64,000 nt of DNA from Aeromicrobium yanjiei (GTDB lineage Bacteria; Actinomycetota; Actinomycetes; Propionibacteriales; Nocardioidaceae). The DNA is taken from positions 1,612,001 through 1,676,000 of the forward strand of contig NZ_CP045737.1 in NCBI RefSeq assembly GCF_009649075.1, read 5' to 3'. The position numbers and the translations under genes were made by a program. The notes beneath the pieces are model-generated. The model searched no databases and was not told the DNA's origin. It saw nothing but the letters and a program-made list of their open reading frames with translations. Shown one piece after another: positions 1 through 64,000 of this stretch (position 1 is its first letter; each line of letters opens with the position of its first letter).

Positions 1-816
1 CAGCAAAGCTCGCTGAAGAGCAAGCTCGGTGGACGCCATTGAGTATGCAGACGCGAGTTGTGAATACTGCTTGAGCGCGAACCAGGCGGCAACGGCAGCG
101 GCTGCTCCTGCGACGATTCCTGCTACGTCCACGTCGTACTCACCGCTAGCCCGGAGAATCGCTGCGATGAGTGCGCCAGCCTCACCGAGAACGAGAAGCA
201 CGCGGCAGAAGGTGGCTCTCGTCTTGTTTCTTTTTGCATTCGTGGCGTACCAAACCATCTGATCCACCGTGCGGTCCCGTACATAGACGCGGCGCCGATC
301 TGTATGGCCCGCCGAGCGAAGCGCTGCCATCTCAGGTGTCACTAGGGGAAGGCTGCTCGACAGCGTGATCCGGTCTTTCCCCTTCGAGGTGACATCTGCG
401 ACCCGTTCAAAAAGCAACTTCTGAGATTCGTCGCTCAACAGTTCAGCCGGGAAAGGGTTTCCGCACGATGCGTATCGCCAGGCGAGAGTCTTGGTCGATT
501 CAGCCAAAGCGCGGCCGGCGTACCAGTCGCGTTCGGGCTGAGACACCCAAAGGACCACCTCCGTAACGAACGCGACCCCTACCGCCACTGCCGCGATGGT
601 CGGCATCGGCTGCCGATCGAACGCGGTGAATGTCAACGTGCCAGCAGCCGTCGCCGCAACAAGTGCTACAAAGCGAGTTGCGCTCAGCACTAGGTAGCGA
701 CGTTGCCCGGATTTGGCGGCCCGGTCTGCATCCTGAAAAAAACCCGGCAGGTCTCCATCAAGAAGCGCGAGGCCAGTTGGTCGCGGTTCCACTATCGCGC
801 GGCGACGTAGCTTCAT
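1..816 (-). CDS. SLATT-domain membrane effector, partial (C-terminus off window)
   Basis: The frame is open from an ATG at 816 to the window edge, giving 272 residues with no stop. Four hydrophobic segments are visible at about residues 41-66, 72-91, 203-223 and 229-248, arranged as two hairpin pairs. After the first pair comes RDWYAGRALAESTKTLAWRY, typical of DUF4231/SLATT_3. Before the second pair comes a basic helical stretch (YVRDRTVDQMVWY) typical of another SLATT module. SLATT proteins (SMODS and SLOG-associating 2TM effectors) are predicted pore-forming effectors of nucleotide-signal defence systems. The start lies 1 nt after the TIR gene stop, so it is the last visible gene of the island operon. 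Family assignment is by motif recognition; the tandem architecture is seen directly and the pore role is inferred. Confidence 0.72.
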   Translation of the reverse strand, partial: MKLRRRAIVEPRPTGLALLDGDLPGFFQDADRAAKSGQRRYLVLSATRFVALVAATAAGTLTFTAFDRQPMPTIAAVAVGVAFVTEVVLWVSQPERDWYAGRALAESTKTLAWRYASCGNPFPAELLSDESQKLLFERVADVTSKGKDRITLSSSLPLVTPEMAALRSAGHTDRRRVYVRDRTVDQMVWYATNAKRNKTRATFCRVLLVLGEAGALIAAILRASGEYDVDVAGIVAGAAAAVAAWFALKQYSQLASAYSMASTELALQRALL

Positions 817-817
817 G

Positions 818-1279
818 TCACCTACCGCACGTAGACGTGCTGTTGAGAGGCATGTTCTTCGCTCTGCTGGTTGCGCCGATCGCTCGCTCAATGGCTGAAT
901 CGAACTGCTGGACATCCTCGGGGGTGTTCCACTCGAGAATCTCGGCCCCGGCCTCCTTCATGCTGTCCGGGATCGGCGCCTGAGGATCGATCCGGATCCC
1001 GATAAGCCCATGTCCAGCATCTCTAGTCCATTCGATCTCTCGGTCGACCCAGTCGCTATCGGCGGTCTTGCTCCCGATCAGAACGATGGTTGCCGATGAC
1101 CCTTTGATTTGTTCGCGGATCTTGAGTCCAATGTAGTTGGAGTCCTCGCTCTTGACCGGCGTCAGGAGGTGTCGCCCGGTGAAGTCGACATTGACATTCT
1201 TGTTATGCGTCATGAGCTCCAAGCCCTTCGCCTTCATCAGGTCCGAGTGCTGAAAACTGATAAAGACTCTTCGGGTCAC
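818..1279 (-). CDS. ThsB-like TIR-domain protein (MTH538 TIR-like family)
   Basis: This 153-residue protein is almost entirely one TIR-like domain. VFISFQHSD lies at residues 5-13 (first strand and loop), ATIVLIGSKT at 63-72, and SDWVDREIEW at 75-84 carries the Trp and Glu typical of the family; GLIGIRI follows. This matches the MTH538/DUF1863 TIR-like family that includes ThsB of Thoeris. In such systems TIR proteins make a NAD-derived signal or act as NADases. The start overlaps the stop of the zinc-ribbon gene by ATGA, and the SLATT gene starts 1 nt after its own stop, so the products are probably made together. No ThsA-type SIR2/SLOG partner is present; the SLATT protein takes the effector position. 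The signal chemistry is unknown. Confidence 0.8.
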   Translation of the reverse strand: MTRRVFISFQHSDLMKAKGLELMTHNKNVNVDFTGRHLLTPVKSEDSNYIGLKIREQIKGSSATIVLIGSKTADSDWVDREIEWTRDAGHGLIGIRIDPQAPIPDSMKEAGAEILEWNTPEDVQQFDSAIERAIGATSRAKNMPLNSTSTCGR

Positions 1280-2067
1280 GGGCGGACTCCAACAAAGGGC
1301 ACGAGCGAACCTACGTGATTACAAATGGGGCACATCTTCAGCAGAGCGCGATTCTGCACGACGTAGTTGCATTCTTGGCAACGCCAAGAGTTCGAGCGCG
1401 AGCTATTCGGAATGCGCGGTACGTCGCCATCCTTATAGAAAGCGGGGGCCTCATCCCACGAGAAGCCGGATTGGCGGCCCCAAGAGGGATACGCGTAGCC
1501 GCACTGGTCGAGTGCGAATGTCTCCAATCTCTCGACCTCTTGTAGATAGTCCGAAGTTCGATCGTCGGCCTGATCGATGAGCTCTACAAGCGCACTCGTG
1601 TGTTGTACGGAGGTCGGCCTCATCTGCCTAAACGGTGAGGCGCAGATCTCTCGTAGCTCGGCAGGCACCTCGAGTACTGGTAGGGGCTTAATGAAGCGCA
1701 TGCTGGAAGCAGCAAGCGCGTAGTCGCTGTTGGACGCCCCTTGCGTTCCTTCGGTGAACCAACCGATCTTGTAATAGCCAGTAAGCGAGCGTCCGGCTCG
1801 GGGCTTGTGTGTAGTGACGAAGAAGATTGTGGCCGCGCCATCTTTGACAATCCGATTGCGCATTGGGGGCTCACAGGTTGAGAACAGCCCGTAGGTGCCA
1901 GTCTCAATGTTCGGGTCGCTCTTGTTGTCGCCCGGGCGGGTAATGGCCCGCACGGGCCACCGGGCGATCGGGTCGCTGAAATAGACAGACAGGTAGCCCG
2001 TACCGCGGTCTTCGAGCTCTTCCCATGGAGCGTCCATCCGGTTGGCGCCAGGCAGCGTGCTCGTCAT
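1276..2067 (-). CDS. unrecognised 263-aa protein with C-terminal zinc ribbon
   Basis: I do not recognise the family of the main domain. The C-terminus has a clear four-cysteine zinc ribbon, CQEC at residues 230-233 and CPIC at 246-249, which could bind nucleic acid or protein. The N-terminal half is strand-rich, with YLSVYFSDP, ATIFFVTTHKP and SLTGYYKIGWF, a pattern reminiscent of PUA/ASCH/EVE-type or nucleotide-modification-associated barrels; this resemblance is a guess. There is no signal peptide or membrane segment. The ATG overlaps the MazG gene stop by ATGA and its own stop overlaps the TIR gene start by ATGA, so it is translationally locked between them. Context suggests a sensor or adaptor that recognises modified or foreign nucleic acid or nucleotides. 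Confidence 0.7.
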   Translation of the reverse strand: MTSTLPGANRMDAPWEELEDRGTGYLSVYFSDPIARWPVRAITRPGDNKSDPNIETGTYGLFSTCEPPMRNRIVKDGAATIFFVTTHKPRAGRSLTGYYKIGWFTEGTQGASNSDYALAASSMRFIKPLPVLEVPAELREICASPFRQMRPTSVQHTSALVELIDQADDRTSDYLQEVERLETFALDQCGYAYPSWGRQSGFSWDEAPAFYKDGDVPRIPNSSRSNSWRCQECNYVVQNRALLKMCPICNHVGSLVPFVGVRP

Positions 2068-2948
2068 CCCGGTTCCCCACCATTTCGCGGCTCAAAGCGG
2101 AGGCTCTGCAGGTTCGCGTCGAAATGGACGCGACCCCCGTTCCCTTTGAGCAGTAGTCGGAACATTTCATGGCCTCGAAGAATTGCACGTTCCCAATCCG
2201 CCGCGGATCGCACGCTAGCTTCGAAGGGATCTGTAAGGAGAAGGATGGTGTTGAGCAGATGCTGGTCCAGGCGTGAGATTCCATCGAGATGCTTGTGTTG
2301 GGCACCGTACGCAAACGCCAGAGCGGCGATTGCCTCCTCAACCACGATGGCTCTTCCACCGTCTTCTGACTCGTCGATCACAACGTCAGACTTTCTCTTG
2401 CGTGACATGAGTTGACGTGTGACTGGTGACCACCCGAGGACCGACGCGTACGCCAGGTGAAACACGTCGTGGAACCGGTATCCGTCCTGTCGAGGAGAGG
2501 CGTCCGTGAGAGTGCTGCCGAGCTGGCGGCCCTCAAAATACACGGAGACTGTGTCCGTCCCCTCGGGTGATTCGTCTGGCACGAACTCATAGGTACCTGA
2601 GCGCGGCAGGCGCTCGTGAGGCGGAAACGAACCGTCAATGGGGTCTCCCGAGGTGGTAAGCCATCGGTGCCTGGTCTTCTCGAGATTTGCCGTGGCGATG
2701 TCTTGCAAGCTGAGATCGAGTTTGGAGGCGACCGTGGCGAGGTACCAAAGTAGATCGCCGAGCTCTTCTGCTGCCTGTGCGTTCCAGGTTTCGAAGGCGG
2801 TTCCATCCCGGAGGCGCTTTTTGTAGACCGACGCAACAGAGCCAGCTTCCCCGGCAAGGCCAAGCAGGTGCACGGTGACGTCCTGGATGTCGTTGCCGCC
2901 GCGTTGATCAGTCCCCTGCGCAGCGAGCTGGTACTCGTCGAAATTCAT
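2064..2948 (-). CDS. MazG-type nucleotide pyrophosphohydrolase with extra C-terminal domain
   Basis: The product has 294 residues. The N-terminal ~100 residues are a MazG-like all-alpha NTP pyrophosphohydrolase, with metal-site acidic motifs LAGEAGSV (31-38) and EELGDLLWYL (61-70). The second half has a separate conserved-looking block, FHDVFHLAYASVLGWSP at about 159-175 then KRKSD and DESEDGGRAIVVEEAI, which I have seen attached to MazG-type proteins but cannot name. I chose the ATG at 2948 because a GGAGGG Shine-Dalgarno lies about 6 nt upstream; a start ten codons further up would hide it. MazG enzymes cleave NTPs to NMP and PPi. The enzyme could clean up, or make, a nucleotide used by the island's pyrophosphorylase-like and TIR proteins. 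It follows that first gene by 126 nt. Confidence 0.82.
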   Translation of the reverse strand: MNFDEYQLAAQGTDQRGGNDIQDVTVHLLGLAGEAGSVASVYKKRLRDGTAFETWNAQAAEELGDLLWYLATVASKLDLSLQDIATANLEKTRHRWLTTSGDPIDGSFPPHERLPRSGTYEFVPDESPEGTDTVSVYFEGRQLGSTLTDASPRQDGYRFHDVFHLAYASVLGWSPVTRQLMSRKRKSDVVIDESEDGGRAIVVEEAIAALAFAYGAQHKHLDGISRLDQHLLNTILLLTDPFEASVRSAADWERAILRGHEMFRLLLKGNGGRVHFDANLQSLRFEPRNGGEPG

Positions 2949-3074
2949 GCGCACCCTCCGGCAAGGCCGCCGTGACACGTCGGCAAGCGTTCAACCCGAT
3001 TGTTGCGCGTTGCTGGGTCACTTTCGGGCAATTCCAGCATTAAGCGTGAGCGGTTGTAGCAAACGCCGGGCGGA

Positions 3075-4148
3075 TCAAGGGATCGCGATGCCCCATTTCG
3101 GAGGAAAGAACGGTTTGTGCTGCGAGTCTGCGGAAGGCGAGTAGCGCTGTTTGATACGCGATCGGCCACTGATGCCCGGGATCGTCGGGTGTGCCACTCT
3201 GGCGTATTTGTCTACCTCGCAGAACAAATTCTGGCAATCGACGAGTTGGAGTCGACGACCATAGAGGCCGTTGAACGAAAGCCCGAGCCTTTCGAAATGG
3301 AGATCCTGAGTCTCAGCCATGTGCTGGATGATTTCGACTTCGATGCCGGCCGAGTCGGGGCCGAAGCACTTTCGGATCCCGTCGAGCGCCCCTGGGCCGG
3401 GAACTACGAAGTCCATTTCGCTGAAGTTCAGTGCCGTCGAATAGTTCAAGTCGATTGTGAACTGGTAAGCGAGGAACGCTCCGAAACTCGGCAAACCCCG
3501 TAGGACTGCGTAGGTCTCCTTCATAGACCCTGCCCTGAGTGCATCGTCTATGACTCCGGCGCTGAACGCATACTCAAGGAGCCGAAGGTGGTTTGAGTGT
3601 TTGCGACTCTCGCCGAGTGCGGGATTCGGCATCACGTAAGCGGCTGAGTAGAGCCGAGTGGACCGCGCAAATGCGGAGCTGAGGACCCTGTTGTACGCCT
3701 CGAAATCGAAGGTTTCCCAGGCTGGAGTTCCCAACTCAGAGGTAAGCAGTTCCCAGGTCGAAACCCGATTGAAGATTTTGAACAAGAGCACTCGGAAGGC
3801 GACCTCGAGCGGATCTTGCTGGCCTCTATACGCGACTTCCTTCACGAGGTACTGGCTGACGCGGTCGGCCACGCGATAGCAATTCGTAAACCTGAACTTC
3901 TGAATGATGGGGTCGTCAGACCAAGGTTCGTTCTTACCAAGCACCTTAGCTTCGTAGGTCAGTTGCCGGCGAGCAGCAAAGCGCCAGTAAGTATCGAAAA
4001 CTTCAGTCGGCACGACCTGTCTGCCGAGAATGGTGATCGGGTCAGGGCGAATCGCCTCGTCAGCCGCAGGCCGCCTGAAGCCGCTCTCTGCCGGAGGGCG
4101 CGGGGGCCGTGTGACCTCATCAACCGCGAATGAGTTTTTCGCAGACAC
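3075..4148 (-). CDS. alpha-glutamyl/putrescinyl thymine pyrophosphorylase-like (5-hmdU DNA kinase helical domain) protein
   Basis: The 357-residue protein fits the family known from phage thymine hypermodification. It has FDTYWRFAARRQ (51-62), PWSDDPI...FRFTNCYRVADR (75-96), a helix-hairpin-helix-like RGLPSFGAFLAYQ (217-229), D233, a GPG at 251-253, and DCQNLFCEVDKY (304-315) near the C-terminus. Phage relatives act with a 5-hydroxymethyl-dU kinase to replace the pyrophosphorylated group on DNA thymine with an amino acid or polyamine. No phage genes surround it here, so this copy more likely acts on a nucleotide or DNA base within a defence locus. The GTG start is supported by TACGAT exactly six bases upstream. 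It is the promoter-proximal gene of the island. Family assignment is confident; substrate is unknown. Confidence 0.78.
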   Translation of the reverse strand: MSAKNSFAVDEVTRPPRPPAESGFRRPAADEAIRPDPITILGRQVVPTEVFDTYWRFAARRQLTYEAKVLGKNEPWSDDPIIQKFRFTNCYRVADRVSQYLVKEVAYRGQQDPLEVAFRVLLFKIFNRVSTWELLTSELGTPAWETFDFEAYNRVLSSAFARSTRLYSAAYVMPNPALGESRKHSNHLRLLEYAFSAGVIDDALRAGSMKETYAVLRGLPSFGAFLAYQFTIDLNYSTALNFSEMDFVVPGPGALDGIRKCFGPDSAGIEVEIIQHMAETQDLHFERLGLSFNGLYGRRLQLVDCQNLFCEVDKYARVAHPTIPGISGRSRIKQRYSPSADSQHKPFFPPKWGIAIP

Positions 4149-4154
4149 AATGCG

Positions 4155-4160
4155 ATCGTA
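4155..4160 (-). promoter_or_regulatory. -10 element of the island operon
   Basis: On the minus strand TACGAT lies six bases before the GTG at 4148. This is the spacing seen at many starts in this window and implies a leaderless transcript. No good -35 hexamer is visible. It is the only candidate promoter seen for the cluster reading to position 1, although the 126-nt gap before the MazG gene could hold another. Confidence 0.5.
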
Positions 4161-4348
4161 ACGAAATATGTCCCAGTAGCGGGGAAGCCGCTCGGTGACG
4201 CAAAAGGACGTAGGGCCGCGGGTGTCCCCATCTTAGTGACTCGAGAACCGAGACAATAGGTTCACTGGCCAATGGTGGTCAATAGACCGGCAGCTCACGA
4301 TCGCAGCGAACGGATGGTCCCGCAACGGTGGAGCTGTCGTTGGGCCAC

Positions 4349-4395
4349 TTTACACGCCGAAAGCGGCCAGCATTTTGCGTGCCGGAAGTCGGCCA
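4349..4395. repeat. paired repeats resembling an IS21-family end (remnant)
   Basis: Two imperfect copies lie in tandem: TTTACACGCCGAAAGCGGCCA at 4349-4369 (flanked by GGGCCAC on the left) and a related unit at 4374-4395 sharing GCCG, GAAG and CGGCCA. Short multiple repeats of the GGCCACTTT...GCCGAAAG type are typical of IS21-like ends. No istA or istB gene is visible nearby, so this would be a solitary remnant. The assignment rests on resemblance only. Confidence 0.33.
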
Positions 4396-4875
4396 CTCGG
4401 CGAGCAAGGCGGTCGACCTTTCAAATGACGACATGAGCGCACTGCTCTACAGGAGCGAGTAGTGAGTTCCACCGGGGAGATCGCAGGGCTTGACCCGGCG
4501 GAGACACCGTCGTCGACGCACTCGCCGACCCTTGCAATCACGCCCCGAGTCATCCTGGGCGAGATGCCCCGGTCTCCCTGCCCATCACGAGGTCAATGGG
4601 CAGCATGCTGAAGAGCCCGTGTCGAGCGGGCCCGACGCCCTGCTATTTCCGGCATCGTCCTCGCTGTGCGGCAAATGCCGTCAACGTCTTACAACCGTGG
4701 CCATGTTGTTGCGTTGATCGCGTTGTTTCTCAGCATTGCCGAATCGCGAACACCTCCGCCATCTCCTGACGCCGTTGCGTCTGCGTCTCGGACCAACCTG
4801 ACGTGGACGCCCAGGACCGGCGCGAGGCTCAATCGTGAGGCGGTGAGGGCGGGTGGAGATCTGGGTGGTGAGTGC

Positions 4876-5634
4876 TCAGGCCCCGTGCAGCAGATCGAGC
4901 AGTTCCGCAACCGCCTGCTGGTTGCCGGCGACGTGCCAGCGGTGGCCGCGGTGCTCGACGACCTCGGCGCGACCGCCGGCGGCGCGGACGAGCGCCTGCC
5001 CGGGGAGCCAGTCCCAGTCGGGGCACGAGTGCTGGGCCCAGACGCCGACGCGGCCGCCCGCGACGCCCGCGAGATCGCATGAGCCGGAGCCGAGCACGCG
5101 GGGTGTCGCGGAGGCCTGCACCAGTGCGAGCCACACCTCGCGGACGTCGGGATCGGCCAGTGTCGACGGGTGCACGTACGTCGCGAGGCTGCAGTCGGAC
5201 AGCGGGCGGTCGGCCAGCGGCGCGACGGGCACGCCGTCGAGGGTCGTCGGGTGGTCGCGTCCGCCGAGCCAGGTCTCGCCGGTGACGGGCTGGTGCACCG
5301 CGCCCAGCACCGTGCCGTCGGCGTCCTCGAGAGCGAGGGCGCTGCACCAGTAGGCCAGCCCCGAGAAGAAGTTGTAGGTGCCGTCGACCGGGTCGATGAC
5401 CCAGCGGCGCCCGGACGTCCCGTCGTGCTGGGCACCCTCCTCGCCGAGCAGCCCGTCGGCGGGGCACAGACGCTCCAGGGTCGAGGTGACCAGGTCCTCC
5501 GCGGCGCGGTCGGCCGCGGTCACGACGTCGCTCACCGAGGTCTTCTGCTCCGCGGAGAGGCCGTCGGCGCGCATGAGGGCGGCCAGTGCGCCGGCCTCGG
5601 TCACGAGAGCGGTCGCGAGCTCGAGATCGTCCAC
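4876..5634 (-). CDS. inositol monophosphatase family protein
   Basis: The 252-residue product has the Li+-sensitive phosphatase metal sites: LGEEG in the first third, then WVIDPVDGTYNF, the hallmark DPxDGT motif, and CPDWDWLPGQALVRAAGG near the C-terminus, corresponding to the WDxAAG metal ligand region (here WDWLPG). Substrates in this superfamily include myo-inositol phosphate, histidinol phosphate and fructose bisphosphate; the exact one cannot be told. The GTG at 5634 is 6 nt downstream of the ctaA stop, so the two genes are probably co-transcribed; there is no clear Shine-Dalgarno. The altered WD-containing motif is slightly unusual and may indicate a different substrate. Confidence 0.8.
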   Translation of the reverse strand: MDDLELATALVTEAGALAALMRADGLSAEQKTSVSDVVTAADRAAEDLVTSTLERLCPADGLLGEEGAQHDGTSGRRWVIDPVDGTYNFFSGLAYWCSALALEDADGTVLGAVHQPVTGETWLGGRDHPTTLDGVPVAPLADRPLSDCSLATYVHPSTLADPDVREVWLALVQASATPRVLGSGSCDLAGVAGGRVGVWAQHSCPDWDWLPGQALVRAAGGRAEVVEHRGHRWHVAGNQQAVAELLDLLHGA

Positions 5635-5639
5635 GCCGG

Positions 5640-6539
5640 TCAGACCCGCGATGTGTCGCGGCTCGGCTCGGCGATGCGCCGGGGTGCGTGGTCGGGGGTC
5701 AGCAACAGGGCTGTCGCCGCCGCCATGAGCACCGCGGCGCCGATCAGGTGGGCTGCGACGAGCGTGATGGGCAGGTCGTTGAAGTACTGCACGAAGCCGA
5801 TGAGGCCCTGGGCCAGCTCGACGCCCAGCAGCACGATGGCCGCCGTGCGTACCCGCCCGGACTCCTTCCAGATCACCAGGAGCGTCAGGGCGACCAGGAG
5901 GTACACGCTCCAGGCGTGGACGTGGCTCATGAGGCGCGGATCGAGCAGGTTGCGCGGGGACTCGTCGTCGCCCGCGTGCGGACCGCTGCCCGTGACGACC
6001 GTGCCGAGATAGACCACGACCCACGAGACGACGTACGTCAGCACGATGATCGGGCGACGGGTGCCCACGCGGCCCTCGCCGCGGACCCGGAAGAGCAGCA
6101 GGATCGAGGCGGAGACGAGCACCATCGAGAGCAGCAGGTGCAGCGACACGATCCACGGGTTGAGGTCGGTCAGCACCGTGATGCCGCCGATGACGCCCTG
6201 GAAGGGCACGCCGAGGGCGATGAGCGCCGCGAGCTGGCGCATGCGACGGTTCGTGCCGGACCAGCGCCACACCGCCACGAACGTGGCGACCACGACGGCG
6301 ATGAGGACGTACGTGAGCAGGCGGTTGCCGAACTCGATGAGGCCGTGCATGCCGAGCTCACGGTGGGGAACGAAGGACTCGTCGGTGCACTTGGGCCACG
6401 TCGGGCAGCCGAGGCCCGAACCGGTCAGTCGGACCAGGCCACCGGTCAAGATGATGATGCTGTTGGCCACCACAGTGGCCCACGCCCATCGCTCGACGAT
6501 CGTGCGGTCAGGGTCGCGCAGACCCAGAGTCGGTGCCAT
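5640..6539 (-). CDS. ctaA: heme A synthase (COX15/CtaA family)
   Basis: The 299-residue polytopic membrane protein has about eight hydrophobic helices. GGLVRLTGSGLGCPTWPKC at about residues 33-51 is the family signature, with the paired cysteines of the CtaA extracytoplasmic loop. His residues in HGLIEFGNR, SLHLLLS, SHVHAW and AAHLIG match the heme ligands. It converts heme O to heme A for the aa3-type cytochrome oxidase. It lies just after an ABC-2 exporter pair, an order I know from mycobacteria (ctaA, ABC permease, ABC ATPase upstream of suf). SURF1, another oxidase assembly factor, is encoded at 22.1 kb. Confidence 0.95.
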   Translation of the reverse strand: MAPTLGLRDPDRTIVERWAWATVVANSIIILTGGLVRLTGSGLGCPTWPKCTDESFVPHRELGMHGLIEFGNRLLTYVLIAVVVATFVAVWRWSGTNRRMRQLAALIALGVPFQGVIGGITVLTDLNPWIVSLHLLLSMVLVSASILLLFRVRGEGRVGTRRPIIVLTYVVSWVVVYLGTVVTGSGPHAGDDESPRNLLDPRLMSHVHAWSVYLLVALTLLVIWKESGRVRTAAIVLLGVELAQGLIGFVQYFNDLPITLVAAHLIGAAVLMAAATALLLTPDHAPRRIAEPSRDTSRV

Positions 6540-6543
6540 CAGC

Positions 6544-7329
6544 TCACTCCCACTTGAACGTTCTCGAGACCATGAGGCTTGCGCACACGGTCCAGATCAA
6601 AAGTACGACCACCGAGAAAGCGGTCGGGCCGTCGCCGGCGAAGGTGTCGCGCAGTCCCTGGCCGAGCGCGCCGGACGGCAGCAGCTCCAGCACGTGCCGG
6701 GCCGGCTCGGGATAGCGGCTCAGCGGCACGATCAGCCCGCCGCCCACGAGCAGCAGGACGTACACGAGGTTGGCGACCGCGAGGGTCGCCTCTGCCCGCA
6801 GCGTGCCCGCGATGAGCAGGCCGAGCGAGCCGAACGCTGCGGTGCCCAGCACGATCAGGCCCACCATCTCGACCAGGGCCTTGACCCCGCCGTGCGGCTC
6901 CCAGCCCAGCGCGAAGCCCACGCCGGACAGCACCGACAGCTGGACGACCTCGACGATCACGACGGCGCCGATCTTGCCGAACAGCAGCCCCCACCGGGGC
7001 AGGGGAGAGGCGCCGAGCCGCTTGATGATGCCGTAGCGGCGCTCGAAGCCAGTCGCGATCGCAAGCGACGTGAACGAGGTCGACAGGACGGCGAGCGCGA
7101 GGATGCCCGGCGTGATGATGTCGATCGTCCGGCCGGGGCCGAGATCGACGACGCCGCTGGCCTTCGCGCCCAGCACGAGCAGCACGAGGGGGATGACCAT
7201 GGTCAGCAGCACCTGCTCGGCGTTGCGTCCCTGCAGGCGCAGCTCCATCATCGTCTGCGCCCGCAGCATCGCGGCGCGGGGAGCCGCGCCGGGGCGGGGG
7301 CTGAGGTCGAGCGTGGACGGGCTGCTCAT
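6544..7329 (-). CDS. ABC-2 type transporter permease
   Basis: The protein has 261 residues and about six membrane segments. A cytosolic N-terminus is followed by a first TM (VLLTMVIPLVLLVLG), and the series ends with TAFSVVVLLIWTVCASLMV. The SRTFKWE tail is common in ABC-2 permeases of drug or glycolipid exporters. The ATG at 7329 overlaps the stop of the ATPase gene by ATGA, so the two form one transporter, and its stop is 4 nt from the ctaA start. Substrate unknown; the location beside ctaA and suf is conserved in actinobacteria. Confidence 0.88.
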   Translation of the reverse strand: MSSPSTLDLSPRPGAAPRAAMLRAQTMMELRLQGRNAEQVLLTMVIPLVLLVLGAKASGVVDLGPGRTIDIITPGILALAVLSTSFTSLAIATGFERRYGIIKRLGASPLPRWGLLFGKIGAVVIVEVVQLSVLSGVGFALGWEPHGGVKALVEMVGLIVLGTAAFGSLGLLIAGTLRAEATLAVANLVYVLLLVGGGLIVPLSRYPEPARHVLELLPSGALGQGLRDTFAGDGPTAFSVVVLLIWTVCASLMVSRTFKWE

Positions 7330-8261
7330 CGCAGGGCCTTCCCGGTGAGCTCGAGGAATCTGTCCTCGAGGGTCTGGCGCTCGACGAGCAGTGACTGGGT
7401 GAGGATCCCGTGGGACGCGCACCAGGCCGTGAGGGTCGCGAGGAGGGCGGGGTCGACCTCGCCCACGATGACGTACGAACCGGCCGAGATCTCGTCGACC
7501 TTGGTGTCGTGGGGGAGGGCGAGCATGAGGCTCTCGAGGTCGAGACCGGGCCGCGCGGTGAAGCGCACGGTGTTCTTGGCACCCGAGGCGGCCAGCGCAG
7601 CGGGGGTGCCCGACGCGATGACCTGTCCCGCGTCGACGATGTGGATGAGATCGGACAGCGCCTCGGCCTCGTCCATGAAGTGGGTCGTCAGGACGGTCGT
7701 GACGCCGCTCGAGCGCAGCTCGGAGATGAGCTCCCACGTCGAGCGACGGGCGGCGGGGTCGAGCCCGGCGGTCGGCTCGTCCAGGAACAACAGCTCGGGA
7801 CGACCGACGATCGCCATGGCCAGGCTGAGGCGCTGCTGCTGACCGCCGGAGAGCCGGCGGTAGGGCGTCGTGCCGTACGAGCCCATGCCGAGGCGTTCGA
7901 TCAGGAGGTCGACGTCGAGCGGGTGCGCGTGCAGCGACGCCATGTGGCGCAGCATCTCGTGCGACCGGGCGCCGGACCACGCGCCACCGGACTGCAGCAT
8001 CACGCCGACCCGGGGGCGCAGGAGGTGCGCCTGGGCGACCGGGTCGAGGCCGAGGACACGAACCGTGCCGCTGTGGGGGGACCGGAATCCCTCGCACGTC
8101 TCGATCGTGGTGGTCTTGCCGGCACCGTTGGGGCCGAGGATCGCGGTGACCGTGCCGGGCGCGACCGTGAGGCTGAGGCCGTTGACCGCGGTGACCGATC
8201 CGTAGCGCATCACGAGGTCGACGACTTCGACGGCGGGGGTCTCACTAGCCGACTCTGACAC
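7326..8261 (-). CDS. ABC transporter ATP-binding protein
   Basis: This 311-residue nucleotide-binding domain has Walker A LGPNGAGKTTT, a Q-loop in GVMLQSGGAW, the signature LSGGQQQRLSLA, Walker B LLFLDEPT and switch His in TTHFMDEAEAL. A DrrA-like extension of about 80 residues follows. It energises the overlapping ABC-2 permease. I chose GTG 8261 rather than GTG 8267 because TACACT at 8268-8273 (minus strand) then sits exactly six bases upstream, the leaderless spacing common in this genome. The gene is the first of the ABC-permease-ctaA-phosphatase transcription unit. Confidence 0.9.
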   Translation of the reverse strand: MSESASETPAVEVVDLVMRYGSVTAVNGLSLTVAPGTVTAILGPNGAGKTTTIETCEGFRSPHSGTVRVLGLDPVAQAHLLRPRVGVMLQSGGAWSGARSHEMLRHMASLHAHPLDVDLLIERLGMGSYGTTPYRRLSGGQQQRLSLAMAIVGRPELLFLDEPTAGLDPAARRSTWELISELRSSGVTTVLTTHFMDEAEALSDLIHIVDAGQVIASGTPAALAASGAKNTVRFTARPGLDLESLMLALPHDTKVDEISAGSYVIVGEVDPALLATLTAWCASHGILTQSLLVERQTLEDRFLELTGKALR

Positions 8262-8267
8262 CCCCAC

Positions 8268-8273
8268 AGTGTA
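8268..8273 (-). promoter_or_regulatory. -10 element before the ABC ATPase
   Basis: On the minus strand TACACT is followed by GTGGGG and then the GTG start at 8261. The six-base spacing fits a leaderless transcript and decides between two adjacent in-frame GTG codons. Confidence 0.45.
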
Positions 8274-8286
8274 GGTGTCGGGTCTG

Positions 8287-8345
8287 CGACGCTCGTCGCT
8301 GCGCTCCTCTGTCCACCTCGACGCTCGTCGCTGCGCTCCTCTGTC
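8287..8345. repeat. 27-bp tandem direct repeat between divergent genes
   Basis: The sequence beginning CGACGCTCGTCGCTGCGCTC is present at 8287-8313 and again, identical over 27 bases, at 8319-8345, separated by 5 bases. It lies between the ABC ATPase promoter and the ligC start. The GCTCGTCGCTGCGCTCCTC core resembles short intergenic repeats I have seen in other actinobacterial genomes. No coding potential. Confidence 0.7.
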
Positions 8346-8366
8346 TCGGTGCTTAGGCTGTGCTGC

Positions 8367-9452
8367 ATGGATCTCCCCGTCATGCCGCCGGTCCGTCCGA
8401 TGCTGGCCAAGTCGGTCAAGGGCGTACCGGCCGCGGACTCGGTCGACGGCGGTCTGTCGTACGAGCCCAAGTGGGACGGGTTCCGCTGCCTGGTCTTCCG
8501 CGACGGGGACGAGGTGGCACTGGCGAGCCGCTCGACCAAGGAGCTGACCCGCTACTTCCCCGACGTCGTCGAGGCGATCCTGCGCGAGACGCCCGATCGT
8601 TGCGTGCTCGACGGCGAGATCTTCCTGGCGATCGACGGCCGGCTGGACTTCGACGCGCTGTCCCAGCGGATCCACCCGGCGGCGTCCCGGGTCGAGATGC
8701 TCGCGAAGGAGACGCCGGCTTCGTTCGTCGCGTTCGACCTGCTGGCGCTCGGGGACGAGTCGTTGATGGACGCGCCGTTCTCGGAGCGGCGGGCGCGGCT
8801 CGAGGAGGCGCTCGATCCGGCGTCCGCGCCGGTCCACGTGACCCGGACGACGACGGATGCCGCGGTGGCGCAGGAGTGGTTCGGCATCTTCGAGGGCGCC
8901 GGTCTCGACGGCGTGGTGGCCAAGCCGCTCGCCAAGGCGTACGCGCCGAACGGCCGGCAGATGCTGAAGATCAAGCACGCCCGCACCGCCGACGTGGTGG
9001 TGGCGGGCTATCGCCTGCACAAGACGTCCACCGCCGAGCGGCCGCTGCTGGGATCGATGCTGCTCGGCCTCTACGCCGCCGACGGCCAGCTGCAGCACGT
9101 CGGCGTCGCGGCGTCGTTCACCGAGGCGCGGCGCGCCGAGCTCGTCGAGGAGCTCGCCCCGCTCGTGGTGGACAGCGCCGATCACCCGTGGGGTGCGTGG
9201 CAGGACCCGGACGCGCAGGCGTCCTCGCGGCTCCCGGGCGGGCAGAGCCGCTGGTCCGGCACCAAGGACCTGTCGTTCGTGACCCTGCGGCCCGACCTGG
9301 TCGCCGAGGTCGGCTACGAGCACATGGAGGGCGACCGCTTCCGCCACACGGCCCAGTTCAAGCGCTGGCGCCCCGACCGCGAGCCGACCAGCTGCACGTA
9401 CGACCAGCTCGAGGAGGTCGCGAAGTACGACCTCGGTGACATCCTCACCTGA
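8367..9452 (+). CDS. ligC: ATP-dependent DNA ligase (LigC type)
   Basis: The 361-residue protein has the adenylation motif EPKWDGFR with nucleophile Lys35, motif III (LDGEIF), SFVAFDLLA, and GLDGVVAKPL and MLKIKH as motifs IV-V, followed by an OB-fold with FKRWRPDRE. There are no polymerase or nuclease domains, so this is a short LigC-type enzyme rather than LigD. LigC proteins join nicks and take part in base-excision or end-joining repair. A separate LigD-type polymerase is encoded nearby at 10.4-11.5 kb in the opposite orientation. The ATG start is preceded by TAGGCT seven bases upstream and no Shine-Dalgarno, consistent with leaderless expression. Confidence 0.92.
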   Translation: MDLPVMPPVRPMLAKSVKGVPAADSVDGGLSYEPKWDGFRCLVFRDGDEVALASRSTKELTRYFPDVVEAILRETPDRCVLDGEIFLAIDGRLDFDALSQRIHPAASRVEMLAKETPASFVAFDLLALGDESLMDAPFSERRARLEEALDPASAPVHVTRTTTDAAVAQEWFGIFEGAGLDGVVAKPLAKAYAPNGRQMLKIKHARTADVVVAGYRLHKTSTAERPLLGSMLLGLYAADGQLQHVGVAASFTEARRAELVEELAPLVVDSADHPWGAWQDPDAQASSRLPGGQSRWSGTKDLSFVTLRPDLVAEVGYEHMEGDRFRHTAQFKRWRPDREPTSCTYDQLEEVAKYDLGDILT

Positions 9453-9465
9453 CGCCGCGGCACCA

Positions 9466-9534
9466 AGATTTGGCGGGTTAAGCCCGCCAGATCACGCGGT
9501 CCGCGACATACGGAGGGCTTAAGTCGCCAAATCT
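9466..9534. terminator. inverted repeat between convergent ligC and alarmone synthetase genes
   Basis: A 20-base arm at 9466-9485 (AGATTTGGCGGGTTAAGCCC) pairs with 9515-9534 with two mismatches. The left arm also contains its own small palindrome around TTAA. There is no T-run. Its position between two gene 3' ends suggests a bidirectional terminator. Confidence 0.55.
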
Positions 9535-9571
9535 CGGATCTAGGGGCGGATCCGGGGGCGGCCCGGTCCGG

Positions 9572-10348
9572 TCAGGAGTCGAGGTTGCGGAGGCGCTCGA
9601 CGAAGGCCTCGTCTGGGACGACGTCCGAGCCCTGCTGCAGCTCGAGGGGCAGCGCCCCGGCCGTCTTGACCTCGGTGTGGAGCCGCTCCATCGTCACGTC
9701 GAGCTCGGTCGCGGTGTCGGCGGCCTGCTTGAGCCCGTCGAGCAGCGACTGGGGGACGTCCTCGCGGTACTTGTAGTGGATCTTGTGCTCGAGGCTGGCC
9801 CAGAAGTCCATCGCGATGGTCCGCATCTGCACCTCGACCAGCACCGGCACCTCGCCGTTGCTCATGAACACCGGCACCTCGATGAGGGCGTGCAGGCTGC
9901 GATAGCCGTTCGGCTTCGGAGAGGTGATGTAGTCGCGGATGTCGACCACGTTGACGTCCGACTGGCTCGTGAGCAGCTCGAACACGTGATAGACGTCCGA
10001 GACGAAGCTGCACGTGACCCGGACGCCGGCGATGTCGGTGATCTTCTCGGTGATCGAGTCGAAGGTCGGCTCGCACCCCTTGCGGCCCATCTTCTCCAGC
10101 ATGCTGTCGGGGTTCTTGAGCCGCGACGAGATGTTCTCGATGGGGTTGGCGTCGTGCAGGTGGGCGAACTCGTCCCGCAGGATCGACAGCTTGGTGACGA
10201 TCTCCTCCATGCCGAACTTGTAGCGCATCATGAACCTGGTGAAGTCCTGACGCAGCTGCTCGGAGTCCTCGTCCGTGAAGTCGTCCCCCGGACGATCGAG
10301 CAGGCGGCCGAGATCGATCCGCGAGGGCGTGATGTCCACGAGAGCCAC
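9572..10348 (-). CDS. small alarmone (p)ppGpp synthetase
   Basis: The 258-residue protein contains only a RelA/SpoT synthetase domain. GRKGCEPTFDSITEKITDIAG, SPKPNGYRSLHALIEV (the YRSLH motif) and EVQMRTIAMDFWASLEHKIHYK are diagnostic. There is no HD hydrolase domain and no TGS or ACT region, so it is a RelQ/YjbM-type small alarmone synthetase transferring pyrophosphate from ATP to GDP or GTP. The GTG start at 10348 has no ribosome-binding site. The C-terminal acidic helix is normal for the group. It is convergent with ligC and 59 nt downstream of the LigD-type polymerase gene, possibly in one unit. Confidence 0.9.
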   Translation of the reverse strand: MALVDITPSRIDLGRLLDRPGDDFTDEDSEQLRQDFTRFMMRYKFGMEEIVTKLSILRDEFAHLHDANPIENISSRLKNPDSMLEKMGRKGCEPTFDSITEKITDIAGVRVTCSFVSDVYHVFELLTSQSDVNVVDIRDYITSPKPNGYRSLHALIEVPVFMSNGEVPVLVEVQMRTIAMDFWASLEHKIHYKYREDVPQSLLDGLKQAADTATELDVTMERLHTEVKTAGALPLELQQGSDVVPDEAFVERLRNLDS

Positions 10349-10407
10349 TTTAGACAAACGTCCCGAAATCGCTCCGTGTGGCCCACGTCTCACGCCGAGC
10401 GCGGGGG

Positions 10408-11451
10408 CTACGCCTTCTTGGCCTTGCTCGGCTGCACCCGCTTCGGCTCGCCCGGCATCTTCGGGTACTCGGGGGGGTAGGGCATCTCGACCGGGTCGGC
10501 GGCCCAGAGCTCCAGGAGCGGCTCGAGCGAGTGGTGGACGTCGTCGATCTCGGCCCACGCGTCGCCGTCGGCCGCGAGCTTGTCCGGCACGGTGTGCAGC
10601 GTGAACGCCTGCGGGCCGTCGAGGGCCGCGAGCTCGTCCCAGGTCACCGGCATGGAGACCGTCGCACCCGGGGCGGGCCGCAGGCTGTACGCCGAGGCGA
10701 TCGTGCGGTCGCGGCAGTTCTGGTTGAAGTCCACGAAGATGTTGTCGCCGCGCTCCTCCTTCCACCACGCGGTCGTCACGCCGTCCGTGCGGCGCTCGAG
10801 CTCGCGGGCGAACGCGATCGCCGCATGGCGTACGTCGGTGAACGTCCAGGACGGGGCGACGCGCGCGTAGATGTGGACGCCGCGCTTGCCGCTGGTCTTG
10901 GCGAATGCGCGGATGCCCAGCTCGGCGAACAGGTCGCGAGCGACCGCGGCGACCCGCACCGCGTCCGCGAACGTCGCGGCGCCGAACGGATCGAGATCGA
11001 TGCGCAGCTCGTCGGGCCGGTCGTTGTCGATGCGGCGGGTCGGCCACGGGTGGAACGTGATCGCCCCCATGTGGGCCGCCCAGGCCGCGACCGCGATCTC
11101 CGTCATGCACATCTCGTCCGCGGGACGGCCGGACGGGAACAGCACCTGCGTGCTCTCGACGTACGAAGGAGCGCCGCGCATCATCCGCTTCTGGTAGAAC
11201 GCGTCGCCGTGGCTGTCCGCCCGGGTCGACATGACCATGCCCTCGCGCACGCCCTTGGGCCAACGCTCCAGTGCGACCGGCCGGTCCTGCAGGGCGCGCA
11301 TCAGGCCGTCGGCGACCGCGACGTAGTACTCGGCGACCATGACCTTCGTGACCTCGGGCGAGGCGTCGGTCGCCTCGAAGATCACCCGGCTCGGGCTCGA
11401 CACCCGGACCGACCGTCCGCCTGCCTCGATCTCGACCGCGTCGCTCGCCAT
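10408..11451 (-). CDS. LigD-type DNA polymerase/primase domain protein
   Basis: A stand-alone archaeo-eukaryotic primase-type polymerase domain of 347 residues. DELRIDLDP carries the catalytic Asp pair, TSGKRGVHIYARV the conserved His-containing motif, and WWKEERGDNIFVDFNQN with SAYSLRPAPGATVSMPVTWDE the later motif. These match the PolDom of bacterial LigD in non-homologous end joining, which fills gaps with ribonucleotides. No ligase or 3'-phosphoesterase domain is fused and no Ku gene lies in the window. The Lys-rich tail (PSKAKKA) may bind DNA. It probably cooperates with a ligase such as the nearby LigC. Confidence 0.9.
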   Translation of the reverse strand: MASDAVEIEAGGRSVRVSSPSRVIFEATDASPEVTKVMVAEYYVAVADGLMRALQDRPVALERWPKGVREGMVMSTRADSHGDAFYQKRMMRGAPSYVESTQVLFPSGRPADEMCMTEIAVAAWAAHMGAITFHPWPTRRIDNDRPDELRIDLDPFGAATFADAVRVAAVARDLFAELGIRAFAKTSGKRGVHIYARVAPSWTFTDVRHAAIAFARELERRTDGVTTAWWKEERGDNIFVDFNQNCRDRTIASAYSLRPAPGATVSMPVTWDELAALDGPQAFTLHTVPDKLAADGDAWAEIDDVHHSLEPLLELWAADPVEMPYPPEYPKMPGEPKRVQPSKAKKA

Positions 11452-11540
11452 GGGACGACTGTAGGGCGCGATGTGACGTTCGGCATGGGTCGGACGTGGC
11501 GCAGGGGGTACGAAAGAGGTCCCCGAACAAGGAGTTGGCA

Positions 11541-12233
11541 GTGAAGGTCCTCATCGTTCTCACCTCGCACGACAAGCTCGGCGACACCGGCAACAAGACC
11601 GGTTTCTGGCTCGAGGAGCTTGCCGCTCCCTATTACGAGCTCACGAAGGCCGGCATCGAGGTCACGCTCGCCTCGCCCGAGGGTGGTCAGCCGCCGCTGG
11701 ACCCCAAGAGCAACGAGCCCGACGCCCAGACCGACGACACCCGGCGGTTCGAGGCGGACCCCGACGCAAAGTCGGCCCTGGCTTCGACCGTGCGGCTCGA
11801 CAGCGTCGACCCGACGGCGTTCGACGCGGTCTTCTACGCCGGCGGTCACGGCCCGCTGTGGGACCTCGCGGGCGACCCGGCCTCGAAGGCGGTCATCGAG
11901 GGCGCCCTCGCCGCGGACAAGCCGGTCGCGCTGGTGTGCCACGCGCCCGGCGTGCTGCGCGACGTCACGACGCCGTCCGGCGCCCCGCTGGTCGAGGGCA
12001 AGGACGTCACCGGGTTCACCAACACCGAGGAGGAGGGTGTCGGCCTGACCGACGTGGTCCCCTTCCTCGTCGAGGACATGCTCAAGGAGAAGGGCGCCCA
12101 CTACTCCAAGGGTGACGACTGGGGTCCGTACGTCGTGCGCGACGGCCTGCTCATCACGGGGCAGAACCCCGCGTCGTCCGCGCCGGCCGCGGCCGCGCTG
12201 ATCGAGCTGCTGCAGGGCACCGCGAAGCCGTAG
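11541..12233 (+). CDS. DJ-1/PfpI family glutamine-amidotransferase-like protein (Hsp31-like)
   Basis: This 230-residue protein has the class I GATase-like fold. VLIVLTSHDKLGDTGNKTGFW is typical of the Hsp31/glyoxalase III branch, FYAGGHGPLWDL is the oxyanion loop, and ALVCHAPGVL contains the nucleophilic Cys at the elbow. Relatives act as glutathione-independent glyoxalases or protein deglycases. GTG 11541 is preceded by GGAG at 11531-11534, a good spacing. It is divergent from the LigD-type polymerase gene. Confidence 0.88.
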   Translation: MKVLIVLTSHDKLGDTGNKTGFWLEELAAPYYELTKAGIEVTLASPEGGQPPLDPKSNEPDAQTDDTRRFEADPDAKSALASTVRLDSVDPTAFDAVFYAGGHGPLWDLAGDPASKAVIEGALAADKPVALVCHAPGVLRDVTTPSGAPLVEGKDVTGFTNTEEEGVGLTDVVPFLVEDMLKEKGAHYSKGDDWGPYVVRDGLLITGQNPASSAPAAAALIELLQGTAKP

Positions 12234-12268
12234 ACCGCGGTGTCGGCGCCCGTTGCAAGGATGGGCGC

Positions 12269-13525
12269 ATGGGAAGCAGCAGCAGGCAGCGCCGTGACGC
12301 CCGGCGACGAGTCGTAGGGCGGTCGACGGCTCCGGACGACGTCGAGGCGCTGATCGACGTCGCGTGCCGGTTCGCCGTCGCCGCCCCGTCCGCCGCGAAG
12401 CCCAGGATCGCGGTGCTCAACGAGCTGTCGGCGACGGCGAGGGGTCGCGCGGACGACCCGGCCGCCCTGGTCGTCGACGACGTGCTCGCGCGCATCGCGG
12501 GCGCCTGGGAGCACGGCTGGCAGCCGGACGACCTGGTGCACGTCGTCCACCGGCGCGGCTCCAAGGGGGCCGCCCGGTGGGTGACCCGCGCAGTCCTCGT
12601 CGAGGCACGTCGCTGTCCGACCCGCGAGGCCGCCCCGCCGGCGTGGACGGACCAGCTCCGTACGCTCGAGCAACGCGCGGGCAGCGGGCACGAGCCGGCC
12701 GGCCTGCTGCCGAGCGGCGGCGGTGCGAGCGTGGAGCAGTGGCTCGACGCTCTGGTCACGCTCGACCTGCTGCGCGTGCTGCCCACCTCGCAGCTGCTCA
12801 TGCCCCCGCCGTCGCGGTGGACCAGGAGCAGCCCCGCGGGGTCCGCCTCGCCCCGGCCCACCGAGCAGCGCACCAAGATGCTGTCGAAGGTCCGATCGCT
12901 GCTGGCCAAGGCGGAGTCGACCGAGTTCGCGGCCGAGGCCGAGGCGTTCACGGCCAAGGCGCAGGACCTGATGACCCGCCACTCGATCGACGAGGCGCTG
13001 CTCGCGGCCGACGTGGGGGAGTCCTTCGACGTCGGCGGCGTGCGGGTGCTGATCGACCAGCCCTACGCGCTGGAGAAGGCGACGCTGCTCCACGTCGTGG
13101 CCGAGGCCAACCGGGTCCGCGCGGTCTGGAACGACTTCTCGGCGTGCGTGACGCTGATCGGCCTGCCGGCCGACGTCGAGCAGGTCGACCTCCTGTTCAC
13201 CTCTCTGCTCGTGCAGGCGACCCGGTCGATGACCCAGGCCCACGTGTCGGGCGCGGCCTTCCGCCGCGCGTTCCTGCACGCGTTCGCGGTCCGCATCGGC
13301 GAGCGCCTCACCACGGCCACGCACGAGGCGGAGGCGAGCTACGGCCAGGCGCTCGTGCCGGTCCTGGAGCGCCAGGCCGAGGCCGTCTCCGCGCACGTCG
13401 ACCGGTTGTTCCCGCACCTGACGACCGGATCGCGGCGCCGCCAGCTCGACGCCCGGGGCTGGGACGCCGGCACCCGCGCGGCCGACGCCGCGGTGCTGCC
13501 GGCCGGTGCGGTGGAGTCCCACTAA
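12269..13525 (+). CDS. DUF2786 domain-containing protein
   Basis: The 418-residue protein has a DUF2786 segment near the middle: QRTKMLSKVRSLLAKAESTE...EAEAFTAKAQDLMTRHSID, about residues 197-240. The N-terminal part is helical and rich in Ala and Arg. The C-terminal part is a possible alpha/beta domain (TLIGLPADVEQVDLLFTSLL). Function is unknown for the family. No signal peptide or membrane segment. The ATG is preceded by AAGGAT six bases upstream rather than a Shine-Dalgarno. It stands alone between the PfpI and sufR genes. Confidence 0.8.
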   Translation: MGSSSRQRRDARRRVVGRSTAPDDVEALIDVACRFAVAAPSAAKPRIAVLNELSATARGRADDPAALVVDDVLARIAGAWEHGWQPDDLVHVVHRRGSKGAARWVTRAVLVEARRCPTREAAPPAWTDQLRTLEQRAGSGHEPAGLLPSGGGASVEQWLDALVTLDLLRVLPTSQLLMPPPSRWTRSSPAGSASPRPTEQRTKMLSKVRSLLAKAESTEFAAEAEAFTAKAQDLMTRHSIDEALLAADVGESFDVGGVRVLIDQPYALEKATLLHVVAEANRVRAVWNDFSACVTLIGLPADVEQVDLLFTSLLVQATRSMTQAHVSGAAFRRAFLHAFAVRIGERLTTATHEAEASYGQALVPVLERQAEAVSAHVDRLFPHLTTGSRRRQLDARGWDAGTRAADAAVLPAGAVESH

Positions 13526-13561
13526 GGCTGTCCTTCGTTGAACCGGCGGAATCAATAACGG

Positions 13562-13567
13562 CACACT
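13562..13567 (+). promoter_or_regulatory. putative suf operon promoter (-10)
   Basis: CACACT lies six bases before the GTG start of sufR, and TTGAAC at 13538-13543 sits 18 bases further upstream as a -35 candidate. This would give a leaderless sufR mRNA reading through the suf genes. SufR normally represses its own promoter; no clear palindrome was seen here. Confidence 0.4.
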
Positions 13568-13573
13568 GGTGTT

Positions 13574-14278
13574 GTGAAATACATGCAGCCAGTGGAGAAG
13601 GTGTCGGTCGACGACGCTCCCACTCGTACGCGTGTCACCAAGAGCATCATGGAGAACGGCCCGTCCACCGCCGCCGATCTGGCGCTGCGGCTGCACCTCA
13701 CCCCGGCAGCGGTCCGCCGCCACCTCGACCAGCTGCTCGCCGACGGCATCCTCGAGGCGCGTGACCAGCGGGTGATCGGCCAGCGCGGCCGCGGCCGCCC
13801 GGCCAAGGTCTTCGCACTCACGGACGCGGGCCGCTCGACGTTCGACAGCTCGTACGACGAGCTCGCGGTCGAGGCGCTGCGCTTCCTGGCCAAGACCGGA
13901 GGGGACGACGCCGTCATGGCCTTCGCCCGTCACCGGCTCAGCGACCTCGAGGACCGTTACCGTCCGCTGCTCCAGCTCGCCGACCCGGCCCAGCGACCGC
14001 AGGTGCTGGCCGATGCATTGAGCCGCGACGGCTTCGCGGCGTCCATCGGCACCACCCCGGCCGGCTCCCAGATGTGCCAGCACCACTGCCCCGTCGCCCA
14101 CGTGGCGGTCGAGTTCCCCCAGATGTGCGAGGCCGAGAGCGAGATGTTCGCGCGTCTCCTCGGCACCCACGTGCAGCGGCTCGCAACGATCGCCCACGGC
14201 GACGGCGTCTGCACGACCCACCTGCCACACACCCCAGACACCCCCAGCTCCACCGCAGCAGAGAGGTTGCCCTCATGA
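13574..14278 (+). CDS. sufR: SufR-type iron-sulfur transcriptional repressor
   Basis: A 234-residue DeoR/ArsR-like winged-helix regulator. The N-terminal HTH is [21 protein letters not shown], with a basic wing [12 protein letters not shown]. The C-terminal cluster-binding region has [13 protein letters not shown] and MCEAE, the cysteines expected to hold the Fe-S cluster. Holo-SufR represses suf genes and apo-SufR releases them under iron or oxidative stress. It is the first gene of the suf operon, and its stop overlaps the sufB ATG (ATGA). The GTG at 13574 is favoured by the -10 spacing; the ATG three codons later is possible. Confidence 0.92.
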
Positions 14279-15735
14279 CGACCACGTCAGAGACCACTGC
14301 ACCATCCAACGGCGTACCCAACGCGATCGAGGAGGCCAACCCCGGCCTCAAGGACGTGGGGCGATACGAGTTCGGCTGGTCCGACACCGACGTCGCCGGC
14401 GCCAACGTCCAGCGCGGCCTCAGCGAGGACGTCGTCCGCAACATCTCGGCGCTCAAGAGCGAGCCCCAGTGGATGCTGGACCTGCGCCTGAAGGGCCTCA
14501 AGCTCTTCGGCCGCAAGCCCATGCCGACGTGGGGCTCCGACCTCAGCGGCATCGATTTCGACAACATCAAGTACTTCGTCCGGTCGACCGAGAAGCAGGC
14601 CGCGACGTGGGACGACCTGCCCGAGGACATCAAGAACACGTACGACCGTCTGGGCATCCCCGAGGCCGAGAAGCAGCGCCTCGTCTCCGGTGTCGCCGCG
14701 CAGTACGAGTCCGAGGTCGTCTACCACTCGATCCGTGAGGACCTCGAGGCCCAGGGCGTCCTGTTCCTCGACACCGACACCGCGCTCAAGGAGCACCCCG
14801 AGCTCTTCCAGGAGTACTTCGCGACCGTCATCCCGGTCGGCGACAACAAGTTCTCCGCGCTCAACTCGGCCGTCTGGTCGGGCGGCTCGTTCATCTACGT
14901 GCCCAAGGGCGTCCACGTGGACATCCCGCTGCAGGCCTACTTCCGGATCAACACCGAGAACATGGGCCAGTTCGAGCGCACGCTGATCATCGCCGACGAG
15001 GACTCGTACGTGCACTACGTCGAGGGCTGCACCGCGCCGATCTACTCCAGCGACTCGCTGCACTCCGCGGTCGTCGAGATCATCGTCAAGAAGGGCGCCC
15101 GCGTCCGCTACACGACGATCCAGAACTGGTCGAACAACGTCTACAACCTGGTCACCAAGCGCGCGGTCTGCGAAGAGGGCGCCACGATGGAGTGGGTCGA
15201 CGGCAACATCGGCTCCAAGGTCACCATGAAGTACCCCGCGGTCTACCTCATGGGCGAGCACGCCCGTGGCGAGACGCTGTCCATCGCCTTCGCGGGCGAG
15301 GGCCAGCACCAGGACGCCGGCGCCAAGATGGTGCACGCGGCCCCCAACACGTCCAGCTCGATCCTGAGCAAGTCCGTCGCGCGCGGCGGTGGACGTACGT
15401 CGTACCGCGGCCTGCTGCAGGTGCTCGAGGGTGCCGAGGGCTCGGCCAGCACGGTCAAGTGCGACGCGCTGCTGGTCGACCAGATCAGCCGCTCGGACAC
15501 CTACCCGTACGTCGACGTCCGCGAGGACGACGTGACCCTCGGCCACGAGGCGACCGTCTCCAAGCTCAGCGACGACCAGCTCTTCTACTTCATGTCACGC
15601 GGCATGGAGGAGGACGAGGCGATGGCCATGATCGTCCGCGGCTTCGTCGAGCCGATCGCTCGCGAGCTGCCCATGGAGTACGCGCTCGAGCTGAACCGTC
15701 TCATTGAACTCCAAATGGAAGGGGCAGTCGGTTGA
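14275..15735 (+). CDS. sufB: Fe-S cluster assembly scaffold SufB
   Basis: The 486-residue protein is typical in length for an intein-free SufB. Conserved stretches include [31 protein letters not shown] (the conserved Cys region) and [18 protein letters not shown]. SufB forms the SufBC2D scaffold on which [4Fe-4S] clusters are built from SufS/SufU sulfur. Unlike the mycobacterial homologue, no intein is present; the reading frame is continuous. The ATG overlaps the sufR stop and the sufB stop overlaps the sufD TTG start, so translation is coupled throughout. Confidence 0.97.
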
Positions 15736-16910
15736 GCACTAGCACCTCATCTCTGGCAGAAGCCCTGGAGCTCGCTCCAGTCGAATCACATCTTCACCCC
15801 GAGGGGTCGTTCGACCTGGCCGACCACGAGGTGCCCACGGGCCGCGAGGAGATCTGGCGGTTCACGCCGCTCAAGCGCCTCCGCGACCTGCACAAGGACG
15901 CCCCGCTCGACGGTGACGACTTCCGTGTCGAGGTCGACGCCGCTCCCGGCGTGACCGCCGTGTCCGTCCCCGTCGCGGAGTCCGCGCGCGGTCTGTCCGG
16001 CTACGTACCGGTCGACCGGGTGTCCGCCCGCGCCTGGGCCGCAGCGTCGTCGGTCTTCGAGGTCACGATCCCGGCCGAGGCCGAGATCGAGCAGGCGACG
16101 ACGCTGCTGCTGTACGGCGGCGGCGTCGAGAAGGCCGCGGCCGGGCACCTGCTCGTCCGCGCCGGCCGGTTCAGCCGCGCCGTCGTCATCGTCGACTACG
16201 TCGGGTCGGCCACGTGGGCCGAGAACATCGAGATCGTCCTCGAGGACGGCGCCGAGCTGACCTTCGTGACAGTGCAGGACTGGAACGACGACAGCGTCCA
16301 CGTCGTCACCCAGCACGCCCGTGTCGGTCGCGACGCGACGTTCAAGCACGTCGCAGTGTCGCTGGGCGGCGACGTGCTGCGCGCCAGCACCTCGGCCGAC
16401 TACGTCGGCACCGGCGGCAGCGTCGAGCTGCTGGGCGTCTACTTCGCCGACGCCGGCCAGCACATCGAGCACCGCCTCTTCGCCGACCACACGGCCCCCA
16501 AGACCAAGAGCGACGTGCTCTACAAGGGTGCGCTGCAGGGTCAGGACGCCCACACGGTGTGGATCGGCAACGTGCTGATCCGCAAGGAGGCCGAAGGGAT
16601 CGAGACGTTCGAGCAGAACGACAACCTCGTGCTGACCGACGGCGCCAAGGCCGACTCGGTGCCCAACCTGGAGATCGAGACCGGCGAGATCGAGGGCGCG
16701 GGTCACGCGTCCACGACCGGCCGCTTCGACGACCAGCACCTGTTCTACCTGCAGAGCCGCGGCATCCCCGCGGAGGAGGCCCGTCGCCTCGTCGTCCACG
16801 GCTTCTTCAACGACATCATCCGCCGCATCGGCGTGCCCGAGCTGCAGGAGCGGCTCACCGCGTCGATCGAGGACGAGCTCGCCGAGCACGTGGGACGGCT
16901 CGACGGATGA
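15732..16910 (+). CDS. sufD: Fe-S cluster assembly protein SufD
   Basis: A 392-residue SufB paralogue: [15 protein letters not shown] near the N-terminus, then the beta-helix domain and the conserved C-terminal block [35 protein letters not shown] (positions about 16702-16806). It pairs with SufB and two SufC subunits. The start is a TTG overlapping the sufB TGA, an unusual start codon but the only one giving the normal N-terminus. Its stop overlaps the ATG of the Rieske gene. Confidence 0.96.
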
Positions 16911-17227
16911 GTTTCGTCGAGGCCGCCAAGCTCGCGGACGTCCCTGACGGGGGAGCGCTCGCCGTCGAGGTCGAGGGCACCGAGGTCGCCCTCGTGCGTG
17001 ACGGCGACGACGTCTACGCGGTCCGGGACGAGTGCTCGCACGCGTCGATCCCGCTGTCCGAGGGCGATGTCGAGGGCTGCGAGATCGAGTGCTGGCTGCA
17101 CGGATCGCGCTTCGACGTCCGCACCGGCAAGCCGCTGAACTACCCGGCCACCGAGGCCGTCCCGACCTATTCCACCCAGATCGAGGGAGACACCGTGATG
17201 GTCGATCTCTCCACCCCCAGGAGCTGA
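16907..17227 (+). CDS. Rieske [2Fe-2S] ferredoxin-like protein in the suf operon
   Basis: A small 106-residue Rieske-fold protein. The ligands are in DECSHASIPLSEG (C-x-H) and ECWLHGSRFD (C-x2-H), the pattern of non-heme oxygenase ferredoxin subunits. No oxygenase gene is nearby. The ATG overlaps the sufD stop and sufC follows after 2 nt, so it is an integral suf gene here, perhaps an electron donor for cluster assembly or an early cluster recipient. Similar small Rieske genes occur in suf operons of some actinobacteria; the role is not settled. Confidence 0.9.
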   Translation: MSFVEAAKLADVPDGGALAVEVEGTEVALVRDGDDVYAVRDECSHASIPLSEGDVEGCEIECWLHGSRFDVRTGKPLNYPATEAVPTYSTQIEGDTVMVDLSTPRS

Positions 17228-17229
17228 AC

Positions 17230-18002
<773 letters not shown>

Positions 18003-18006
<4 letters not shown>

Positions 18007-19259
18007 CCGTCGTCGAGGGCACGACCGCGTACGACGTCGCGAGCCTCAGAGGTGACTTCCCGATCCTGGGCCGTCGCCTGGCCGGCGACCTCCCGCTGGT
18101 CTACCTCGACAGCGCGAACACGTCGCAGAAGCCGCGACAGGTCATCGACGCGATCGCCGACCACTACCAGCACCACAACGCCAACGTCGCTCGTGCGATG
18201 CACCAGCTCGGTGCCGAGGCGAGCGAGGCGTTCGAGCTGGGCCGCACCAAGGTCGCGAGCTTCATCGGCGCACCGAGCCGCGAAGAGGTCATCTTCACCA
18301 AGAACGCCTCCGAGGCGCTCAACCTCGTGGCGCGGGTGCTGGGCGACGCGGGGCGGGTCGGTGAGGGCGATGAGGTCGTCATCACCGAGATGGAGCACCA
18401 CTCCAACATCGTGCCGTGGCAGCAGCTGACCCAGCGCACGGGCGCGAGCCTGCGCTGGTTCGGCGTGACCGACGAGGGCCGGCTCGACCTGGACGACATC
18501 GACGGGCTCATCACCGAGCGGACCAAGATCGTCTCGCTGACCTGGGTCTCCAACATGCTCGGCACGATCAACCCGCTCGACACGATCATCGCCAAGGCCC
18601 ACGCGGTCGGCGCGCTGGTGGTCGTGGACGCGTCGCAGGCCGTGCCGCAGATCCCCGTCGACGTCGCAGCGCTCGGCGCCGACTTCGTGGCCTTCACGGG
18701 TCACAAGCTGGTCGGGCCGACCGGCATCGGCGTCCTGTGGGGCCGCTACGACCTGCTCGCCGAGCTGCCGCCGTTCCTCGGTGGCGGCGAGATGATCGAG
18801 ACCGTCACGATGGGGGAGTCCACGTACGCCCCGCCGCCGGCACGGTTCGAGGCCGGCACGCCGCCGATCGCGCAGTCGGTCGGTCTCGGTGCAGCGGTCG
18901 ACTACCTCAGCGCGATCGGCATGGAGAACATCGCCGCCCACGAGCAGGCCATCACGGCGTACGCGCTGGAGGCCATGCAGGAGATCGAGGGCCTCACGGT
19001 CATCGGCCCCAAGGAGCCGGTCATGCGCGGGGGAGCGATCAGCTTCACCCTCGAGGGCGTGCACCCGCACGACGTCTCGCAGCTGCTCGACTCGCGCGGC
19101 GTCGCCGTCCGGGCCGGTCACCACTGCGCCAAGCCCGCTCACCTGCGGTTCGGTGTGCAGTCGACGACGCGTGCGTCGTTCTACCTCTACACGACCGAGC
19201 TGGAAATTGATGCGCTCGTCGAGGCGTTGCACCACACCAAGAAGTACTTCGGAGCCTGA
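18003..19259 (+). CDS. sufS: cysteine desulfurase SufS
   Basis: The 418-residue group II desulfurase has the PLP-binding Lys in FTGHKLVGPTGIG and the sulfur-carrying Cys in RAGHHCAKP. MEHHSNIVPW and VVVDASQAVPQ are further PLP-fold motifs. It takes sulfur from cysteine and hands it to SufU. GTG 18003 overlaps the sufC stop by GTGA. The next gene, sufU, starts 12 nt downstream. Confidence 0.97.
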
Positions 19260-19270
19260 GAGGAGGTCTC

Positions 19271-19753
19271 GTGAACGTCGCAGCATCGAACATGGACGCG
19301 CTCTACCAGGAGATCATCCTGGATCACTACAAGCACCCGCACGGGGCTGGACTTCGCGAGCCCTACGAGGCTGAGGTCCACCACGTCAACCCGACCTGCG
19401 GCGACGAGGTCACGCTGCGCGTGCACCTCGACGGCGAGACCGTCTCCGACGTCTCGTACGCCGCGCAGGGCTGCTCGATCAGCCAGGCGTCGGTGTCGGT
19501 GCTCAACGACCTCGTCCTTGGCAAGTCCGTCGACCAGGGCATGGCCGTGCTCGACAGCTTCACCGAGCTCATGCAGGGCAAGGGCAAGGTCGAGCCCGAC
19601 GAGGACGTCCTCGAGGACGGCATCGCCTTCGCCGGCGTCGCCCAGTTCCCGGCCCGCGTCAAGTGCGCGCTGCTGGGCTGGATGGCCTGGAAGGACGCCG
19701 TCTCGCAGGCCCTCGTCACCAACGTTTCGTCAACCACGGGAGATCCCGCATGA
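19271..19753 (+). CDS. sufU: SufU sulfurtransferase/Fe-S assembly protein
   Basis: A 160-residue SufU: LYQEIILDHYKHPH at the start, NPTCGDEV, AQGCSISQAS and a third Cys in ARVKCALLGW, the three cysteines that bind zinc and receive persulfide from SufS. The insertion between the second and third cysteines is the SufU, not IscU, form. A strong AGGAGG at 19261-19266 precedes GTG 19271 by only 4 nt; the ATG at 19292 is an alternative with better spacing from a different site. The stop overlaps the sufT ATG. Confidence 0.95.
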   Translation: MNVAASNMDALYQEIILDHYKHPHGAGLREPYEAEVHHVNPTCGDEVTLRVHLDGETVSDVSYAAQGCSISQASVSVLNDLVLGKSVDQGMAVLDSFTELMQGKGKVEPDEDVLEDGIAFAGVAQFPARVKCALLGWMAWKDAVSQALVTNVSSTTGDPA

Positions 19754-20112
19754 CCACCGATCACAGTGACCTGCCCGAGGTGTCGACGGCTCCCGCCGGC
19801 GCCACCACGACCGAGGACGTCCTGGAGGCGATGAAGGACGTCGTCGACCCCGAGCTCGGCATCAACGTCGTCGACCTCGGTCTCGTCTACGGCGCCGAGG
19901 TCGACGAGCACAGCAACACGGTGCTGTCGATGACGCTGACGTCCGCGGCCTGCCCGCTGACCGACGTCATCGAGGACCAGACCCGCGCGGCGCTCGACGG
20001 CATCGTCAACGACTTCCGGATCGAGTGGGTCTGGATGCCGCCGTGGGGCCCCGACAAGATCACCGACGACGGCCGCGAGATGCTGCGCGCCCTCGGCTTC
20101 AACATCGGCTGA
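19750..20112 (+). CDS. sufT: SufT / MIP18-family (DUF59) Fe-S maturation factor
   Basis: A 120-residue DUF59 protein: EAMKDVVDPELGINVVDLGLVY is characteristic (19829-19890), with MTLTSAACPLTDVIEDQ containing the conserved Cys and a WMPPWGPDKIT tail. Such proteins help transfer clusters to target enzymes. It is the last suf gene; a direct repeat begins in its stop codon region and a repeat-rich intergenic stretch follows. Confidence 0.93.
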   Translation: MTTDHSDLPEVSTAPAGATTTEDVLEAMKDVVDPELGINVVDLGLVYGAEVDEHSNTVLSMTLTSAACPLTDVIEDQTRAALDGIVNDFRIEWVWMPPWGPDKITDDGREMLRALGFNIG

Positions 20113-20284
20113 CGCGCGCCTCCCGTCCGCTGACGCGCGCCTCCCGGCGTGGGGTGACGGAGGGTGAGGGTTTGGGGTTGCTGACGCTGCCGCAAGCCCT
20201 CATCGTTCGTCCCGGCTGGCCGCGGGGCGACGTGAGATGAGGGATTGCGGCTGTTGGGGGTGCCGTAAGCCCTCATCGTTGGTC
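20108..20284. repeat. repeat-rich intergenic stretch after the suf operon
   Basis: Two identical 18-base copies, GCTGACGCGCGCCTCCCG, lie at 20108-20125 and 20129-20146, the first overlapping the sufT stop. Next come two imperfect hairpins with a shared 3' arm: 20165-20174 with 20193-20202, and a 16-base stem at 20236-20251 with 20262-20277. The 3' arms belong to a 22-base direct repeat (20190-20211 and 20263-20284; two mismatches). There is no T-run. It may terminate the suf transcript or be a pair of palindromic intergenic elements. Confidence 0.65.
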
Positions 20285-20352
20285 ACCCCCATGTGACTGC
20301 AAACACCACAACTCTCCCCTCGGCGGACGCAACCCTCCCCTCAGCGGGGGCG

Positions 20353-20358
20353 TACGAT
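20353..20358 (+). promoter_or_regulatory. -10 element of the ABC-F leader transcript
   Basis: TACGAT is followed after six bases (20359-20364) by the GTG of a seven-codon open frame. The transcript would start at or close to that GTG and carry a leader of about 75 nt before the ABC-F ATG. Confidence 0.5.
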
Positions 20359-20364
20359 GAATAG

Positions 20365-20388
20365 GTGAGTTTCTACCAGCGGGAGTGA
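20365..20388 (+). CDS. putative leader peptide (7 codons) upstream of the ABC-F gene
   Basis: GTG-AGT-TTC-TAC-CAG-CGG-GAG-TGA would encode M-S-F-Y-Q-R-E. It begins right where a leaderless transcript from the TACGAT box would start. Its first bases, GGTGAGT at 20364-20370, are complementary to ACTCACC at 20417-20423 just before the ABC-F Shine-Dalgarno, and an internal hairpin (GTCGA at 20390-20394 with TCGAC at 20407-20411) lies between. Ribosome stalling on the peptide could therefore refold the leader. ABC-F genes are often controlled by such antibiotic-sensing attenuators; here that is inference. Confidence 0.45.
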   Translation: MSFYQRE

Positions 20389-20440
20389 CGTCGAGCCCTG
20401 GCTCCGTCGACCCCCCACTCACCCATATCGAAGGTTGTTC

Positions 20441-22039
20441 ATGCTCACCGTCTCCAATGTGGAGCTGCGCTTCGGCGCGCGCGTCCTGATGTCCGATGTC
20501 TCCTTCCGTGTCGACAAGGGCGACAAGGTCGGGCTCGTCGGACGCAACGGCGCCGGCAAGACCACCCTGACGCGGATGCTCTCCGGCGACGGACAGCCCG
20601 CGGCCGGGTCGATCACGTCGACCGGCAAGATCGGCTACCTGCCGCAGGACCCCAAGTCCGGTGACCTGTCGACGACCGCGCGGGACCGCATCCTCGGCGC
20701 ACGCGGCCTCGACGAGGCGCTCACCGCGATGCGCAAGGCCGAGATCGACATGGGCTCGCCCGATCCGGAGATCGCCGAGAAGGCCATGAAGTCGTACAGC
20801 CGCGCCGAGACGCTGTTCGGGGCCGGTGGCGGGTACGCCGCGGAGTCCGAGGCTGCCACGATCTCCCACGCGCTGGGACTGCCCGACCGCGTGCTGGAGC
20901 AGCCGCTGTCGACGCTCTCGGGCGGTCAGCGCCGCCGCATCGAGCTCGCGCGCATCCTGTTCTCCGACGCCGACACGCTCCTGCTGGACGAGCCGACCAA
21001 CCACCTGGACGCCGACTCGGTCACCTGGCTGCGCGGCTTCCTCAAGACGTTCAGCGGCGGCGTGGTGATCATCAGCCACGACGTGGACCTGATCGAGGAG
21101 ACCGTCAACAAGGTCCTCTACCTCGACGCCAACCGCGGCACGATCGACATCTACAACATGGGCTGGGCGTCGTACGTCAAGCAGCGCGAGGCCGACGAGG
21201 CCCGGCGCAAGCGCGAGCGCGCCCTGGCGGTCAAGAAGGCCGACGCCCTGACGAGCCAGGCCAACAAGTTCCGCGCGAAGGCGTCCAAGGCGTCCACGGC
21301 CCAGCAGATGCTGCGCCGGGCCGAGCAGCTCGTCTCCGGACTCGAGGGCGAGCGCGTGCAGGACAAGGTCGCCAACATCAAGTTCCCCAAGCCCGCCCCG
21401 TGCGGCAAGACCCCGCTCATGGCCGAGGGCCTGTCCAAGTCGTACGGCTCGCTCGAGATCTTCACGGGCGTGGACCTCGCGATCGACCGCGGCAGTCGCG
21501 TCGTCATCCTGGGCCTCAACGGCGCGGGCAAGACGACCCTGCTGCGCATGCTGGCCGGCACCCTCACGCCCGACACGGGCGAGCTGCAGCCGGGCCACGG
21601 CCTCAAGATCGGCTACTTCGCGCAGGAGCACGAGACCCTCGACACCTCCCGCACGGTGCTGGAGAACATGCAGGCCTCGGCCCCGCAGCTCACCGACACC
21701 GAGGCGCGCAGCGTCCTGGGATCGTTCCTGTTCAGCGGCGACGACACCTCGAAGCCCGCAGGCGTCCTGTCCGGCGGCGAGAAGACCCGTCTGGCGCTCG
21801 CGAGCCTCATCGTCTCCAGCGCCAACGTCCTGCTGCTCGACGAGCCGACCAACAACCTGGACCCCGCGTCACGCGAAGAGGTCCTGCGCGCCATCCGTAC
21901 GTACGAGGGAGCCATCGTGCTCGTGTCGCACGACGAGGGCGCCGTGCGGGCGCTCGAGCCCGACCGGGTGCTGCTGCTCCCCGACGGCGACGAGGACCTG
22001 TGGTCCGAGGACTACCTCGACCTCGTCACGCTGGCCTGA
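20441..22039 (+). CDS. ABC-F family ATP-binding protein
   Basis: The 532-residue protein has two ABC ATPase domains and no membrane segment. Domain 1 has GRNGAGKTTL, LSGGQRRRIELAR and LLLDEPTNHLD; the charged linker (about residues 245-310) is rich in Lys/Arg/Ala; domain 2 has GLNGAGKTTL, LSGGEKTRLALA and LLLDEPTNNLD. ABC-F proteins act on the ribosome E site as translation factors or antibiotic-protection proteins. The ATG at 20441 has AAGG about 7 nt upstream. The gene follows the suf operon, as in mycobacteria (Rv1473-like position). The leader peptide in front hints at antibiotic- or translation-responsive control. Confidence 0.93.
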   Translation: MLTVSNVELRFGARVLMSDVSFRVDKGDKVGLVGRNGAGKTTLTRMLSGDGQPAAGSITSTGKIGYLPQDPKSGDLSTTARDRILGARGLDEALTAMRKAEIDMGSPDPEIAEKAMKSYSRAETLFGAGGGYAAESEAATISHALGLPDRVLEQPLSTLSGGQRRRIELARILFSDADTLLLDEPTNHLDADSVTWLRGFLKTFSGGVVIISHDVDLIEETVNKVLYLDANRGTIDIYNMGWASYVKQREADEARRKRERALAVKKADALTSQANKFRAKASKASTAQQMLRRAEQLVSGLEGERVQDKVANIKFPKPAPCGKTPLMAEGLSKSYGSLEIFTGVDLAIDRGSRVVILGLNGAGKTTLLRMLAGTLTPDTGELQPGHGLKIGYFAQEHETLDTSRTVLENMQASAPQLTDTEARSVLGSFLFSGDDTSKPAGVLSGGEKTRLALASLIVSSANVLLLDEPTNNLDPASREEVLRAIRTYEGAIVLVSHDEGAVRALEPDRVLLLPDGDEDLWSEDYLDLVTLA

Positions 22040-22054
22040 GGGCGGCCGGCCCCG

Positions 22055-22834
22055 TCAGCTGACGGGGCTGCGCTCCTTCGCCGGCGCGAATCCGTCGATG
22101 CGGGTCGGCTTGCGGCGCTCCTTGGCCTCGGCGCGCGCGAACCAGAAGTAGCCGACGACGGCCAGCAGGGCGAAGAACCACCACTGCAGGGCGTAGAAGA
22201 AGTGTGGGCCCTGGCCGAGCTCGGGGTGGGGCTGGGCGGCCAGGTCGTCCGAGGCCGGGGGCGTCTGCTCCTGCAGGTTCACGTAGCCGTCGAGCAGGTC
22301 GTACGGCACGAAGTCGGCCATGCCCTCGCTGGACACCGCGCGGACCTGGCCACCGTTGGGCTTGACCGCGTCCCCGCCGGCTCCGTTGTTCTGCCGCAGC
22401 CAGCCCTCGACGGTGACCTCGCCGCTCGGCGGCTCCGACACGTCGGGGCGGGTGACGTTGTTCTCGGTCTCGACCCAGCCGCGGTTGATGAGGATCGCGT
22501 CACCGGAGTCGAGGACCAGGGGAGTGATCACGTCGGCGCCCGGGGCGCCGTCGCGGGTCGTGAACTTGACCGTGACCTCGTGCTCGACGTCGTACGTGCC
22601 GGTCGCCCTCACCCGGGTCCACTCCGAGGTCTCGTCGACCTTGGCGCCGGCCGGCAGCGCCTTCGTCAGGTCGATCGGATCGGCCTTGAAGTGCGCCGTG
22701 ATGACGTCGTTGCGGTCCAGGCGGTGCTCGAGCTTGTGCATCTGCCAGAGCCCCAGACGGGTGCAGACGGCCGCCAGGACGACCACGAAGATCGCGAATC
22801 CGATCCAGCGCGCACTCAAGATGAAGCGATACAC
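22055..22834 (-). CDS. SURF1-family cytochrome oxidase biogenesis protein
   Basis: The 259-residue protein has an N-terminal TM (IGFAIFVVVLAAVCTRLGLWQ) ending in the LGxWQ family motif, an extracytoplasmic domain with ILINRGWV and VEGWLRQ, and a C-terminal TM (ALQWWFFALLAVVGYFWFA) preceded by HFFYALQWW, also diagnostic. It helps assemble heme A into cytochrome aa3 oxidase and thus works in the same pathway as CtaA. It is convergent with the ABC-F gene and divergent from moaA. Confidence 0.93.
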   Translation of the reverse strand: MYRFILSARWIGFAIFVVVLAAVCTRLGLWQMHKLEHRLDRNDVITAHFKADPIDLTKALPAGAKVDETSEWTRVRATGTYDVEHEVTVKFTTRDGAPGADVITPLVLDSGDAILINRGWVETENNVTRPDVSEPPSGEVTVEGWLRQNNGAGGDAVKPNGGQVRAVSSEGMADFVPYDLLDGYVNLQEQTPPASDDLAAQPHPELGQGPHFFYALQWWFFALLAVVGYFWFARAEAKERRKPTRIDGFAPAKERSPVS

Positions 22835-22891
22835 ACCCCGACGTTAGTTCGTCGCCCCAAAGATCACTCAGCCGGGCTGGGAGGGGGCGCC

Positions 22892-22897
22892 TAGGAT
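22892..22897 (+). promoter_or_regulatory. -10 element of moaA
   Basis: TAGGAT is followed by six bases (GAAGCA) and the ATG of moaA, consistent with a leaderless transcript. Confidence 0.45.
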
Positions 22898-22903
22898 GAA
22901 GCA

Positions 22904-23890
22904 ATGGAGCTGATCGACAGTCACGGGCGGGTGGCCACCGATCTGCGCGTGTCGCTGACCGACCGCTGCAATCTGCGCTGCCAGTACTGCATGCCCGCCG
23001 AGGGACTGGACTGGCTGCCCACCGAGGACACGCTGACCGACGACGAGCTGGTCAGGCTGATCACGATCGGCGTCGAGGTGCTGGGCATCCGCGACGTCCG
23101 CTTCACCGGGGGCGAGCCGCTGCTGCGTCGCAGCCTGCCGGCGATCATCGCGGCCACCAAGGCGCTGCCGTCCAACCCGCGCACCGCGATGACGTCCAAC
23201 GGGCTCGGGCTCAAGCACACCGCGCGCGCACTCGCCGAGGCCGGACTGGACCGGGTCAACATCAGCCTCGACACGACCGATCCCGCGACGTTCGAGCGCA
23301 TCACCCGTCGCAACCGGCTCCACGACGTGGTCGCCGGACTCGCCGCCGCCCGCGACGCGGGCCTGACGCCGGTCAAGATCAACGCGGTGCTGCTGCGCGG
23401 CATCAACGACCTCGAGGCGCCCGATCTGCTGCGCTGGGCCATGGACCACGACTACGAGCTGCGGTTCATCGAGCAGATGCCCCTCGACGCCCAGCACGGC
23501 TGGAACCGCGAGGCGATGGTCACCGCCGACGAGACCCTCACACTGCTGGGCGAGCACTTCACCCTCACGGGCCTCGACGGACGCGGCTCGGCACCCGCGG
23601 AGAAGTTCCTCGTGGACGACGGACCGCACACGGTCGGCATCATCGGATCCGTGACGCGACCGTTCTGTGGTGACTGCAACCGCGTACGCCTGACCGCCGA
23701 CGGCCAGATCATGAACTGCCTGTTCGCCCGCGAGGAGTCCGACCTGCGCGCCGCGATGCGCGGGGGAGCGTCCGACGTGGAGATCGCCGAGCGCTGGGCG
23801 GCGGCGATGATGACCAAGCTGCCCGGCCACGGCATCGCCGACCCGACGTTCCTGCAGTCGTCGCGCCCGATGTCCGCGATCGGCGGCTGA
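22904..23890 (+). CDS. moaA: GTP 3',8-cyclase MoaA
   Basis: A 328-residue radical SAM enzyme. DRCNLRCQYCMP holds the N-terminal CxxxCxxC cluster, FTGGEPLLRR the SAM-binding GGEP motif, and FCGDCNRVRLTADGQIMNCLF (about 23660-23723) the second cluster that binds GTP. It catalyses the first step of molybdopterin synthesis. The C-terminal GG dipeptide, needed for activity, is present (SAIGG). No other moa gene is adjacent. Confidence 0.96.
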   Translation: MELIDSHGRVATDLRVSLTDRCNLRCQYCMPAEGLDWLPTEDTLTDDELVRLITIGVEVLGIRDVRFTGGEPLLRRSLPAIIAATKALPSNPRTAMTSNGLGLKHTARALAEAGLDRVNISLDTTDPATFERITRRNRLHDVVAGLAAARDAGLTPVKINAVLLRGINDLEAPDLLRWAMDHDYELRFIEQMPLDAQHGWNREAMVTADETLTLLGEHFTLTGLDGRGSAPAEKFLVDDGPHTVGIIGSVTRPFCGDCNRVRLTADGQIMNCLFAREESDLRAAMRGGASDVEIAERWAAAMMTKLPGHGIADPTFLQSSRPMSAIGG

Positions 23891-23894
23891 CGCC

Positions 23895-24086
23895 CTACTC
23901 GACGGGGACGGTCTGCTTCCAGAAGCCGCGGGCCCCGAGGAATGCGCGGAGCGTCTCCTCGTGCTCGTCGCACGCGAGCCAGATCTTGCGACGATCGGGC
24001 GTGTGCAGCTTGGGGTTGTTCCACATGACCTGGTGCTGTGCCTCGGCCGGGCACCCCTTGGCCGAGCAGATGAGCGCCTCAGCCAT
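23895..24086 (-). CDS. small conserved cysteine-rich protein
   Basis: A 63-residue protein beginning MAEALICSAKGCPAEA and continuing QVMWNNPKLHTPDRRKIWLACDEHEE, with Cys at residues 7, 12 and near 39 plus several His, a pattern suggesting a small zinc-binding protein. Proteins like this are common in actinobacteria as unnamed acetone-carboxylase-like or hypothetical annotations. The ATG at 24086 lies 8 bases inside the end of the DUF3099 gene, so the two are co-transcribed. Function unknown. Confidence 0.75.
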   Translation of the reverse strand: MAEALICSAKGCPAEAQHQVMWNNPKLHTPDRRKIWLACDEHEETLRAFLGARGFWKQTVPVE

Positions 24087-24417
24087 GGTCGAGGGGGGTC
24101 GAGCGGGGGCCTTCGATCTGCTTGCCCGGCTCGGGGCCGAACGGCGACGGGCCGTCGCCCTTCTTGCGGACGCCCGCATTGGCGAAGATCACCGCGACGT
24201 ACGGCAGGAAGATCGCGCCGACGAACATCAGCCAGCCGATCACGGCCCACGGCATGGGCTGCATGACGAGCACGACGCCGCCCAGGAAGCACACGGTGCG
24301 GACCAGCATCGAGAACGCATAGCGCTTCTCACGTCGAACCCGATCCTGGGTCTGCGACTCCGCCGCGGACGTGATCGAGAAGACCTGCTGCTTGCGGGGT
24401 TCGCGTGACTCGGGCAC
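24079..24417 (-). CDS. DUF3099 membrane protein
   Basis: A 112-residue protein with two TM helices (about residues 37-54 and 58-80: MLVRTVCFLGGVVLVM and AVIGWLMFVGAIFLPYVAV). The first 35 residues (VFSITSAAESQTQDRVRREKRY) and the GVRKKGDGPSPFGPEP tail fit the actinobacterial DUF3099 family. GTG start. Function unknown. Its 3' end overlaps the next small gene, and it is divergent from the dodecin gene. Confidence 0.8.
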   Translation of the reverse strand: MPESREPRKQQVFSITSAAESQTQDRVRREKRYAFSMLVRTVCFLGGVVLVMQPMPWAVIGWLMFVGAIFLPYVAVIFANAGVRKKGDGPSPFGPEPGKQIEGPRSTPLDHG

Positions 24418-24460
24418 CCTCCCACTCTACGTCGGGGCTCCGAGGCTGCATGATGGGCAC

Positions 24461-24676
24461 ATGACTGACCGCACATACCGCATCACCGAGATCGTCGGCA
24501 CCTCTCCGGATGGCATCACCGAGGCGGTGGACAACGGCATCAGGCGCGCGGGCCAGACCCTGCGCCACCTCGACTGGTTCGAGGTCACCGGCATCCGTGG
24601 ACAGATCACCGACACCGACGTGTCGCACTACCAGGTGACGATGAAGCTGGGCTTCCGCCTCGAGGACGACGAGTGA
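24461..24676 (+). CDS. dodecin flavin-binding protein
   Basis: A 71-residue dodecin: YRITEIVGTSPDGITEAVDNGI, then RHLDWFEVTGIRGQI with the flavin-stacking Trp, and YQVTMKLGFRLED. Dodecins form dodecameric shells that store or buffer riboflavin, FMN or CoA. CATGAT six bases before the ATG suggests a leaderless start. Convergent with the MFS gene 3 nt away. Confidence 0.93.
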   Translation: MTDRTYRITEIVGTSPDGITEAVDNGIRRAGQTLRHLDWFEVTGIRGQITDTDVSHYQVTMKLGFRLEDDE

Positions 24677-24679
24677 TCC

Positions 24680-25882
24680 TCAGTCCCGGGTCGTGAACGT
24701 CCGCAACAGCGCGGCCGACGCCGCCAGCACGACGACGACGGTGCCGTAGACGTACGTCGTCTCGGCCAGACCCAGGTGTGGTGCGGCGATGCCGGCGGCG
24801 ACCGCCGGCACGCCGAACGCCAGGTAGCTCACGACGTACACCGACGCGAACAGCTCTCCACGCTCGTGTGGTGCCGCCGTGGGTGTGATGGAGCGCATGA
24901 TGCCGAAGAACGACGCGCCGAAGCCCGTCCCCGCGACGACGGCGGCCGCCACGAAGGCCGCGTAGGAGCCGGCGGCGAGGGCAAGGAGCGACAGCGCCGT
25001 GCCGGCGGCCAGCGCCGTGGTGCCGAAGATCGTGACCTGCCGGGGCGAGTGGTGGCGCGCGACGAAGCACGTCACGGATCCGACGCCGGTCAGCACCGCC
25101 ACCACGAGACCCTGCTCGAGGTGGGTCGTCCCGCCGAGCTCCTGCCCGACCAGGGGAGCGCCGAGCGACAGGTAGAGACCGCCGGTCGCCCACCCCGCGA
25201 ACACCGCGGGGGCGCTGCGCAGGAACGGTGCGCGGGCGGCCACGGGCAGGCCCACCCGGGGCAGGAATGAGCGCGCGAGTCCCGTGCGCCGGGGTGACGT
25301 CTCGGGCACGAGCCACACGGCCGCGGCGATCACCAGGTACGCCGCGGTGAGCCCGCCGAACACGACGGCCGGCGCGGATGACGAGTGGTCGAGCAGCAGG
25401 CCCGCGAACAATGCGCCCGCTGCGAGCCCGCCAAGCGGGCTGACGCTGTTGAGCGTCGCGGCCGACCCCGGCCGAGTCGGCGGCTCCAGATCGACCACGG
25501 CGGCCGAGAGGGACGACATGAGCAGGCCTGCGGCGACGCCCTGCACGATCCGGGCCGCGAACAGCACGGCGACCGTGTCGGCGTGCCAGAACGCGACCAT
25601 GCTCACGGCCAGCACGACGAAGCCGGCCGAGACCACCGGCTTGCGGCCCAGGTGATCCGAGAGCGACCCGGCGACCAGGAGCGTCAACAGGAGCGCGACG
25701 GCGTACACCGCGAAGATCGCCGTCATGGTGGCGGCGGAGAAGCCGATCTCCTGCTCCAGCACCGGGTAGAAGGGCGAGGGGGCGCTGGCGCCGACCATCA
25801 GCGCGACGACGGCGGTCACCGCGAGCGCGAAACCGTAGGTGCGGAGGGTGCGGCCGGGACGGGCGGCGGTGGTCACGGACAT
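24680..25882 (-). CDS. MFS transporter
   Basis: A 400-residue major facilitator with about twelve TM helices. The loop between TM2 and TM3 has GSLSDHLGRKPVVSAGF, the conserved MFS A motif, and RIVQGVAAGLLMSSLSA follows. It resembles drug/proton antiporters, but the substrate cannot be told. It is divergent from an ArsR-type repressor gene, with a GTTC-N10-GAAC palindrome 16-33 bases upstream of its ATG, so it is the likely regulated target. Confidence 0.88.
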   Translation of the reverse strand: MSVTTAARPGRTLRTYGFALAVTAVVALMVGASAPSPFYPVLEQEIGFSAATMTAIFAVYAVALLLTLLVAGSLSDHLGRKPVVSAGFVVLAVSMVAFWHADTVAVLFAARIVQGVAAGLLMSSLSAAVVDLEPPTRPGSAATLNSVSPLGGLAAGALFAGLLLDHSSSAPAVVFGGLTAAYLVIAAAVWLVPETSPRRTGLARSFLPRVGLPVAARAPFLRSAPAVFAGWATGGLYLSLGAPLVGQELGGTTHLEQGLVVAVLTGVGSVTCFVARHHSPRQVTIFGTTALAAGTALSLLALAAGSYAAFVAAAVVAGTGFGASFFGIMRSITPTAAPHERGELFASVYVVSYLAFGVPAVAAGIAAPHLGLAETTYVYGTVVVVLAASAALLRTFTTRD

Positions 25883-25897
25883 GTCGGCTCGCAGATC

Positions 25898-25915
25898 GTT
25901 CGAAAATTATGGAAC
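25898..25915. promoter_or_regulatory. operator half of a pair: GTTC-N10-GAAC (MFS side)
   Basis: GTTCGAAAATTATGGAAC reads GTTC-N10-GAAC. An AT-rich core containing CATAAT on the minus strand could be the -10 of the MFS gene. An equal-sized site with the same ends lies 47 bases away. Confidence 0.6.
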
Positions 25916-25944
25916 TCGAGCGACTCTACTCGACTTTCACCATT

Positions 25945-25962
25945 GTTCAAGTATTCTCGAAC
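25945..25962. promoter_or_regulatory. operator half of a pair: GTTC-N10-GAAC (repressor side)
   Basis: GTTCAAGTATTCTCGAAC contains TATTCT (25952-25957), which lies six bases before the ATG of the ArsR-type gene and so is its leaderless -10. Binding here would block the repressor's own promoter, giving autoregulation. Confidence 0.6.
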
Positions 25963-25963
25963 C

Positions 25964-26281
25964 ATGGCGACGATTGCACCGCTGCCGCACCCGTCCATCG
26001 AGGACGTCGCACTGACCGACGTCCTGTTCGCGCTGAGCGACCCGGCGCGTCTGGAGATCGTGCGCGAGCTCGCGGACGGCCCGCTCGGGATGGCCGAGTG
26101 CGGGGCCACCAACCCCGACCTGCCCAAGTCGACCAAGTCGCACCTCATGAAGGTCCTGCGCGAGGCAGGCATCGTGCGCAACGAGCCCGACGGGCGGCGC
26201 CGGGTCGTGACCCTGCGACGTGACGAGCTCGACGCCGCGTTCCCGGGCCTGCTGGACTCGGTGCTGGGCGCCCGCGACTAA
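25964..26281 (+). CDS. ArsR-type helix-turn-helix repressor
   Basis: A 105-residue winged-helix protein: LFALSDPARLEIVRELADG is the classic ArsR start, KSTKSHLMKVLREAGIV the recognition helix region and RRVVTLRRDELD the wing. There are no metal-binding Cys pairs; the single Cys (AECGATNPDLP) lies before the recognition helix. It probably senses a small molecule or oxidant and controls the divergent MFS gene. Its stop overlaps the serB stop tail-to-tail. Confidence 0.9.
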   Translation: MATIAPLPHPSIEDVALTDVLFALSDPARLEIVRELADGPLGMAECGATNPDLPKSTKSHLMKVLREAGIVRNEPDGRRRVVTLRRDELDAAFPGLLDSVLGARD

Positions 26282-27489
26282 CCGGCGTCGGCGGCGTCCG
26301 CTGCCTCGACCTCCTCGCGCGTGATGCCGAGCAGGTAGATGATCGCGTCGAGGTAGGGGACGTTGACCGACGTCCTGGCCTGCTCCTGCACGAGCGGCTT
26401 GGCGTTGAATGCGATGCCGAGGCCCGAGGCGGCGAGCATGTCGAGGTCGTTGGCACCGTCGCCGATCGCGACGGTGTTCTTCACCGGGATGCGCGCGGCC
26501 TCGGCGAACGTGCGCAGCGCCTCGGCCTTGCCCGCGCGGTCCACGATGCGCCCCGAGATGCGGCCGGTCAGCCGCCCGTCGACGACCTCGAGATCGTTCG
26601 CGGCGTAGTAGTCGATGTCGAGCTCGGCCGCGATCTTCTCGATGATCTGGGTGAAGCCGCCACTCACGAGCGCGAACCGGTAGCCGAGGCGCTTGAGCGT
26701 ACGGATCATGGTGCGGGCGCCCGGCGCGTACGTCAGCGTGTCGTAGACCGCGTCCAGCGCGGACTCCTCGACGCCCTCGAGCAGCGCGACCCGGGCGATC
26801 AACGACTGGGCGAAGTCGAGCTCGCCGCGCATCGCGGACTCGGTGATCCGGGCGACCTCGTCCTCGCACCCCGCGTGGGCGGCGATCATCTCGATCACCT
26901 CGCCCTGGATCAGCGTCGAGTCCACGTCCATCACGACGAGGCGCTGGGCGTGGCGCAGGATGCCGTTCTCCTGCACCGCGACGTCCACGCCCTGCTCGTA
27001 CGCCACGGCGGCCAGGTCGGCCTGCAGCTGATCGGGGTCGGCGCCCGAGACCTCCATGCGGATCGCGGTGACGGGGTAGCGCGCCATGCGGACGATCCGG
27101 TCGATGTTGCCGCCGTCGTCCTTGATCCGCTGAGAGATCGCGGCCATCGCGGCCGGCTGCAGGGGAGCGCCCAGCACCACGACCTGGGACCGGCCGACGC
27201 GGCGGGGGCGGTTGTCGCCCGTCCCGTGCTCGACGCTGACCTCCAGCCCGAACGCGGCGCCGACCGAGTCGACCGTCGCGGCGAGGGCGTCGACGTCGGA
27301 CGGGACGGTCAGCAGGACGCTCAGGATGAGGCGTCCGCGGACGACGAGCTGCTCGACGTCGATCACCTCGACCCCGTAGGGCTGCAGATCGGCGAACAGG
27401 CGCGTCGTGACGCCGCTCTGGTCGGGACCGGTGAGGGTCACGAGGACGGTGGGGTCGGTGAAGTGCAGCGTGGGCACGGGATCGGTCAT
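26278..27489 (-). CDS. serB: phosphoserine phosphatase SerB
   Basis: The 403-residue protein has two N-terminal ACT-like domains (VLVTLTGPDQSGVTTRLF at the start; QVVVLGAPLQPAAMAAIS around residue 102) and a C-terminal HAD phosphatase: VVMDVDSTLIQGE carries the DxDST nucleophile, ALVSGGFTQ motif II and AIGDGANDLDML motif IV. It makes L-serine from phosphoserine. The ACT domains likely give serine feedback as in mycobacterial SerB2. Single gene, divergent from an ABC ATPase. Confidence 0.95.
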   Translation of the reverse strand: MTDPVPTLHFTDPTVLVTLTGPDQSGVTTRLFADLQPYGVEVIDVEQLVVRGRLILSVLLTVPSDVDALAATVDSVGAAFGLEVSVEHGTGDNRPRRVGRSQVVVLGAPLQPAAMAAISQRIKDDGGNIDRIVRMARYPVTAIRMEVSGADPDQLQADLAAVAYEQGVDVAVQENGILRHAQRLVVMDVDSTLIQGEVIEMIAAHAGCEDEVARITESAMRGELDFAQSLIARVALLEGVEESALDAVYDTLTYAPGARTMIRTLKRLGYRFALVSGGFTQIIEKIAAELDIDYYAANDLEVVDGRLTGRISGRIVDRAGKAEALRTFAEAARIPVKNTVAIGDGANDLDMLAASGLGIAFNAKPLVQEQARTSVNVPYLDAIIYLLGITREEVEAADAADAG

Positions 27490-27570
27490 CGCACCCGAGG
27501 CTATCGCTGAGCCTCACCGGGCTCGCGATAGGTTGACACCACCGCCCCGCACCGCCGACCAGGAGGGTTC

Positions 27571-28401
27571 ATGCCTGCAGCTTTCGAGCTCACCCACGTG
27601 AGTGTGGAGCGATCGGGCAAGGCGTTGCTGGACGACGTGAGCTGGACGGTCGGTGAAGGCGAGCGCTGGGTCGTGCTCGGTCCCAACGGAGCGGGCAAGA
27701 CGACCCTCCTGCAGGTCATCGGGGCCATGCTGCACCCGACCAAGGGCACCGTCGAGATCCTCGGCGACACGCTCGGCCAGGTCGCCGTCGCCGAGCTGCG
27801 CACCCGCATCGGCCACACCAGCACCAAGGTCGCCGACCGCATCCCCCCGGCCGAGTCCGTACGCGATGCGGTGCTGTCGGCCGCCCACGCGGTGACCGGG
27901 CGCTGGCACGAGGAGTACGACGAGGAGGACCTCGCCCGCGCGGAGCAGATCCTGGGCGAGTGGGGCGTCTCGGCGCTCGCGGGCCGGACCTTCGGCACGC
28001 TGTCCGAGGGTGAGCGCAAGCGCGTGCTGATCGCTCGCGCGCTCATGACCGACCCCGAGCTGCTGCTCCTCGACGAGCCGGGCGCAGGACTCGACCTCGG
28101 TGCGCGCGAGGACCTGCTGGCGAGCCTCGAGATGCTCTCCCGCGCCGACGACTCACCCGTGCTGGTGATGGTGTCGCACCACGTCGAGGAGATCCCGGTC
28201 GGGTTCACCCACGTGCTGCTGATGCGCGACGGCAAGGTCGTCGCGCAGGGCCCGCTGGAGACGACCCTGACAGCGGACAATCTCGGCGTCACCTTCGGCC
28301 AGCGCATCGCGCTGGACCGCGCGGGTGGACGCTATGCGGCTCGTCGGGCAGCATACGGACGACGCGCCGACCGAAGCCACCAGACAGGGGACACCGCATG
28401 A
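27571..28401 (+). CDS. ABC transporter ATP-binding protein (stand-alone)
   Basis: A 276-residue ABC ATPase: Walker A GPNGAGKTTL, signature LSEGERKRVLIAR, Walker B LLLLDEPGAGLDL (G instead of the usual T in DEPT), switch His in VSHHVEEIP. There is no permease gene next to it; instead an NfeD-like and an SPFH gene follow with overlapping ends. An AGGAGGG lies about 7 nt before the ATG. The C-terminus is rich in Arg (RRAAYGRRADRS). Partner and role unknown. Confidence 0.85.
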   Translation: MPAAFELTHVSVERSGKALLDDVSWTVGEGERWVVLGPNGAGKTTLLQVIGAMLHPTKGTVEILGDTLGQVAVAELRTRIGHTSTKVADRIPPAESVRDAVLSAAHAVTGRWHEEYDEEDLARAEQILGEWGVSALAGRTFGTLSEGERKRVLIARALMTDPELLLLDEPGAGLDLGAREDLLASLEMLSRADDSPVLVMVSHHVEEIPVGFTHVLLMRDGKVVAQGPLETTLTADNLGVTFGQRIALDRAGGRYAARRAAYGRRADRSHQTGDTA

Positions 28402-28847
28402 TCGACTGGATGCAGGAGCACGCCTGGGCGACCTGGCTCGGGCTGGCCGTGGTCCTGGCGCTCATCGAGCTCGTGAGCCTCGACCTGGTCCTGCTGATGT
28501 TCGCGATCGGGGCCCTGTCGGCCGCTGTCGTCGCGGCGGTCGGTGGCCCGGTCTGGCTCGCGATCGTCGTGTTCGCACTCGTGTCGGTGATGCTGCTGTT
28601 CCTGGTCCGTCCGCCCGTCGTCGAGAAGCTGCACGCCGGGCCGACCCTGAAGACCGGTCCCGAGGCGCTGGTCGGCGCGACCGGCATCGTGGTCGAGCCC
28701 GTCACCCCGCTGGACGGACGCATCCTGTTGCGCGGTGAGATCTGGTCGGCTCGCGCGATGGACGACGCTGCGTACGAGACCGGCCACCACGTCCTTGTCA
28801 CCCAGATCGACGGCGCCACCGCCGTCGTCACCTCCAAGGAGATCTGA
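28398..28847 (+). CDS. NfeD-like membrane protein
   Basis: A 149-residue protein with three N-terminal TM helices (residues about 10-75, including LGLAVVLALIELVSLDLVLLM) and a C-terminal OB-fold beta-barrel (ALVGATGIVVEPVTPLDGRILLRGEIWSARA). This is the NfeD short form, which acts with SPFH/stomatin-like proteins in membrane microdomains. The ATG overlaps the ABC gene stop and its stop overlaps the SPFH start by 1 base (TGATG). Confidence 0.9.
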   Translation: MIDWMQEHAWATWLGLAVVLALIELVSLDLVLLMFAIGALSAAVVAAVGGPVWLAIVVFALVSVMLLFLVRPPVVEKLHAGPTLKTGPEALVGATGIVVEPVTPLDGRILLRGEIWSARAMDDAAYETGHHVLVTQIDGATAVVTSKEI

Positions 28848-29959
28848 TGTCAGCAGCACTCATCGTGCTCATCCTGCTCGCCGTCCTGGCGATCGTGGTC
28901 GTCTCCATGACGGTCAAGATCGTGCCCCAGGCGCGATCGGGGATTGTCGAGCGATTCGGCAAGTACCGCACGACCCTGTCGGCCGGCCTCAACATCGTCG
29001 TGCCGTTCATCGACAAGGTCCGCTACGTGATCGACCTGCGCGAGCAGGTCGTCTCGTTCCCGCCGCAGCCGGTCATCACCGAGGACAACCTCGTGGTCTC
29101 GATCGACACGGTCATCTACTTCCAGGTGACCGACCCGGTCGCCGCGACGTACGAGATCGCCAACTACATCCAGGCGATCGAGCAGCTCACCATGACGACG
29201 CTGCGCAACATCACCGGTGGCATGACGCTGGAGCACGCGCTGACCAGCCGTGACCAGATCAACTCCGGCCTGCGCGGCGAGCTGGACTCCGCGACCGGCA
29301 AGTGGGGCATCCGCGTCAACCGGGTCGAGCTCAAGGGCATCGACCCGCCGCCGTCGATCATCGACGCGATGGAGCAGCAGATGCGCGCCGAGCGCAACAA
29401 GCGTGCCGCGATCCTCACGGCCGAGGGCGAGCGCCAGTCCGCGATCCTGACCGCCGAGGGCGACAAGCAGTCGGCCATCCTGACCGCCGAGGGCCAGCGC
29501 CAGGCGCAGATCCTCACCGCTCAGGCCGACCGGCAGGCGCAGATCCTGCGCTCGCAGGGTGAGGCCCAGGCCATCCAGACGGTCTTCCAGGCCATCCACG
29601 ACGGCAACCCGGACCAGAAGCTGCTGTCCTACCAGTACCTGCAGATGCTGCCGAAGATCGCCGAGGGCGACAACGCCACGACGTGGATCATCCCCGCCGA
29701 GCTCACCAAGGCGCTCGGCACGCTGGGCGGCACGATCGGCTCGATCCCCGTCGACGGTGGCGGCAGCAAGACCCGCGTGGACTACGACGCGTCGATCGAG
29801 GACGACGTCGCAGCCGACACCGCGGCGACCAACGAGGCGGTCCAGGAGGCGCTGGACGCGGCCAAGGCGGCGGAGAACCCGGCGACCACTGCCGCGGACC
29901 TGCCGTCGCAGGAGGAGCCCCCGCCGCCGCCCCCCGCGGGCGGGACTCCGCAGGCCTGA
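28847..29959 (+). CDS. SPFH/Band 7 (stomatin-like) protein
   Basis: The 370-residue protein has an N-terminal TM (ALIVLILLAVLAIVVVSMTV), the SPFH domain (RSGIVERFGKYRTTLSAGLN ... VVSFPPQPVITEDNLVVSIDTVIYFQV) and a coiled-coil region at about residues 190-245 with near-perfect repeats of AILTAEG-R/D-Q-S. The tail is acidic and ends in a proline-rich stretch (QEEPPPPPPAGG). It would form oligomeric membrane scaffolds with NfeD, possibly controlling membrane protease or lipid organisation. Confidence 0.93.
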   Translation: MSAALIVLILLAVLAIVVVSMTVKIVPQARSGIVERFGKYRTTLSAGLNIVVPFIDKVRYVIDLREQVVSFPPQPVITEDNLVVSIDTVIYFQVTDPVAATYEIANYIQAIEQLTMTTLRNITGGMTLEHALTSRDQINSGLRGELDSATGKWGIRVNRVELKGIDPPPSIIDAMEQQMRAERNKRAAILTAEGERQSAILTAEGDKQSAILTAEGQRQAQILTAQADRQAQILRSQGEAQAIQTVFQAIHDGNPDQKLLSYQYLQMLPKIAEGDNATTWIIPAELTKALGTLGGTIGSIPVDGGGSKTRVDYDASIEDDVAADTAATNEAVQEALDAAKAAENPATTAADLPSQEEPPPPPPAGGTPQA

Positions 29960-30006
29960 CACCGGCTGGGCGAGGCGTTCTGTGCAGACGCGCGGATACT
30001 GAAGAG

Positions 30007-30054
30007 GTGACCGCGTGCACGCAGGACTCCTCGCCCGACCGGGTGCGCCCGTGA
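30007..30054 (+). CDS. possible short upstream open frame (15 aa)
   Basis: GATACT (29995-30000) followed by six bases and a GTG opens a 15-codon frame (VTACTQDSSPDRVRP) ending at 30054, 7 nt before the transglycosylase ATG and out of frame with it. By the leaderless pattern seen elsewhere this GTG would be the 5' end of the mRNA. It may be a leader peptide or simply an untranslated leader. Confidence 0.3.
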   Translation: MTACTQDSSPDRVRP

Positions 30055-30061
30055 GCGCGCC

Positions 30062-30877
30062 ATGAAAAGGGTCGAGTCCAACGGGGACCGCTCGACGAAC
30101 GGCCTGCTGCTCGCACTGAGCGGCGTCCTGGTCGTCGCGGCCGCGCTCATCGCGGTCTCGGCGCTGACAGTGGGCACCGACGACGTCCCGGACCGCTCCA
30201 CCGGGCAGCCTCCGGTCACGCAGCAGCTCCCGGCACCGACAGCGACACCGACCACCACGATGGCTCCGGTCCAGCCGGCCGACGAGGCCGTCAGGCCCGA
30301 GCCGGCCCGCGTCCGCTCGGGCGTCGCCCCGGCCTGGGTGGACCGGATCGCGGCGGGCACCGGGATCGGGCCGGTGGCCGTGGAGGCGTACGGCGCGGCG
30401 TCGCTGCGCCTGGCCAGGGAACGGCCCGCGTGCCGGTTGGGCTGGACGACCCTCGCGGGCATCGGCGCGGTCGAGTCGGGCCACGGCACCGAGGGCGGTT
30501 CCCGGCTGCGCACCGACGGGACCACGACCCGCAAGATCCTCGGGCCCGCGCTCGACGGCACGGCAGGCAACGGGAGCATCCGCTCGGACCGGGACTCCGC
30601 GCGCCTGCACGGTGACGCGCAGTGGGACCACGCGATGGGACCCATGCAGTTCATCCCGTCCACGTGGCAGCGCTGGCGCTCAGACGGCAACCGCGACGGG
30701 GTCGCGGACCCGCACAACATCTTCGACGCGGCCTACGCGGCCGGTCGATACCTGTGCGCGTCCGGCGGTGACATGACGACCGGCCCGGGGTGGACCCGGG
30801 CGGTGTTCTCCTACAACCACTCCGACGCGTACGTCCTCAGCGTCCTGGCCCGGGCCAACCGCTACGCAGGCGACTGA
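30062..30877 (+). CDS. lytic murein transglycosylase
   Basis: The 271-residue protein has an N-terminal TM/signal anchor (LLLALSGVLVVAAALIAVSAL), a Pro/Thr-rich linker (about 45-85), then an SLT-like domain: TLAGIGAVESGHGTEGGS has the catalytic Glu in AVESGHG, DHAMGPMQFIPSTWQRW the MGPMQF motif, and FSYNHSDAYV the C-terminal motif. It cleaves peptidoglycan glycan strands outside the cytoplasmic membrane, like the MltB/RipA-partner type of actinobacteria. Followed by a strong hairpin. Confidence 0.92.
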   Translation: MKRVESNGDRSTNGLLLALSGVLVVAAALIAVSALTVGTDDVPDRSTGQPPVTQQLPAPTATPTTTMAPVQPADEAVRPEPARVRSGVAPAWVDRIAAGTGIGPVAVEAYGAASLRLARERPACRLGWTTLAGIGAVESGHGTEGGSRLRTDGTTTRKILGPALDGTAGNGSIRSDRDSARLHGDAQWDHAMGPMQFIPSTWQRWRSDGNRDGVADPHNIFDAAYAAGRYLCASGGDMTTGPGWTRAVFSYNHSDAYVLSVLARANRYAGD

Positions 30878-30891
30878 CCCCGGGCCCGACA

Positions 30892-30969
30892 ACCCAGCCC
30901 AGATTTGCGGACTCCTGCACGGTTCCGCCCCTCCGGGGCGGTGCAGAACTCCGCAGATCTGGGCTGGGT
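30892..30969. terminator. large hairpin between convergent genes
   Basis: ACCCAGCCCAGAT (30892-30904) pairs perfectly with 30957-30969, then TGCGGA/TCCGCA, CTGCAC/GTGCAG and CCGCCCC/GGGGCGG continue the stem to a 2-base loop centre at about 30932. The total is a nearly continuous 78-base hairpin. There is no T-run, as usual in actinobacteria. It would terminate both the transglycosylase and PEBP transcripts. Confidence 0.75.
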
Positions 30970-30979
30970 GGGGGGACGG

Positions 30980-31507
30980 TCAGTGGGCGTACGTGCCGTG
31001 GATGATCGCGCGACCCAGCGTCTTGAACGCCAGGTTGAAGCCGACGACCGCGGGGGAGACGGACGAGTCGACGCCCAGCGTCTCCTCGCCCACCGCGTGG
31101 ACCACGAAGAAGTAGCGGTGGACCTGATCGCCCTCCGGCGGCGCCGCGCCGGTGAAGCCGAGGCCGCCACCGTCGTTGCGCACGTGGAACGCGTTGCCGG
31201 GCAGGGTGTCGTCGGAGGCGCCGGCGCCCGCGGCGAGCTCGGTCACGTCGGCGGGGATGTCGACGGCGACCCAGTGCCAGAAGCCGGACACCGTCGGCGC
31301 GTCGGGATCGAAGCACGTGACGACGTACGACTTGGTGCCCTCCGGGGCGCCGCTCCACGACAGCTGCGGCGACGTGTCGCCGGCGGCGCCGACCTGGTCG
31401 TCCTTGAGGGGCTGGCCGTCCGTCACGTCGTCACTCTTCACGGTGAACGAGGCGACGGCGGGCAGCAGCGGGTACGGATCGGGTGTGACGGGGCGTTCGA
31501 GGCTCAT
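30980..31507 (-). CDS. YbhB/YbcL-type PEBP family protein
   Basis: A 175-residue phosphatidylethanolamine-binding-like protein: [38 protein letters not shown] with the ligand-site DPDAP, and [21 protein letters not shown] with the GxxGY-like loop and HRYFF motif. No signal peptide. Function in bacteria is poorly defined. Its ATG is only 18 bases from the divergent TrmH-family start, and the two appear to share the -10 region. Confidence 0.92.
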
Positions 31508-31513
31508 GGTCGA

Positions 31514-31520
31514 TAGGCTA
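31514..31520. promoter_or_regulatory. shared bidirectional -10 element (TAGGCTA)
   Basis: On the plus strand TAGGCT (31514-31519) is six bases before the RNA methyltransferase GTG. On the minus strand the same bases read TAGCCT (31520-31515), seven bases before the PEBP ATG. The whole intergenic space is 18 bases, so two leaderless transcripts would start within it facing away from each other. Confidence 0.5.
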
Positions 31521-31525
31521 ACGCG

Positions 31526-32332
31526 GTGGCTGCGATCGTACGATTGGACGACCTCGATGATCCGCGACTCCGGGACTACGTCGACCTGCGCGACGTCCAG
31601 CTGCGGCTGCAGCTGGAGTCCGAGCGCGGTCTGTTCCTGGCCGAGGGGGAGAAGGTCGTGCGGCGCGCGGTCGAGTCCGGGCACCGGCCCCGCTCGTTCC
31701 TGATGTCGCCGCGCTGGCTCGACGGCCTCGCCGACATCCTCGACGCCACCGACGCGCCGTGCTTCGTGCTCGACGACGCCGCGATCGAGAAGCTCACGGG
31801 ATTCCACGTGCACCGCGGGGCGCTCGCCGCCCTCGAGCGTCCCGACCTCCCGTCGCCCGAGCAGGTGCTGGCGGACGCCCGCCGGGTCGTGGTGGTCGAG
31901 GACCTGGCCGACCACACCAACGTGGGCGCGATCTTCCGCAGCGTCGCGGCGCTGGGCTTCGACGCCGTGCTGCTCTCGCCGCGGTGCGCGGACCCGCTCT
32001 ACCGCCGGGCCATCAAGGTCTCGATGGGATCGGTGTTCTGGCTGCCGTACGCCCGCGTGGACGACTGGTACACCGCCCCGGACCTGCTGCGCGCCGCGGG
32101 CTACACGACGTACGCGATGACGCTCGCCGACGACAGCGTGCCGATCGACGAGGTGGACCACGACGTCGAGCGTCTGGCGCTGGTCGTGGGATCCGAGGGC
32201 CACGGTCTGAGCGCGCGGTGGGAGCAGGGGGCGGACCACCGCGTCACGATCCCCATGGCGGCGCAGATCGACTCGCTCAACGTCGCGTCGTCCGTCGCTG
32301 TCGCGTGCTGGGAGCTGCGCGCCCGCGCCTAG
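31526..32332 (+). CDS. TrmH/SpoU-family RNA 2'-O-methyltransferase
   Basis: The 268-residue protein has an N-terminal L30-like substrate-binding part ([17 protein letters not shown]) and the SPOUT knot: [22 protein letters not shown] (motif 1), [13 protein letters not shown] (motif 2) and [22 protein letters not shown] (motif 3; normally IPM..xxxSLNVxxA). It methylates tRNA or rRNA with SAM. GTG start with TAGGCT six bases upstream. Overlaps the DUF5343 gene stop tail-to-tail. Confidence 0.93.
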
Positions 32333-33237
32333 GTGTCCTGGGTGTCCTGGGTGTCGAGTGCGCGGCCGATGAGCGCCAGCGCTGCTGCGACGACCTCCGC
32401 GACATAGACGACGGTCTCCTCCGAGGTCGGCGTGTAGAACGTCGGGTGCGCGCAGTCGTCGCGGCGCTGGAGCAGGATGCCCAGGTCGTCGACCTCGGCG
32501 AGATCGACGAGGCCGAGCTGCGACAGCATCTCCAGCAGGAGCTCGCCGCTGGTGTGCATCGAGAGGTCCTCGACGGTCGTGCCCTTCCAGGAGGGGCGGA
32601 CCGCGCGCACCGCGCCGAACTCGTCGGCCGCGAGGATCGTCAGCGCGGTCGCGGCGAAGGCGTTCCACACCGAGACGTGCGCGGGGCGGTGCAGCTCGTG
32701 GCTGAGGCACTCCAGGGCCTCGCTGTGCGCCGCGGTGAGGCGTCGCATCGCGGTCAGCCGCTCGCGGGCGGTGAGCTTGATCGTCCCCGACGGCTGCTGC
32801 TGGGTGGGCACGAGGACCGTCACGGTGAAGTCGGAGTGCTCGCACAGCACCAGGAAGCACTCGGCGGTGCGGGCGATGTGGTGCTCGGCGTACTCGGTGT
32901 GCCGGCGGATGACCCGGGCGAGGGCCTCTGCCGGCTGGTCGTAGGCGTCGTTGAAGCGCTGGAACAGCGGCGCGTACGCCGACCGCACCGCGGTCGCGAG
33001 GACGACGGCGGACTGGTCGGGGCGGCGGTAGCGGCTCCAGATGATCGTGGGGCGGCCGGCGCCGTCGATGAAGCCCAGGGCTCGCAGGAGCCCGACCATG
33101 TGGATGCCCTCGCCCTCCGGGAGGCCGTTGGCCTCGAGGAATTGCCCGGTGACCTTGCGGGGGACGGTGGCCGAGCGGATCGTGCGCAGCACGATCGGGA
33201 TCGACGACGGGACCGTCGTGTGTGGCATCCCTGCCAT
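32329..33237 (-). CDS. DUF5343-like protein
   Basis: A 302-residue protein whose first 150 residues ([27 protein letters not shown] ... LLRALGFID) look like the winged-helix-type DUF5343 domain. The rest is helical, and the C-terminus ends in a small tandem repeat (DTQDTQDT). I chose the ATG at 33237 because GGAGGG lies 4-5 nt upstream. Function unknown; no membrane segment. It is downstream of and co-directional with peptide deformylase, 86 nt away. Confidence 0.78.
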
Positions 33238-33323
33238 CGATCCCTCCTTCATTCGTCCGGACCCAAATCTACCGGGCGGCACCCACAGATCACGCAGCCC
33301 GGCGTCGCCGCCGAGCGGTGGGT

Positions 33324-33932
33324 TCAGTCCTCGTCGTCGTCGTCGACGAGGATCGTGACGGGCCAGTCGTCGGGGTAGTTGTCGGCCAGCTCCTGGTGCT
33401 GCTTGTAGAGCTTCTTGCGCGCCCGCTCGGGGACGCGGTCGCCGAACACGGTGCCGAAGAGGTGATCGGTCTCGTGCTGCAGGCAGCGGGCCAGGAGACC
33501 GGTGCCGTGGAACTCGACCGGCTCGCCGTTCTCGTCCTGACCGGTCACGTGGGCGACGTCGGGGCGGGCGCACGACGTGAAGGCGCCGGGGAGCGACAGG
33601 CAGCCCTCGTCCTCGTCCTCGAGGTGGCGGTCCTTGCCCTCGGGCAGCGTGAGGACGGGGTTGCACACCACGCCGCGGACGATGTTGTCGTCGCCGTCGG
33701 GGCAGTCGAACACGAAGACCTTGAGATCGACGCCGACCTGGTTGGCGGCCAGGCCCACGCCGCGGGCTGCGTACATCGTGGCGACCATGTCGGCGACCAG
33801 GGTTCGCAGCTCGTCGTCGAAGACCGTCACGTCGGCGAGCTCATGGTGCATGACCGGCGTCCCCCAGCGGGTGATGGGCAGGACGGAGCCTCCCTCGGGC
33901 AGGGGACGGGACTGGGAGGCGAGGCTTGACAC
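33324..33932 (-). CDS. def: peptide deformylase
   Basis: A 202-residue deformylase with all three motifs: GVGLAANQVG (motif I, GxGxAAxQ), EGCLSLPG (motif II with Cys ligand) and CLQHETDHLFG (motif III, HExxH with two His ligands). It removes formyl groups from nascent proteins. The GTG start has AAGGAG about 10 nt upstream. A highly acidic tail (VDDDDED) is unusual. A C-terminal extension of about 35 residues beyond motif III is as in other actinobacterial enzymes. Confidence 0.95.
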   Translation of the reverse strand: MSSLASQSRPLPEGGSVLPITRWGTPVMHHELADVTVFDDELRTLVADMVATMYAARGVGLAANQVGVDLKVFVFDCPDGDDNIVRGVVCNPVLTLPEGKDRHLEDEDEGCLSLPGAFTSCARPDVAHVTGQDENGEPVEFHGTGLLARCLQHETDHLFGTVFGDRVPERARKKLYKQHQELADNYPDDWPVTILVDDDDED

Positions 33933-34020
33933 GTGGACGGGGCTCCTTGGGTTCGGTGGCCCAAGGTTATCCGGCTGGCGACCCGGCCCGAGGTGCTGGC
34001 CCCCCGGGCCCGAGGTGGAA

Positions 34021-34026
34021 TACGAT
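34021..34026 (+). promoter_or_regulatory. -10 candidate of the acyl-CoA dehydrogenase pair
   Basis: TACGAT lies 83 bases before the GTG at 34109, with a palindromic region immediately downstream (34032-34069) that could be an operator near the transcription start. Confidence 0.4.
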
Positions 34027-34031
34027 GGTCA

Positions 34032-34069
34032 CCCCGACCGCGTAACTCCCAGTTACATGGTCGTCGGGG
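34032..34069. promoter_or_regulatory. nested inverted repeat upstream of the acyl-CoA dehydrogenase pair
   Basis: Outer arms CCCCGAC (34032-34038) and GTCGGGG (34063-34069) enclose the palindrome GTAACT-CCC-AGTTAC (34042-34056). Palindromes ending GTAAC/GTTAC are common TetR-type operators of fatty-acid genes; no TetR gene is adjacent. It could equally be a 5' leader hairpin. Confidence 0.4.
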
Positions 34070-34108
34070 CGGGCATGCTCGCCCGCACACACACTTCGAG
34101 GAGTTCTT

Positions 34109-35425
34109 GTGGCCACTCGGCGAGACCCCATGGGCATCGGGCTGGCGGTGCTGAATCGCATCGCGAGCTCATCGGCCGTCGACAGGCTCGGCCTGCGCAG
34201 GACTGCGGAGCGCGCGGTGTACGAAGGGGCGAGGAGCGGTTTCCGCGTCGCGGGCGCCACCAGCCGGGCCTTCCGGCACGTCAAGGGCGGCGGCGCGCCC
34301 GCGCGTCTCGCGCGTACGCCCGACAGCGGTGTGTTCGACCTCGAGCCGACCGAGGACCAGCAGATGATCGTCGGGGTCATCCGCGAGTTCGCGGCCGAGG
34401 TGCTGCGTCCCGGCGCGGCCGAGGCCGAGAGCGCGAATGACACCCCCAAGGAGGTGCTTGCGCAGACCAGCGAGCTCGGCCTGCCGCTGCTCAACATCCC
34501 CGAGAGCCTCGGGGGACTGTCCGAGGATCGCTCGGCCGTCACGGGGGTGCTCGTGGCCGAGGCGCTCGCCGAGGGCGACATGGGCCAGGCCGTCGCGTGC
34601 CTGGCGCCGGCCGCGGTCGCCACGGCGATCTCGCTGTGGGGCTCCGACGCGCAGCAGCAGACGTACCTGCCGGCCTTCGCGGGTGACGACATCCCCGCCG
34701 CGGCGCTCGCGATCGCCGAGCCCCGGCCCCTGTTCGACCCCTTCGACCTGGAGACCACGGCAGAGGCCACCGACGACGGCTACGTGCTCAACGGGGTCAA
34801 GTCCGGTGTCGTCCGCGGCAGCGAGGCCGAGCTGTTCGTCGTGGCGGTCGAGCTCGACGGCGGCGGTCCGATGCTCGTGCTGGTGGAGTCCAGCACGCCC
34901 GGCGTCACGATCGAGGCCGATCCGAGCATGGGCCTGCGGGCCGCGGGGCTGACCCGGTTGATCCTGGACGACGTGCGGATCGACCGCGACGCGGTGCTGG
35001 GCGAGGGCAGCGCGGACGACTACCGCGAGTGCGTCCGGCTGTCCCGCCTCGCGTGGGCCGGGCTCGCGCTCGGCACCGGAGCGGCCGTCCTGGACTACGT
35101 GAAGGACTACGTCAAGACCCGCTCGGCGTTCGGCGAGCCCATCGCGCATCGCCAGGCGGTCGCATTCATGGTCGCCAACATCGCGATCGAGCTGGAGGGC
35201 ATGCGCCTGGTGACCCTCAAGGCGGCGTCCCGTGCCGAGCAGGGCCTGAACTTCTCCCGCGAGGTCGCGCTCGCCCGGCGGCTCACGGGGGAGTACGGCA
35301 TGAAGATCGGCACCGACGGCGTCCAGCTGCTGGGTGGCCACGGCTTCGTCAAGGAGCACCCGGTGGAGCGGTGGTATCGCGATCTGCGAGCCGTCAGCCT
35401 GATGGAAGGAGCAGTCCTCGTCTGA
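34109..35425 (+). CDS. acyl-CoA dehydrogenase family protein
   Basis: A 438-residue protein of the FadE24-like type with a ~75-residue basic N-terminal extension before the fold (TEDQQMIVGVIREFAAEV). Mid domain: AALAIAEPRPLFDP replaces the usual ITEPxAGSD, so the classic FAD/substrate loop is altered. C-terminal motifs RSAFGEPIAHRQAVAFMVANI and LLGGHGFVKEHPVERWYRDLRAVS are normal. It oxidises an acyl-CoA, probably with the partner encoded next. GTG start with GAGGAG 5 nt upstream. The altered loop suggests this subunit may be a non-catalytic partner in a heteromeric dehydrogenase. Confidence 0.88.
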   Translation: MATRRDPMGIGLAVLNRIASSSAVDRLGLRRTAERAVYEGARSGFRVAGATSRAFRHVKGGGAPARLARTPDSGVFDLEPTEDQQMIVGVIREFAAEVLRPGAAEAESANDTPKEVLAQTSELGLPLLNIPESLGGLSEDRSAVTGVLVAEALAEGDMGQAVACLAPAAVATAISLWGSDAQQQTYLPAFAGDDIPAAALAIAEPRPLFDPFDLETTAEATDDGYVLNGVKSGVVRGSEAELFVVAVELDGGGPMLVLVESSTPGVTIEADPSMGLRAAGLTRLILDDVRIDRDAVLGEGSADDYRECVRLSRLAWAGLALGTGAAVLDYVKDYVKTRSAFGEPIAHRQAVAFMVANIAIELEGMRLVTLKAASRAEQGLNFSREVALARRLTGEYGMKIGTDGVQLLGGHGFVKEHPVERWYRDLRAVSLMEGAVLV

Positions 35426-35439
35426 GGGCGGACCACGTC

Positions 35440-36660
35440 ATGATCAATCTCGAGACCCCCCGCAAGTTCCGTCCGTTCGTCCAGCAGGCGCACCAGGTCG
35501 CGCAGGAGTTCCTGCGCGCCAACTCCCGCAAGTACGATCTCGCCGAGCACGCCTATCCCAAGGAGCTCGACCTGCTCGCGTCCCTCGTCGACGGGATGGC
35601 CGACTCCGGCCAGGGGCAGGGCGCGGGCGCGGCCGGCGTACGTCGCGGGGACGACGACGGGGACGCCAGGACGAGCAAGGTCCGCAACGGCGCCAACATG
35701 TCGTCGGTGCTGTCCGTGATCGAGATGTGCTGGGCCGACGTCGGCCTGCTGCTGTCGATGCCGCGCCAGGGGCTCGGCAACTCCGCGATCGCCTCGGTGG
35801 CCAACGACGAGCAGCTCGAACGCTTCAAGGGCACGTGGGCCGCGATGGCGATCACCGAGCCGGGCACGGGATCGGACTCGGCGAACATCTCGACGACCGC
35901 GGTCAAGGACGGCGACGTGTACGTCCTCAACGGCGAGAAGATCTACGTCACGTCGGGGGAGCGGGCCGACTCCGTCGTCGTGTGGGCCACGCTGGACAAG
36001 AGCCTCGGCCGGGCGGCGATCAAGTCGTTCCTCGTGCCCAAGAGCCTGCCCGGCATCCGGGTCGAGCGGCTCGAGCACAAGCTCGGCATCCGCTCGTCCG
36101 ACACGGCCGTCATCGTGCTGGACAACTGCCGCGTGCCGGCCGAGAATCTCTTGGGCAGTCCGGAGATCGACACCAAGCAAGGCTTCGCGGGCGCCATGGC
36201 GACCTTCGACAACACCCGTCCGCTGGTGGCCGGCATGGCCGTGGGCTGCGCGCGGGCGGCGCTCGAGGACACCCGCGAGCTGCTGGAGGCCGCCGGCGTC
36301 GTCATCGACTACGACCGTCCCGCGCAGACCCAGTCGTACGCCGCGGCGACCTTCATCGCGATGGAGGCCGACTGGGAGGCGGCGCTGCTGCTGACGCTGC
36401 AGGCCGCGTGGATGGCCGACAACCGCAAGCCCAACTCGATGCAGGCCTCGATGGCCAAGGCCAAGGCGGGCCGCATCGGCAACGAGATCACCCTGCGGTG
36501 CGTCGAGCTGGCCGGAACCTACGGCTACAGCGAGCGCGAGCTGATCGAGAAGTGGTCGCGGGACTCCAAGATCCTCGACATCTTCGAGGGCACGCAGCAG
36601 ATCCAGCAGCTCATCGTGGCCCGGCGGCTGCTCGACCTGACCTCGTCCGAGCTGCGCTGA
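35440..36660 (+). CDS. acyl-CoA dehydrogenase family protein
   Basis: A 406-residue acyl-CoA dehydrogenase. AMAITEPGTGSDSANISTTA is the conserved flavin/substrate motif (present here, unlike the upstream paralogue) and SKILDIFEGTQQIQQLIVARRLL the C-terminal signature. A low-complexity stretch (GQGQGAGAAGVRRGDDDG) between residues about 56 and 75 lies in the N-terminal domain. It starts 14 nt after the upstream gene, so both form an operon and plausibly one alpha2beta2 enzyme, like FadE24/FadE23 in mycobacteria. Confidence 0.9.
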   Translation: MINLETPRKFRPFVQQAHQVAQEFLRANSRKYDLAEHAYPKELDLLASLVDGMADSGQGQGAGAAGVRRGDDDGDARTSKVRNGANMSSVLSVIEMCWADVGLLLSMPRQGLGNSAIASVANDEQLERFKGTWAAMAITEPGTGSDSANISTTAVKDGDVYVLNGEKIYVTSGERADSVVVWATLDKSLGRAAIKSFLVPKSLPGIRVERLEHKLGIRSSDTAVIVLDNCRVPAENLLGSPEIDTKQGFAGAMATFDNTRPLVAGMAVGCARAALEDTRELLEAAGVVIDYDRPAQTQSYAAATFIAMEADWEAALLLTLQAAWMADNRKPNSMQASMAKAKAGRIGNEITLRCVELAGTYGYSERELIEKWSRDSKILDIFEGTQQIQQLIVARRLLDLTSSELR

Positions 36661-36746
36661 GCGATGACCGAGCGATAGCGACATCCTCTCTCCGCTGTTC
36701 CGACCGGAGGGGAAGGGTGTTCGGGGTTGTTCTCTATGATGCAGCC

Positions 36747-37196
36747 ATGACGAGCGAACTCCCGGCCGATCTTGACGTCGACTACGAGCTGACACGGTTC
36801 GTCCGCCGTGTACGAGGGCGCAGCCTCCGCTCCCTGGGAGACATCCACCCCCGCCTCGACTACGGCACGTTCACGTTCCTGCTCGCGATCTGCGACGCCC
36901 CCGACGGCATCCGCGGATCGGAGATCGCCGAGGAGCTCGGCGTGCACAAGTCGACCGCGAGCCGCGCGATCGCCTCGATGGAGAAGCTCGGGCTCATCAG
37001 CCGTGTCCCCGATCCCGACGACGGCCGGGCACACCTGCTCGTGGCCCGTCCCGAGACGCAGGAGAAGGTCGCGGAGTACCGCCGCAAGAGCCACCAGGTG
37101 CTGGTCGGCCTGCTCGACGACTGGACGCCCGAGGAGGTCGCGACCTTCGCCCGCAGCCTCACCCGGCTCAACGACCGTGCCGAAGGCGCTCTGTGA
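36747..37196 (+). CDS. MarR family transcriptional regulator
   Basis: A 149-residue MarR: FLLAICDAPDGIRGSEIAEELGVHKSTASRAIASMEKLGLISRVPDPDDGRAHLLV covers the winged HTH (36870-37035). TATGAT (36735-36740) is six bases before the ATG, indicating a leaderless mRNA. Stop overlaps the GTG of the DUF952 gene. Target unknown; the acyl-CoA dehydrogenase pair directly upstream is a candidate. Confidence 0.9.
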   Translation: MTSELPADLDVDYELTRFVRRVRGRSLRSLGDIHPRLDYGTFTFLLAICDAPDGIRGSEIAEELGVHKSTASRAIASMEKLGLISRVPDPDDGRAHLLVARPETQEKVAEYRRKSHQVLVGLLDDWTPEEVATFARSLTRLNDRAEGAL

Positions 37197-37522
37197 GGAT
37201 CTTCCACCTCGCGACCGCGGACGCGTGGGCCGAGGCGCGGAGCCGCGGGACGTACACGGTCTCGACGCTGGGTCTCGACCTGTCCGACGTGGGGTTCATC
37301 CACTGCTCCCATGAGGGGCAGGTGGACGGCGTCCACGAGCGGTTCTACCGCGAGGTCGCCGAGCCGCTCGCGCTGCTGGAGATCGACACCGACCTGCTGA
37401 CGTCCCCGTGGCAGCTCGACGACGTGCCGGGCCAGCCCGAGCCCTTCCCGCACGTGTACGGGCCGATCAACGCGGACGCGGTGGTCGCGGCGGAGCCGTT
37501 CAGACCGTCAGCATCGACTTGA
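37193..37522 (+). CDS. DUF952 family protein
   Basis: A 109-residue protein with the DUF952 pattern: RIFHLATADAWAEARSRGTY at the start (usual IyHia...W), GFIHCSHEGQV (usual GFIHxS) and FPHVYGPINADAVVA (usual FPHlYGplpl.aV). Function unknown, fold related to glutathione-S-transferase-like or ADP-ribosylation-linked small domains according to some classifications. GTG overlaps the marR stop; the end overlaps the convergent alcohol dehydrogenase gene by 23 bases. Confidence 0.9.
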   Translation: MRIFHLATADAWAEARSRGTYTVSTLGLDLSDVGFIHCSHEGQVDGVHERFYREVAEPLALLEIDTDLLTSPWQLDDVPGQPEPFPHVYGPINADAVVAAEPFRPSAST

Positions 37523-38546
37523 TCGCCGTACGCTCGTCCATCGCCCGGTAGCCGTCGGCGACCCGGTCGAGCGGAAGGGTGAGGTCGAAGACGTCGCCGG
37601 GGCGCACGGTCCCGGCGAGGACGTCGGGGAGGAGCTCCTCGATGTAGGCGCGAGCCGGTGCCACGCCGCCGCCGATGCCGATGTTGCGGCCGAACATCGT
37701 GGGCAGGTCGATGACCGCCTCGTGCGGGATGCCGACGTAGCCGATGCGGCCACCGGGGCGGGCGCTGCGGATCGCCTGCTCCATGCTCTCCTTGGTGCCC
37801 ACGCACTCCAGGACGTGGTCGGCGCCGATGCCGTCGAACATCTCCTTGACCTGTGCGGCGCCCGCCTTGCCGCGCTCGGCGACGACGTGATCGGCACCGA
37901 ACTGCTTGGCCAGCCGCTGGCGGTCCTCGTGCCGGCTCATCGCGATGACCGAGGCGGCGCCGAGTCGCTTGGCCGCGAGCACGGCGCTGAGGCCCACGGC
38001 GCCGTCGCCGACCACCACGACGTTGCTGCCGGCGGTGACCCCCGCCGCGAGGGCGGCGTGGTGGCCGGTCGGGAAGACGTCCGAGAGGGTCAGCAGGTGC
38101 GCGACCATGGCCTGGTCGGGCTGGGTGGGGGTCGCGACGAGCGTCCCGTCGGCCTGCGGCACGCGGACGATCTCGCCCTGACCGCCGTCGTTGTCCAGGC
38201 CCTGACGGTCCGGGCGGCCCCAGATGCCTCCCTGGGGGCAGGAGGTGTGGACGCCGTGGCGGCACAGCAGGCAGGTGTTGTCGGCGTACATGAACGGAGC
38301 GATGACGAAGTCGCCCGGCGCGATGGTCGAGACGCCCGCGCCGACGGACTCGACGATGCCGACGAACTCGTGCCCGATGCGTACCGGATGGGCAGGCGGG
38401 TGGATCCCGCGATAGGGCCACAGGTCGGAGCCGCAGACGCACGAGGCGACAACGCGGACGATCGCGTCGGTGTCGTGCACGAGCTGGGGGTCGGCGACCT
38501 CGTCGAGGCGGATGTCACGGGGGGCATGGAGGACGGTGGCACGCAT
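37500..38546 (-). CDS. zinc-dependent alcohol dehydrogenase
   Basis: The 348-residue medium-chain dehydrogenase has the catalytic zinc ligands in CVCGSDLWPYRG and GHEFVG, a structural-zinc-like segment NTCLLCRHGVHTSC, and the Rossmann motif VVVVGDGAVGLSAVLAAKRLGA. It resembles glutathione-independent formaldehyde/aryl-alcohol-type MDR enzymes. The start could be ATG 38546 or ATG 38555; neither has a clear Shine-Dalgarno. Divergent from the FKBP gene. Confidence 0.9.
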   Translation of the reverse strand: MRATVLHAPRDIRLDEVADPQLVHDTDAIVRVVASCVCGSDLWPYRGIHPPAHPVRIGHEFVGIVESVGAGVSTIAPGDFVIAPFMYADNTCLLCRHGVHTSCPQGGIWGRPDRQGLDNDGGQGEIVRVPQADGTLVATPTQPDQAMVAHLLTLSDVFPTGHHAALAAGVTAGSNVVVVGDGAVGLSAVLAAKRLGAASVIAMSRHEDRQRLAKQFGADHVVAERGKAGAAQVKEMFDGIGADHVLECVGTKESMEQAIRSARPGGRIGYVGIPHEAVIDLPTMFGRNIGIGGGVAPARAYIEELLPDVLAGTVRPGDVFDLTLPLDRVADGYRAMDERTAIKSMLTV

Positions 38547-38588
38547 GGGCGACATTGTTGCAGCGCGAAGGTGTGGAAGGATCGAAGC

Positions 38589-38948
38589 ATGACTGACAAG
38601 CCTGAAATCGACTTCATCGAGGGCCCCGCGCCCACCGAGCTCCAGATCACCGACCTCATCGTGGGCGACGGACCCGAGGCCGTCCCCGGTGGCGTCGTCG
38701 ACGTCCACTACGTCGGCGTCGAGTTCGACACCGGCGAGCAGTTCGACTCCTCGTGGGACCGCGGCCAGTCCGCTCGTTTCCCGCTGCCGCAGCTGATCAA
38801 GGCGTGGCAGGAGGGCATCCCCGGCATGAAGGTCGGCGGTCGCCGTCAGCTCGTGTGCCCGCCCGAGCTCGCGTACGGCCCCGCCGGTGGCGGCCACCGC
38901 CTCTCGGGCAAGACGCTCGTCTTCGTGATCGACCTCCTGGGCGTCTGA
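38589..38948 (+). CDS. FKBP-type peptidyl-prolyl isomerase
   Basis: A 119-residue single-domain FKBP: VHYVGVEFDTGEQFDSSWDRG (38706-38760), LIKAWQEGIPGMKVGGRRQLVCPPELAYG and GKTLVFVIDLLGV are the family signature. No signal peptide, so cytosolic. It catalyses proline isomerisation and may assist folding. Followed by a long inverted repeat that likely terminates transcription. Confidence 0.95.
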   Translation: MTDKPEIDFIEGPAPTELQITDLIVGDGPEAVPGGVVDVHYVGVEFDTGEQFDSSWDRGQSARFPLPQLIKAWQEGIPGMKVGGRRQLVCPPELAYGPAGGGHRLSGKTLVFVIDLLGV

Positions 38949-38957
38949 CCCCGTCGT

Positions 38958-39047
38958 CGGTTTCCCACGGTCCCGTGGGGATTCGTCACTTCCCTAGCGT
39001 TTCAACGCGAGGGCAGTGCGCAAACCCCACGGTCCCGTGGGAAACCG
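38958..39047. repeat. palindromic repeat pair/terminator between fkbp and hrpA
   Basis: The 23-base arms at 38958-38980 and 39025-39047 are inverted repeats with two mismatches, and each arm contains its own palindrome CCCACGGTCCCGTGGG. Further complementary bases (CACT at 38987-38990 with AGTG at 39015-39018; AGCGTT with AACGC) extend the stem. Just after, CCCCCGGCAA is repeated (about 39044-39073). It looks like a REP-type element doubling as a bidirectional terminator. Confidence 0.65.
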
Positions 39048-39081
39048 GCAACCCCCGGCAACCCCCGGCAACCGCGGGCGG

Positions 39082-42000
39082 TCAGAGGGCGTCGACGAGG
39101 GCGGTGACGCGCTTGACCGAGACTGGGAACGCGGTGCGCAGGTTCTGGGCCAGGAGGCTCAGGCGGAGCTCCTCGAGGGCCCACCGGACGTGCTGCACCT
39201 CCGGCGAGAGCCGAGCCCACACCGACAACGACGCGGTACGCGCGTGGAACCGGGCCTCCAGCTCCTGCGTCGCGAGCAGGTCGTCGGTGAGCGGCGCGTT
39301 CAGCCTGCGCCTGGCCGCCTGCAGGTACAGCGGCAGCCGCCGCAGCTGCGCCACCCCCGCGTCCCGGATGAACCCGGGGTAGATCAGCCACGACAGCTGC
39401 ACCCGTACGTCCTCACCCGCCTCGGTCGCCGGCAGCGGCGTCACCTCGCCGAGAGCCTGCAGCGTCGCGATCACCGCGTGGACGGCCTGCTCGGTCTCGT
39501 CGTACGCCTCGGCGCGCACGGCGTCGTGCAGCAGGCTGAACGTCACCTCGTCCCACACCGGCCCGCCGTGCCGCACCACGAGCGACTCCAGGGCCGCGAG
39601 CCAGCACTCCTCGATGACCGCCGCCGCGTCCTTGTGCGGGCCCGTCGACAGCAGCAGCTTGGCGTGCAGGTCGAGCGCGCGTCCCAGCTGGGGCACGGGG
39701 GTCGGCAGGGCGTACGACAGCAGCCGCGCCTGACCCTTGACCATCGCGACGGACTGCTCGGCGGCGGTGTCGAGGATGCGCAGGGCCACGGAGGCCCCCT
39801 CGTCCACGAGCGCCGGATAGCCGGTCACCTGGCCGGCCGTGATGGTCGGCTCGATCGTGCCGACGTCCCACGAGCGCAGCCCCGCGCGCTCCTCCTGTCG
39901 CGCGACCTTCGTCAGGTCGGCCCGCACGTGGCTGGACAGCTCCTTCCGCAGCGCCTGGAGATCCTTGCCGCGCGCGAGCTCGACCCCGCCCTCGACCACA
40001 CGGAAGGTCACGCGCAGGTGCGGCGGCAGCGAGTCGAAGTCGAAGTCGTCCGCCGACACGATCGTGCCGTTGAGCAGCCGCATCTGGCGAGCGAGCTCTT
40101 CGCTGAGATCGGACGCGGACGGGTCCATCGCCTCGACGAGGCGCGGCGCGAACTGTCCCGCCGGCACGAACTCGCGCCGTAGGCGCTTGGGCAGCGACCT
40201 GATGAGCTCGGTGACCAGCTCGACGCGGTGCCCCGGCACGTGCCAGTCGAACGCGCGGTCGTCCACGGTCATCAGGCGATCCACCGGCAGGTCGACGGTC
40301 ACCCCGTCGTCCTGCATGCCCGGCTCGAACGCGTACGTCAGCGGATAGGACTCGCCGTCGGAGTGCCACTCGCGCGGGAACTCGTCGTCGGCCCCCTCGG
40401 GCCCGTCGCTCAGCATCGCGGGATCGAACGTCAGCAGGTCGGGGTCCTTGCGACGCGCCTGCTTCCACCACGAGTCGAAGTGCCGCGTCGACACGACGTC
40501 GGCGGGCACCCGCTGGTCGTAGAACGCGTACAGCGTCTCGTCGTCGACCCGCAGGTCGCGCCGTCGCAGGCGCTCCTCGAGCTCCTCGACGCCCTCGATC
40601 ATCCGCTGGTTGGCCGCGAAGAACTCGTGGTGCGTACGCCACTCGCCCTGCACCAGCGCGTGACGGATGAACAGGTCGCGGGAGACGACCGGGTCGATCT
40701 TGCCGTACTGCACCAGCCGGTCGGCGATCAGCGGGATGCCGAACAGCAGCACCTTCTCGCGGGCCATCACCGCACCGCGGCGGCGTGACCAGTGCGGCTC
40801 GCTGTAGACGTGGTTGACCAGGTGCGCGCCGACCTCCTCGGCCCACTCGGGCTGGATCTTGGCGGCCGTACGCCCCCAGAGCCGTCCGGTCTCGACGAGC
40901 TCGGCGACCATCACCATGCGCGGAGGCTTCTTGGCGAGGCCGGAGCCCGGGAAGATCATGAACTTGGCCTGGCGGGCGCCGAGGTACTCGCGGCCGTCGG
41001 TGTCGCGCAGGCCCACGTGCGAGAGCAGGCCGCTCAGCAGCGCCTGGTGGACCCGGTCGGGGTCCGCGCCGAGGGCACCGGGCTTGAGCCCGAGCTCCTT
41101 GGCCGTGCGCCGCAGCTGCGCGTGCACGTCCTGCCACTCGCGGATGCGCAGCCAGTGCAGGAACTCGTCGCGGCACAACCGGCGGAAGGCCGAGCTCGAC
41201 AGCTCGTCGCGCATCTCGCGGATGTACTTCCACAGGGTCAGGTAGGACAGGAAGTCCGAGTCGGGCTCGCGGAAGCGGCGGTGCATCTCGTCGGCAGCCT
41301 GCTGGTGCTCGAGCGGACGCTCGCGAGGGTCCTGGATCGACATGGCCGAGACGATCACCAGGACGTCGCCGAGGCAGCCGAGCTGGTCGGCGGCCAGCAG
41401 CATGCGCGCGAGACGTGGATCGGTCGGCAGCGTCGACATGCGCCGGCCGATCTTGGTCAGCGCCCGGCCACCCTTCTTGGTGTCCAGGGCACCGAGCTCG
41501 TACAGCAGGTTGAGACCGTCGCTGACCGCCCGCGAGTCCGGCGGGTCGAGGAACGGGAAGTCCTTGATGTCGCCGAGGTCGAGGGACGCCATCTGCAGCA
41601 GCACGGACGCCAGGTTGGTGCGCTGGATCTCGGGATCGGTGAACTCGGGACGACTGTCGTGGTCCTCCTCGGAGTACAGCCGGATGCAGATGCCGTCCGC
41701 GACGCGGCCGCACCGCCCGGCGCGCTGGGACGCGCTGGCCTGCGAGATGGGCTCGATCGGCAGGCGCTGCACCTTGAGCCGCTGGCTGAAGCGCGAGATG
41801 CGGGCCAGGCCGGGATCGATGACGTACCGGATGCCGGGGACCGTCAAGGACGTCTCGGCGACGTTCGTCGCCAGGACGATGCGGCGGCCGGGGTGGCTGC
41901 TGAAGATCTTCTGCTGGTCGGCGGCGGCGAGCCGTCCGTAGAGCGGCAGGATCTCGGTGCGCGGGTACTTCTTGCCGTTGAGGTGGTCGGTCGCGTCGCG

Positions 42001-42678
42001 GATCTCGCGCTCGCCGGACAGGAACACCAGGATGTCGCCCTCGGTGGGCAGCTCGGAGACGGCCTGGGCGATCGCGTCGAGCTCGTCGTCGGCGCCGGTC
42101 TCGGCCGGCGGGCGGTAGCGGATCTCGACCGGGTACGTCCGGCCGCTGACCTCGATGACGGGCGCGTCGAACATCTCCGCGAAGCGCTCGACGTCGATCG
42201 TCGCGGACGTGATGACGACCTTGAGGTCGGGACGTCGGGGGAGAAGCTGCTTGAGGTAGCCGAGCAGGAAGTCGATCGACAGCGACCGCTCGTGGGCCTC
42301 GTCGATGATGACCGTGTCGTAGCGGGACAGCCTGCGGTCGCGCTGCAGCTCGGCCAGGAGGAGACCGTCGGTGACCAGCCGGATCGCGGTCGCCTCGCTG
42401 GTCTGGTCGTCGAAACGGACGGCGTAGCCGACCTCGGCGCCCAGGTCGACCTCGCACTCGTCGGCGATGCGCTTGGCGACCGAGCGGGCGGCGATGCGGC
42501 GCGGCTGGGTGTGCGCGATCGCGCGGCGACCCAGCTCGTACGCGATCTTGGGCAGCTGCGTGGTCTTGCCGGAGCCGGTCTCGCCGGCCACCACGACGAC
42601 CTGGTGGTCGCGCATCGCCGCAGCGATGTCGTCGTGGCGATCGGTGATCGGCAGCGCCGGGTCGTACGAGATCTTCAC
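39082..42678 (-). CDS. hrpA: ATP-dependent RNA helicase HrpA
   Basis: A 1198-residue DEAH-box helicase. Near the N-terminus are Walker A GETGSGKTTQLPK, DEAH in TVIIDEAHERS, SAT motif VITSATID, and motif VI QRAGRCGR; then the HA2/ratchet and OB domains, and a ~600-residue C-terminal extension typical of HrpA (DUF3418 region: FDSWWKQARRKDPDLLTFDP). HrpA rescues stalled ribosome/mRNA complexes in E. coli. GTG start overlaps the stop of the upstream CPBP gene (GTGA), confirming the start. Confidence 0.95.
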   Translation of the reverse strand: MKISYDPALPITDRHDDIAAAMRDHQVVVVAGETGSGKTTQLPKIAYELGRRAIAHTQPRRIAARSVAKRIADECEVDLGAEVGYAVRFDDQTSEATAIRLVTDGLLLAELQRDRRLSRYDTVIIDEAHERSLSIDFLLGYLKQLLPRRPDLKVVITSATIDVERFAEMFDAPVIEVSGRTYPVEIRYRPPAETGADDELDAIAQAVSELPTEGDILVFLSGEREIRDATDHLNGKKYPRTEILPLYGRLAAADQQKIFSSHPGRRIVLATNVAETSLTVPGIRYVIDPGLARISRFSQRLKVQRLPIEPISQASASQRAGRCGRVADGICIRLYSEEDHDSRPEFTDPEIQRTNLASVLLQMASLDLGDIKDFPFLDPPDSRAVSDGLNLLYELGALDTKKGGRALTKIGRRMSTLPTDPRLARMLLAADQLGCLGDVLVIVSAMSIQDPRERPLEHQQAADEMHRRFREPDSDFLSYLTLWKYIREMRDELSSSAFRRLCRDEFLHWLRIREWQDVHAQLRRTAKELGLKPGALGADPDRVHQALLSGLLSHVGLRDTDGREYLGARQAKFMIFPGSGLAKKPPRMVMVAELVETGRLWGRTAAKIQPEWAEEVGAHLVNHVYSEPHWSRRRGAVMAREKVLLFGIPLIADRLVQYGKIDPVVSRDLFIRHALVQGEWRTHHEFFAANQRMIEGVEELEERLRRRDLRVDDETLYAFYDQRVPADVVSTRHFDSWWKQARRKDPDLLTFDPAMLSDGPEGADDEFPREWHSDGESYPLTYAFEPGMQDDGVTVDLPVDRLMTVDDRAFDWHVPGHRVELVTELIRSLPKRLRREFVPAGQFAPRLVEAMDPSASDLSEELARQMRLLNGTIVSADDFDFDSLPPHLRVTFRVVEGGVELARGKDLQALRKELSSHVRADLTKVARQEERAGLRSWDVGTIEPTITAGQVTGYPALVDEGASVALRILDTAAEQSVAMVKGQARLLSYALPTPVPQLGRALDLHAKLLLSTGPHKDAAAVIEECWLAALESLVVRHGGPVWDEVTFSLLHDAVRAEAYDETEQAVHAVIATLQALGEVTPLPATEAGEDVRVQLSWLIYPGFIRDAGVAQLRRLPLYLQAARRRLNAPLTDDLLATQELEARFHARTASLSVWARLSPEVQHVRWALEELRLSLLAQNLRTAFPVSVKRVTALVDAL

Positions 42679-43457
42679 TTCAAACCCAGGGACTCGGCGA
42701 ACAGGAGGTAACCGACAAAGGCTACGACGTCGAGCAAGGTGTGGGCGACGACCAGCGGCATGACACGCCGGGTGCGGTGGAACCAGTAGCCGAAGACCAG
42801 GCCCATCACGAAGTTGCCGATGCCCGGGCCGACGCCCTGGTAGAGGTGATAGCTGGCCCGCAGGGCGGCCGCGGCGACGATCGTCGCCGGGACGCCCCAG
42901 CTCATCTGGCGCAGCCGGGTCATCAGGTAGCCGACGACCACGACCTCCTCCAGCACGGCGTTCTGCACCGCCGCAAGGATGAGGACGGGGATCGTCCACC
43001 AGTACTCGATGTCGGGCGACGGGATGATCTCGGCGGTGATCCCGAGCGCCCGGCCGGCGAAGTAGAACGCGAGACCGGGGATGCCGATCAGCGCGAAGAG
43101 GCCGAAGCCCGAGAGCGCGTCGAAGCGCCAGCGCGCGCGGTCCAGGCCGAGGCGGCGCGTGACGGGCTCGCGGACGGGGTCGAGCGAGAGCAGGTAGAGC
43201 ACCAGCGCGACCGGCACGAGGGCGAACCCGATGCCGAGCACCTGGTAGATGAAGTCGAAGACCTGGCGGTCGTCCTGCGTGCTGTTGAGCGTCGCGGTCT
43301 GGTCGCGGAGCCCGCCCGGCAGCGTGGCCTTGCGGATCAGGCTGACGAGGGCGTACACCCCGGAGGCGCCGAGCGAGAGGCCGAGGACGATCCAGATCTC
43401 GAGCCCCAGGGGCCTGCGGTCCCTGGGGGCGTCCTCGGGGCTTACGGGATCAGCCAC
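42675..43457 (-). CDS. CPBP family intramembrane metalloprotease
   Basis: A 260-residue membrane protein with about six to eight TM segments. The CAAX/Abi motifs are AVLEEVVVVGYLMTRL (EExxxR-like, here with Y/L replacing the usual R), NFVMGLVFGYWFHRTRRVMPLVVAHTLLDVV with the second and third motif His residues. ABI proteases process prenylated or bacteriocin-linked peptides or act in signalling. The altered first motif may weaken catalysis. It is upstream of and overlapping hrpA. Confidence 0.85.
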   Translation of the reverse strand: MADPVSPEDAPRDRRPLGLEIWIVLGLSLGASGVYALVSLIRKATLPGGLRDQTATLNSTQDDRQVFDFIYQVLGIGFALVPVALVLYLLSLDPVREPVTRRLGLDRARWRFDALSGFGLFALIGIPGLAFYFAGRALGITAEIIPSPDIEYWWTIPVLILAAVQNAVLEEVVVVGYLMTRLRQMSWGVPATIVAAAALRASYHLYQGVGPGIGNFVMGLVFGYWFHRTRRVMPLVVAHTLLDVVAFVGYLLFAESLGLK

Positions 43458-43460
43458 CGC

Positions 43461-44366
43461 TCACAGATCGTTCGTGCTGAACGTGTCGCAGGCGTTGACC
43501 GTGCCGCTCTCGTAGCCCGCGAGGAACCACTTCTGGCGCGACTCGCTCGAGCCGTGGGTCCAGGTCTCGGGGTTGACGGTGCCGCCGCCGAGGTCTTCCT
43601 GGATGTGGTCGTCGCCGACCGCGGACGCCGCCGAGAGGGCCGAGCGGATGTCCGCGTCGGTGAGCGGCCTGAGCAGCGTGTTGCCCTGGTCGTCCTTGGT
43701 CGTCGCAGCGTGGTTGGCCCACACGCCCGCCATGCAGTCGGCCATGAGCTCGATGCGTACGCCGCCGCTCAGTGGACCCGTCTTGCGGTCCTGGCCCTTG
43801 GCCAGGAACCCCAGGATGTTCTCGACGTGGTGGCCGTACTCGTGCGCCACGACGTACTCCTGCGCGAGCGCTCCGTCGTCGGCGCCGAAGCGGCTCGTGA
43901 GCTCGTCGAAGAAGCTCGCGTCGATGTAGATGCGCTCGTCGCTGGGGCAGTAGAACGGGCCCGTCTGGTTGGACGCGGTGCCGCACGGGCTCTGGGTCGC
44001 GCCGGAGTAGATGACGGTCTTTGCCGCGCGGTACTGGCGGCCGACGTCCGCGGGAAGGGCGTCCTGCCAGTAGTCCTGCACGCTGTTGACGGTGCCGATG
44101 ATGCGGCACGTGTCGTCGCGGTTGGCGTCCGCGCCGGTCTTGCACTGCTCGAAAGACTGCTCGGACGTGCTGCCGCCGGGCTGGACCTGGCCCTGGTCGT
44201 ACGGGTTCGCGGCGCTGCTGCCGAGGGAGGTGAGGTCGACGCCCAGGAAGGCGCCGATCAGGACGATGACCAGGGTGCCGATGCCGCCGCCGATCGCGAG
44301 TCCGCCGCGTGAGCCACCGCCCGTCACCTGGCTGGTGTCGAGGTTCGAGCCCTCGTTGAAGCTCAT
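43461..44366 (-). CDS. neutral zinc metallopeptidase (YpfJ/KPN_02809 type)
   Basis: The 301-residue protein has a Gly-rich N-terminus, one TM (LAIGGGIGTLVIVLIGAFLG, residues about 23-42) and an extracytoplasmic peptidase domain: EYVVAHEYGHHVENILG contains HExxH, and RIELMADCMAGVWA the downstream metal-ligand Glu and the ELxAD motif. Four Cys (CKTGAD, DTCRI, SPCGT, FYCPSD) may form two disulfides. It is anchored in the membrane with the catalytic domain outside. Stop is 3 nt from the CPBP gene start. Confidence 0.9.
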   Translation of the reverse strand: MSFNEGSNLDTSQVTGGGSRGGLAIGGGIGTLVIVLIGAFLGVDLTSLGSSAANPYDQGQVQPGGSTSEQSFEQCKTGADANRDDTCRIIGTVNSVQDYWQDALPADVGRQYRAAKTVIYSGATQSPCGTASNQTGPFYCPSDERIYIDASFFDELTSRFGADDGALAQEYVVAHEYGHHVENILGFLAKGQDRKTGPLSGGVRIELMADCMAGVWANHAATTKDDQGNTLLRPLTDADIRSALSAASAVGDDHIQEDLGGGTVNPETWTHGSSESRQKWFLAGYESGTVNACDTFSTNDL

Positions 44367-44438
44367 GCGGCGATCCCGTGGTTCATGTCCGGAAGTCTAC
44401 GCAGCGCGGGCGTCGCCGCACGGGACTACTGTCGCCGT

Positions 44439-45716
44439 GTGACCTCGACAGATGCCGCCAGTCTTGCCATGCCCGAGGGGATGTCCGCGGGTGACGCCGT
44501 ACGTCGCAGAGGGCTGCGCCGGATGCGGGCGCTCGCCCTGTCCCTGCTCATCCTCGCCGCGATCATCTATGTGCTGACCCGCGATCACGACTCGGGCTTC
44601 CTCGGCTACGTCAATGCCGGGTCGGAAGCGGCCATGGTCGGCGCGATCGCCGACTGGTTCGCCGTGACGGCGTTGTTCCGCCATCCCCTCGGGCTGCCGA
44701 TCCCGCACACCGCGATCATCCCCAAGCGCAAGGAGGCGCTGGGGGAGAGCCTGCAGGAGTTCGTCGCGGACAACTTCCTCAAGGAGGACGTCATCCGCGA
44801 GCGGATCGGCTCGGCCGGGATGAGCCGGCGGGTCGGGGAGTGGCTCGTGGTCGGCAAGCACTCCGAACGCCTCGTCCACGAGGGATCCCGGATCCTGGCC
44901 GACGCCCTGTCGCACGTACGGGAGTCCGACGTCGCCGCAGTCGTCCAGGAGGCCCTGATCCCGCGGCTGAAGGAGGAGGAGCTCAGTCCCGTCGTCGGCC
45001 AGCTGCTCGAGGAGGTGCTGCGCGACGACGCCCACCGCGGGCTCGTCGACCTGGCCGTCGACGAGCTGAGCCGCTGGCTGGCCAGCAACCACGACGAGGT
45101 GGCGGCCCTGATCGAGAACCGCGCACCGTCGTGGACGCCGCAGTGGCTCGACAAGCGGGTCGCGACCTGGGTCCACGAGCAGGTCGTCGAGTGGGTCGCC
45201 GACATCGGCCGGACGCCCGACCACAACGCCCGCATCGCGCTCGACAACTGGCTGCGCGATCTCGCCGACGGGCTGCAGCACGACCCCGACACCATGGAGC
45301 GGTTCGAGCGCCTCAAGGAGCGGATGCTGTCGCAGCCGCGGCTCAGCACGACGTCCGTCCAGCTGTGGGAGGCGCTGCGCCGGGCGCTCATCGGGTCGCT
45401 CGGCGACGAGACCGGTCTGCTGCGCACCCGTGCGAACCAGGAGATCGACAAGCTCGGTCACCGGTTGATCGACGACCCCGTCCTTGCCGAGCGGGTGGAC
45501 ACCACGATCGCCGACATCGCGTCGTACGCGGTCAACAACTACGGCCACGAGGTCGCCACGGTCATCTCGGCGACGGTCAACCGGTGGGACGGCAAGGAGA
45601 CCGCGGACCGCATCGAGCTGCACGTCGGCCGCGACCTGCAATTCATCCGTATCAACGGCACCGTCGTGGGCGGCCTGGCCGGAATCGTCATCCATGCGAT
45701 CTCGACGGTCATCTGA
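44439..45716 (+). CDS. DUF445 membrane-associated protein
   Basis: A 425-residue DUF445 (YjiN-like) protein. The TM is near residue 30 (LALSLLILAAIIYVL), then GAIADWFAVTALFRHPLGLPIPHTAIIPKRKE, the family hallmark (44641-44735), a long helical domain, and a second hydrophobic segment at the C-terminus (GTVVGGLAGIVIHAIS). GTG 44439 is chosen because TACTGT ends six bases before it, matching the leaderless pattern. Function unknown. Confidence 0.9.
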   Translation: MTSTDAASLAMPEGMSAGDAVRRRGLRRMRALALSLLILAAIIYVLTRDHDSGFLGYVNAGSEAAMVGAIADWFAVTALFRHPLGLPIPHTAIIPKRKEALGESLQEFVADNFLKEDVIRERIGSAGMSRRVGEWLVVGKHSERLVHEGSRILADALSHVRESDVAAVVQEALIPRLKEEELSPVVGQLLEEVLRDDAHRGLVDLAVDELSRWLASNHDEVAALIENRAPSWTPQWLDKRVATWVHEQVVEWVADIGRTPDHNARIALDNWLRDLADGLQHDPDTMERFERLKERMLSQPRLSTTSVQLWEALRRALIGSLGDETGLLRTRANQEIDKLGHRLIDDPVLAERVDTTIADIASYAVNNYGHEVATVISATVNRWDGKETADRIELHVGRDLQFIRINGTVVGGLAGIVIHAISTVI

Positions 45717-45736
45717 CTCTCAAGGTCCACTGGAGG

Positions 45737-45769
45737 GTTACCCACACGTGTGGACAACCTGTGGGTAAC
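45737..45769. terminator. inverted repeat after the DUF445 gene
   Basis: GTTACCCACA (45737-45746) is perfectly complementary to TGTGGGTAAC (45760-45769), 20 bases after the DUF445 stop. The 13-base loop contains TGTGGACAA, which matches a DnaA box by chance or design. Most likely a terminator. Confidence 0.5.
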
Positions 45770-45901
45770 GCGCCGCGCTGATCGTTGGCATTCCAAGGCG
45801 TGCTGCTCGTGTGCCGGCTGAACGGCATCCCGGGTTCGGCACCCGGAGGGACGTTTGTTAGAGTTCAGTGCTGCACCGCGCCCCACCAAAACGGGGTGCA
45901 T

Positions 45902-45986
45902 GTCCGGGTGGCGGAATGGTAGACGCGCTAGCTTGAGGTGCTAGTGCCCGGTTACGGGCGTGGGGGTTCAAGTCCCCCCTCGGACA
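45902..45986 (+). tRNA. tRNA-Leu(GAG)
   Basis: An 85-base cloverleaf. Acceptor GTCCGGG pairs with CTCGGAC (one G-U), the anticodon stem is CTAGC/GCTAG with loop TTGAGGT giving anticodon GAG, there is a long class II variable arm (TGCCCGGTTACGGGCG), and T-stem GGGGG/CCCCC with loop TTCAAGT. The discriminator base is A and CCA is not encoded. It reads CUC (and CUU) leucine codons. A strong terminator follows 10 bases later. Confidence 0.95.
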
Positions 45987-45995
45987 CACAAGAAA

Positions 45996-46032
45996 AGTGG
46001 CCCTGAACTGCGGAAACGCAGTCGGGGCCACT
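45996..46032 (+). terminator. terminator of tRNA-Leu
   Basis: AGTGGCCC (45996-46003) pairs with GGGCCACT (46025-46032) and an inner ACTGCG-GAAA-CGCAGT hairpin with a GNRA tetraloop completes the stem. It is just downstream of the tRNA. A short T-containing run follows (GTGCATTT). Confidence 0.8.
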
Positions 46033-46141
46033 GTGCATTTGCGGCCATGGGAGCACATGCCGTCGGGCGTCGAGTCGAGGATCATCGTCGGCACAGCAGC
46101 CGCGACCGCGACAGTCGTTTGTCTCCCGCGGGAGGGTGCGT

Positions 46142-46624
46142 TTGCATGAAGCGGTGTCTTACCTCATCAGGGAGCGGCAAGATCTGGATCTCGAAGCCTG
46201 CGCCGCGATACTCGCCCAGGTGCATGTCGACCAGCGTTATCCCGTCCGATGGCCCGACGATCCTCGCGCCTGGCTGACGTATGCCGATGCAGCAGCTGCC
46301 TGGGTGGCGGTGCGGGACGGCCAGGTCATGGGTCATGTGTGCGTGGCTCGAAATCATCCGATGCCGCCGGAACTGACGCTCGAGCGCCTTTTCGTATCGC
46401 CCGATGCGGCGGGGTCTGGTGTGGGTGGAGCTCTGGTTGACCATGCGAGCAGGTGGGCGGCAGAGCGCGGACTTCGATTGACGCTCGACGTGGCCGAGAA
46501 CTGCGCCCGCGCCATCGCCCTGTATGGACGGCTTGGTTGGCGCCTGACCGGGCGGACCCCGATCGACTGGGGCGACGACGCAGCGCAATTTCTCCTTCAC
46601 TTCGATGCCCCGCCGGCCAGCTGA
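46142..46624 (+). CDS. GNAT family N-acetyltransferase
   Basis: A 160-residue acetyltransferase fold: AWVAVRDGQVMGHVCVA (strands 2-4), LERLFVSPDAAGSGVGGALVDHA with the acetyl-CoA loop in the form AGSGVGGAL (usually RGxGxG), and VAENCARAIALYGRLGWR, the classic C-terminal motif. Substrate unknown. The start is uncertain: TTG 46142 is 5 nt after GGAGGG, while GTG 46136 would lie right on the Shine-Dalgarno. Confidence 0.85.
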   Translation: MHEAVSYLIRERQDLDLEACAAILAQVHVDQRYPVRWPDDPRAWLTYADAAAAWVAVRDGQVMGHVCVARNHPMPPELTLERLFVSPDAAGSGVGGALVDHASRWAAERGLRLTLDVAENCARAIALYGRLGWRLTGRTPIDWGDDAAQFLLHFDAPPAS

Positions 46625-46719
46625 GCAGGCCGCGCTCATGGAGTCCCAAGACGGGATGTCGTCGAGTCGCTTGGTCGGGTCGCAGTCGGCCGGGAGCACG
46701 CCAGGGTGGATCGGCAGGA

Positions 46720-49467
46720 TCAGGGGAGCGGAAAGTCCCTGAGCTGGCGCCGGGAGGTGATGTCCAGCTTGCGGAAGATGTTGCGGAGGTGGGCGTCGAT
46801 GGTGCGGGGACTCAGGAACAGCTGCGCCGCCACCTCCCGTGAGGTCGCGCCGGTCGCCACGAGCCGGGCGATCTGCGCCTCCTGCGCGGTGAGCGCGTCC
46901 GTCGGTTGAGCTGTGCGCTTGCGAGGATGCTCGCCCGTGGCGCGCAGCTCGCGGGCGGCGCGCTCGGCAAACCCCTCGATCCCCATGTCCGAGAGCATGC
47001 TGTGGGCCGTGCGGAGCTGTTCGCGGGCGTCCTGCCGTCGGCCCTCGCGGCGCAGCCACTCGCCGTAGACCAGGTGGGCGCGCGCCAGGAAGACGGCCCA
47101 CCGGCACTTGGTGAGCCGCGTGATGGCCTCGCGGTAGTGCTCCTCCGCGGCAGGGCCGGTCATCGTCATCGCGCGTGATCGTGCGGCCAGCCCCAGCGCG
47201 AAGTTCGTCCCGCTGGCCTGGGCCCTGGAGCTGAGCTGCTCCAGTGCGGCGGCGGCGCGGTCGTGGTCACCGACGCGCACTGCCGCCTCGACGAGCTCAG
47301 GAAGCGCCAGGCTGCTGTACGCCAGGTCGTCGTGCTTGCAAGGCGGTATCGCGGCGGCGAGCGCGGCGTCGTAGTTGCCCAGGCCGTTGTGGAAGGCGGC
47401 CAGCGTGGACTCGGCCAGGCTGACCGTCGCCCCCTCGCCACGCTCGGTCGCCTCCTCGACCATGGTTGCGTACAGCTCCAACGTCTTGGGTTGTTCGCCA
47501 CGCCACGCCGCGATCATGAGCCGCGCGTTCGGCAGCGGCGGGGCCCCGGTCGCCTCCGTGATGGCGGACTCCTCGGCGGCGAGCTCGGTGGCATGCGCAA
47601 GCTCGCCGGCGATCACGAGTATCGAGGCGACGGCGTTGAGCGCGGCAGGGAGGGCGGACAGCGCGCCGGCGTCTCGAGCGAGGCGGACCGCGCGGTTGGC
47701 CAGGACATGGAGGGCCTCGTCGTCCCACAGCATCGCCGCGACATGGCAGGCCAGCCAGAGCCAGCGGAGGTCTTCATCGTCGATGCAGGTCTCGGGGTCG
47801 AGCAGCATCTCCAATGCCCGCTTCAGGGGTGGGACGCTGGCCTCGAACCCGTCCGTGAACCTCGTCGACAGCCCGTTCAGCAGCAGATCGACCGGTCGCA
47901 GCGACGCCGGCGGCGGGGGAGCATCGCGGGCGGCTTCGGCTGCGTCCAGCACGCCGCACCCACAGGCGAGGTGGCCGGCGTGGATCGCGGCATCGATCGC
48001 GTGCAGGTAGGTCTCGCGTGCCAAGGTCGGATCCAGTGGGGTGAGGGTCTTGGCCACGTCGAGCAGCGTCCCCGGCATGTCGCCGCCCCGGGTCAGGTGG
48101 AAAGCGATCCGTGCGTCCAGCAGCTCGAGCTGGGCGCGCTGCAGGGCGTCCAATGACCCGGTTCTGGCCACATCCAGCAACCCCAGGGCGGCCTCGGATG
48201 CGCCGGCCTCGTACTTGGCGTGGGCAGCGGCCAGTGCCCGCGTTGCGCGGGTGGAAGGATCAGGCGTCAGCTCTGCCGCGCGCTCCAGGAATGCGGCTGC
48301 GGCAGCCAGCCCGCCTCGCGCTCGGACCTGGGCCGCCGAGCGCGCCAGGTCGGCGGCAGCCTCCTCGTCGGTTCCCAGCACGGATCTCGCACGGTGCCAC
48401 GCTCTCCGGTCGGGGTCCCGCTGGGCGTCGGTGGCGGCAGCCAGTGCGGCGTGGGCTCGACGCTGGTCCGGAGGTGTGGCCGCCTGGTAGACCGCCGAGC
48501 GGGCCAACGGATGGCGGAACCACACCCGATCGGCGATCTCCAGCAACCCGCTGGCCTCTGCGGGCGCAGCTGACTCAGGACCGATGCCGAGCTCAGCCGC
48601 TGCGCGCCACAACAGTGCCGCCTCCCCGGTGGGCTCTGCTGCGGCGAGCAACAGCAGAAGTCGGGTCTCGGCCGGCAGGTGGGCGGAACGACGTCGGAAG
48701 CTGTCCTCGATGCGGCTTGGCACGCTCGCCGCCTCCGGCACCTCGAATCCACCGGCCAGCAGCGCGGCAGACCCACCGCGAGGCAGCTCCAGGAGCGCCA
48801 AGGGGTTGCCGCGCGCCTCCGCGATGATCCGGTTGCAGACCGTTTCGTCCAACGGCGTGCCGACCGCGGTGGCCAGAAGCTGCCGTGCGTCGGAGTCACC
48901 GAGGCCGTCCAGCCTCATCTCGGGAAGGCCTGCGAGCGGATCGTCGCCAGCCACGGTGTCGCGCCGCGCGAACAGCAGAACCACCCGCTCGGCGGACACC
49001 CGCCGTGCCACGAACGCCAGGACCTGCGCAGACGCCTCGTCCAGCCACTGCACATCGTCGACCAGACACAGCACCGGCCCGTCCTCGGCGCCCCCGGCCA
49101 GCAGGTGGAGAACGGCCAGACCCAGGAGGAGTCCTTCCGGCGCGGGGCCGCTGCGCTGCCCGAACGCCACGCCCAAGGCAGCTTGCTGGGGGACCGGCAG
49201 CTCGCCCGCGCGGTCCAGCAGCGGCGCACACAGCTGATGCAGGCCCGCGAACGCGAACTGCGTCTCCGCCTCCACTCCGACCGAGGTCTCCACCCGGAAC
49301 CCACAGGCGGACGCGGCTTCGCGAGCATGTTCCAGGAGCGCGCTCTTGCCGATGCCCGCCTCCCCACGCACGACCAGCACCCCGCTGCGTCCGGCTTGCG
49401 CATCACTGAGCAGCCGCTCGATCGCCTCGCGCTCCGCAGGACGACCTAACAGACCCACTGGGCGCAC
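46720..49467 (-). CDS. large LuxR-family (LAL-type) ATPase transcriptional regulator
   Basis: A 915-residue protein. N-terminal AAA/NTPase: LLGRPAEREAIERLL, Walker A VVRGEAGIGKSALLEHA, and Walker B-like VLCLVDDVQWLDEASAQVL. The middle 500 residues are Ala-rich helical repeats (TPR-like). The C-terminus holds a LuxR HTH: LTAQEAQIARLVATGATSREVAAQLFLSPRTIDAHLRNIFRKLDI (46760-46894). LAL regulators respond to small ligands and activate transport or secondary-metabolism genes. It is divergent from the ABC exporter/kinase genes 190 bases away, the most likely target. The start may be GTG 49467 or 49458. Confidence 0.92.
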   Translation of the reverse strand: MRPVGLLGRPAEREAIERLLSDAQAGRSGVLVVRGEAGIGKSALLEHAREAASACGFRVETSVGVEAETQFAFAGLHQLCAPLLDRAGELPVPQQAALGVAFGQRSGPAPEGLLLGLAVLHLLAGGAEDGPVLCLVDDVQWLDEASAQVLAFVARRVSAERVVLLFARRDTVAGDDPLAGLPEMRLDGLGDSDARQLLATAVGTPLDETVCNRIIAEARGNPLALLELPRGGSAALLAGGFEVPEAASVPSRIEDSFRRRSAHLPAETRLLLLLAAAEPTGEAALLWRAAAELGIGPESAAPAEASGLLEIADRVWFRHPLARSAVYQAATPPDQRRAHAALAAATDAQRDPDRRAWHRARSVLGTDEEAAADLARSAAQVRARGGLAAAAAFLERAAELTPDPSTRATRALAAAHAKYEAGASEAALGLLDVARTGSLDALQRAQLELLDARIAFHLTRGGDMPGTLLDVAKTLTPLDPTLARETYLHAIDAAIHAGHLACGCGVLDAAEAARDAPPPPASLRPVDLLLNGLSTRFTDGFEASVPPLKRALEMLLDPETCIDDEDLRWLWLACHVAAMLWDDEALHVLANRAVRLARDAGALSALPAALNAVASILVIAGELAHATELAAEESAITEATGAPPLPNARLMIAAWRGEQPKTLELYATMVEEATERGEGATVSLAESTLAAFHNGLGNYDAALAAAIPPCKHDDLAYSSLALPELVEAAVRVGDHDRAAAALEQLSSRAQASGTNFALGLAARSRAMTMTGPAAEEHYREAITRLTKCRWAVFLARAHLVYGEWLRREGRRQDAREQLRTAHSMLSDMGIEGFAERAARELRATGEHPRKRTAQPTDALTAQEAQIARLVATGATSREVAAQLFLSPRTIDAHLRNIFRKLDITSRRQLRDFPLP

Positions 49468-49657
49468 TCCCGTCTCGTGACGTGCGGACTAGGCGATTAT
49501 CACCTACGCGAGCCGCCTCCCGCTGCGATTTCGCCGCAAGAGGGGGCGGGCAGCCGCCGACGACACCGAGGTTTTCACCGATGCGACAGCGTGTCCACCT
49601 GGGCGAATCTGATGACACAGCACCGGGACCCGCCGGTGCGCAGGCAAGGAGCCCACC

Positions 49658-50539
49658 ATGTCCGACGATCACGTCATCGAGGTCGACCGTCTCAGCGTCG
49701 CCTATGGCGACTTCGCCGCCGTCCGCGACCTGTCCTTCCACGTGAAGCGGGGTGAGCTCTACGCGTTGCTCGGATCGAACGGAGCCGGCAAGACGTCCAC
49801 CCTGGAGGTCGTCGAAGGTCACCGCCCGGTCACATCGGGCGCGGTGCGGGTGTTCGGGGAGAGCCCGCAGAACCGGAGCGCGGTACGTCCGCGCATGGGA
49901 ATGATGCTGCAGGAGAGCGGCTTCGCTCGCGATCTGACGGTCCGGGACTCCGTCGGTCTGATCGGCGCGCTGAGCGGAAGGCACGACGACCTCGACCGGG
50001 TGCTCGGGATGGCTGGGCTGACTCGCAAGCGGGACACCCGTGTCTCCCAGCTCTCCGGCGGCGAGAAGCGTCGCCTGGACTTCGCCACTGCCGTGTTCGG
50101 GGCGCCGGAGCTCATCATCCTGGACGAGCCCACGGCAGGCCTGGACATCCAGTCCCGGGATGCGCTCTGGGCCGCCGTGGACCAGCTTCGTGACAAGGGA
50201 TCCACGGTCGTCCTGACCACCCACTACCTGGAGGAGGCGCAGCAGCGCGCCGACCGCGTCGGGCTCATGCACCGAGGCACCCTCCGGCGAGAGGGCACCG
50301 TCGAGGAGCTCACACAAACCCTGCCGTCGAAGATCAGCTTCGCGCTGGCTCCGGGTGACCCCGAACCGCCGGTCCTCGGTGCCCGCAACGGTGCCTTCCA
50401 CGTCGAGACCTTCGACCTGCAGGGTGACCTCCACCGGCTCCTGGACTGGGCGCAGCGGGCCGGCGTGGAGCTGCAGCAGCTGGAAGCCGGACCCACCCGT
50501 CTCGACGACGTCTTCCGCACCCTCGACGCCGCCGCCTGA
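49658..50539 (+). CDS. ABC-2 exporter ATP-binding protein
   Basis: A 293-residue ATPase: Walker A GSNGAGKTST, signature LSGGEKRRLDFA, Walker B LIILDEPTAGLD, switch His in TTHYLEEAQQRADRV. C-terminal ~80 residues are of the DrrA type. AAGGAG lies about 6 nt before the ATG. It forms an exporter with the permease encoded 38 bases downstream. The divergent LAL regulator may control it. Confidence 0.93.
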   Translation: MSDDHVIEVDRLSVAYGDFAAVRDLSFHVKRGELYALLGSNGAGKTSTLEVVEGHRPVTSGAVRVFGESPQNRSAVRPRMGMMLQESGFARDLTVRDSVGLIGALSGRHDDLDRVLGMAGLTRKRDTRVSQLSGGEKRRLDFATAVFGAPELIILDEPTAGLDIQSRDALWAAVDQLRDKGSTVVLTTHYLEEAQQRADRVGLMHRGTLRREGTVEELTQTLPSKISFALAPGDPEPPVLGARNGAFHVETFDLQGDLHRLLDWAQRAGVELQQLEAGPTRLDDVFRTLDAAA

Positions 50540-50577
50540 GCACTCCGACCCACCCCGTGCCACGAAGGAGCTCCGCC

Positions 50578-51293
50578 ATGATCGAGATTGCCCGTACCGA
50601 ACTGATCCAGATCTTCCGCAACAGGCTGGTCCTGGTGACCGGACTGATCATCCCGGTCGCCTTCAGCGTGTACGTCGTCCACCAGCGCGAGACGTTCCTC
50701 GACCTGGGAAGCCTCGGCTACGTCGCGGCGATCATGATGTTCGTCGTGATGGCCCTCGGGCTCTACACCACGGCGGTGACCACGCTGGCCTCCCGCCGGC
50801 AGGACCTCTTCCTCAAGCGGCTGCGGTCCACCGCTGCGAGTGACGTGAACATCCTGGCCGGGCTCCTCGCCCCGCTGACGGTCGTGGCCCTCCTGCAGGT
50901 CGGCGCGATGCTGGCCGTGCTCGGCGTGGTCGCCACCAGCCCGGTCCACACCTGGCTGCTCGTGGTGGCCGTCCTGGCCACCACGTCGATGATGGTCGCT
51001 CTTGCGCTGGCCACCGCGGGGCTCACGAATTCGCCCGAGCACGCCCAGGTGACCACGCTGCCGGTCACTCTCGCGGTGATTGCGGTAGCGAGCTGGGTCG
51101 GGATCACCGGTACGGAGAACCTCGCCCAGCTCAAACGACTGCTGCCGGGAGGGTCGGCCACCGAGCTGGTCGTCAATGCATGGGAGGGCGGTGTCCCTCT
51201 CGACCAGTCCCTGTTGCTCCTGATCCCGACCGTGGGCTGGGTCGCTGCCGCCGTCGCGCTGGCCACGCGGTTCTTCCAGTGGGAGCCACGCCG

Positions 51294-51297
<4 letters not shown>
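50578..51297 (+). CDS. ABC-2 exporter permease
   Basis: A 239-residue permease with about six TM helices (LVLVTGLIIPVAFSVYVV first, GWVAAAVALATRFF last). A conserved TTLASRRQDLFLKRLRST loop matches ABC-2 drug/antibiotic exporters. AAGGAG precedes the ATG. Its stop overlaps the kinase gene by ATGA (51294-51297), a tight link between exporter and kinase. Substrate unknown. Confidence 0.9.
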
Positions 51298-53147
<1,850 letters not shown>

Positions 53148-53181
53148 CCGCCTCAACCACCACTACCAGGAGGACGCACAC

Positions 53182-53424
53182 ATGACAGCCATCCAGGTTC
53201 TCCCGGACCCGTCCCGCCTGCGCTACCAGGCGAGCATCGACGGTGAGGTCGCAGGCTTTGTCGAGTACATCGTGACCGATGAGCTGATCGTCTTCACGCA
53301 CACCGAGGTCCACCCACGGTTCGAGGGCAAGGGCGTCGGCTCGGCGATCGCCCGGTTCGCGCTGGACGACGTCCGTGTCACCTCGTGTACGGCGTCCCTG
53401 ATCCGGCGAAGGAAAAGTAGATGA
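53182..53424 (+). pseudogene. truncated GNAT-type N-acetyltransferase
   Basis: The 80-residue frame starts as a normal small GNAT of the YjdJ/OAT type (VAGFVEYIVTDELIVFTHTEVHPRFEGKGVGSAIARFALDD at 53255-53372), with a GKGVGS acetyl-CoA loop. The expected C-terminal strand (RGLxVxPLCPF) is replaced by VTSCTASLIRRRKSR. In another frame over the same bases is VYGVPDPAKEK and a stop, which looks like the tail of an unrelated protein. A deletion junction near 53375 is a good explanation. AGGAGG precedes the ATG; the stop overlaps the next GNAT gene (ATGA). Confidence 0.6.
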
Positions 53425-53813
53425 TCACGACACTCAAGGACAAGCGCGGTGCGACCATGACGGTCGAGCTGGAGATCGACACCCCGGTCAGCTCGTACAC
53501 GGTGAGCCCGGAGGGCGAACCGGCTGTGGGACGTGCCGACTTCATCGATTCCCCCGGGACCAGCCATGACCGGATCTTCTTCCACACCGAGGTGGACGAC
53601 GAGTTCAGTGGACGAGGCCTGGCGGGGTTGCTGGTCCGGGCGGCGCTCGACGACAGCATCCGCAGCAAGGTCACCGTCGTGCCGGTGTGTCCGGTCTTCG
53701 CGCGGCACCTGAGGACGCACGGCAGCGAGTTCACCGCGAGAGGCGGAGTGTTCCGCAGACCGACCCCTGCCGACATCGCCGCGGTCACCCGGGCTGCACG
53801 AGGCGAAGCATGA
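53421..53813 (+). CDS. GNAT family N-acetyltransferase (small type)
   Basis: A 130-residue full-length member of the same family as its truncated neighbour: IFFHTEVDDEFSGRGLAGLLVRAALDD has the acetyl-CoA loop, and VTVVPVCPVFARHLRTH the C-terminal strand missing from the neighbour. An internal ATG at 53457 (MTVELEI) could be the true start. Substrate unknown. 13 nt before the glutaminase gene and co-directional. Confidence 0.85.
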   Translation: MITTLKDKRGATMTVELEIDTPVSSYTVSPEGEPAVGRADFIDSPGTSHDRIFFHTEVDDEFSGRGLAGLLVRAALDDSIRSKVTVVPVCPVFARHLRTHGSEFTARGGVFRRPTPADIAAVTRAARGEA

Positions 53814-53826
53814 CGGAGGAGGCCCG

Positions 53827-55104
53827 ATGCGACCCATCATTCCCGACTACCTGACCGATGCGCTCGCTGATGTCGAGTCGGACGTCTCGGGAGAGCTGGC
53901 GGCATACATACCCGAGCTCGCGGGAGCAGACCCTGATCGCCTCGGTGCCGTCTTCGCCACTCTGGACGGCACGATCTACGGCGCCGGCGACATCGACCAC
54001 GAGTTCACGATCCAATCGATCTCCAAACCGTTCACGTACGCGCTTGCGCTGGCTGATCGCGGTTTCCATCCGGTGCTCGACAAGGTCGGCGTCGAGCCGT
54101 CGGGGGAGGCCTTCAACCAGATCTCCCTCGAACGTGGGAGTGGGCGCCCGCTCAATCCGATGATCAACGCCGGCGCGATCACCGCGCACTCCTTGGCCGG
54201 CCCGCCAGGGCTGGATCCGGCAGGGCGGGTCGAGCGAGTGATCGACGGCTTGTCCGCGTTCGCCGGCCGACGGCTGGCGATCGACGAGGCGGTGTGCGCG
54301 TCCGAGATGAGGCACGCGCACCGCAACCTTGCCATCGCGCACATGCTCCGCAGCTACGACATCCTCACCGAGGACCCCACGGCCGTCGTCGAGGGCTACG
54401 TCCGGCAGTGCTCCGTGCTCGTCACGGTGCGGGACCTGGCCGTCATGGCCGCGACGCTTGCCAACGGCGGGGTGAATCCGCTCTCGGGTGAGCAGGTGGT
54501 CCATCGACCGGTCGTGCGTCAGGTGCTCAGCGTCATGGCCACCTGCGGAATGTACGACGCCGCAGGGGACTGGGCGACACACGTCGGCATCCCGGCGAAG
54601 AGCGGCGTGGCTGGCGGGCTCATCGGCGCATTGCCCGGACAGATCGGCATCGCCACGTTCTCACCACGGCTGGACGCGCATGGCAACAGCGTGCGGGGGG
54701 TGTCCTTGTTCGAACAGTTCTCGTCCGATGCGGGCCTGCACGTGATGGAGGTGCCGGAGTCTGCGCCCTCGGTCGTGCGATCGAACCGCGTCGATGGCGA
54801 CCGATCGGATGCCGTCCGGGTGATCCAGCTGCAAGGGGGAATCCGCTTCGCCGGCGCCGAACGAATCGTCCGTGAAGCTGCTGGCGTGTTCCCCGAGACC
54901 AGGGTGGCTCTGGATCTCACCATGGTCTACTCGATCGACGACGTGGCACGACGCATGCTGCTCGAGGTCACGCGTCGGCTCACCCTGGACGGCCACGACG
55001 TCTACCTGGTGGACCCGGAATCGATCGTGCCGGATCCCGATCCCGGCGATGGCGGCCGAGTCACCGTCGTCGAAGACCTTCACCACGTGCCTCTCGCCCT
55101 CTAG
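53827..55104 (+). CDS. glsA: glutaminase A with C-terminal STAS domain
   Basis: A 425-residue protein. The serine-dependent glutaminase domain (residues 1-300) has the SxxK pair in FTIQSISKPF (Ser64, Lys67), INAGAI and KSGVAGGLIG. The C-terminal ~100 residues (VRVIQLQGGIRFAGAERIVRE ... RVALDLTMVYSIDDVARRMLLE) form a STAS domain, as in glutaminases fused to anti-sigma-antagonist modules. It makes glutamate and ammonia from glutamine and may be regulated by STAS interactions. Shine-Dalgarno GGAGG lies before the ATG. Confidence 0.93.
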   Translation: MRPIIPDYLTDALADVESDVSGELAAYIPELAGADPDRLGAVFATLDGTIYGAGDIDHEFTIQSISKPFTYALALADRGFHPVLDKVGVEPSGEAFNQISLERGSGRPLNPMINAGAITAHSLAGPPGLDPAGRVERVIDGLSAFAGRRLAIDEAVCASEMRHAHRNLAIAHMLRSYDILTEDPTAVVEGYVRQCSVLVTVRDLAVMAATLANGGVNPLSGEQVVHRPVVRQVLSVMATCGMYDAAGDWATHVGIPAKSGVAGGLIGALPGQIGIATFSPRLDAHGNSVRGVSLFEQFSSDAGLHVMEVPESAPSVVRSNRVDGDRSDAVRVIQLQGGIRFAGAERIVREAAGVFPETRVALDLTMVYSIDDVARRMLLEVTRRLTLDGHDVYLVDPESIVPDPDPGDGGRVTVVEDLHHVPLAL

Positions 55105-55171
55105 AAGTCTCCGTCGTGTCGCTGAAGCCGTCTTGCCCCAGCTCGCCGTCCTCAAGTGGGACGATGGCGAC

Positions 55172-56173
55172 GTGACGAACTCCTCGCGCCCGACGATCTA
55201 CGACGTGGCGGCTCGTGCTGGGGTGTCCAAGTCCTTGGTCTCGTTGGTCCTGCGCGAGCCCGGCACCGTGAGTGAACGCCGGCGGCGCGCGGTCCTGGAG
55301 GCGATCGACGAGCTCGGGTACCGACCGAGCTCGGCGGCCGCGTCGCTGGCGGGGACACGCACCAGGACGATCGGCATGGTCGTGGAGGACTTCGCCAACC
55401 TGTGGTTCGTCGATCTGCTGCAGGGCCTGCGCGAAGTGCTGAAGCCTGAAGGGCTGCAGGTGTTGATGGGGGACAGGCAGATGACGATGTCCCCCGGTCG
55501 CGACGCGATCGACGCGTTCGTGTCGATGCGCGTGGAGGGGCTGGTGCTCGCCCTGGATCCGCCGGACGTGCTGACCGGACTGCACGGGATCCCCGCCGTC
55601 GTCGCCGGCGAGCGTGGACGGCATCCTCGCGGTGTTGCCAAGGTGGCCAACGACGATCGCTCGGGGGCGAGGCTCGCCACCAGGCACCTCATCGAGCTCG
55701 GGCACACCCGCATCGCGCACGTCACCGGCGAAGGGGGCGCGGCGCAGGTCCGGCGCGAGGCGTACGAGGCCACGATGACCGAAGCGGGTCTCGAGCCAGT
55801 GGTCGTCGGGCACGGCAACCCCACCAACGACGAGGCCGCGACCGTGGCGACGCGCGAGCTGCTCGCCGCACGCCGCGACGTGACCGCGATCTTCGCCGCC
55901 AACGACGCGATGGGGCTGGGGTGCATGGGTGCTCTGCGCGAGGTGGGTCTGTCGGTGCCGGACGACGTCTCGATCGTGGGGTACGACAACTCGCTGATCG
56001 CCCAGGCCGCGTACCTCGACATGACCACGGTCGACGACCGGAGCCTGGACGTCGGACGTGAGACCGCCCGGGTTCTCCTCGACCGGATCGGGGGAGCCAC
56101 GACGGAGGCGTCCACGCTGCTGCTCACCCCGTCGCTGATCGTGCGGTCGACGACTCGTCCAGCCGCCAGGTAG
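55172..56173 (+). CDS. LacI family transcriptional regulator
   Basis: A 333-residue LacI: the HTH TIYDVAARAGVSKSLVSLVL is at residues 8-27, with the hinge helix following (YRPSSAAASLAGTRT), and a sugar-binding-like ligand domain (IGMVVEDFANLWFVDLL; IFAANDAMGLGCMGALRE; PDDVSIVGYDNSLIAQ). GTG 55172 has GACGAT six bases upstream, suggesting a leaderless start. A perfect LacI-type palindrome lies at 56224-56235 between it and the sugar-binding protein/P450 genes, which it most likely represses. Confidence 0.95.
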   Translation: MTNSSRPTIYDVAARAGVSKSLVSLVLREPGTVSERRRRAVLEAIDELGYRPSSAAASLAGTRTRTIGMVVEDFANLWFVDLLQGLREVLKPEGLQVLMGDRQMTMSPGRDAIDAFVSMRVEGLVLALDPPDVLTGLHGIPAVVAGERGRHPRGVAKVANDDRSGARLATRHLIELGHTRIAHVTGEGGAAQVRREAYEATMTEAGLEPVVVGHGNPTNDEAATVATRELLAARRDVTAIFAANDAMGLGCMGALREVGLSVPDDVSIVGYDNSLIAQAAYLDMTTVDDRSLDVGRETARVLLDRIGGATTEASTLLLTPSLIVRSTTRPAAR

Positions 56174-56193
56174 CAGCTCTCACTTGGCAGGGG

Positions 56194-56235
56194 TTGACGT
56201 GTCCTGCATCACAGCGTACGTTTTGGAGCGCTCCA
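56194..56235 (+). promoter_or_regulatory. promoter with overlapping LacI-type operator
   Basis: TTGACG (56194-56199), a 17-base spacer and TACGTT (56217-56222) make a good promoter. The perfect palindrome TGGAGCGCTCCA, with the central CG typical of LacI-family sites, lies at 56224-56235 and covers the expected transcription start. The LacI gene upstream is the obvious regulator of the downstream lipoprotein-P450-NHL genes. Confidence 0.72.
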
Positions 56236-56302
56236 GAGTTGCGCCGAATGTCTAGACAAAGGTCGGACCGGGATCGGCAGGCTCACTGACTAGAGACGAG
56301 TG

Positions 56303-57268
56303 ATGATGAAGAAGATCGCGATGATCGGTGCAGTCGCCGCAGGGATGCTGGCGGTGACCGCGTGCAGCGGCACCGGCAAGAGCGAGGGCCCCGCCAACTC
56401 CAAGGACCTCGACCTGACCTACGCAGTCGTGACGCACGCGCCGCCCGGCGACGCGTTCTGGGACCGGGTCAAGTCCGGCGCCGAGCGGGCCGCGGACGAC
56501 TACGGGCTCACGATGACGTACTCCGGTGACCCGGATCCTGCCGAGCAGTCCAACCTCATCGACAGCGCCGTCGCGGACGGGGTCGACGGGCTCGTGGTCT
56601 CGATGGCCAACCCCGACGGCGTCAAGAGCAGCGTCGAGAAGGCTGTCGCGGCGGGCATCCCCGTGGTGACCGTGAACGCCGGGCAGGACCAGTCGAGAGC
56701 CTTCGGAGCCATCACCCACGTGGGACAGTCCGAGACCCTCGCGGGCGAGGCGGTCGGCGCTCGGATGAAGAAGGACGGCTTCTCGAACGCCGTCTGCGTC
56801 ATCCAGGTCGCAGGTGCCGTCAACCTCGAGGAGCGGTGCGCCGCTGCCAAGGGCGCGATGGGCGGCACGATGAAGAACCTCCAGGTCGACGGCACGGACG
56901 ACAGCCAGGTCACCACGACGATCACCACGCGGCTGCAGAGCGACAAGAACATCGACGTCATCCTCACGCTCGGCGGCCAGCAGGCCATCGACGCCGTGGC
57001 AGCGGTCAAGGACGCAGGCAGTGACGCGAAGGTCGTCACGTTCGACCTGTCCGAGGACGTCCTGGCGGGCATCGAGGCCGGCGAGATCCAGTGGGCTGTC
57101 GACCAGCAGCCGTTCGTGCAGGGGTTCGAGGGCATCTCGGTCCTGTATCTCAAGAGCGTCAACGGCAATGACCTCGGTGGCGGCCAGCCGATCTACTCCG
57201 GGCCCGCCTTCGTCGACTCCTCGAACGCCAAGGCCATCGCGAAGTACGCCGCCAACGGCACCCGATAG
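56303..57268 (+). CDS. sugar-type ABC substrate-binding lipoprotein
   Basis: A 321-residue periplasmic-binding-protein-like lipoprotein. Signal peptide with lipobox LAVTAC (Cys about residue 20). Then LDLTYAVVTHAPPGDAFWDRVKSGAERAADDYG and DGLVVSMANPDGVKSSVEKAVAAGIPVVTVNAG (56409-56685), matching the RbsB/XylF fold of sugar-binding proteins. No ABC ATPase or permease gene is nearby. Two ATGs at 56303 and 56306 follow a GTG. It could feed a shared transporter or sense the LacI ligand or P450 substrate. Confidence 0.92.
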   Translation: MMKKIAMIGAVAAGMLAVTACSGTGKSEGPANSKDLDLTYAVVTHAPPGDAFWDRVKSGAERAADDYGLTMTYSGDPDPAEQSNLIDSAVADGVDGLVVSMANPDGVKSSVEKAVAAGIPVVTVNAGQDQSRAFGAITHVGQSETLAGEAVGARMKKDGFSNAVCVIQVAGAVNLEERCAAAKGAMGGTMKNLQVDGTDDSQVTTTITTRLQSDKNIDVILTLGGQQAIDAVAAVKDAGSDAKVVTFDLSEDVLAGIEAGEIQWAVDQQPFVQGFEGISVLYLKSVNGNDLGGGQPIYSGPAFVDSSNAKAIAKYAANGTR

Positions 57269-57317
57269 ACCGGCGCGCACCCGCGACCTCGACGCCACCA
57301 GAGAAGGAGAACGACCG

Positions 57318-59525
57318 GTGACCACGCAGCAGGACGTCTCGAGCGTCGTCTACGACCCGTTCAGTGTCGCGTTCCAGGAAGACCCGTTCCCGGTCTACGA
57401 ACGCCTGCGGGAGGACGCCCCCGTCTACCGCAGCGAGAAGTGGGGCTTCTGGGCACTGTCGCGGTACGACGACGTCCGCGCCGCGCTGCTGGATCCGGAG
57501 ACGTTCAAGAACCATCCGGGCATCGACCTCGACGCGACGAACGACCAGGGCGGCGAGGGCAACATCCCCAACCTGGACAACCCACGCCACGACGAGATCC
57601 GCAACGTGGTCCAGCGACTGTTCATGCCGCGCAGCATCGCCCGGCTCGAGGACGCCGTCCGGCGCATCACCCGCCGGACGGTTGACGGCTTCGCCCATCG
57701 CGGGACGGCCGATCTGGCTCAGGAGCTGTCGTGGCCACTGCCCTACGAGGTGTTCTTCGACTTCCTCGGTCTGCCCGACGGAGACGACCGTGAACAGCTC
57801 ATCACCTGGTCCCACGGTTTGAAGGACCGGGTCCCGGACGACGACACACTCACGCCGTTGGCCATCCACTCCACCGTCAGCTCACGCGAGTACATCGCCG
57901 ACCTGCTCATGCAACGCCGCGTCCATCCGAGGAACGACCTGCTGACCCACGTCGTGCAGGCGGAGATCAACGGGATCCCGCTCGCCGAGCCGGAGATCGA
58001 GCAGGCCTCAGAGATCGTCGGACTGGTGTTCGGCCTGTACCTCGCCGGCATCGAGACCACCGCGGGCTTGCTGTCGACACTGTTCCAGGAGCTCGCTGCG
58101 CGCCCCGACCAGCAACGCGCCCTGCGCGAGGACCCGAGCCTGATCCGCAACGCGGTCGAGGAAGGGCTCCGGTTCCGGACGCCGTTGCAGCTGACGGTGC
58201 GGACCGCGACCCGCGACGTCGAGCTGCACGGCGTGACCATCCCGGCCGGTGACCGCGTGGCGATGGTGATCGGCGCCGCCAACCACGACCCGCGGCAGTA
58301 CGAGCGCGCGGGCGAGTTCGACGCACTGCGACCCAACGTCCGCCACCTCGGCTTCGGCGAGGGCCTGCACGGATGCCTGGGCAACCCGCTCGCACGGCTG
58401 GAAGCGCGAGTCGCGCTGGAGGAGGTGCTGCCCCGCCTGGGGGAGTACCGCATCTCCGGCCGGGTCGAGCGCTACCCGTCCACGCCCAACATGGCGGTGC
58501 TCGACCATCTCGACATCGAGTTCGACCCGGCGCACGCCTCCGCGGCGCAGTCGTCCGTGCCGAGCGCGGATCATCGGCACGCTCCGACCTCCCTGCCGAT
58601 GGTGGTCGAGGAGCGGGTCGAGGTCTCCGACCAGGTGGTGGCCCTGACCCTGACGTCGAGGGACGGCTCGGACCTGCCGCCATGGCAACCCGGCGCGCAC
58701 GTCGACCTCGTCCTCGGGGACGGCCTGGTGCGGCAGTACTCGCTCAGCGGGGATCCGGCCGATCGCTCCTGCTACCGCGTCGGGATCCTCCACGAGCCCG
58801 ACGGGCGCGGAGGCTCGACGTTCGTGCACACCAGTCTGCGTGACGGCAGCCGGGTGGAGGTCCGCGGGCCGCGCAACCACTTCGCGCTCGAGGAGTCGCC
58901 GCAGTACGTCTTCATCGCCGGCGGCATCGGCATCACGCCCATCCTGCCGATGGTCGCCCAGGCCGAGGCCGCGGGCGCGGACTGGACACTCGTGTACGGC
59001 GGGCGGACCCGGGCGACCATGGCCTTCCTGGACGAGCTCGCTGCGTACGGCGACCGGGTCGTCCTGTGGCCCCAGGACGAGCGTGGCCACATCGATCTGG
59101 ACTCGCTGCTGGGTGAACCGCGCGCCGACACCCTCGTGTACGTGTGTGGGCCCTCCCCGTTGCTGGACGCCGTCGAGGAGCGCTGCCGGGCGTGGCCGGA
59201 GAACGCCCTGCACCTGGAGCGGTTCGCTGCCAAGCCCGTGGGTGCTCCCGCGCTGGACGAACCGTTCGAGGTCGAGCTGTCACGGTCCGGACGAGTGCTC
59301 AGCGTCCCCACGGACCGCAGCGTCGTGGAGGTGCTGGACGACGCGGGCGTCGTCGTGCTGACCTCGTGCGGTGAAGGGACGTGCGGGACCTGCGAGACGC
59401 AGGTGCTGGACGGCGTGCCGGACCACCGCGACTCCGTCCTGACGCCGGCGGAGCAGCGGCGCAACGACTGCATGATGGTCTGCGTCTCCCGCTCCTGCTC
59501 GCCACGACTGGTCCTGGACCTGTGA
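57318..59525 (+). CDS. self-sufficient cytochrome P450 fused to a phthalate-dioxygenase-type reductase (CYP116B-like)
   Basis: A 735-residue three-part enzyme. P450 domain (1-400): I helix AGIETTAG, ExxR in EEGLRFR, heme loop FGEGLHGCLGNPLAR with ligand Cys353. Reductase (about 420-640): FMN site RQYSLSG, NAD(P) site GGIGITPILPM. C-terminal plant-type [2Fe-2S] ferredoxin: CGEGTCGTC at about 684-692 and the last ligand Cys in NDCMMVC. This matches the CYP116B layout (P450RhF). It hydroxylates or demethylates a substrate using NAD(P)H without other partners. GAAGGAG precedes GTG 57318. Located after the binding lipoprotein, under the LacI operator. Confidence 0.95.
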   Translation: MTTQQDVSSVVYDPFSVAFQEDPFPVYERLREDAPVYRSEKWGFWALSRYDDVRAALLDPETFKNHPGIDLDATNDQGGEGNIPNLDNPRHDEIRNVVQRLFMPRSIARLEDAVRRITRRTVDGFAHRGTADLAQELSWPLPYEVFFDFLGLPDGDDREQLITWSHGLKDRVPDDDTLTPLAIHSTVSSREYIADLLMQRRVHPRNDLLTHVVQAEINGIPLAEPEIEQASEIVGLVFGLYLAGIETTAGLLSTLFQELAARPDQQRALREDPSLIRNAVEEGLRFRTPLQLTVRTATRDVELHGVTIPAGDRVAMVIGAANHDPRQYERAGEFDALRPNVRHLGFGEGLHGCLGNPLARLEARVALEEVLPRLGEYRISGRVERYPSTPNMAVLDHLDIEFDPAHASAAQSSVPSADHRHAPTSLPMVVEERVEVSDQVVALTLTSRDGSDLPPWQPGAHVDLVLGDGLVRQYSLSGDPADRSCYRVGILHEPDGRGGSTFVHTSLRDGSRVEVRGPRNHFALEESPQYVFIAGGIGITPILPMVAQAEAAGADWTLVYGGRTRATMAFLDELAAYGDRVVLWPQDERGHIDLDSLLGEPRADTLVYVCGPSPLLDAVEERCRAWPENALHLERFAAKPVGAPALDEPFEVELSRSGRVLSVPTDRSVVEVLDDAGVVVLTSCGEGTCGTCETQVLDGVPDHRDSVLTPAEQRRNDCMMVCVSRSCSPRLVLDL

Positions 59526-60517
59526 AGGTCTCCATCGGCGCCGGGGAACGTGAATGGACTGAGCTGTTCCCTCGGGGCACCTCGAGCCCTGCGTGGATGC
59601 ACTCCGGGATCGCGGTGACCGACAGCGGCGAGGTGGTCGTGGCTTCACCCGAGGGGGACGCGATGGTCTTCCTCGATCGTGACGGCGCGGAGCTGCGCCG
59701 GGTGGCGACACCCACCACGGACCTGCACGGCATCGTGCGCGACGTCATCGACGGCCGCGACGTCTTCTGGCTCGTCGACCACGGCCACAAGTACGTCCCG
59801 GCCAGCCCGGCGTACGTCGACCACCGGGTGCAGGGGCGACTCGTTGCCGTGACTCCCGACGGAGACGTCGTCCACGAGCTTCACGCACCTGCCCACCCGG
59901 CGTACGCGCACACGGGCTGGAGCCCGACGGCCCTCGCGGTCGAGGGCGAGGACGGACGGATCTGGGTCGCCGACGGATACGGCGCTTCCCTGGTCCACGC
60001 CTACGCCCCGGACGGGTCCTGGCTGATGACCGTCGACGGAGCCGACTCCGGCACGGCCTTCGACTGTCCGCACGGCATCGTCGTGGACCAGCGCGGCCCT
60101 GAGCCGGTCCTTGTCGTGGCGGACCGGGCCAACCAGCGACTCGTCGAGCTGGGGCTCGACGGACGCACCCGCAGGGTGCTCGCCGCCGACCAGGTCTGGA
60201 GCCCATCGGGGCTCGCGATCGACGACGACCTGCTGCTGGTCACCGAGCTGTGGGGTGACCTGGTGGTGCTCGACCGCGACGGCGCGGTCGTCGACCGGGT
60301 CGCCGAACAGCCCGCGGAGCCCGAGCGTCCCGGTTGGCCCAACGCGATGGCCGACGGAGCCATGGTCCGGCCCGACGTGCGTCCCGGAGCGCTCAACAGC
60401 CCCCACGGCGTCGCAGTCGACCCGACGGATCGCTCCTGGGTGCTCACCGAGTGGTTCATCGGAGGTCGCGTCGTGCGCCTCTCGCCTCGAAGGACAGGTG
60501 CCGGCGGAACAGGTTGA
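59522..60517 (+). CDS. NHL/SMP-30-like beta-propeller protein
   Basis: A 331-residue protein made of repeated strand blocks: SGIAVTDSGEVVVASPEGD, ALAVEGEDGRIWVADGYGASLVHAYAPDG, HGIVVDQRG...LVVADRANQRLVEL, SGLAIDDDLLLVTELWGDLVVLD and HGVAVDPTDRSWVLTEW (59610-60453), the form of a six-bladed NHL or SMP-30/gluconolactonase propeller. No signal peptide. GTG overlaps the P450 stop (GTGA), so it works on the same pathway, perhaps as a hydrolase (lactonase) of the P450 product. Confidence 0.88.
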   Translation: MKVSIGAGEREWTELFPRGTSSPAWMHSGIAVTDSGEVVVASPEGDAMVFLDRDGAELRRVATPTTDLHGIVRDVIDGRDVFWLVDHGHKYVPASPAYVDHRVQGRLVAVTPDGDVVHELHAPAHPAYAHTGWSPTALAVEGEDGRIWVADGYGASLVHAYAPDGSWLMTVDGADSGTAFDCPHGIVVDQRGPEPVLVVADRANQRLVELGLDGRTRRVLAADQVWSPSGLAIDDDLLLVTELWGDLVVLDRDGAVVDRVAEQPAEPERPGWPNAMADGAMVRPDVRPGALNSPHGVAVDPTDRSWVLTEWFIGGRVVRLSPRRTGAGGTG

Positions 60518-60545
60518 CCCACGCTCGGCGTGGTGAGGCGGCGAC

Positions 60546-60551
60546 TAGTCT
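60546..60551 (+). promoter_or_regulatory. -10 element of the MarR gene
   Basis: TAGTCT followed by six bases (TCGAAC) and the ATG at 60558; leaderless start. Confidence 0.45.
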
Positions 60552-60557
60552 TCGAAC

Positions 60558-60977
60558 ATGTCCGAGCCGCCGCCGTTCAGCCCGACCATCGCACTCCTGA
60601 CGGTGGCGCGGGTGTGGGACGCTGCGCTTGCCGACGAGCTCAAGGCGTTGGGACTCACGAGCCGCAAGTACGGCCTTCTCGGACACATTCGCGGCACGCC
60701 GGGCATCTCGTTCAGCGAGCTCGCGCGCCGGTCCCGGATCACGGTGCAGAGCGTCCACACGGCCGTGGCGGGGTTCGTGCAGAACGGTCTCGTCGACGAC
60801 GACACCGCCCACGCCGGGTCCGCGTCGGCCCTGCGGGTGACCGCTGAGGGCGAGGCGCTGCTGGCGCAGGCAGCGAAGGTCGTCGACGACATCGACGGCC
60901 GGTTCGCCGATCAGCACCCCGGTCTGGTCGACGCCTTGCGGGCGCACATGGCGGAGGTGTTCGCCGCACGTCCATAA
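60558..60977 (+). CDS. MarR family transcriptional regulator
   Basis: A 139-residue MarR: LADELKALGLTSRKYGLLGHIRGTPGISFSELARRSRITVQSVHTAVAGFVQNGLV holds the winged HTH (60627-60794), with a wing at ASALRVTAEGEALL. A perfect 27-base palindrome (11-base arms) overlaps its stop codon and the start of the next gene, so it most likely represses the downstream membrane protein pair. Confidence 0.92.
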   Translation: MSEPPPFSPTIALLTVARVWDAALADELKALGLTSRKYGLLGHIRGTPGISFSELARRSRITVQSVHTAVAGFVQNGLVDDDTAHAGSASALRVTAEGEALLAQAAKVVDDIDGRFADQHPGLVDALRAHMAEVFAARP

Positions 60978-61000
60978 CCTTCAGGTAGGCTGAAGGTTAT
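60974..61000. promoter_or_regulatory. MarR-type palindromic operator with embedded -10
   Basis: ATAACCTTCAG (60974-60984) and CTGAAGGTTAT (60990-61000) are perfectly complementary around a 5-base spacer. TAGGCT (60986-60991) inside it lies seven bases before the ATG at 60999, so the operator covers the -10 of a leaderless transcript. The upstream MarR gene is the likely binder. Confidence 0.75.
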
Positions 61001-61451
61001 GGAATCGTTCTTGCTGTCCGTGCACGTGGTGGCGGGCATCCTCTTCGTCGGCCCTGTGGCCGTCGCGGCCAGTCTCTTTCCGCGGTATGCCCCCACGGCC
61101 GATGCTCCGGCGGGTCGCCCCGCGATCAGGGACGCGGGCACGGCGCGCGTGCTGCACCGCATCACCCGCAGCTACGCCGCGATGGCGCTCATCGTGCCGG
61201 TCGTCGGACTTGTCCTGGCCATGGTTCAGGGCCGGACGACCGAGGTGTGGGTCGTGGTGGCGATGGTGCTGACTGCTGTCGCGGGAGGCCTGCTCGCGCT
61301 GCAGGTCGTCCCGGCACAGTCCTCCGCCCTCGATCGTCCTGATGACGGCTCCCAGCTGCGGCGGCTCAGCATGATGGCCGGCGTCTTCAACCTGCTGTGG
61401 GTCGCGGTGGTCGTGCTCATGATCGTGCGACCCGGATCGGTGCAGGTGTGA
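60999..61451 (+). CDS. small integral membrane protein (DUF2269-like)
   Basis: A 150-residue protein with four TM helices (about 3-25, 55-75, 85-105, 122-145). FLLSVHVVAGILFVGPVAVAASLFPRY and the central VLHRITRSYAAMALIVPVVGL resemble the DUF2269-type four-helix membrane proteins. Function unknown. Its ATG lies in the MarR operator, and it overlaps the next gene (GTGA), so the pair is MarR-controlled. Confidence 0.75.
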   Translation: MESFLLSVHVVAGILFVGPVAVAASLFPRYAPTADAPAGRPAIRDAGTARVLHRITRSYAAMALIVPVVGLVLAMVQGRTTEVWVVVAMVLTAVAGGLLALQVVPAQSSALDRPDDGSQLRRLSMMAGVFNLLWVAVVVLMIVRPGSVQV

Positions 61452-61738
61452 GACCGCTGCTGCGGACGCTGAGCGTCCTGTCGGTCCTCGAGCTGATCAG
61501 TGTCGTGGTCCTGCTCGGGAACGCGGTGACGGTGCACGACCGGGCGGTCACGAGCGCGCTCGGGCCGATCCACGGCGCCCTGTACCTCGCAGTGGCCGTC
61601 ACCGCCCTGCTCGGACGTGGCCTCGGCACCAGGACGCGCGTTCTCGCGCTGATCCCGTTGCTGAGTGGTCCCCTCACGATGCGCCAGGTGTGGCGAGAGG
61701 CACAGGCGGTCCCGTCGGAGAACACCACATCTGGGTAG
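61448..61738 (+). CDS. small membrane protein (DUF3817-like)
   Basis: A 96-residue protein with three hydrophobic segments (LRTLSVLSVLELISVVVLLGNAVTV, GALYLAVAVTALLG, VLALIPLLSGPLTM), similar to the DUF3817 family of small membrane proteins by its LRxLxxxxxxELxSxxxLL start. GTG overlaps the upstream stop. Function unknown. Confidence 0.7.
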   Translation: MRPLLRTLSVLSVLELISVVVLLGNAVTVHDRAVTSALGPIHGALYLAVAVTALLGRGLGTRTRVLALIPLLSGPLTMRQVWREAQAVPSENTTSG

Positions 61739-61766
61739 TTACAAGACTGTTGTTTCCAGATAGAGT
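61739..61766 (+). promoter_or_regulatory. promoter of the riboswitch-nrdA transcript
   Basis: TTACAA (61739-61744), 16 bases, TAGAGT (61761-61766); transcription would start near 61773, right at the 5' side of the cobalamin aptamer. No NrdR box pair was recognised. Confidence 0.45.
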
Positions 61767-61772
61767 GGTCGA

Positions 61773-61982
61773 CGCAGCTGGTTCGGCTCCTCAGCCAGGG
61801 GAGTCGTGGCAACAGGGAACCCGGTGTGAATCCGGGACTGCCCCGCAGCGGTAAGTGGGAACGACCTTCGTCATCAAGCACTTGGCCCTCCAGACAACTC
61901 TGTGGCCTGGGAAGCGACGAACAGTAGGCGGCGGTGCTCCGGCACCTCCTGGCCCATGAGTCCGAAGACCTGCCAGTGCCGC
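61773..61982 (+). ncRNA. cobalamin (B12) riboswitch
   Basis: The B12-box core AACAGGGAACCCGGTGTGAA (61811-61830) followed by TCCGGGACTGCCCCGCAGCG (61831-61850) is characteristic, and the 3' part GTCCGAAGACCTGCC (61960-61974) matches the conserved end of the aptamer. A P1 stem can form between GCAGCTGG (about 61774-61781) and CCAG at 61973. It would turn nrdA off when adenosylcobalamin is available, as known for class Ia genes of streptomycetes where B12-dependent NrdJ then takes over. Confidence 0.9.
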
Positions 61983-62093
61983 ACCGTCCAGACGACGGTG
62001 TGGGTCCGCGACCTCGTGGGAAGGTCAGGGGATCTGGGTCGCTGTGTCGTCCCGTCTCCGTCACCCCTGAGCTCGGATTGCGTCCACGCACCA

Positions 62094-62110
62094 GTTCACG
62101 AGGGGTGAAC
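62094..62110 (+). promoter_or_regulatory. Shine-Dalgarno-sequestering hairpin
   Basis: GTTCAC (62094-62099) pairs with GTGAAC (62105-62110), holding GAGGG of the ribosome-binding site in its loop, 3 nt before the ATG. It is a plausible translational part of the riboswitch expression platform. Confidence 0.5.
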
Positions 62111-62113
62111 CGC

Positions 62114-64000
62114 ATGACCATCACTGTCATCAAGCGCGACGGAACGCGCGCACCGTACGACGGCTACGAGATCGCCAGGTCCATCGAGGAGGCGAGCGCC
62201 GGGCTCGACGACCAGGTCGCCCGCGTCACGCAGCTGCAGTCCGAGCTCGAGATCACGCTGTTCGACGGCATCACGAGCGAAGAGCTCGACGAAGCCGTCG
62301 TGCAGGTCGCCCTGCAGAACGTCAAGGACGACCCGGCCTTCGACACGATCGCCTCACGGCTGCTGGTCAAGACCCTCTACAAGAAGGTCTTCGGCGAGGG
62401 CGTCACCCGCGACGAGGTCTACGCCTTCCACGGCCCGGCGTTCGTCGCCTCAGTCCTGAGGGGCGTCGAGCTGCAGCTGCTCGACCCACGCCTGGCCGAG
62501 CTGTTCGACCTCGAGGTGCTGGGCGCCGCGCTCGACCCCGACCGCGACGACCTCGTCCGCTACATCGGCGCGCAGACCATGCGTACCCGCTACATGATCT
62601 GCGAGCCCGACGGGACGCCGCTGGAGGTGCCGCAGTTCTTCTGGATGCGGGTCGCGATGGGCCTGTCGCTCAACGAGGACGATCCGACCTCTGCTGCCGT
62701 CGGGTTCTACGACAAGATGTCGCGCCTCGAGTACCTGGCGGCCGGCTCGACGCTGGTCAACGCCGGGACGGCGTACAGCCAGCTCTCCAACTGCTTCGTG
62801 ATGCAGATGGAGGACGACATCGAGCACATCGCCAAGAGCGTCCGCGACGTCATGTGGCTGACCAAGGGCACCGGTGGCATCGGCATGTCGGTCAGCAAGC
62901 TGCGGGCCGAGGGATCGCCCATCCGCAGCAACAACACCGCCTCGACCGGTCCCATCCCGTTCATGCACACGATCGACTCGACGCTGCGCGCCATCAGCCG
63001 CGGGGGCAAGAAGTTCGGCGCGTTGTGCTTCTACATGGAGAACTGGCACCTCGACTTCGCCCAGTTTCTCGACCTGCGTGCCAACTCCGGCGACCCGTAC
63101 CGACGCACCCGCACCGCCAACACCGCGGTGTGGATCAGCGACGACTTCATGAAGCGCGTGCAGGACGACCAGGACTGGTACCTGTTCGACCCGCTCGACG
63201 TTCCCGACCTCGTCGAGCTGTACGGCGCGGCCTTCTCGGCCCGCTACGCCGAGTACGCCGCGATGGCCGACGCGGGACAGCTGCGGCACAAGAAGATGCG
63301 CGCCCGTGAGCAGTTTCGCGCGATTATGGTCTCGCTGCAGGCCAGCTCGCACCCGTGGCTGACGTGGAAGGACACCATCAACACGCGGGCGCTGAACCAC
63401 AACACCGGCACGATCCACCTGTCCAACCTGTGCACCGAGATCACGCTGCCGCAGGACCGCGACAACGTCGCCGTCTGCAACCTCGCCTCGATCAACCTGT
63501 CCCGTCACGTCACCGGGCGCCGCCAGCAGGCCCGCGTCGACTGGAAGCGGCTGGCAGAGTCGACCCGCCTGGCCGTCCGTCAGCTCGACAACCTCATCGA
63601 CATCACGATCTCGTCGGTGCCCGAGTCGGAGCACTCCAACGAGCTCAACCGCGCCCTCGGCCTCGGCGTCATGGGCTTCACGGACGTCGTCGAGCGCTTC
63701 GGCTACTCCTACGAGTCCGAGCAGTCGTACGAGCTGATCGACCAGGTGATGGAGTTCATCAGCTGGCACGCGATCGACGCGTCGGCCGACCTGGGCCGCG
63801 AGCGCGGCGCCTACCCGAACTTCGAGGGATCGCGCTGGAGCCAGGGCATGGTGCCGATCGACTCCCTCGACCTGCTGGAGGCCGACCGCGGCGTGCGGGT
63901 CGACGTCGACCGCACCACGCGCCTCGACTGGGACGCTCTGCGTGGCAAGGTCCAGGCGGGCATCCGCAACTCCACCCTGATGGCGATCGCGCCGACCGCG
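62114..64000 (+). CDS. nrdA: class Ia ribonucleoside-diphosphate reductase alpha subunit, partial (3' end off window)
   Basis: 629 residues are visible. An N-terminal ATP-cone (MTITVIKRDGTRAPYDGYEI ... LVKTLYKKVF) is followed by the reductase barrel: first redox Cys in SQLSNCFVMQ, KGTGGIGMSVSKLR, the thiyl-radical site SNLCTEITL (Asn, Cys, Glu), CNLASINLS (second Cys) and LGVMGFTDVV. The stop and C-terminal redox Cys pair lie outside. It reduces NDPs with an NrdB diiron partner, expected downstream. Control by a B12 riboswitch fits an actinobacterium that also has B12-dependent NrdJ (not in window). AGGGG precedes the ATG. Confidence 0.95.
   Translation, partial: MTITVIKRDGTRAPYDGYEIARSIEEASAGLDDQVARVTQLQSELEITLFDGITSEELDEAVVQVALQNVKDDPAFDTIASRLLVKTLYKKVFGEGVTRDEVYAFHGPAFVASVLRGVELQLLDPRLAELFDLEVLGAALDPDRDDLVRYIGAQTMRTRYMICEPDGTPLEVPQFFWMRVAMGLSLNEDDPTSAAVGFYDKMSRLEYLAAGSTLVNAGTAYSQLSNCFVMQMEDDIEHIAKSVRDVMWLTKGTGGIGMSVSKLRAEGSPIRSNNTASTGPIPFMHTIDSTLRAISRGGKKFGALCFYMENWHLDFAQFLDLRANSGDPYRRTRTANTAVWISDDFMKRVQDDQDWYLFDPLDVPDLVELYGAAFSARYAEYAAMADAGQLRHKKMRAREQFRAIMVSLQASSHPWLTWKDTINTRALNHNTGTIHLSNLCTEITLPQDRDNVAVCNLASINLSRHVTGRRQQARVDWKRLAESTRLAVRQLDNLIDITISSVPESEHSNELNRALGLGVMGFTDVVERFGYSYESEQSYELIDQVMEFISWHAIDASADLGRERGAYPNFEGSRWSQGMVPIDSLDLLEADRGVRVDVDRTTRLDWDALRGKVQAGIRNSTLMAIAPTA

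What the first reader, a model, noticed from the sequence alone, without database searches (positions are those of the whole stretch)
55172..60517. LacI-controlled cluster of a sugar-binding lipoprotein, a self-sufficient P450 and a propeller lactonase-like protein
A perfect LacI-type palindrome (56224-56235) overlaps the start site of a strong-looking promoter. Downstream genes are a binding lipoprotein with no transporter, a CYP116B-like P450-reductase fusion and an overlapping NHL/SMP-30-like gene. This suggests an inducible pathway in which the ligand is bound, hydroxylated or O-demethylated, and the product ring-opened; candidates are aromatic glycosides, phenolic ethers or sugar-like molecules. 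I know of no such three-gene pathway.
Basis: partly seen in the sequence, partly recalled or inferred. Interest (0 to 1): 0.66.

Follow-up and report, generated by a model that had tools for sequence, protein, structure and literature searches.

The report
O-methyl-inositol demethylation gene cluster
A bacterium, probably an actinobacterium, carries a switchable set of genes that probably takes up methylated inositols, common plant sugar-alcohols, and strips off the methyl group with a self-sufficient P450 enzyme, helped by a propeller protein whose relatives often sit beside P450s or a formaldehyde-removing enzyme.

Summary
The palindrome occurs once in the 3.68 Mb genome and recurs exactly, twice, in a second genome: before the P450 and between LacI and the binding protein. 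A LacI regulon is therefore very likely. Comparative evidence points to inositol. The binding protein has a 64% identical paralogue in the genome's own iol cluster. Four of seven orthologous P450s lie 5-15 kb from iolD, and all seven genomes have iolD (159 of 393 class genomes do). LacI lies within the fetched locus of 7 of 7 orthologues and 0 of 23 reductase-only controls. Best reading: P450 O-demethylation of an O-methyl-cyclitol feeding the iol pathway. No substrate was tested. The NHL propeller does not look like a canonical lactonase; it keeps the Tyr/Arg pair of peptidyl-hydroxyglycine lyase (PAL), though generic NHL domains score higher than PAL. NHL genes lie near P450s in 9 of 19 loci read and beside formaldehyde dehydrogenase in 6. 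It may cleave the hydroxymethyl-ether product. The P450 shares CYP116B's layout, but its heme domain is only 31-32% identical to two such proteins.

The parts
55172..56173 (+). LacI-family repressor (333 aa, GTG start)
   Evidence: Pfam LacI and Peripla_BP_3; 56% identical to the LacI beside the L024 P450, with the same SKSLVSLVL stretch
56194..56222 (+). possible promoter, TTGACG-17-TACGTT, read by eye
   Evidence: sequence; not found by the consensus scan
56224..56235 (.). operator-like perfect palindrome TGGAGCGCTCCA
   Evidence: single copy in the genome; two exact copies in L024, before the P450 and between LacI and SBP
56303..57268 (+). cyclitol-type substrate-binding lipoprotein (321 aa, lipobox-like TACSG by eye)
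   Evidence: Peripla_BP_4; best NCBIfam hit rhizopine SBP NF052284, 182 bits, cut-off 420; 64% identical to the SBP of the genome's iol cluster; best PDB hit 4ru1
57318..59525 (+). P450 fused to a PDR-type reductase and a 2Fe-2S domain (735 aa); candidate O-methyl-cyclitol demethylase
   Evidence: Pfam p450, NAD_binding_1, Fer2; full-length match to 6kbh and 6laa; clade of 8
59522..60517 (+). NHL six-bladed propeller (331 aa), PAL-like; candidate hydroxymethyl-ether lyase or accessory protein
   Evidence: Pfam NHL; model pLDDT 87.3; PAL 3fvz Z 27.6; PAL profile E 1e-9; Y153 and R202 invariant in 18 of 18 rows
53827..55104 (+). glutaminase, left border of the cluster
   Evidence: NF002134 above cut-off; in same-genus genome G029 the next genes are a 5'-truncated NHL remnant and fdhA

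Best explanation
A LacI-controlled catabolic cassette for an O-methylated cyclitol. The lipoprotein captures an O-methyl-inositol (pinitol, ononitol, sequoyitol, bornesitol, or a rhizopine-like amino-cyclitol) and probably hands it to the permease of the genome's inositol ABC transporter. The fused P450 hydroxylates the methoxy carbon with NAD(P)H and O2, giving a hydroxymethyl ether that breaks down to formaldehyde and the free inositol. The NHL propeller acts on that demethylation step. The inositol enters the genome's iol pathway. The ligand releases LacI from TGGAGCGCTCCA. Shown: genes, palindrome conservation in one second genome, inositol linkage of the P450 orthologues, and linkage of NHL relatives to P450s and fdhA. 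Inferred: the substrate, the demethylation, the shared permease, the NHL role and the repressor's ligand.
For: Palindrome. LacI in the fetched locus of 7 of 7 full-length P450 orthologues and SBP in 6 of 7; 0 of 23 reductase-only loci have either. iolD over cut-off in 7 of 7 such genomes and in the window's genome, against 159 of 393 class genomes. Same contig and 5-15 kb apart in L021, L022, L023, L025. In L021 and L022 the P450 directly follows an IolG-like dehydrogenase and a TIM-barrel isomerase that match (432-503 bits) a pair in the window genome's own iol region. SBP relatives. That iol cluster has IolB, IolC, IolD and an MMSDH/IolA above cut-off; its IolE is below (162 against 290 bits). 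P450 O-demethylation of a methyl sugar has a precedent (PMC10033563, abstract).
Against: No ligand or activity was tested. iolD is common in the class (40%), and the seven genomes are not corrected for kinship. In the window's genome the cluster lies about 650 kb from iolD, and in L024, L026 and L047 iolD is on another contig. A P450 in an inositol cluster could hydroxylate rather than demethylate. Only 3 of 8 P450 genomes have the NHL gene (window, and 2 of 7). The window shows no fdhA. The SBP is far below the rhizopine cut-off, and the iol paralogue scores no lower on it (201 bits). The ligand of 4ru1 (myo-inositol) is recalled; the tools cut its title. One orthologue (L047) has genes that read like aromatic-acid breakdown on one flank.
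Confidence: 0.6

Rival explanations
1. Same inositol setting, but the P450 hydroxylates or oxidises a cyclitol or amino-cyclitol without demethylating it (for example an aminocyclitol antibiotic fragment or an unusual inositol isomer).
For: The linkage to iol genes does not by itself name the reaction; SBP relatives include the rhizopine type.
Against: NHL genes lie beside fdhA in 6 of 19 loci read and near P450s in 9 of 19, which points to formaldehyde release, although the window itself has no fdhA and 5 of 7 other P450 genomes have no NHL.
Confidence: 0.2
2. The cluster handles an O-methyl sugar or methyl glycoside (such as a methyl-hexose) rather than a cyclitol; the NHL-P450 pair serves methyl sugars generally.
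For: NHL lies with an alpha-N-acetylglucosaminidase (Pfam-scanned in L100 and on an Embleya plasmid, L105) and, by eye, with a sugar-type ABC binding protein in L100-L102 and L105. Methyl-galactose demethylation by a P450 is known (PMC10033563, abstract).
Against: The SBP, and the neighbours of the orthologous P450s, are inositol-type.
Confidence: 0.1
3. One reading: P450 on an aromatic or phenolic ether, product ring-opened by a lactonase-type propeller.
For: The propeller fold is as close to lactonase RPA3624 (Z 27.2) as to PAL (Z 27.6). The domain layout is that of CYP116B. In L047, genes from about 11.8 kb to the end of the locus read by eye like aromatic-acid breakdown (FAD monooxygenase-like, fumarylacetoacetate-hydrolase-like, not scanned).
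Against: Such genes were noticed beside only this one of the 7 orthologues, whereas LacI, SBP and inositol-type genes recur. SGL is below its cut-off. The rest of the window (1-49000) was not annotated here.
Confidence: 0.07

Closest known systems
P450 demethylation of 6-O-methyl-D-galactose in porphyran-using marine Flavobacteriia (PMC10033563, abstract and outline seen)
   Same: P450 oxidative O-demethylation of a methoxy carbohydrate to formaldehyde and the free sugar, with an auxiliary protein encoded nearby and needed for growth
   Different: There the P450 works with redox partners and the auxiliary enzyme is an alcohol dehydrogenase; here the P450 is self-sufficient, the setting is inositol, and the partner is an NHL propeller
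Rhizopine catabolism, moc genes of rhizobia (passages of PMC6668481 and PMC10107442 seen)
   Same: a distantly related binding protein (MocB type); a methyl-cyclitol substrate; inducible uptake and breakdown
   Different: MocR-type regulator and mocDEF instead of LacI and a P450; mocDEF as a demethylation system is recalled, not read
CYP116B self-sufficient P450s (6kbh, 6laa; the CYP names are recalled)
   Same: P450, PDR-type reductase and 2Fe-2S domain in one chain
   Different: heme domain 31-32% identical to the two plasmid-encoded proteins taken as CYP116B; fused in 5 and split in 3 of the 8 members
PAL, the lyase half of peptidylglycine alpha-amidating monooxygenase (3fvz)
   Same: six-bladed propeller; Tyr/Arg dyad aligned; conserved histidines; works after an oxygenase on a hydroxylated product
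   Different: 17% identity over the fold; generic NHL domains match better by sequence and fold; lyase activity untested

Membership tests
LacI repressor with cognate operator | LacI HTH and sugar-binding domains | tested here: met
   Pfam, both above cut-off
LacI repressor with cognate operator | conserved palindrome at the promoters of regulon genes | tested here: met
   one copy in own genome, two exact copies in L024; other orthologues have other palindromes
LacI repressor with cognate operator | binding and release by ligand | not testable with these tools
   needs EMSA or a reporter
CYP116B | P450-reductase-ferredoxin single chain | tested here: met
CYP116B | heme domain above 40% (family) or 55% (subfamily) identity; rule recalled | tested here: not met
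   31-32% to L121 and L122; that these two are CYP116B is recalled
SMP-30/gluconolactonase | SGL profile above cut-off | tested here: not met
   24.4 against 26.3 bits; none in the PDB profile list
PAL-type lyase | six-bladed propeller with Tyr/Arg catalytic dyad | tested here: met
   3fvz Z 27.6; Y153 to rat 654 and R202 to rat 706, from the ends of alignments not printed residue by residue; dyad human Tyr651/Arg703 in PMC10303134
PAL-type lyase | closest by sequence to PAL rather than to other NHL proteins | tested here: not met
   designed and TRIM-type NHL domains score 1e-22 to 1e-13, PAL 1e-9; they may gain from repeated domains
PAL-type lyase | cleaves a hydroxylated oxygenase product | not testable with these tools
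   enzyme assay needed
Rhizopine (MocB) binding protein | NF052284 score of 420 or more | tested here: not met
   182 bits

The most novel reading that the evidence does not exclude
The NHL propeller is a new class of lyase: a PAL-like enzyme that breaks the hydroxymethyl ether (hemiacetal) made by an O-demethylating oxygenase, releasing formaldehyde in a controlled way, often to an adjacent formaldehyde dehydrogenase. P450 O-demethylation would then be a two-enzyme reaction in these bacteria, as peptide amidation is with PHM and PAL.
Probability: 0.33. Interest if true: 0.85.

Novelty: new variant of a known kind. Interest (0 to 1): 0.64.

Why it matters
Methyl-inositols such as pinitol are abundant in legumes and conifers (recalled). 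The rows listed by ten full-text searches (several lists were capped, and the library lacks most subscription journals) show no bacterial P450 demethylating one. The cluster names a candidate enzyme, transporter part and switch that can be tested together. The NHL link to P450s and formaldehyde dehydrogenase would, if confirmed, change the view that hydroxymethyl ethers in O-demethylation simply fall apart, and would give a function to a protein that Pfam names only by its NHL repeats.

Tried and rejected
Lactonase role for NHL: rejected as best reading on profile evidence, though the fold is equally close to a lactonase (Z 27.2 against 27.6). The best fold matches are NHL domains of Thin and TRIM proteins (Z up to 29.5). 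CYP116B membership: rejected. Rhizopine SBP membership: rejected on cut-off, kept as nearest kin. Literature for PAL residues by number gave one irrelevant paper; the dyad came from PMC10303134. The 4ru1 ligand could not be read because titles were cut. A classic LacI motif TGWAANCGNTTNCA has no match in the genome. SBP tree: grouping not resolved. The plasmid search for NHL gave one Embleya record; that for the P450 gave 122 records, of which 6 neighbourhoods were fetched and used as outgroups. Four small genomes (1.3-1.8 Mb; L097-L099, L103) have the NHL gene with no P450, fdhA or inositol gene found nearby, and 5 of 7 other P450 genomes lack NHL: both count against a general P450-NHL dependence. 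In one search most controls had weak IolA matches (about 160-215 bits), read as generic aldehyde dehydrogenases. Permease stretches L078-L084 were fetched to look for a partner of the orphan SBP but served only as controls; that question stays open. That generic NHL domains outscore PAL was added, and the novel case fell from 0.35 to 0.33.

Full report
WHAT IS THERE. Four genes read in one direction: LacI (55172-56173), a binding lipoprotein (56303-57268), a P450-reductase-ferredoxin fusion (57318-59525) and an NHL propeller (59522-60517) that overlaps the P450 by four bases. Between LacI and the lipoprotein lies TGGAGCGCTCCA (56224-56235), just after a by-eye -10 hexamer; the consensus promoter scan found nothing. 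The window outside about 49000-64000 was not annotated here.

THE OPERATOR. The palindrome occurs once in the 3.68 Mb genome. In L024 (Nocardioidaceae; P450 80% identical in the best segment, residues 8-735 matched) the gene order differs, yet the exact palindrome occurs twice in 20 kb, before the P450 and between LacI and the binding protein, with none in 100 shuffles. The two LacI proteins are 56% identical and share the DNA-reading stretch. Other orthologues have more distant LacI proteins and other palindromes near the P450 or its operon (L021, L022, L023 and L025 perfect; L026 and L047 imperfect, by eye). Perfect palindromes of 12 bp or more are common in these loci (9-21 per locus), so only the L024 result is strong.

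THE SETTING IS INOSITOL. A pattern scan of the genome collection with the P450 gave 30 loci, 7 of them full-length orthologues: L021, L022, L023, L024, L025, L026, L047. The other 23 match only the reductase part and serve as controls. With one script and threshold, LacI lies in 7 of 7 orthologue loci and 0 of 23 controls, and a binding protein of this type in 6 of 7 against 0 of 23 (some other queries came from L026 and match it trivially, but the LacI and SBP queries came from the window's genome). iolD is over its cut-off in 7 of 7 of these genomes and in the window's, against 159 of 393 genomes drawn from the class; kinship was not corrected for. It is on the P450's own contig in four, at about 11.6 kb (L021), 15 kb (L022), 4.9 kb (L023) and 11.9 kb (L025), by matching contig lengths and positions; in L024, L026 and L047 it is on another contig. 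In L021 and L022 the P450 directly follows an IolG-like dehydrogenase and a TIM-barrel isomerase; the matching pair in the window's genome sits in its iol region without a P450 (the dehydrogenase is below the IolG cut-off, 270 against 355 bits). The P450 itself is rare: 1 of 393 class genomes, the window's own, at E 1e-90.

THE BINDING PROTEIN. Its best NCBIfam model is the rhizopine binding protein (182 bits, below the 420 cut-off); the iol-cluster paralogue gives the same model at 201 bits, so this marks cyclitol-type kinship, not rhizopine itself. The paralogue, 64% identical, lies with iolD and a permease about 650 kb away. L024's genome also has a second such protein in its iol cluster. 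The best solved relative is 4ru1 (46-47% identity, Z 37.6); I recall its ligand as myo-inositol, but the title was cut. An orphan binding protein sharing the iol permease is the simplest reading; it was not tested.

THE P450. In a 14-row tree eight P450 domains form one clade (100/99 support), 52-82% identical. They are 27-32% identical to two plasmid-encoded proteins that I take, from recall, as CYP116B (the window's own 31-32%), so the shared architecture is not membership. The reductase is fused in five (window, L021-L024) and a separate open frame in three (L025, L026, L047).

THE NHL PROTEIN. It was modelled well (pLDDT 87.3) as a six-bladed propeller. By fold the top rows are NHL domains of Thin and TRIM proteins (Z up to 29.5); among enzymes PAL (27.6) and lactonase RPA3624 (27.2) tie. 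By sequence profile, designed propellers and TRIM-type NHL domains score 1e-22 to 1e-13, and PAL, the only catalytic propeller recognised in the list, 1e-9. A 58-residue piece aligns with rat PAM over equal lengths, putting Y153 at residue 654; the end of the longer match puts R202 at 706. PMC10303134 (passages) gives human Tyr651 and Arg703 as the PAL dyad, the same spacing; that these equal rat 654 and 706 is inferred. Y153, R202, H184 and H295 are invariant in 18 of 18 rows, H27 in 16 of 16, H69 in 17 of 18 (one row is a truncated remnant). An Arg at this place is frequent in NHL repeats, so this is suggestive, not proof.

NHL NEIGHBOURS. Nineteen NHL loci were read: window, L023 (partial, weak match at a contig end), L026, L097-L103, L105, L136-L143. 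One further match (L128) was not read. P450 in the locus: 9 (window, L023, L026, L100, L101, L102, L139, L140, L141), of clearly different types: the fused kind, and kinds beside a separate FAD reductase. fdhA adjacent: 6 (L136-L140, L143); the four scanned score 729-745 bits for TIGR02819, cut-off 637, and all six score 713 bits or more against the L136 protein, itself among them. In L137 and L138 fdhA and NHL overlap by four bases. Two loci, L139 and L140, have both. One further locus has PhyH dioxygenases (L105), one inositol-type genes (L142), and in four none of these was found (L097, L098, L099, L103). Among 41 loci fetched for other reasons (662 kb) none had an fdhA match over 500 bits. 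In same-genus genome G029 (L136) the same kind of glutaminase is followed by a 5'-truncated NHL remnant and fdhA, as if LacI, SBP, P450 and the NHL start had been deleted from a cluster like this one; the window's copy lacks fdhA.

MECHANISM. Methoxy hydroxylation gives a hydroxymethyl ether, which releases formaldehyde. PAL does the analogous step in peptide amidation, cleaving the hydroxyglycine made by PHM. An NHL partner that recurs with different oxygenases and with formaldehyde dehydrogenase fits a lyase for that intermediate. Lesser roles (formaldehyde handling, a binding or scaffold role) are not excluded.

LITERATURE. Abstract and outline seen: PMC10033563. Passages seen: PMC6668481, PMC10107442, PMC10303134. 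Other papers were seen as search listings only. None of the rows listed by the ten searches is a P450 acting on an O-methyl-inositol; several lists were capped.

Noticed in passing
L077:4851-6804 (window's own genome); also L021, L022, L025: A PhyH-type dioxygenase and an SDR recur in these iol clusters, three of which also hold the P450; possibly a second oxygenase route for another cyclitol.
   Followed up: partly
L136:7765-8514: Same-genus genome G029 keeps glutaminase, a 5'-truncated NHL remnant and fdhA at the place where the window has the full cluster.
   Followed up: partly
L100-L102 and L105: NHL lies with an alpha-N-acetylglucosaminidase (Pfam-scanned in L100 and L105 only) and a sugar-type ABC binding protein by eye, with a P450 or PhyH dioxygenases: perhaps demethylation of an amino sugar.
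   Followed up: partly
L047:11773-20198: The right flank of the Rhodococcoides P450 locus reads by eye like aromatic-acid breakdown genes; not scanned against families.
   Followed up: no
L026:14169-15976 and L047:5723-7721: An aldo-keto reductase and a creatininase-like protein form a conserved pair beside the split P450.
   Followed up: no
L025, L026, L047 against window, L021-L024: The P450 and its reductase are separate open frames in three members of the clade and fused in five.
   Followed up: partly
L122:3184-7160: A self-sufficient P450 gene sits directly after a rifampin monooxygenase gene on a Rhodococcus ruber plasmid.
   Followed up: no
window 53827-55104: Glutaminase with a weak C-terminal STAS match.
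   Followed up: no
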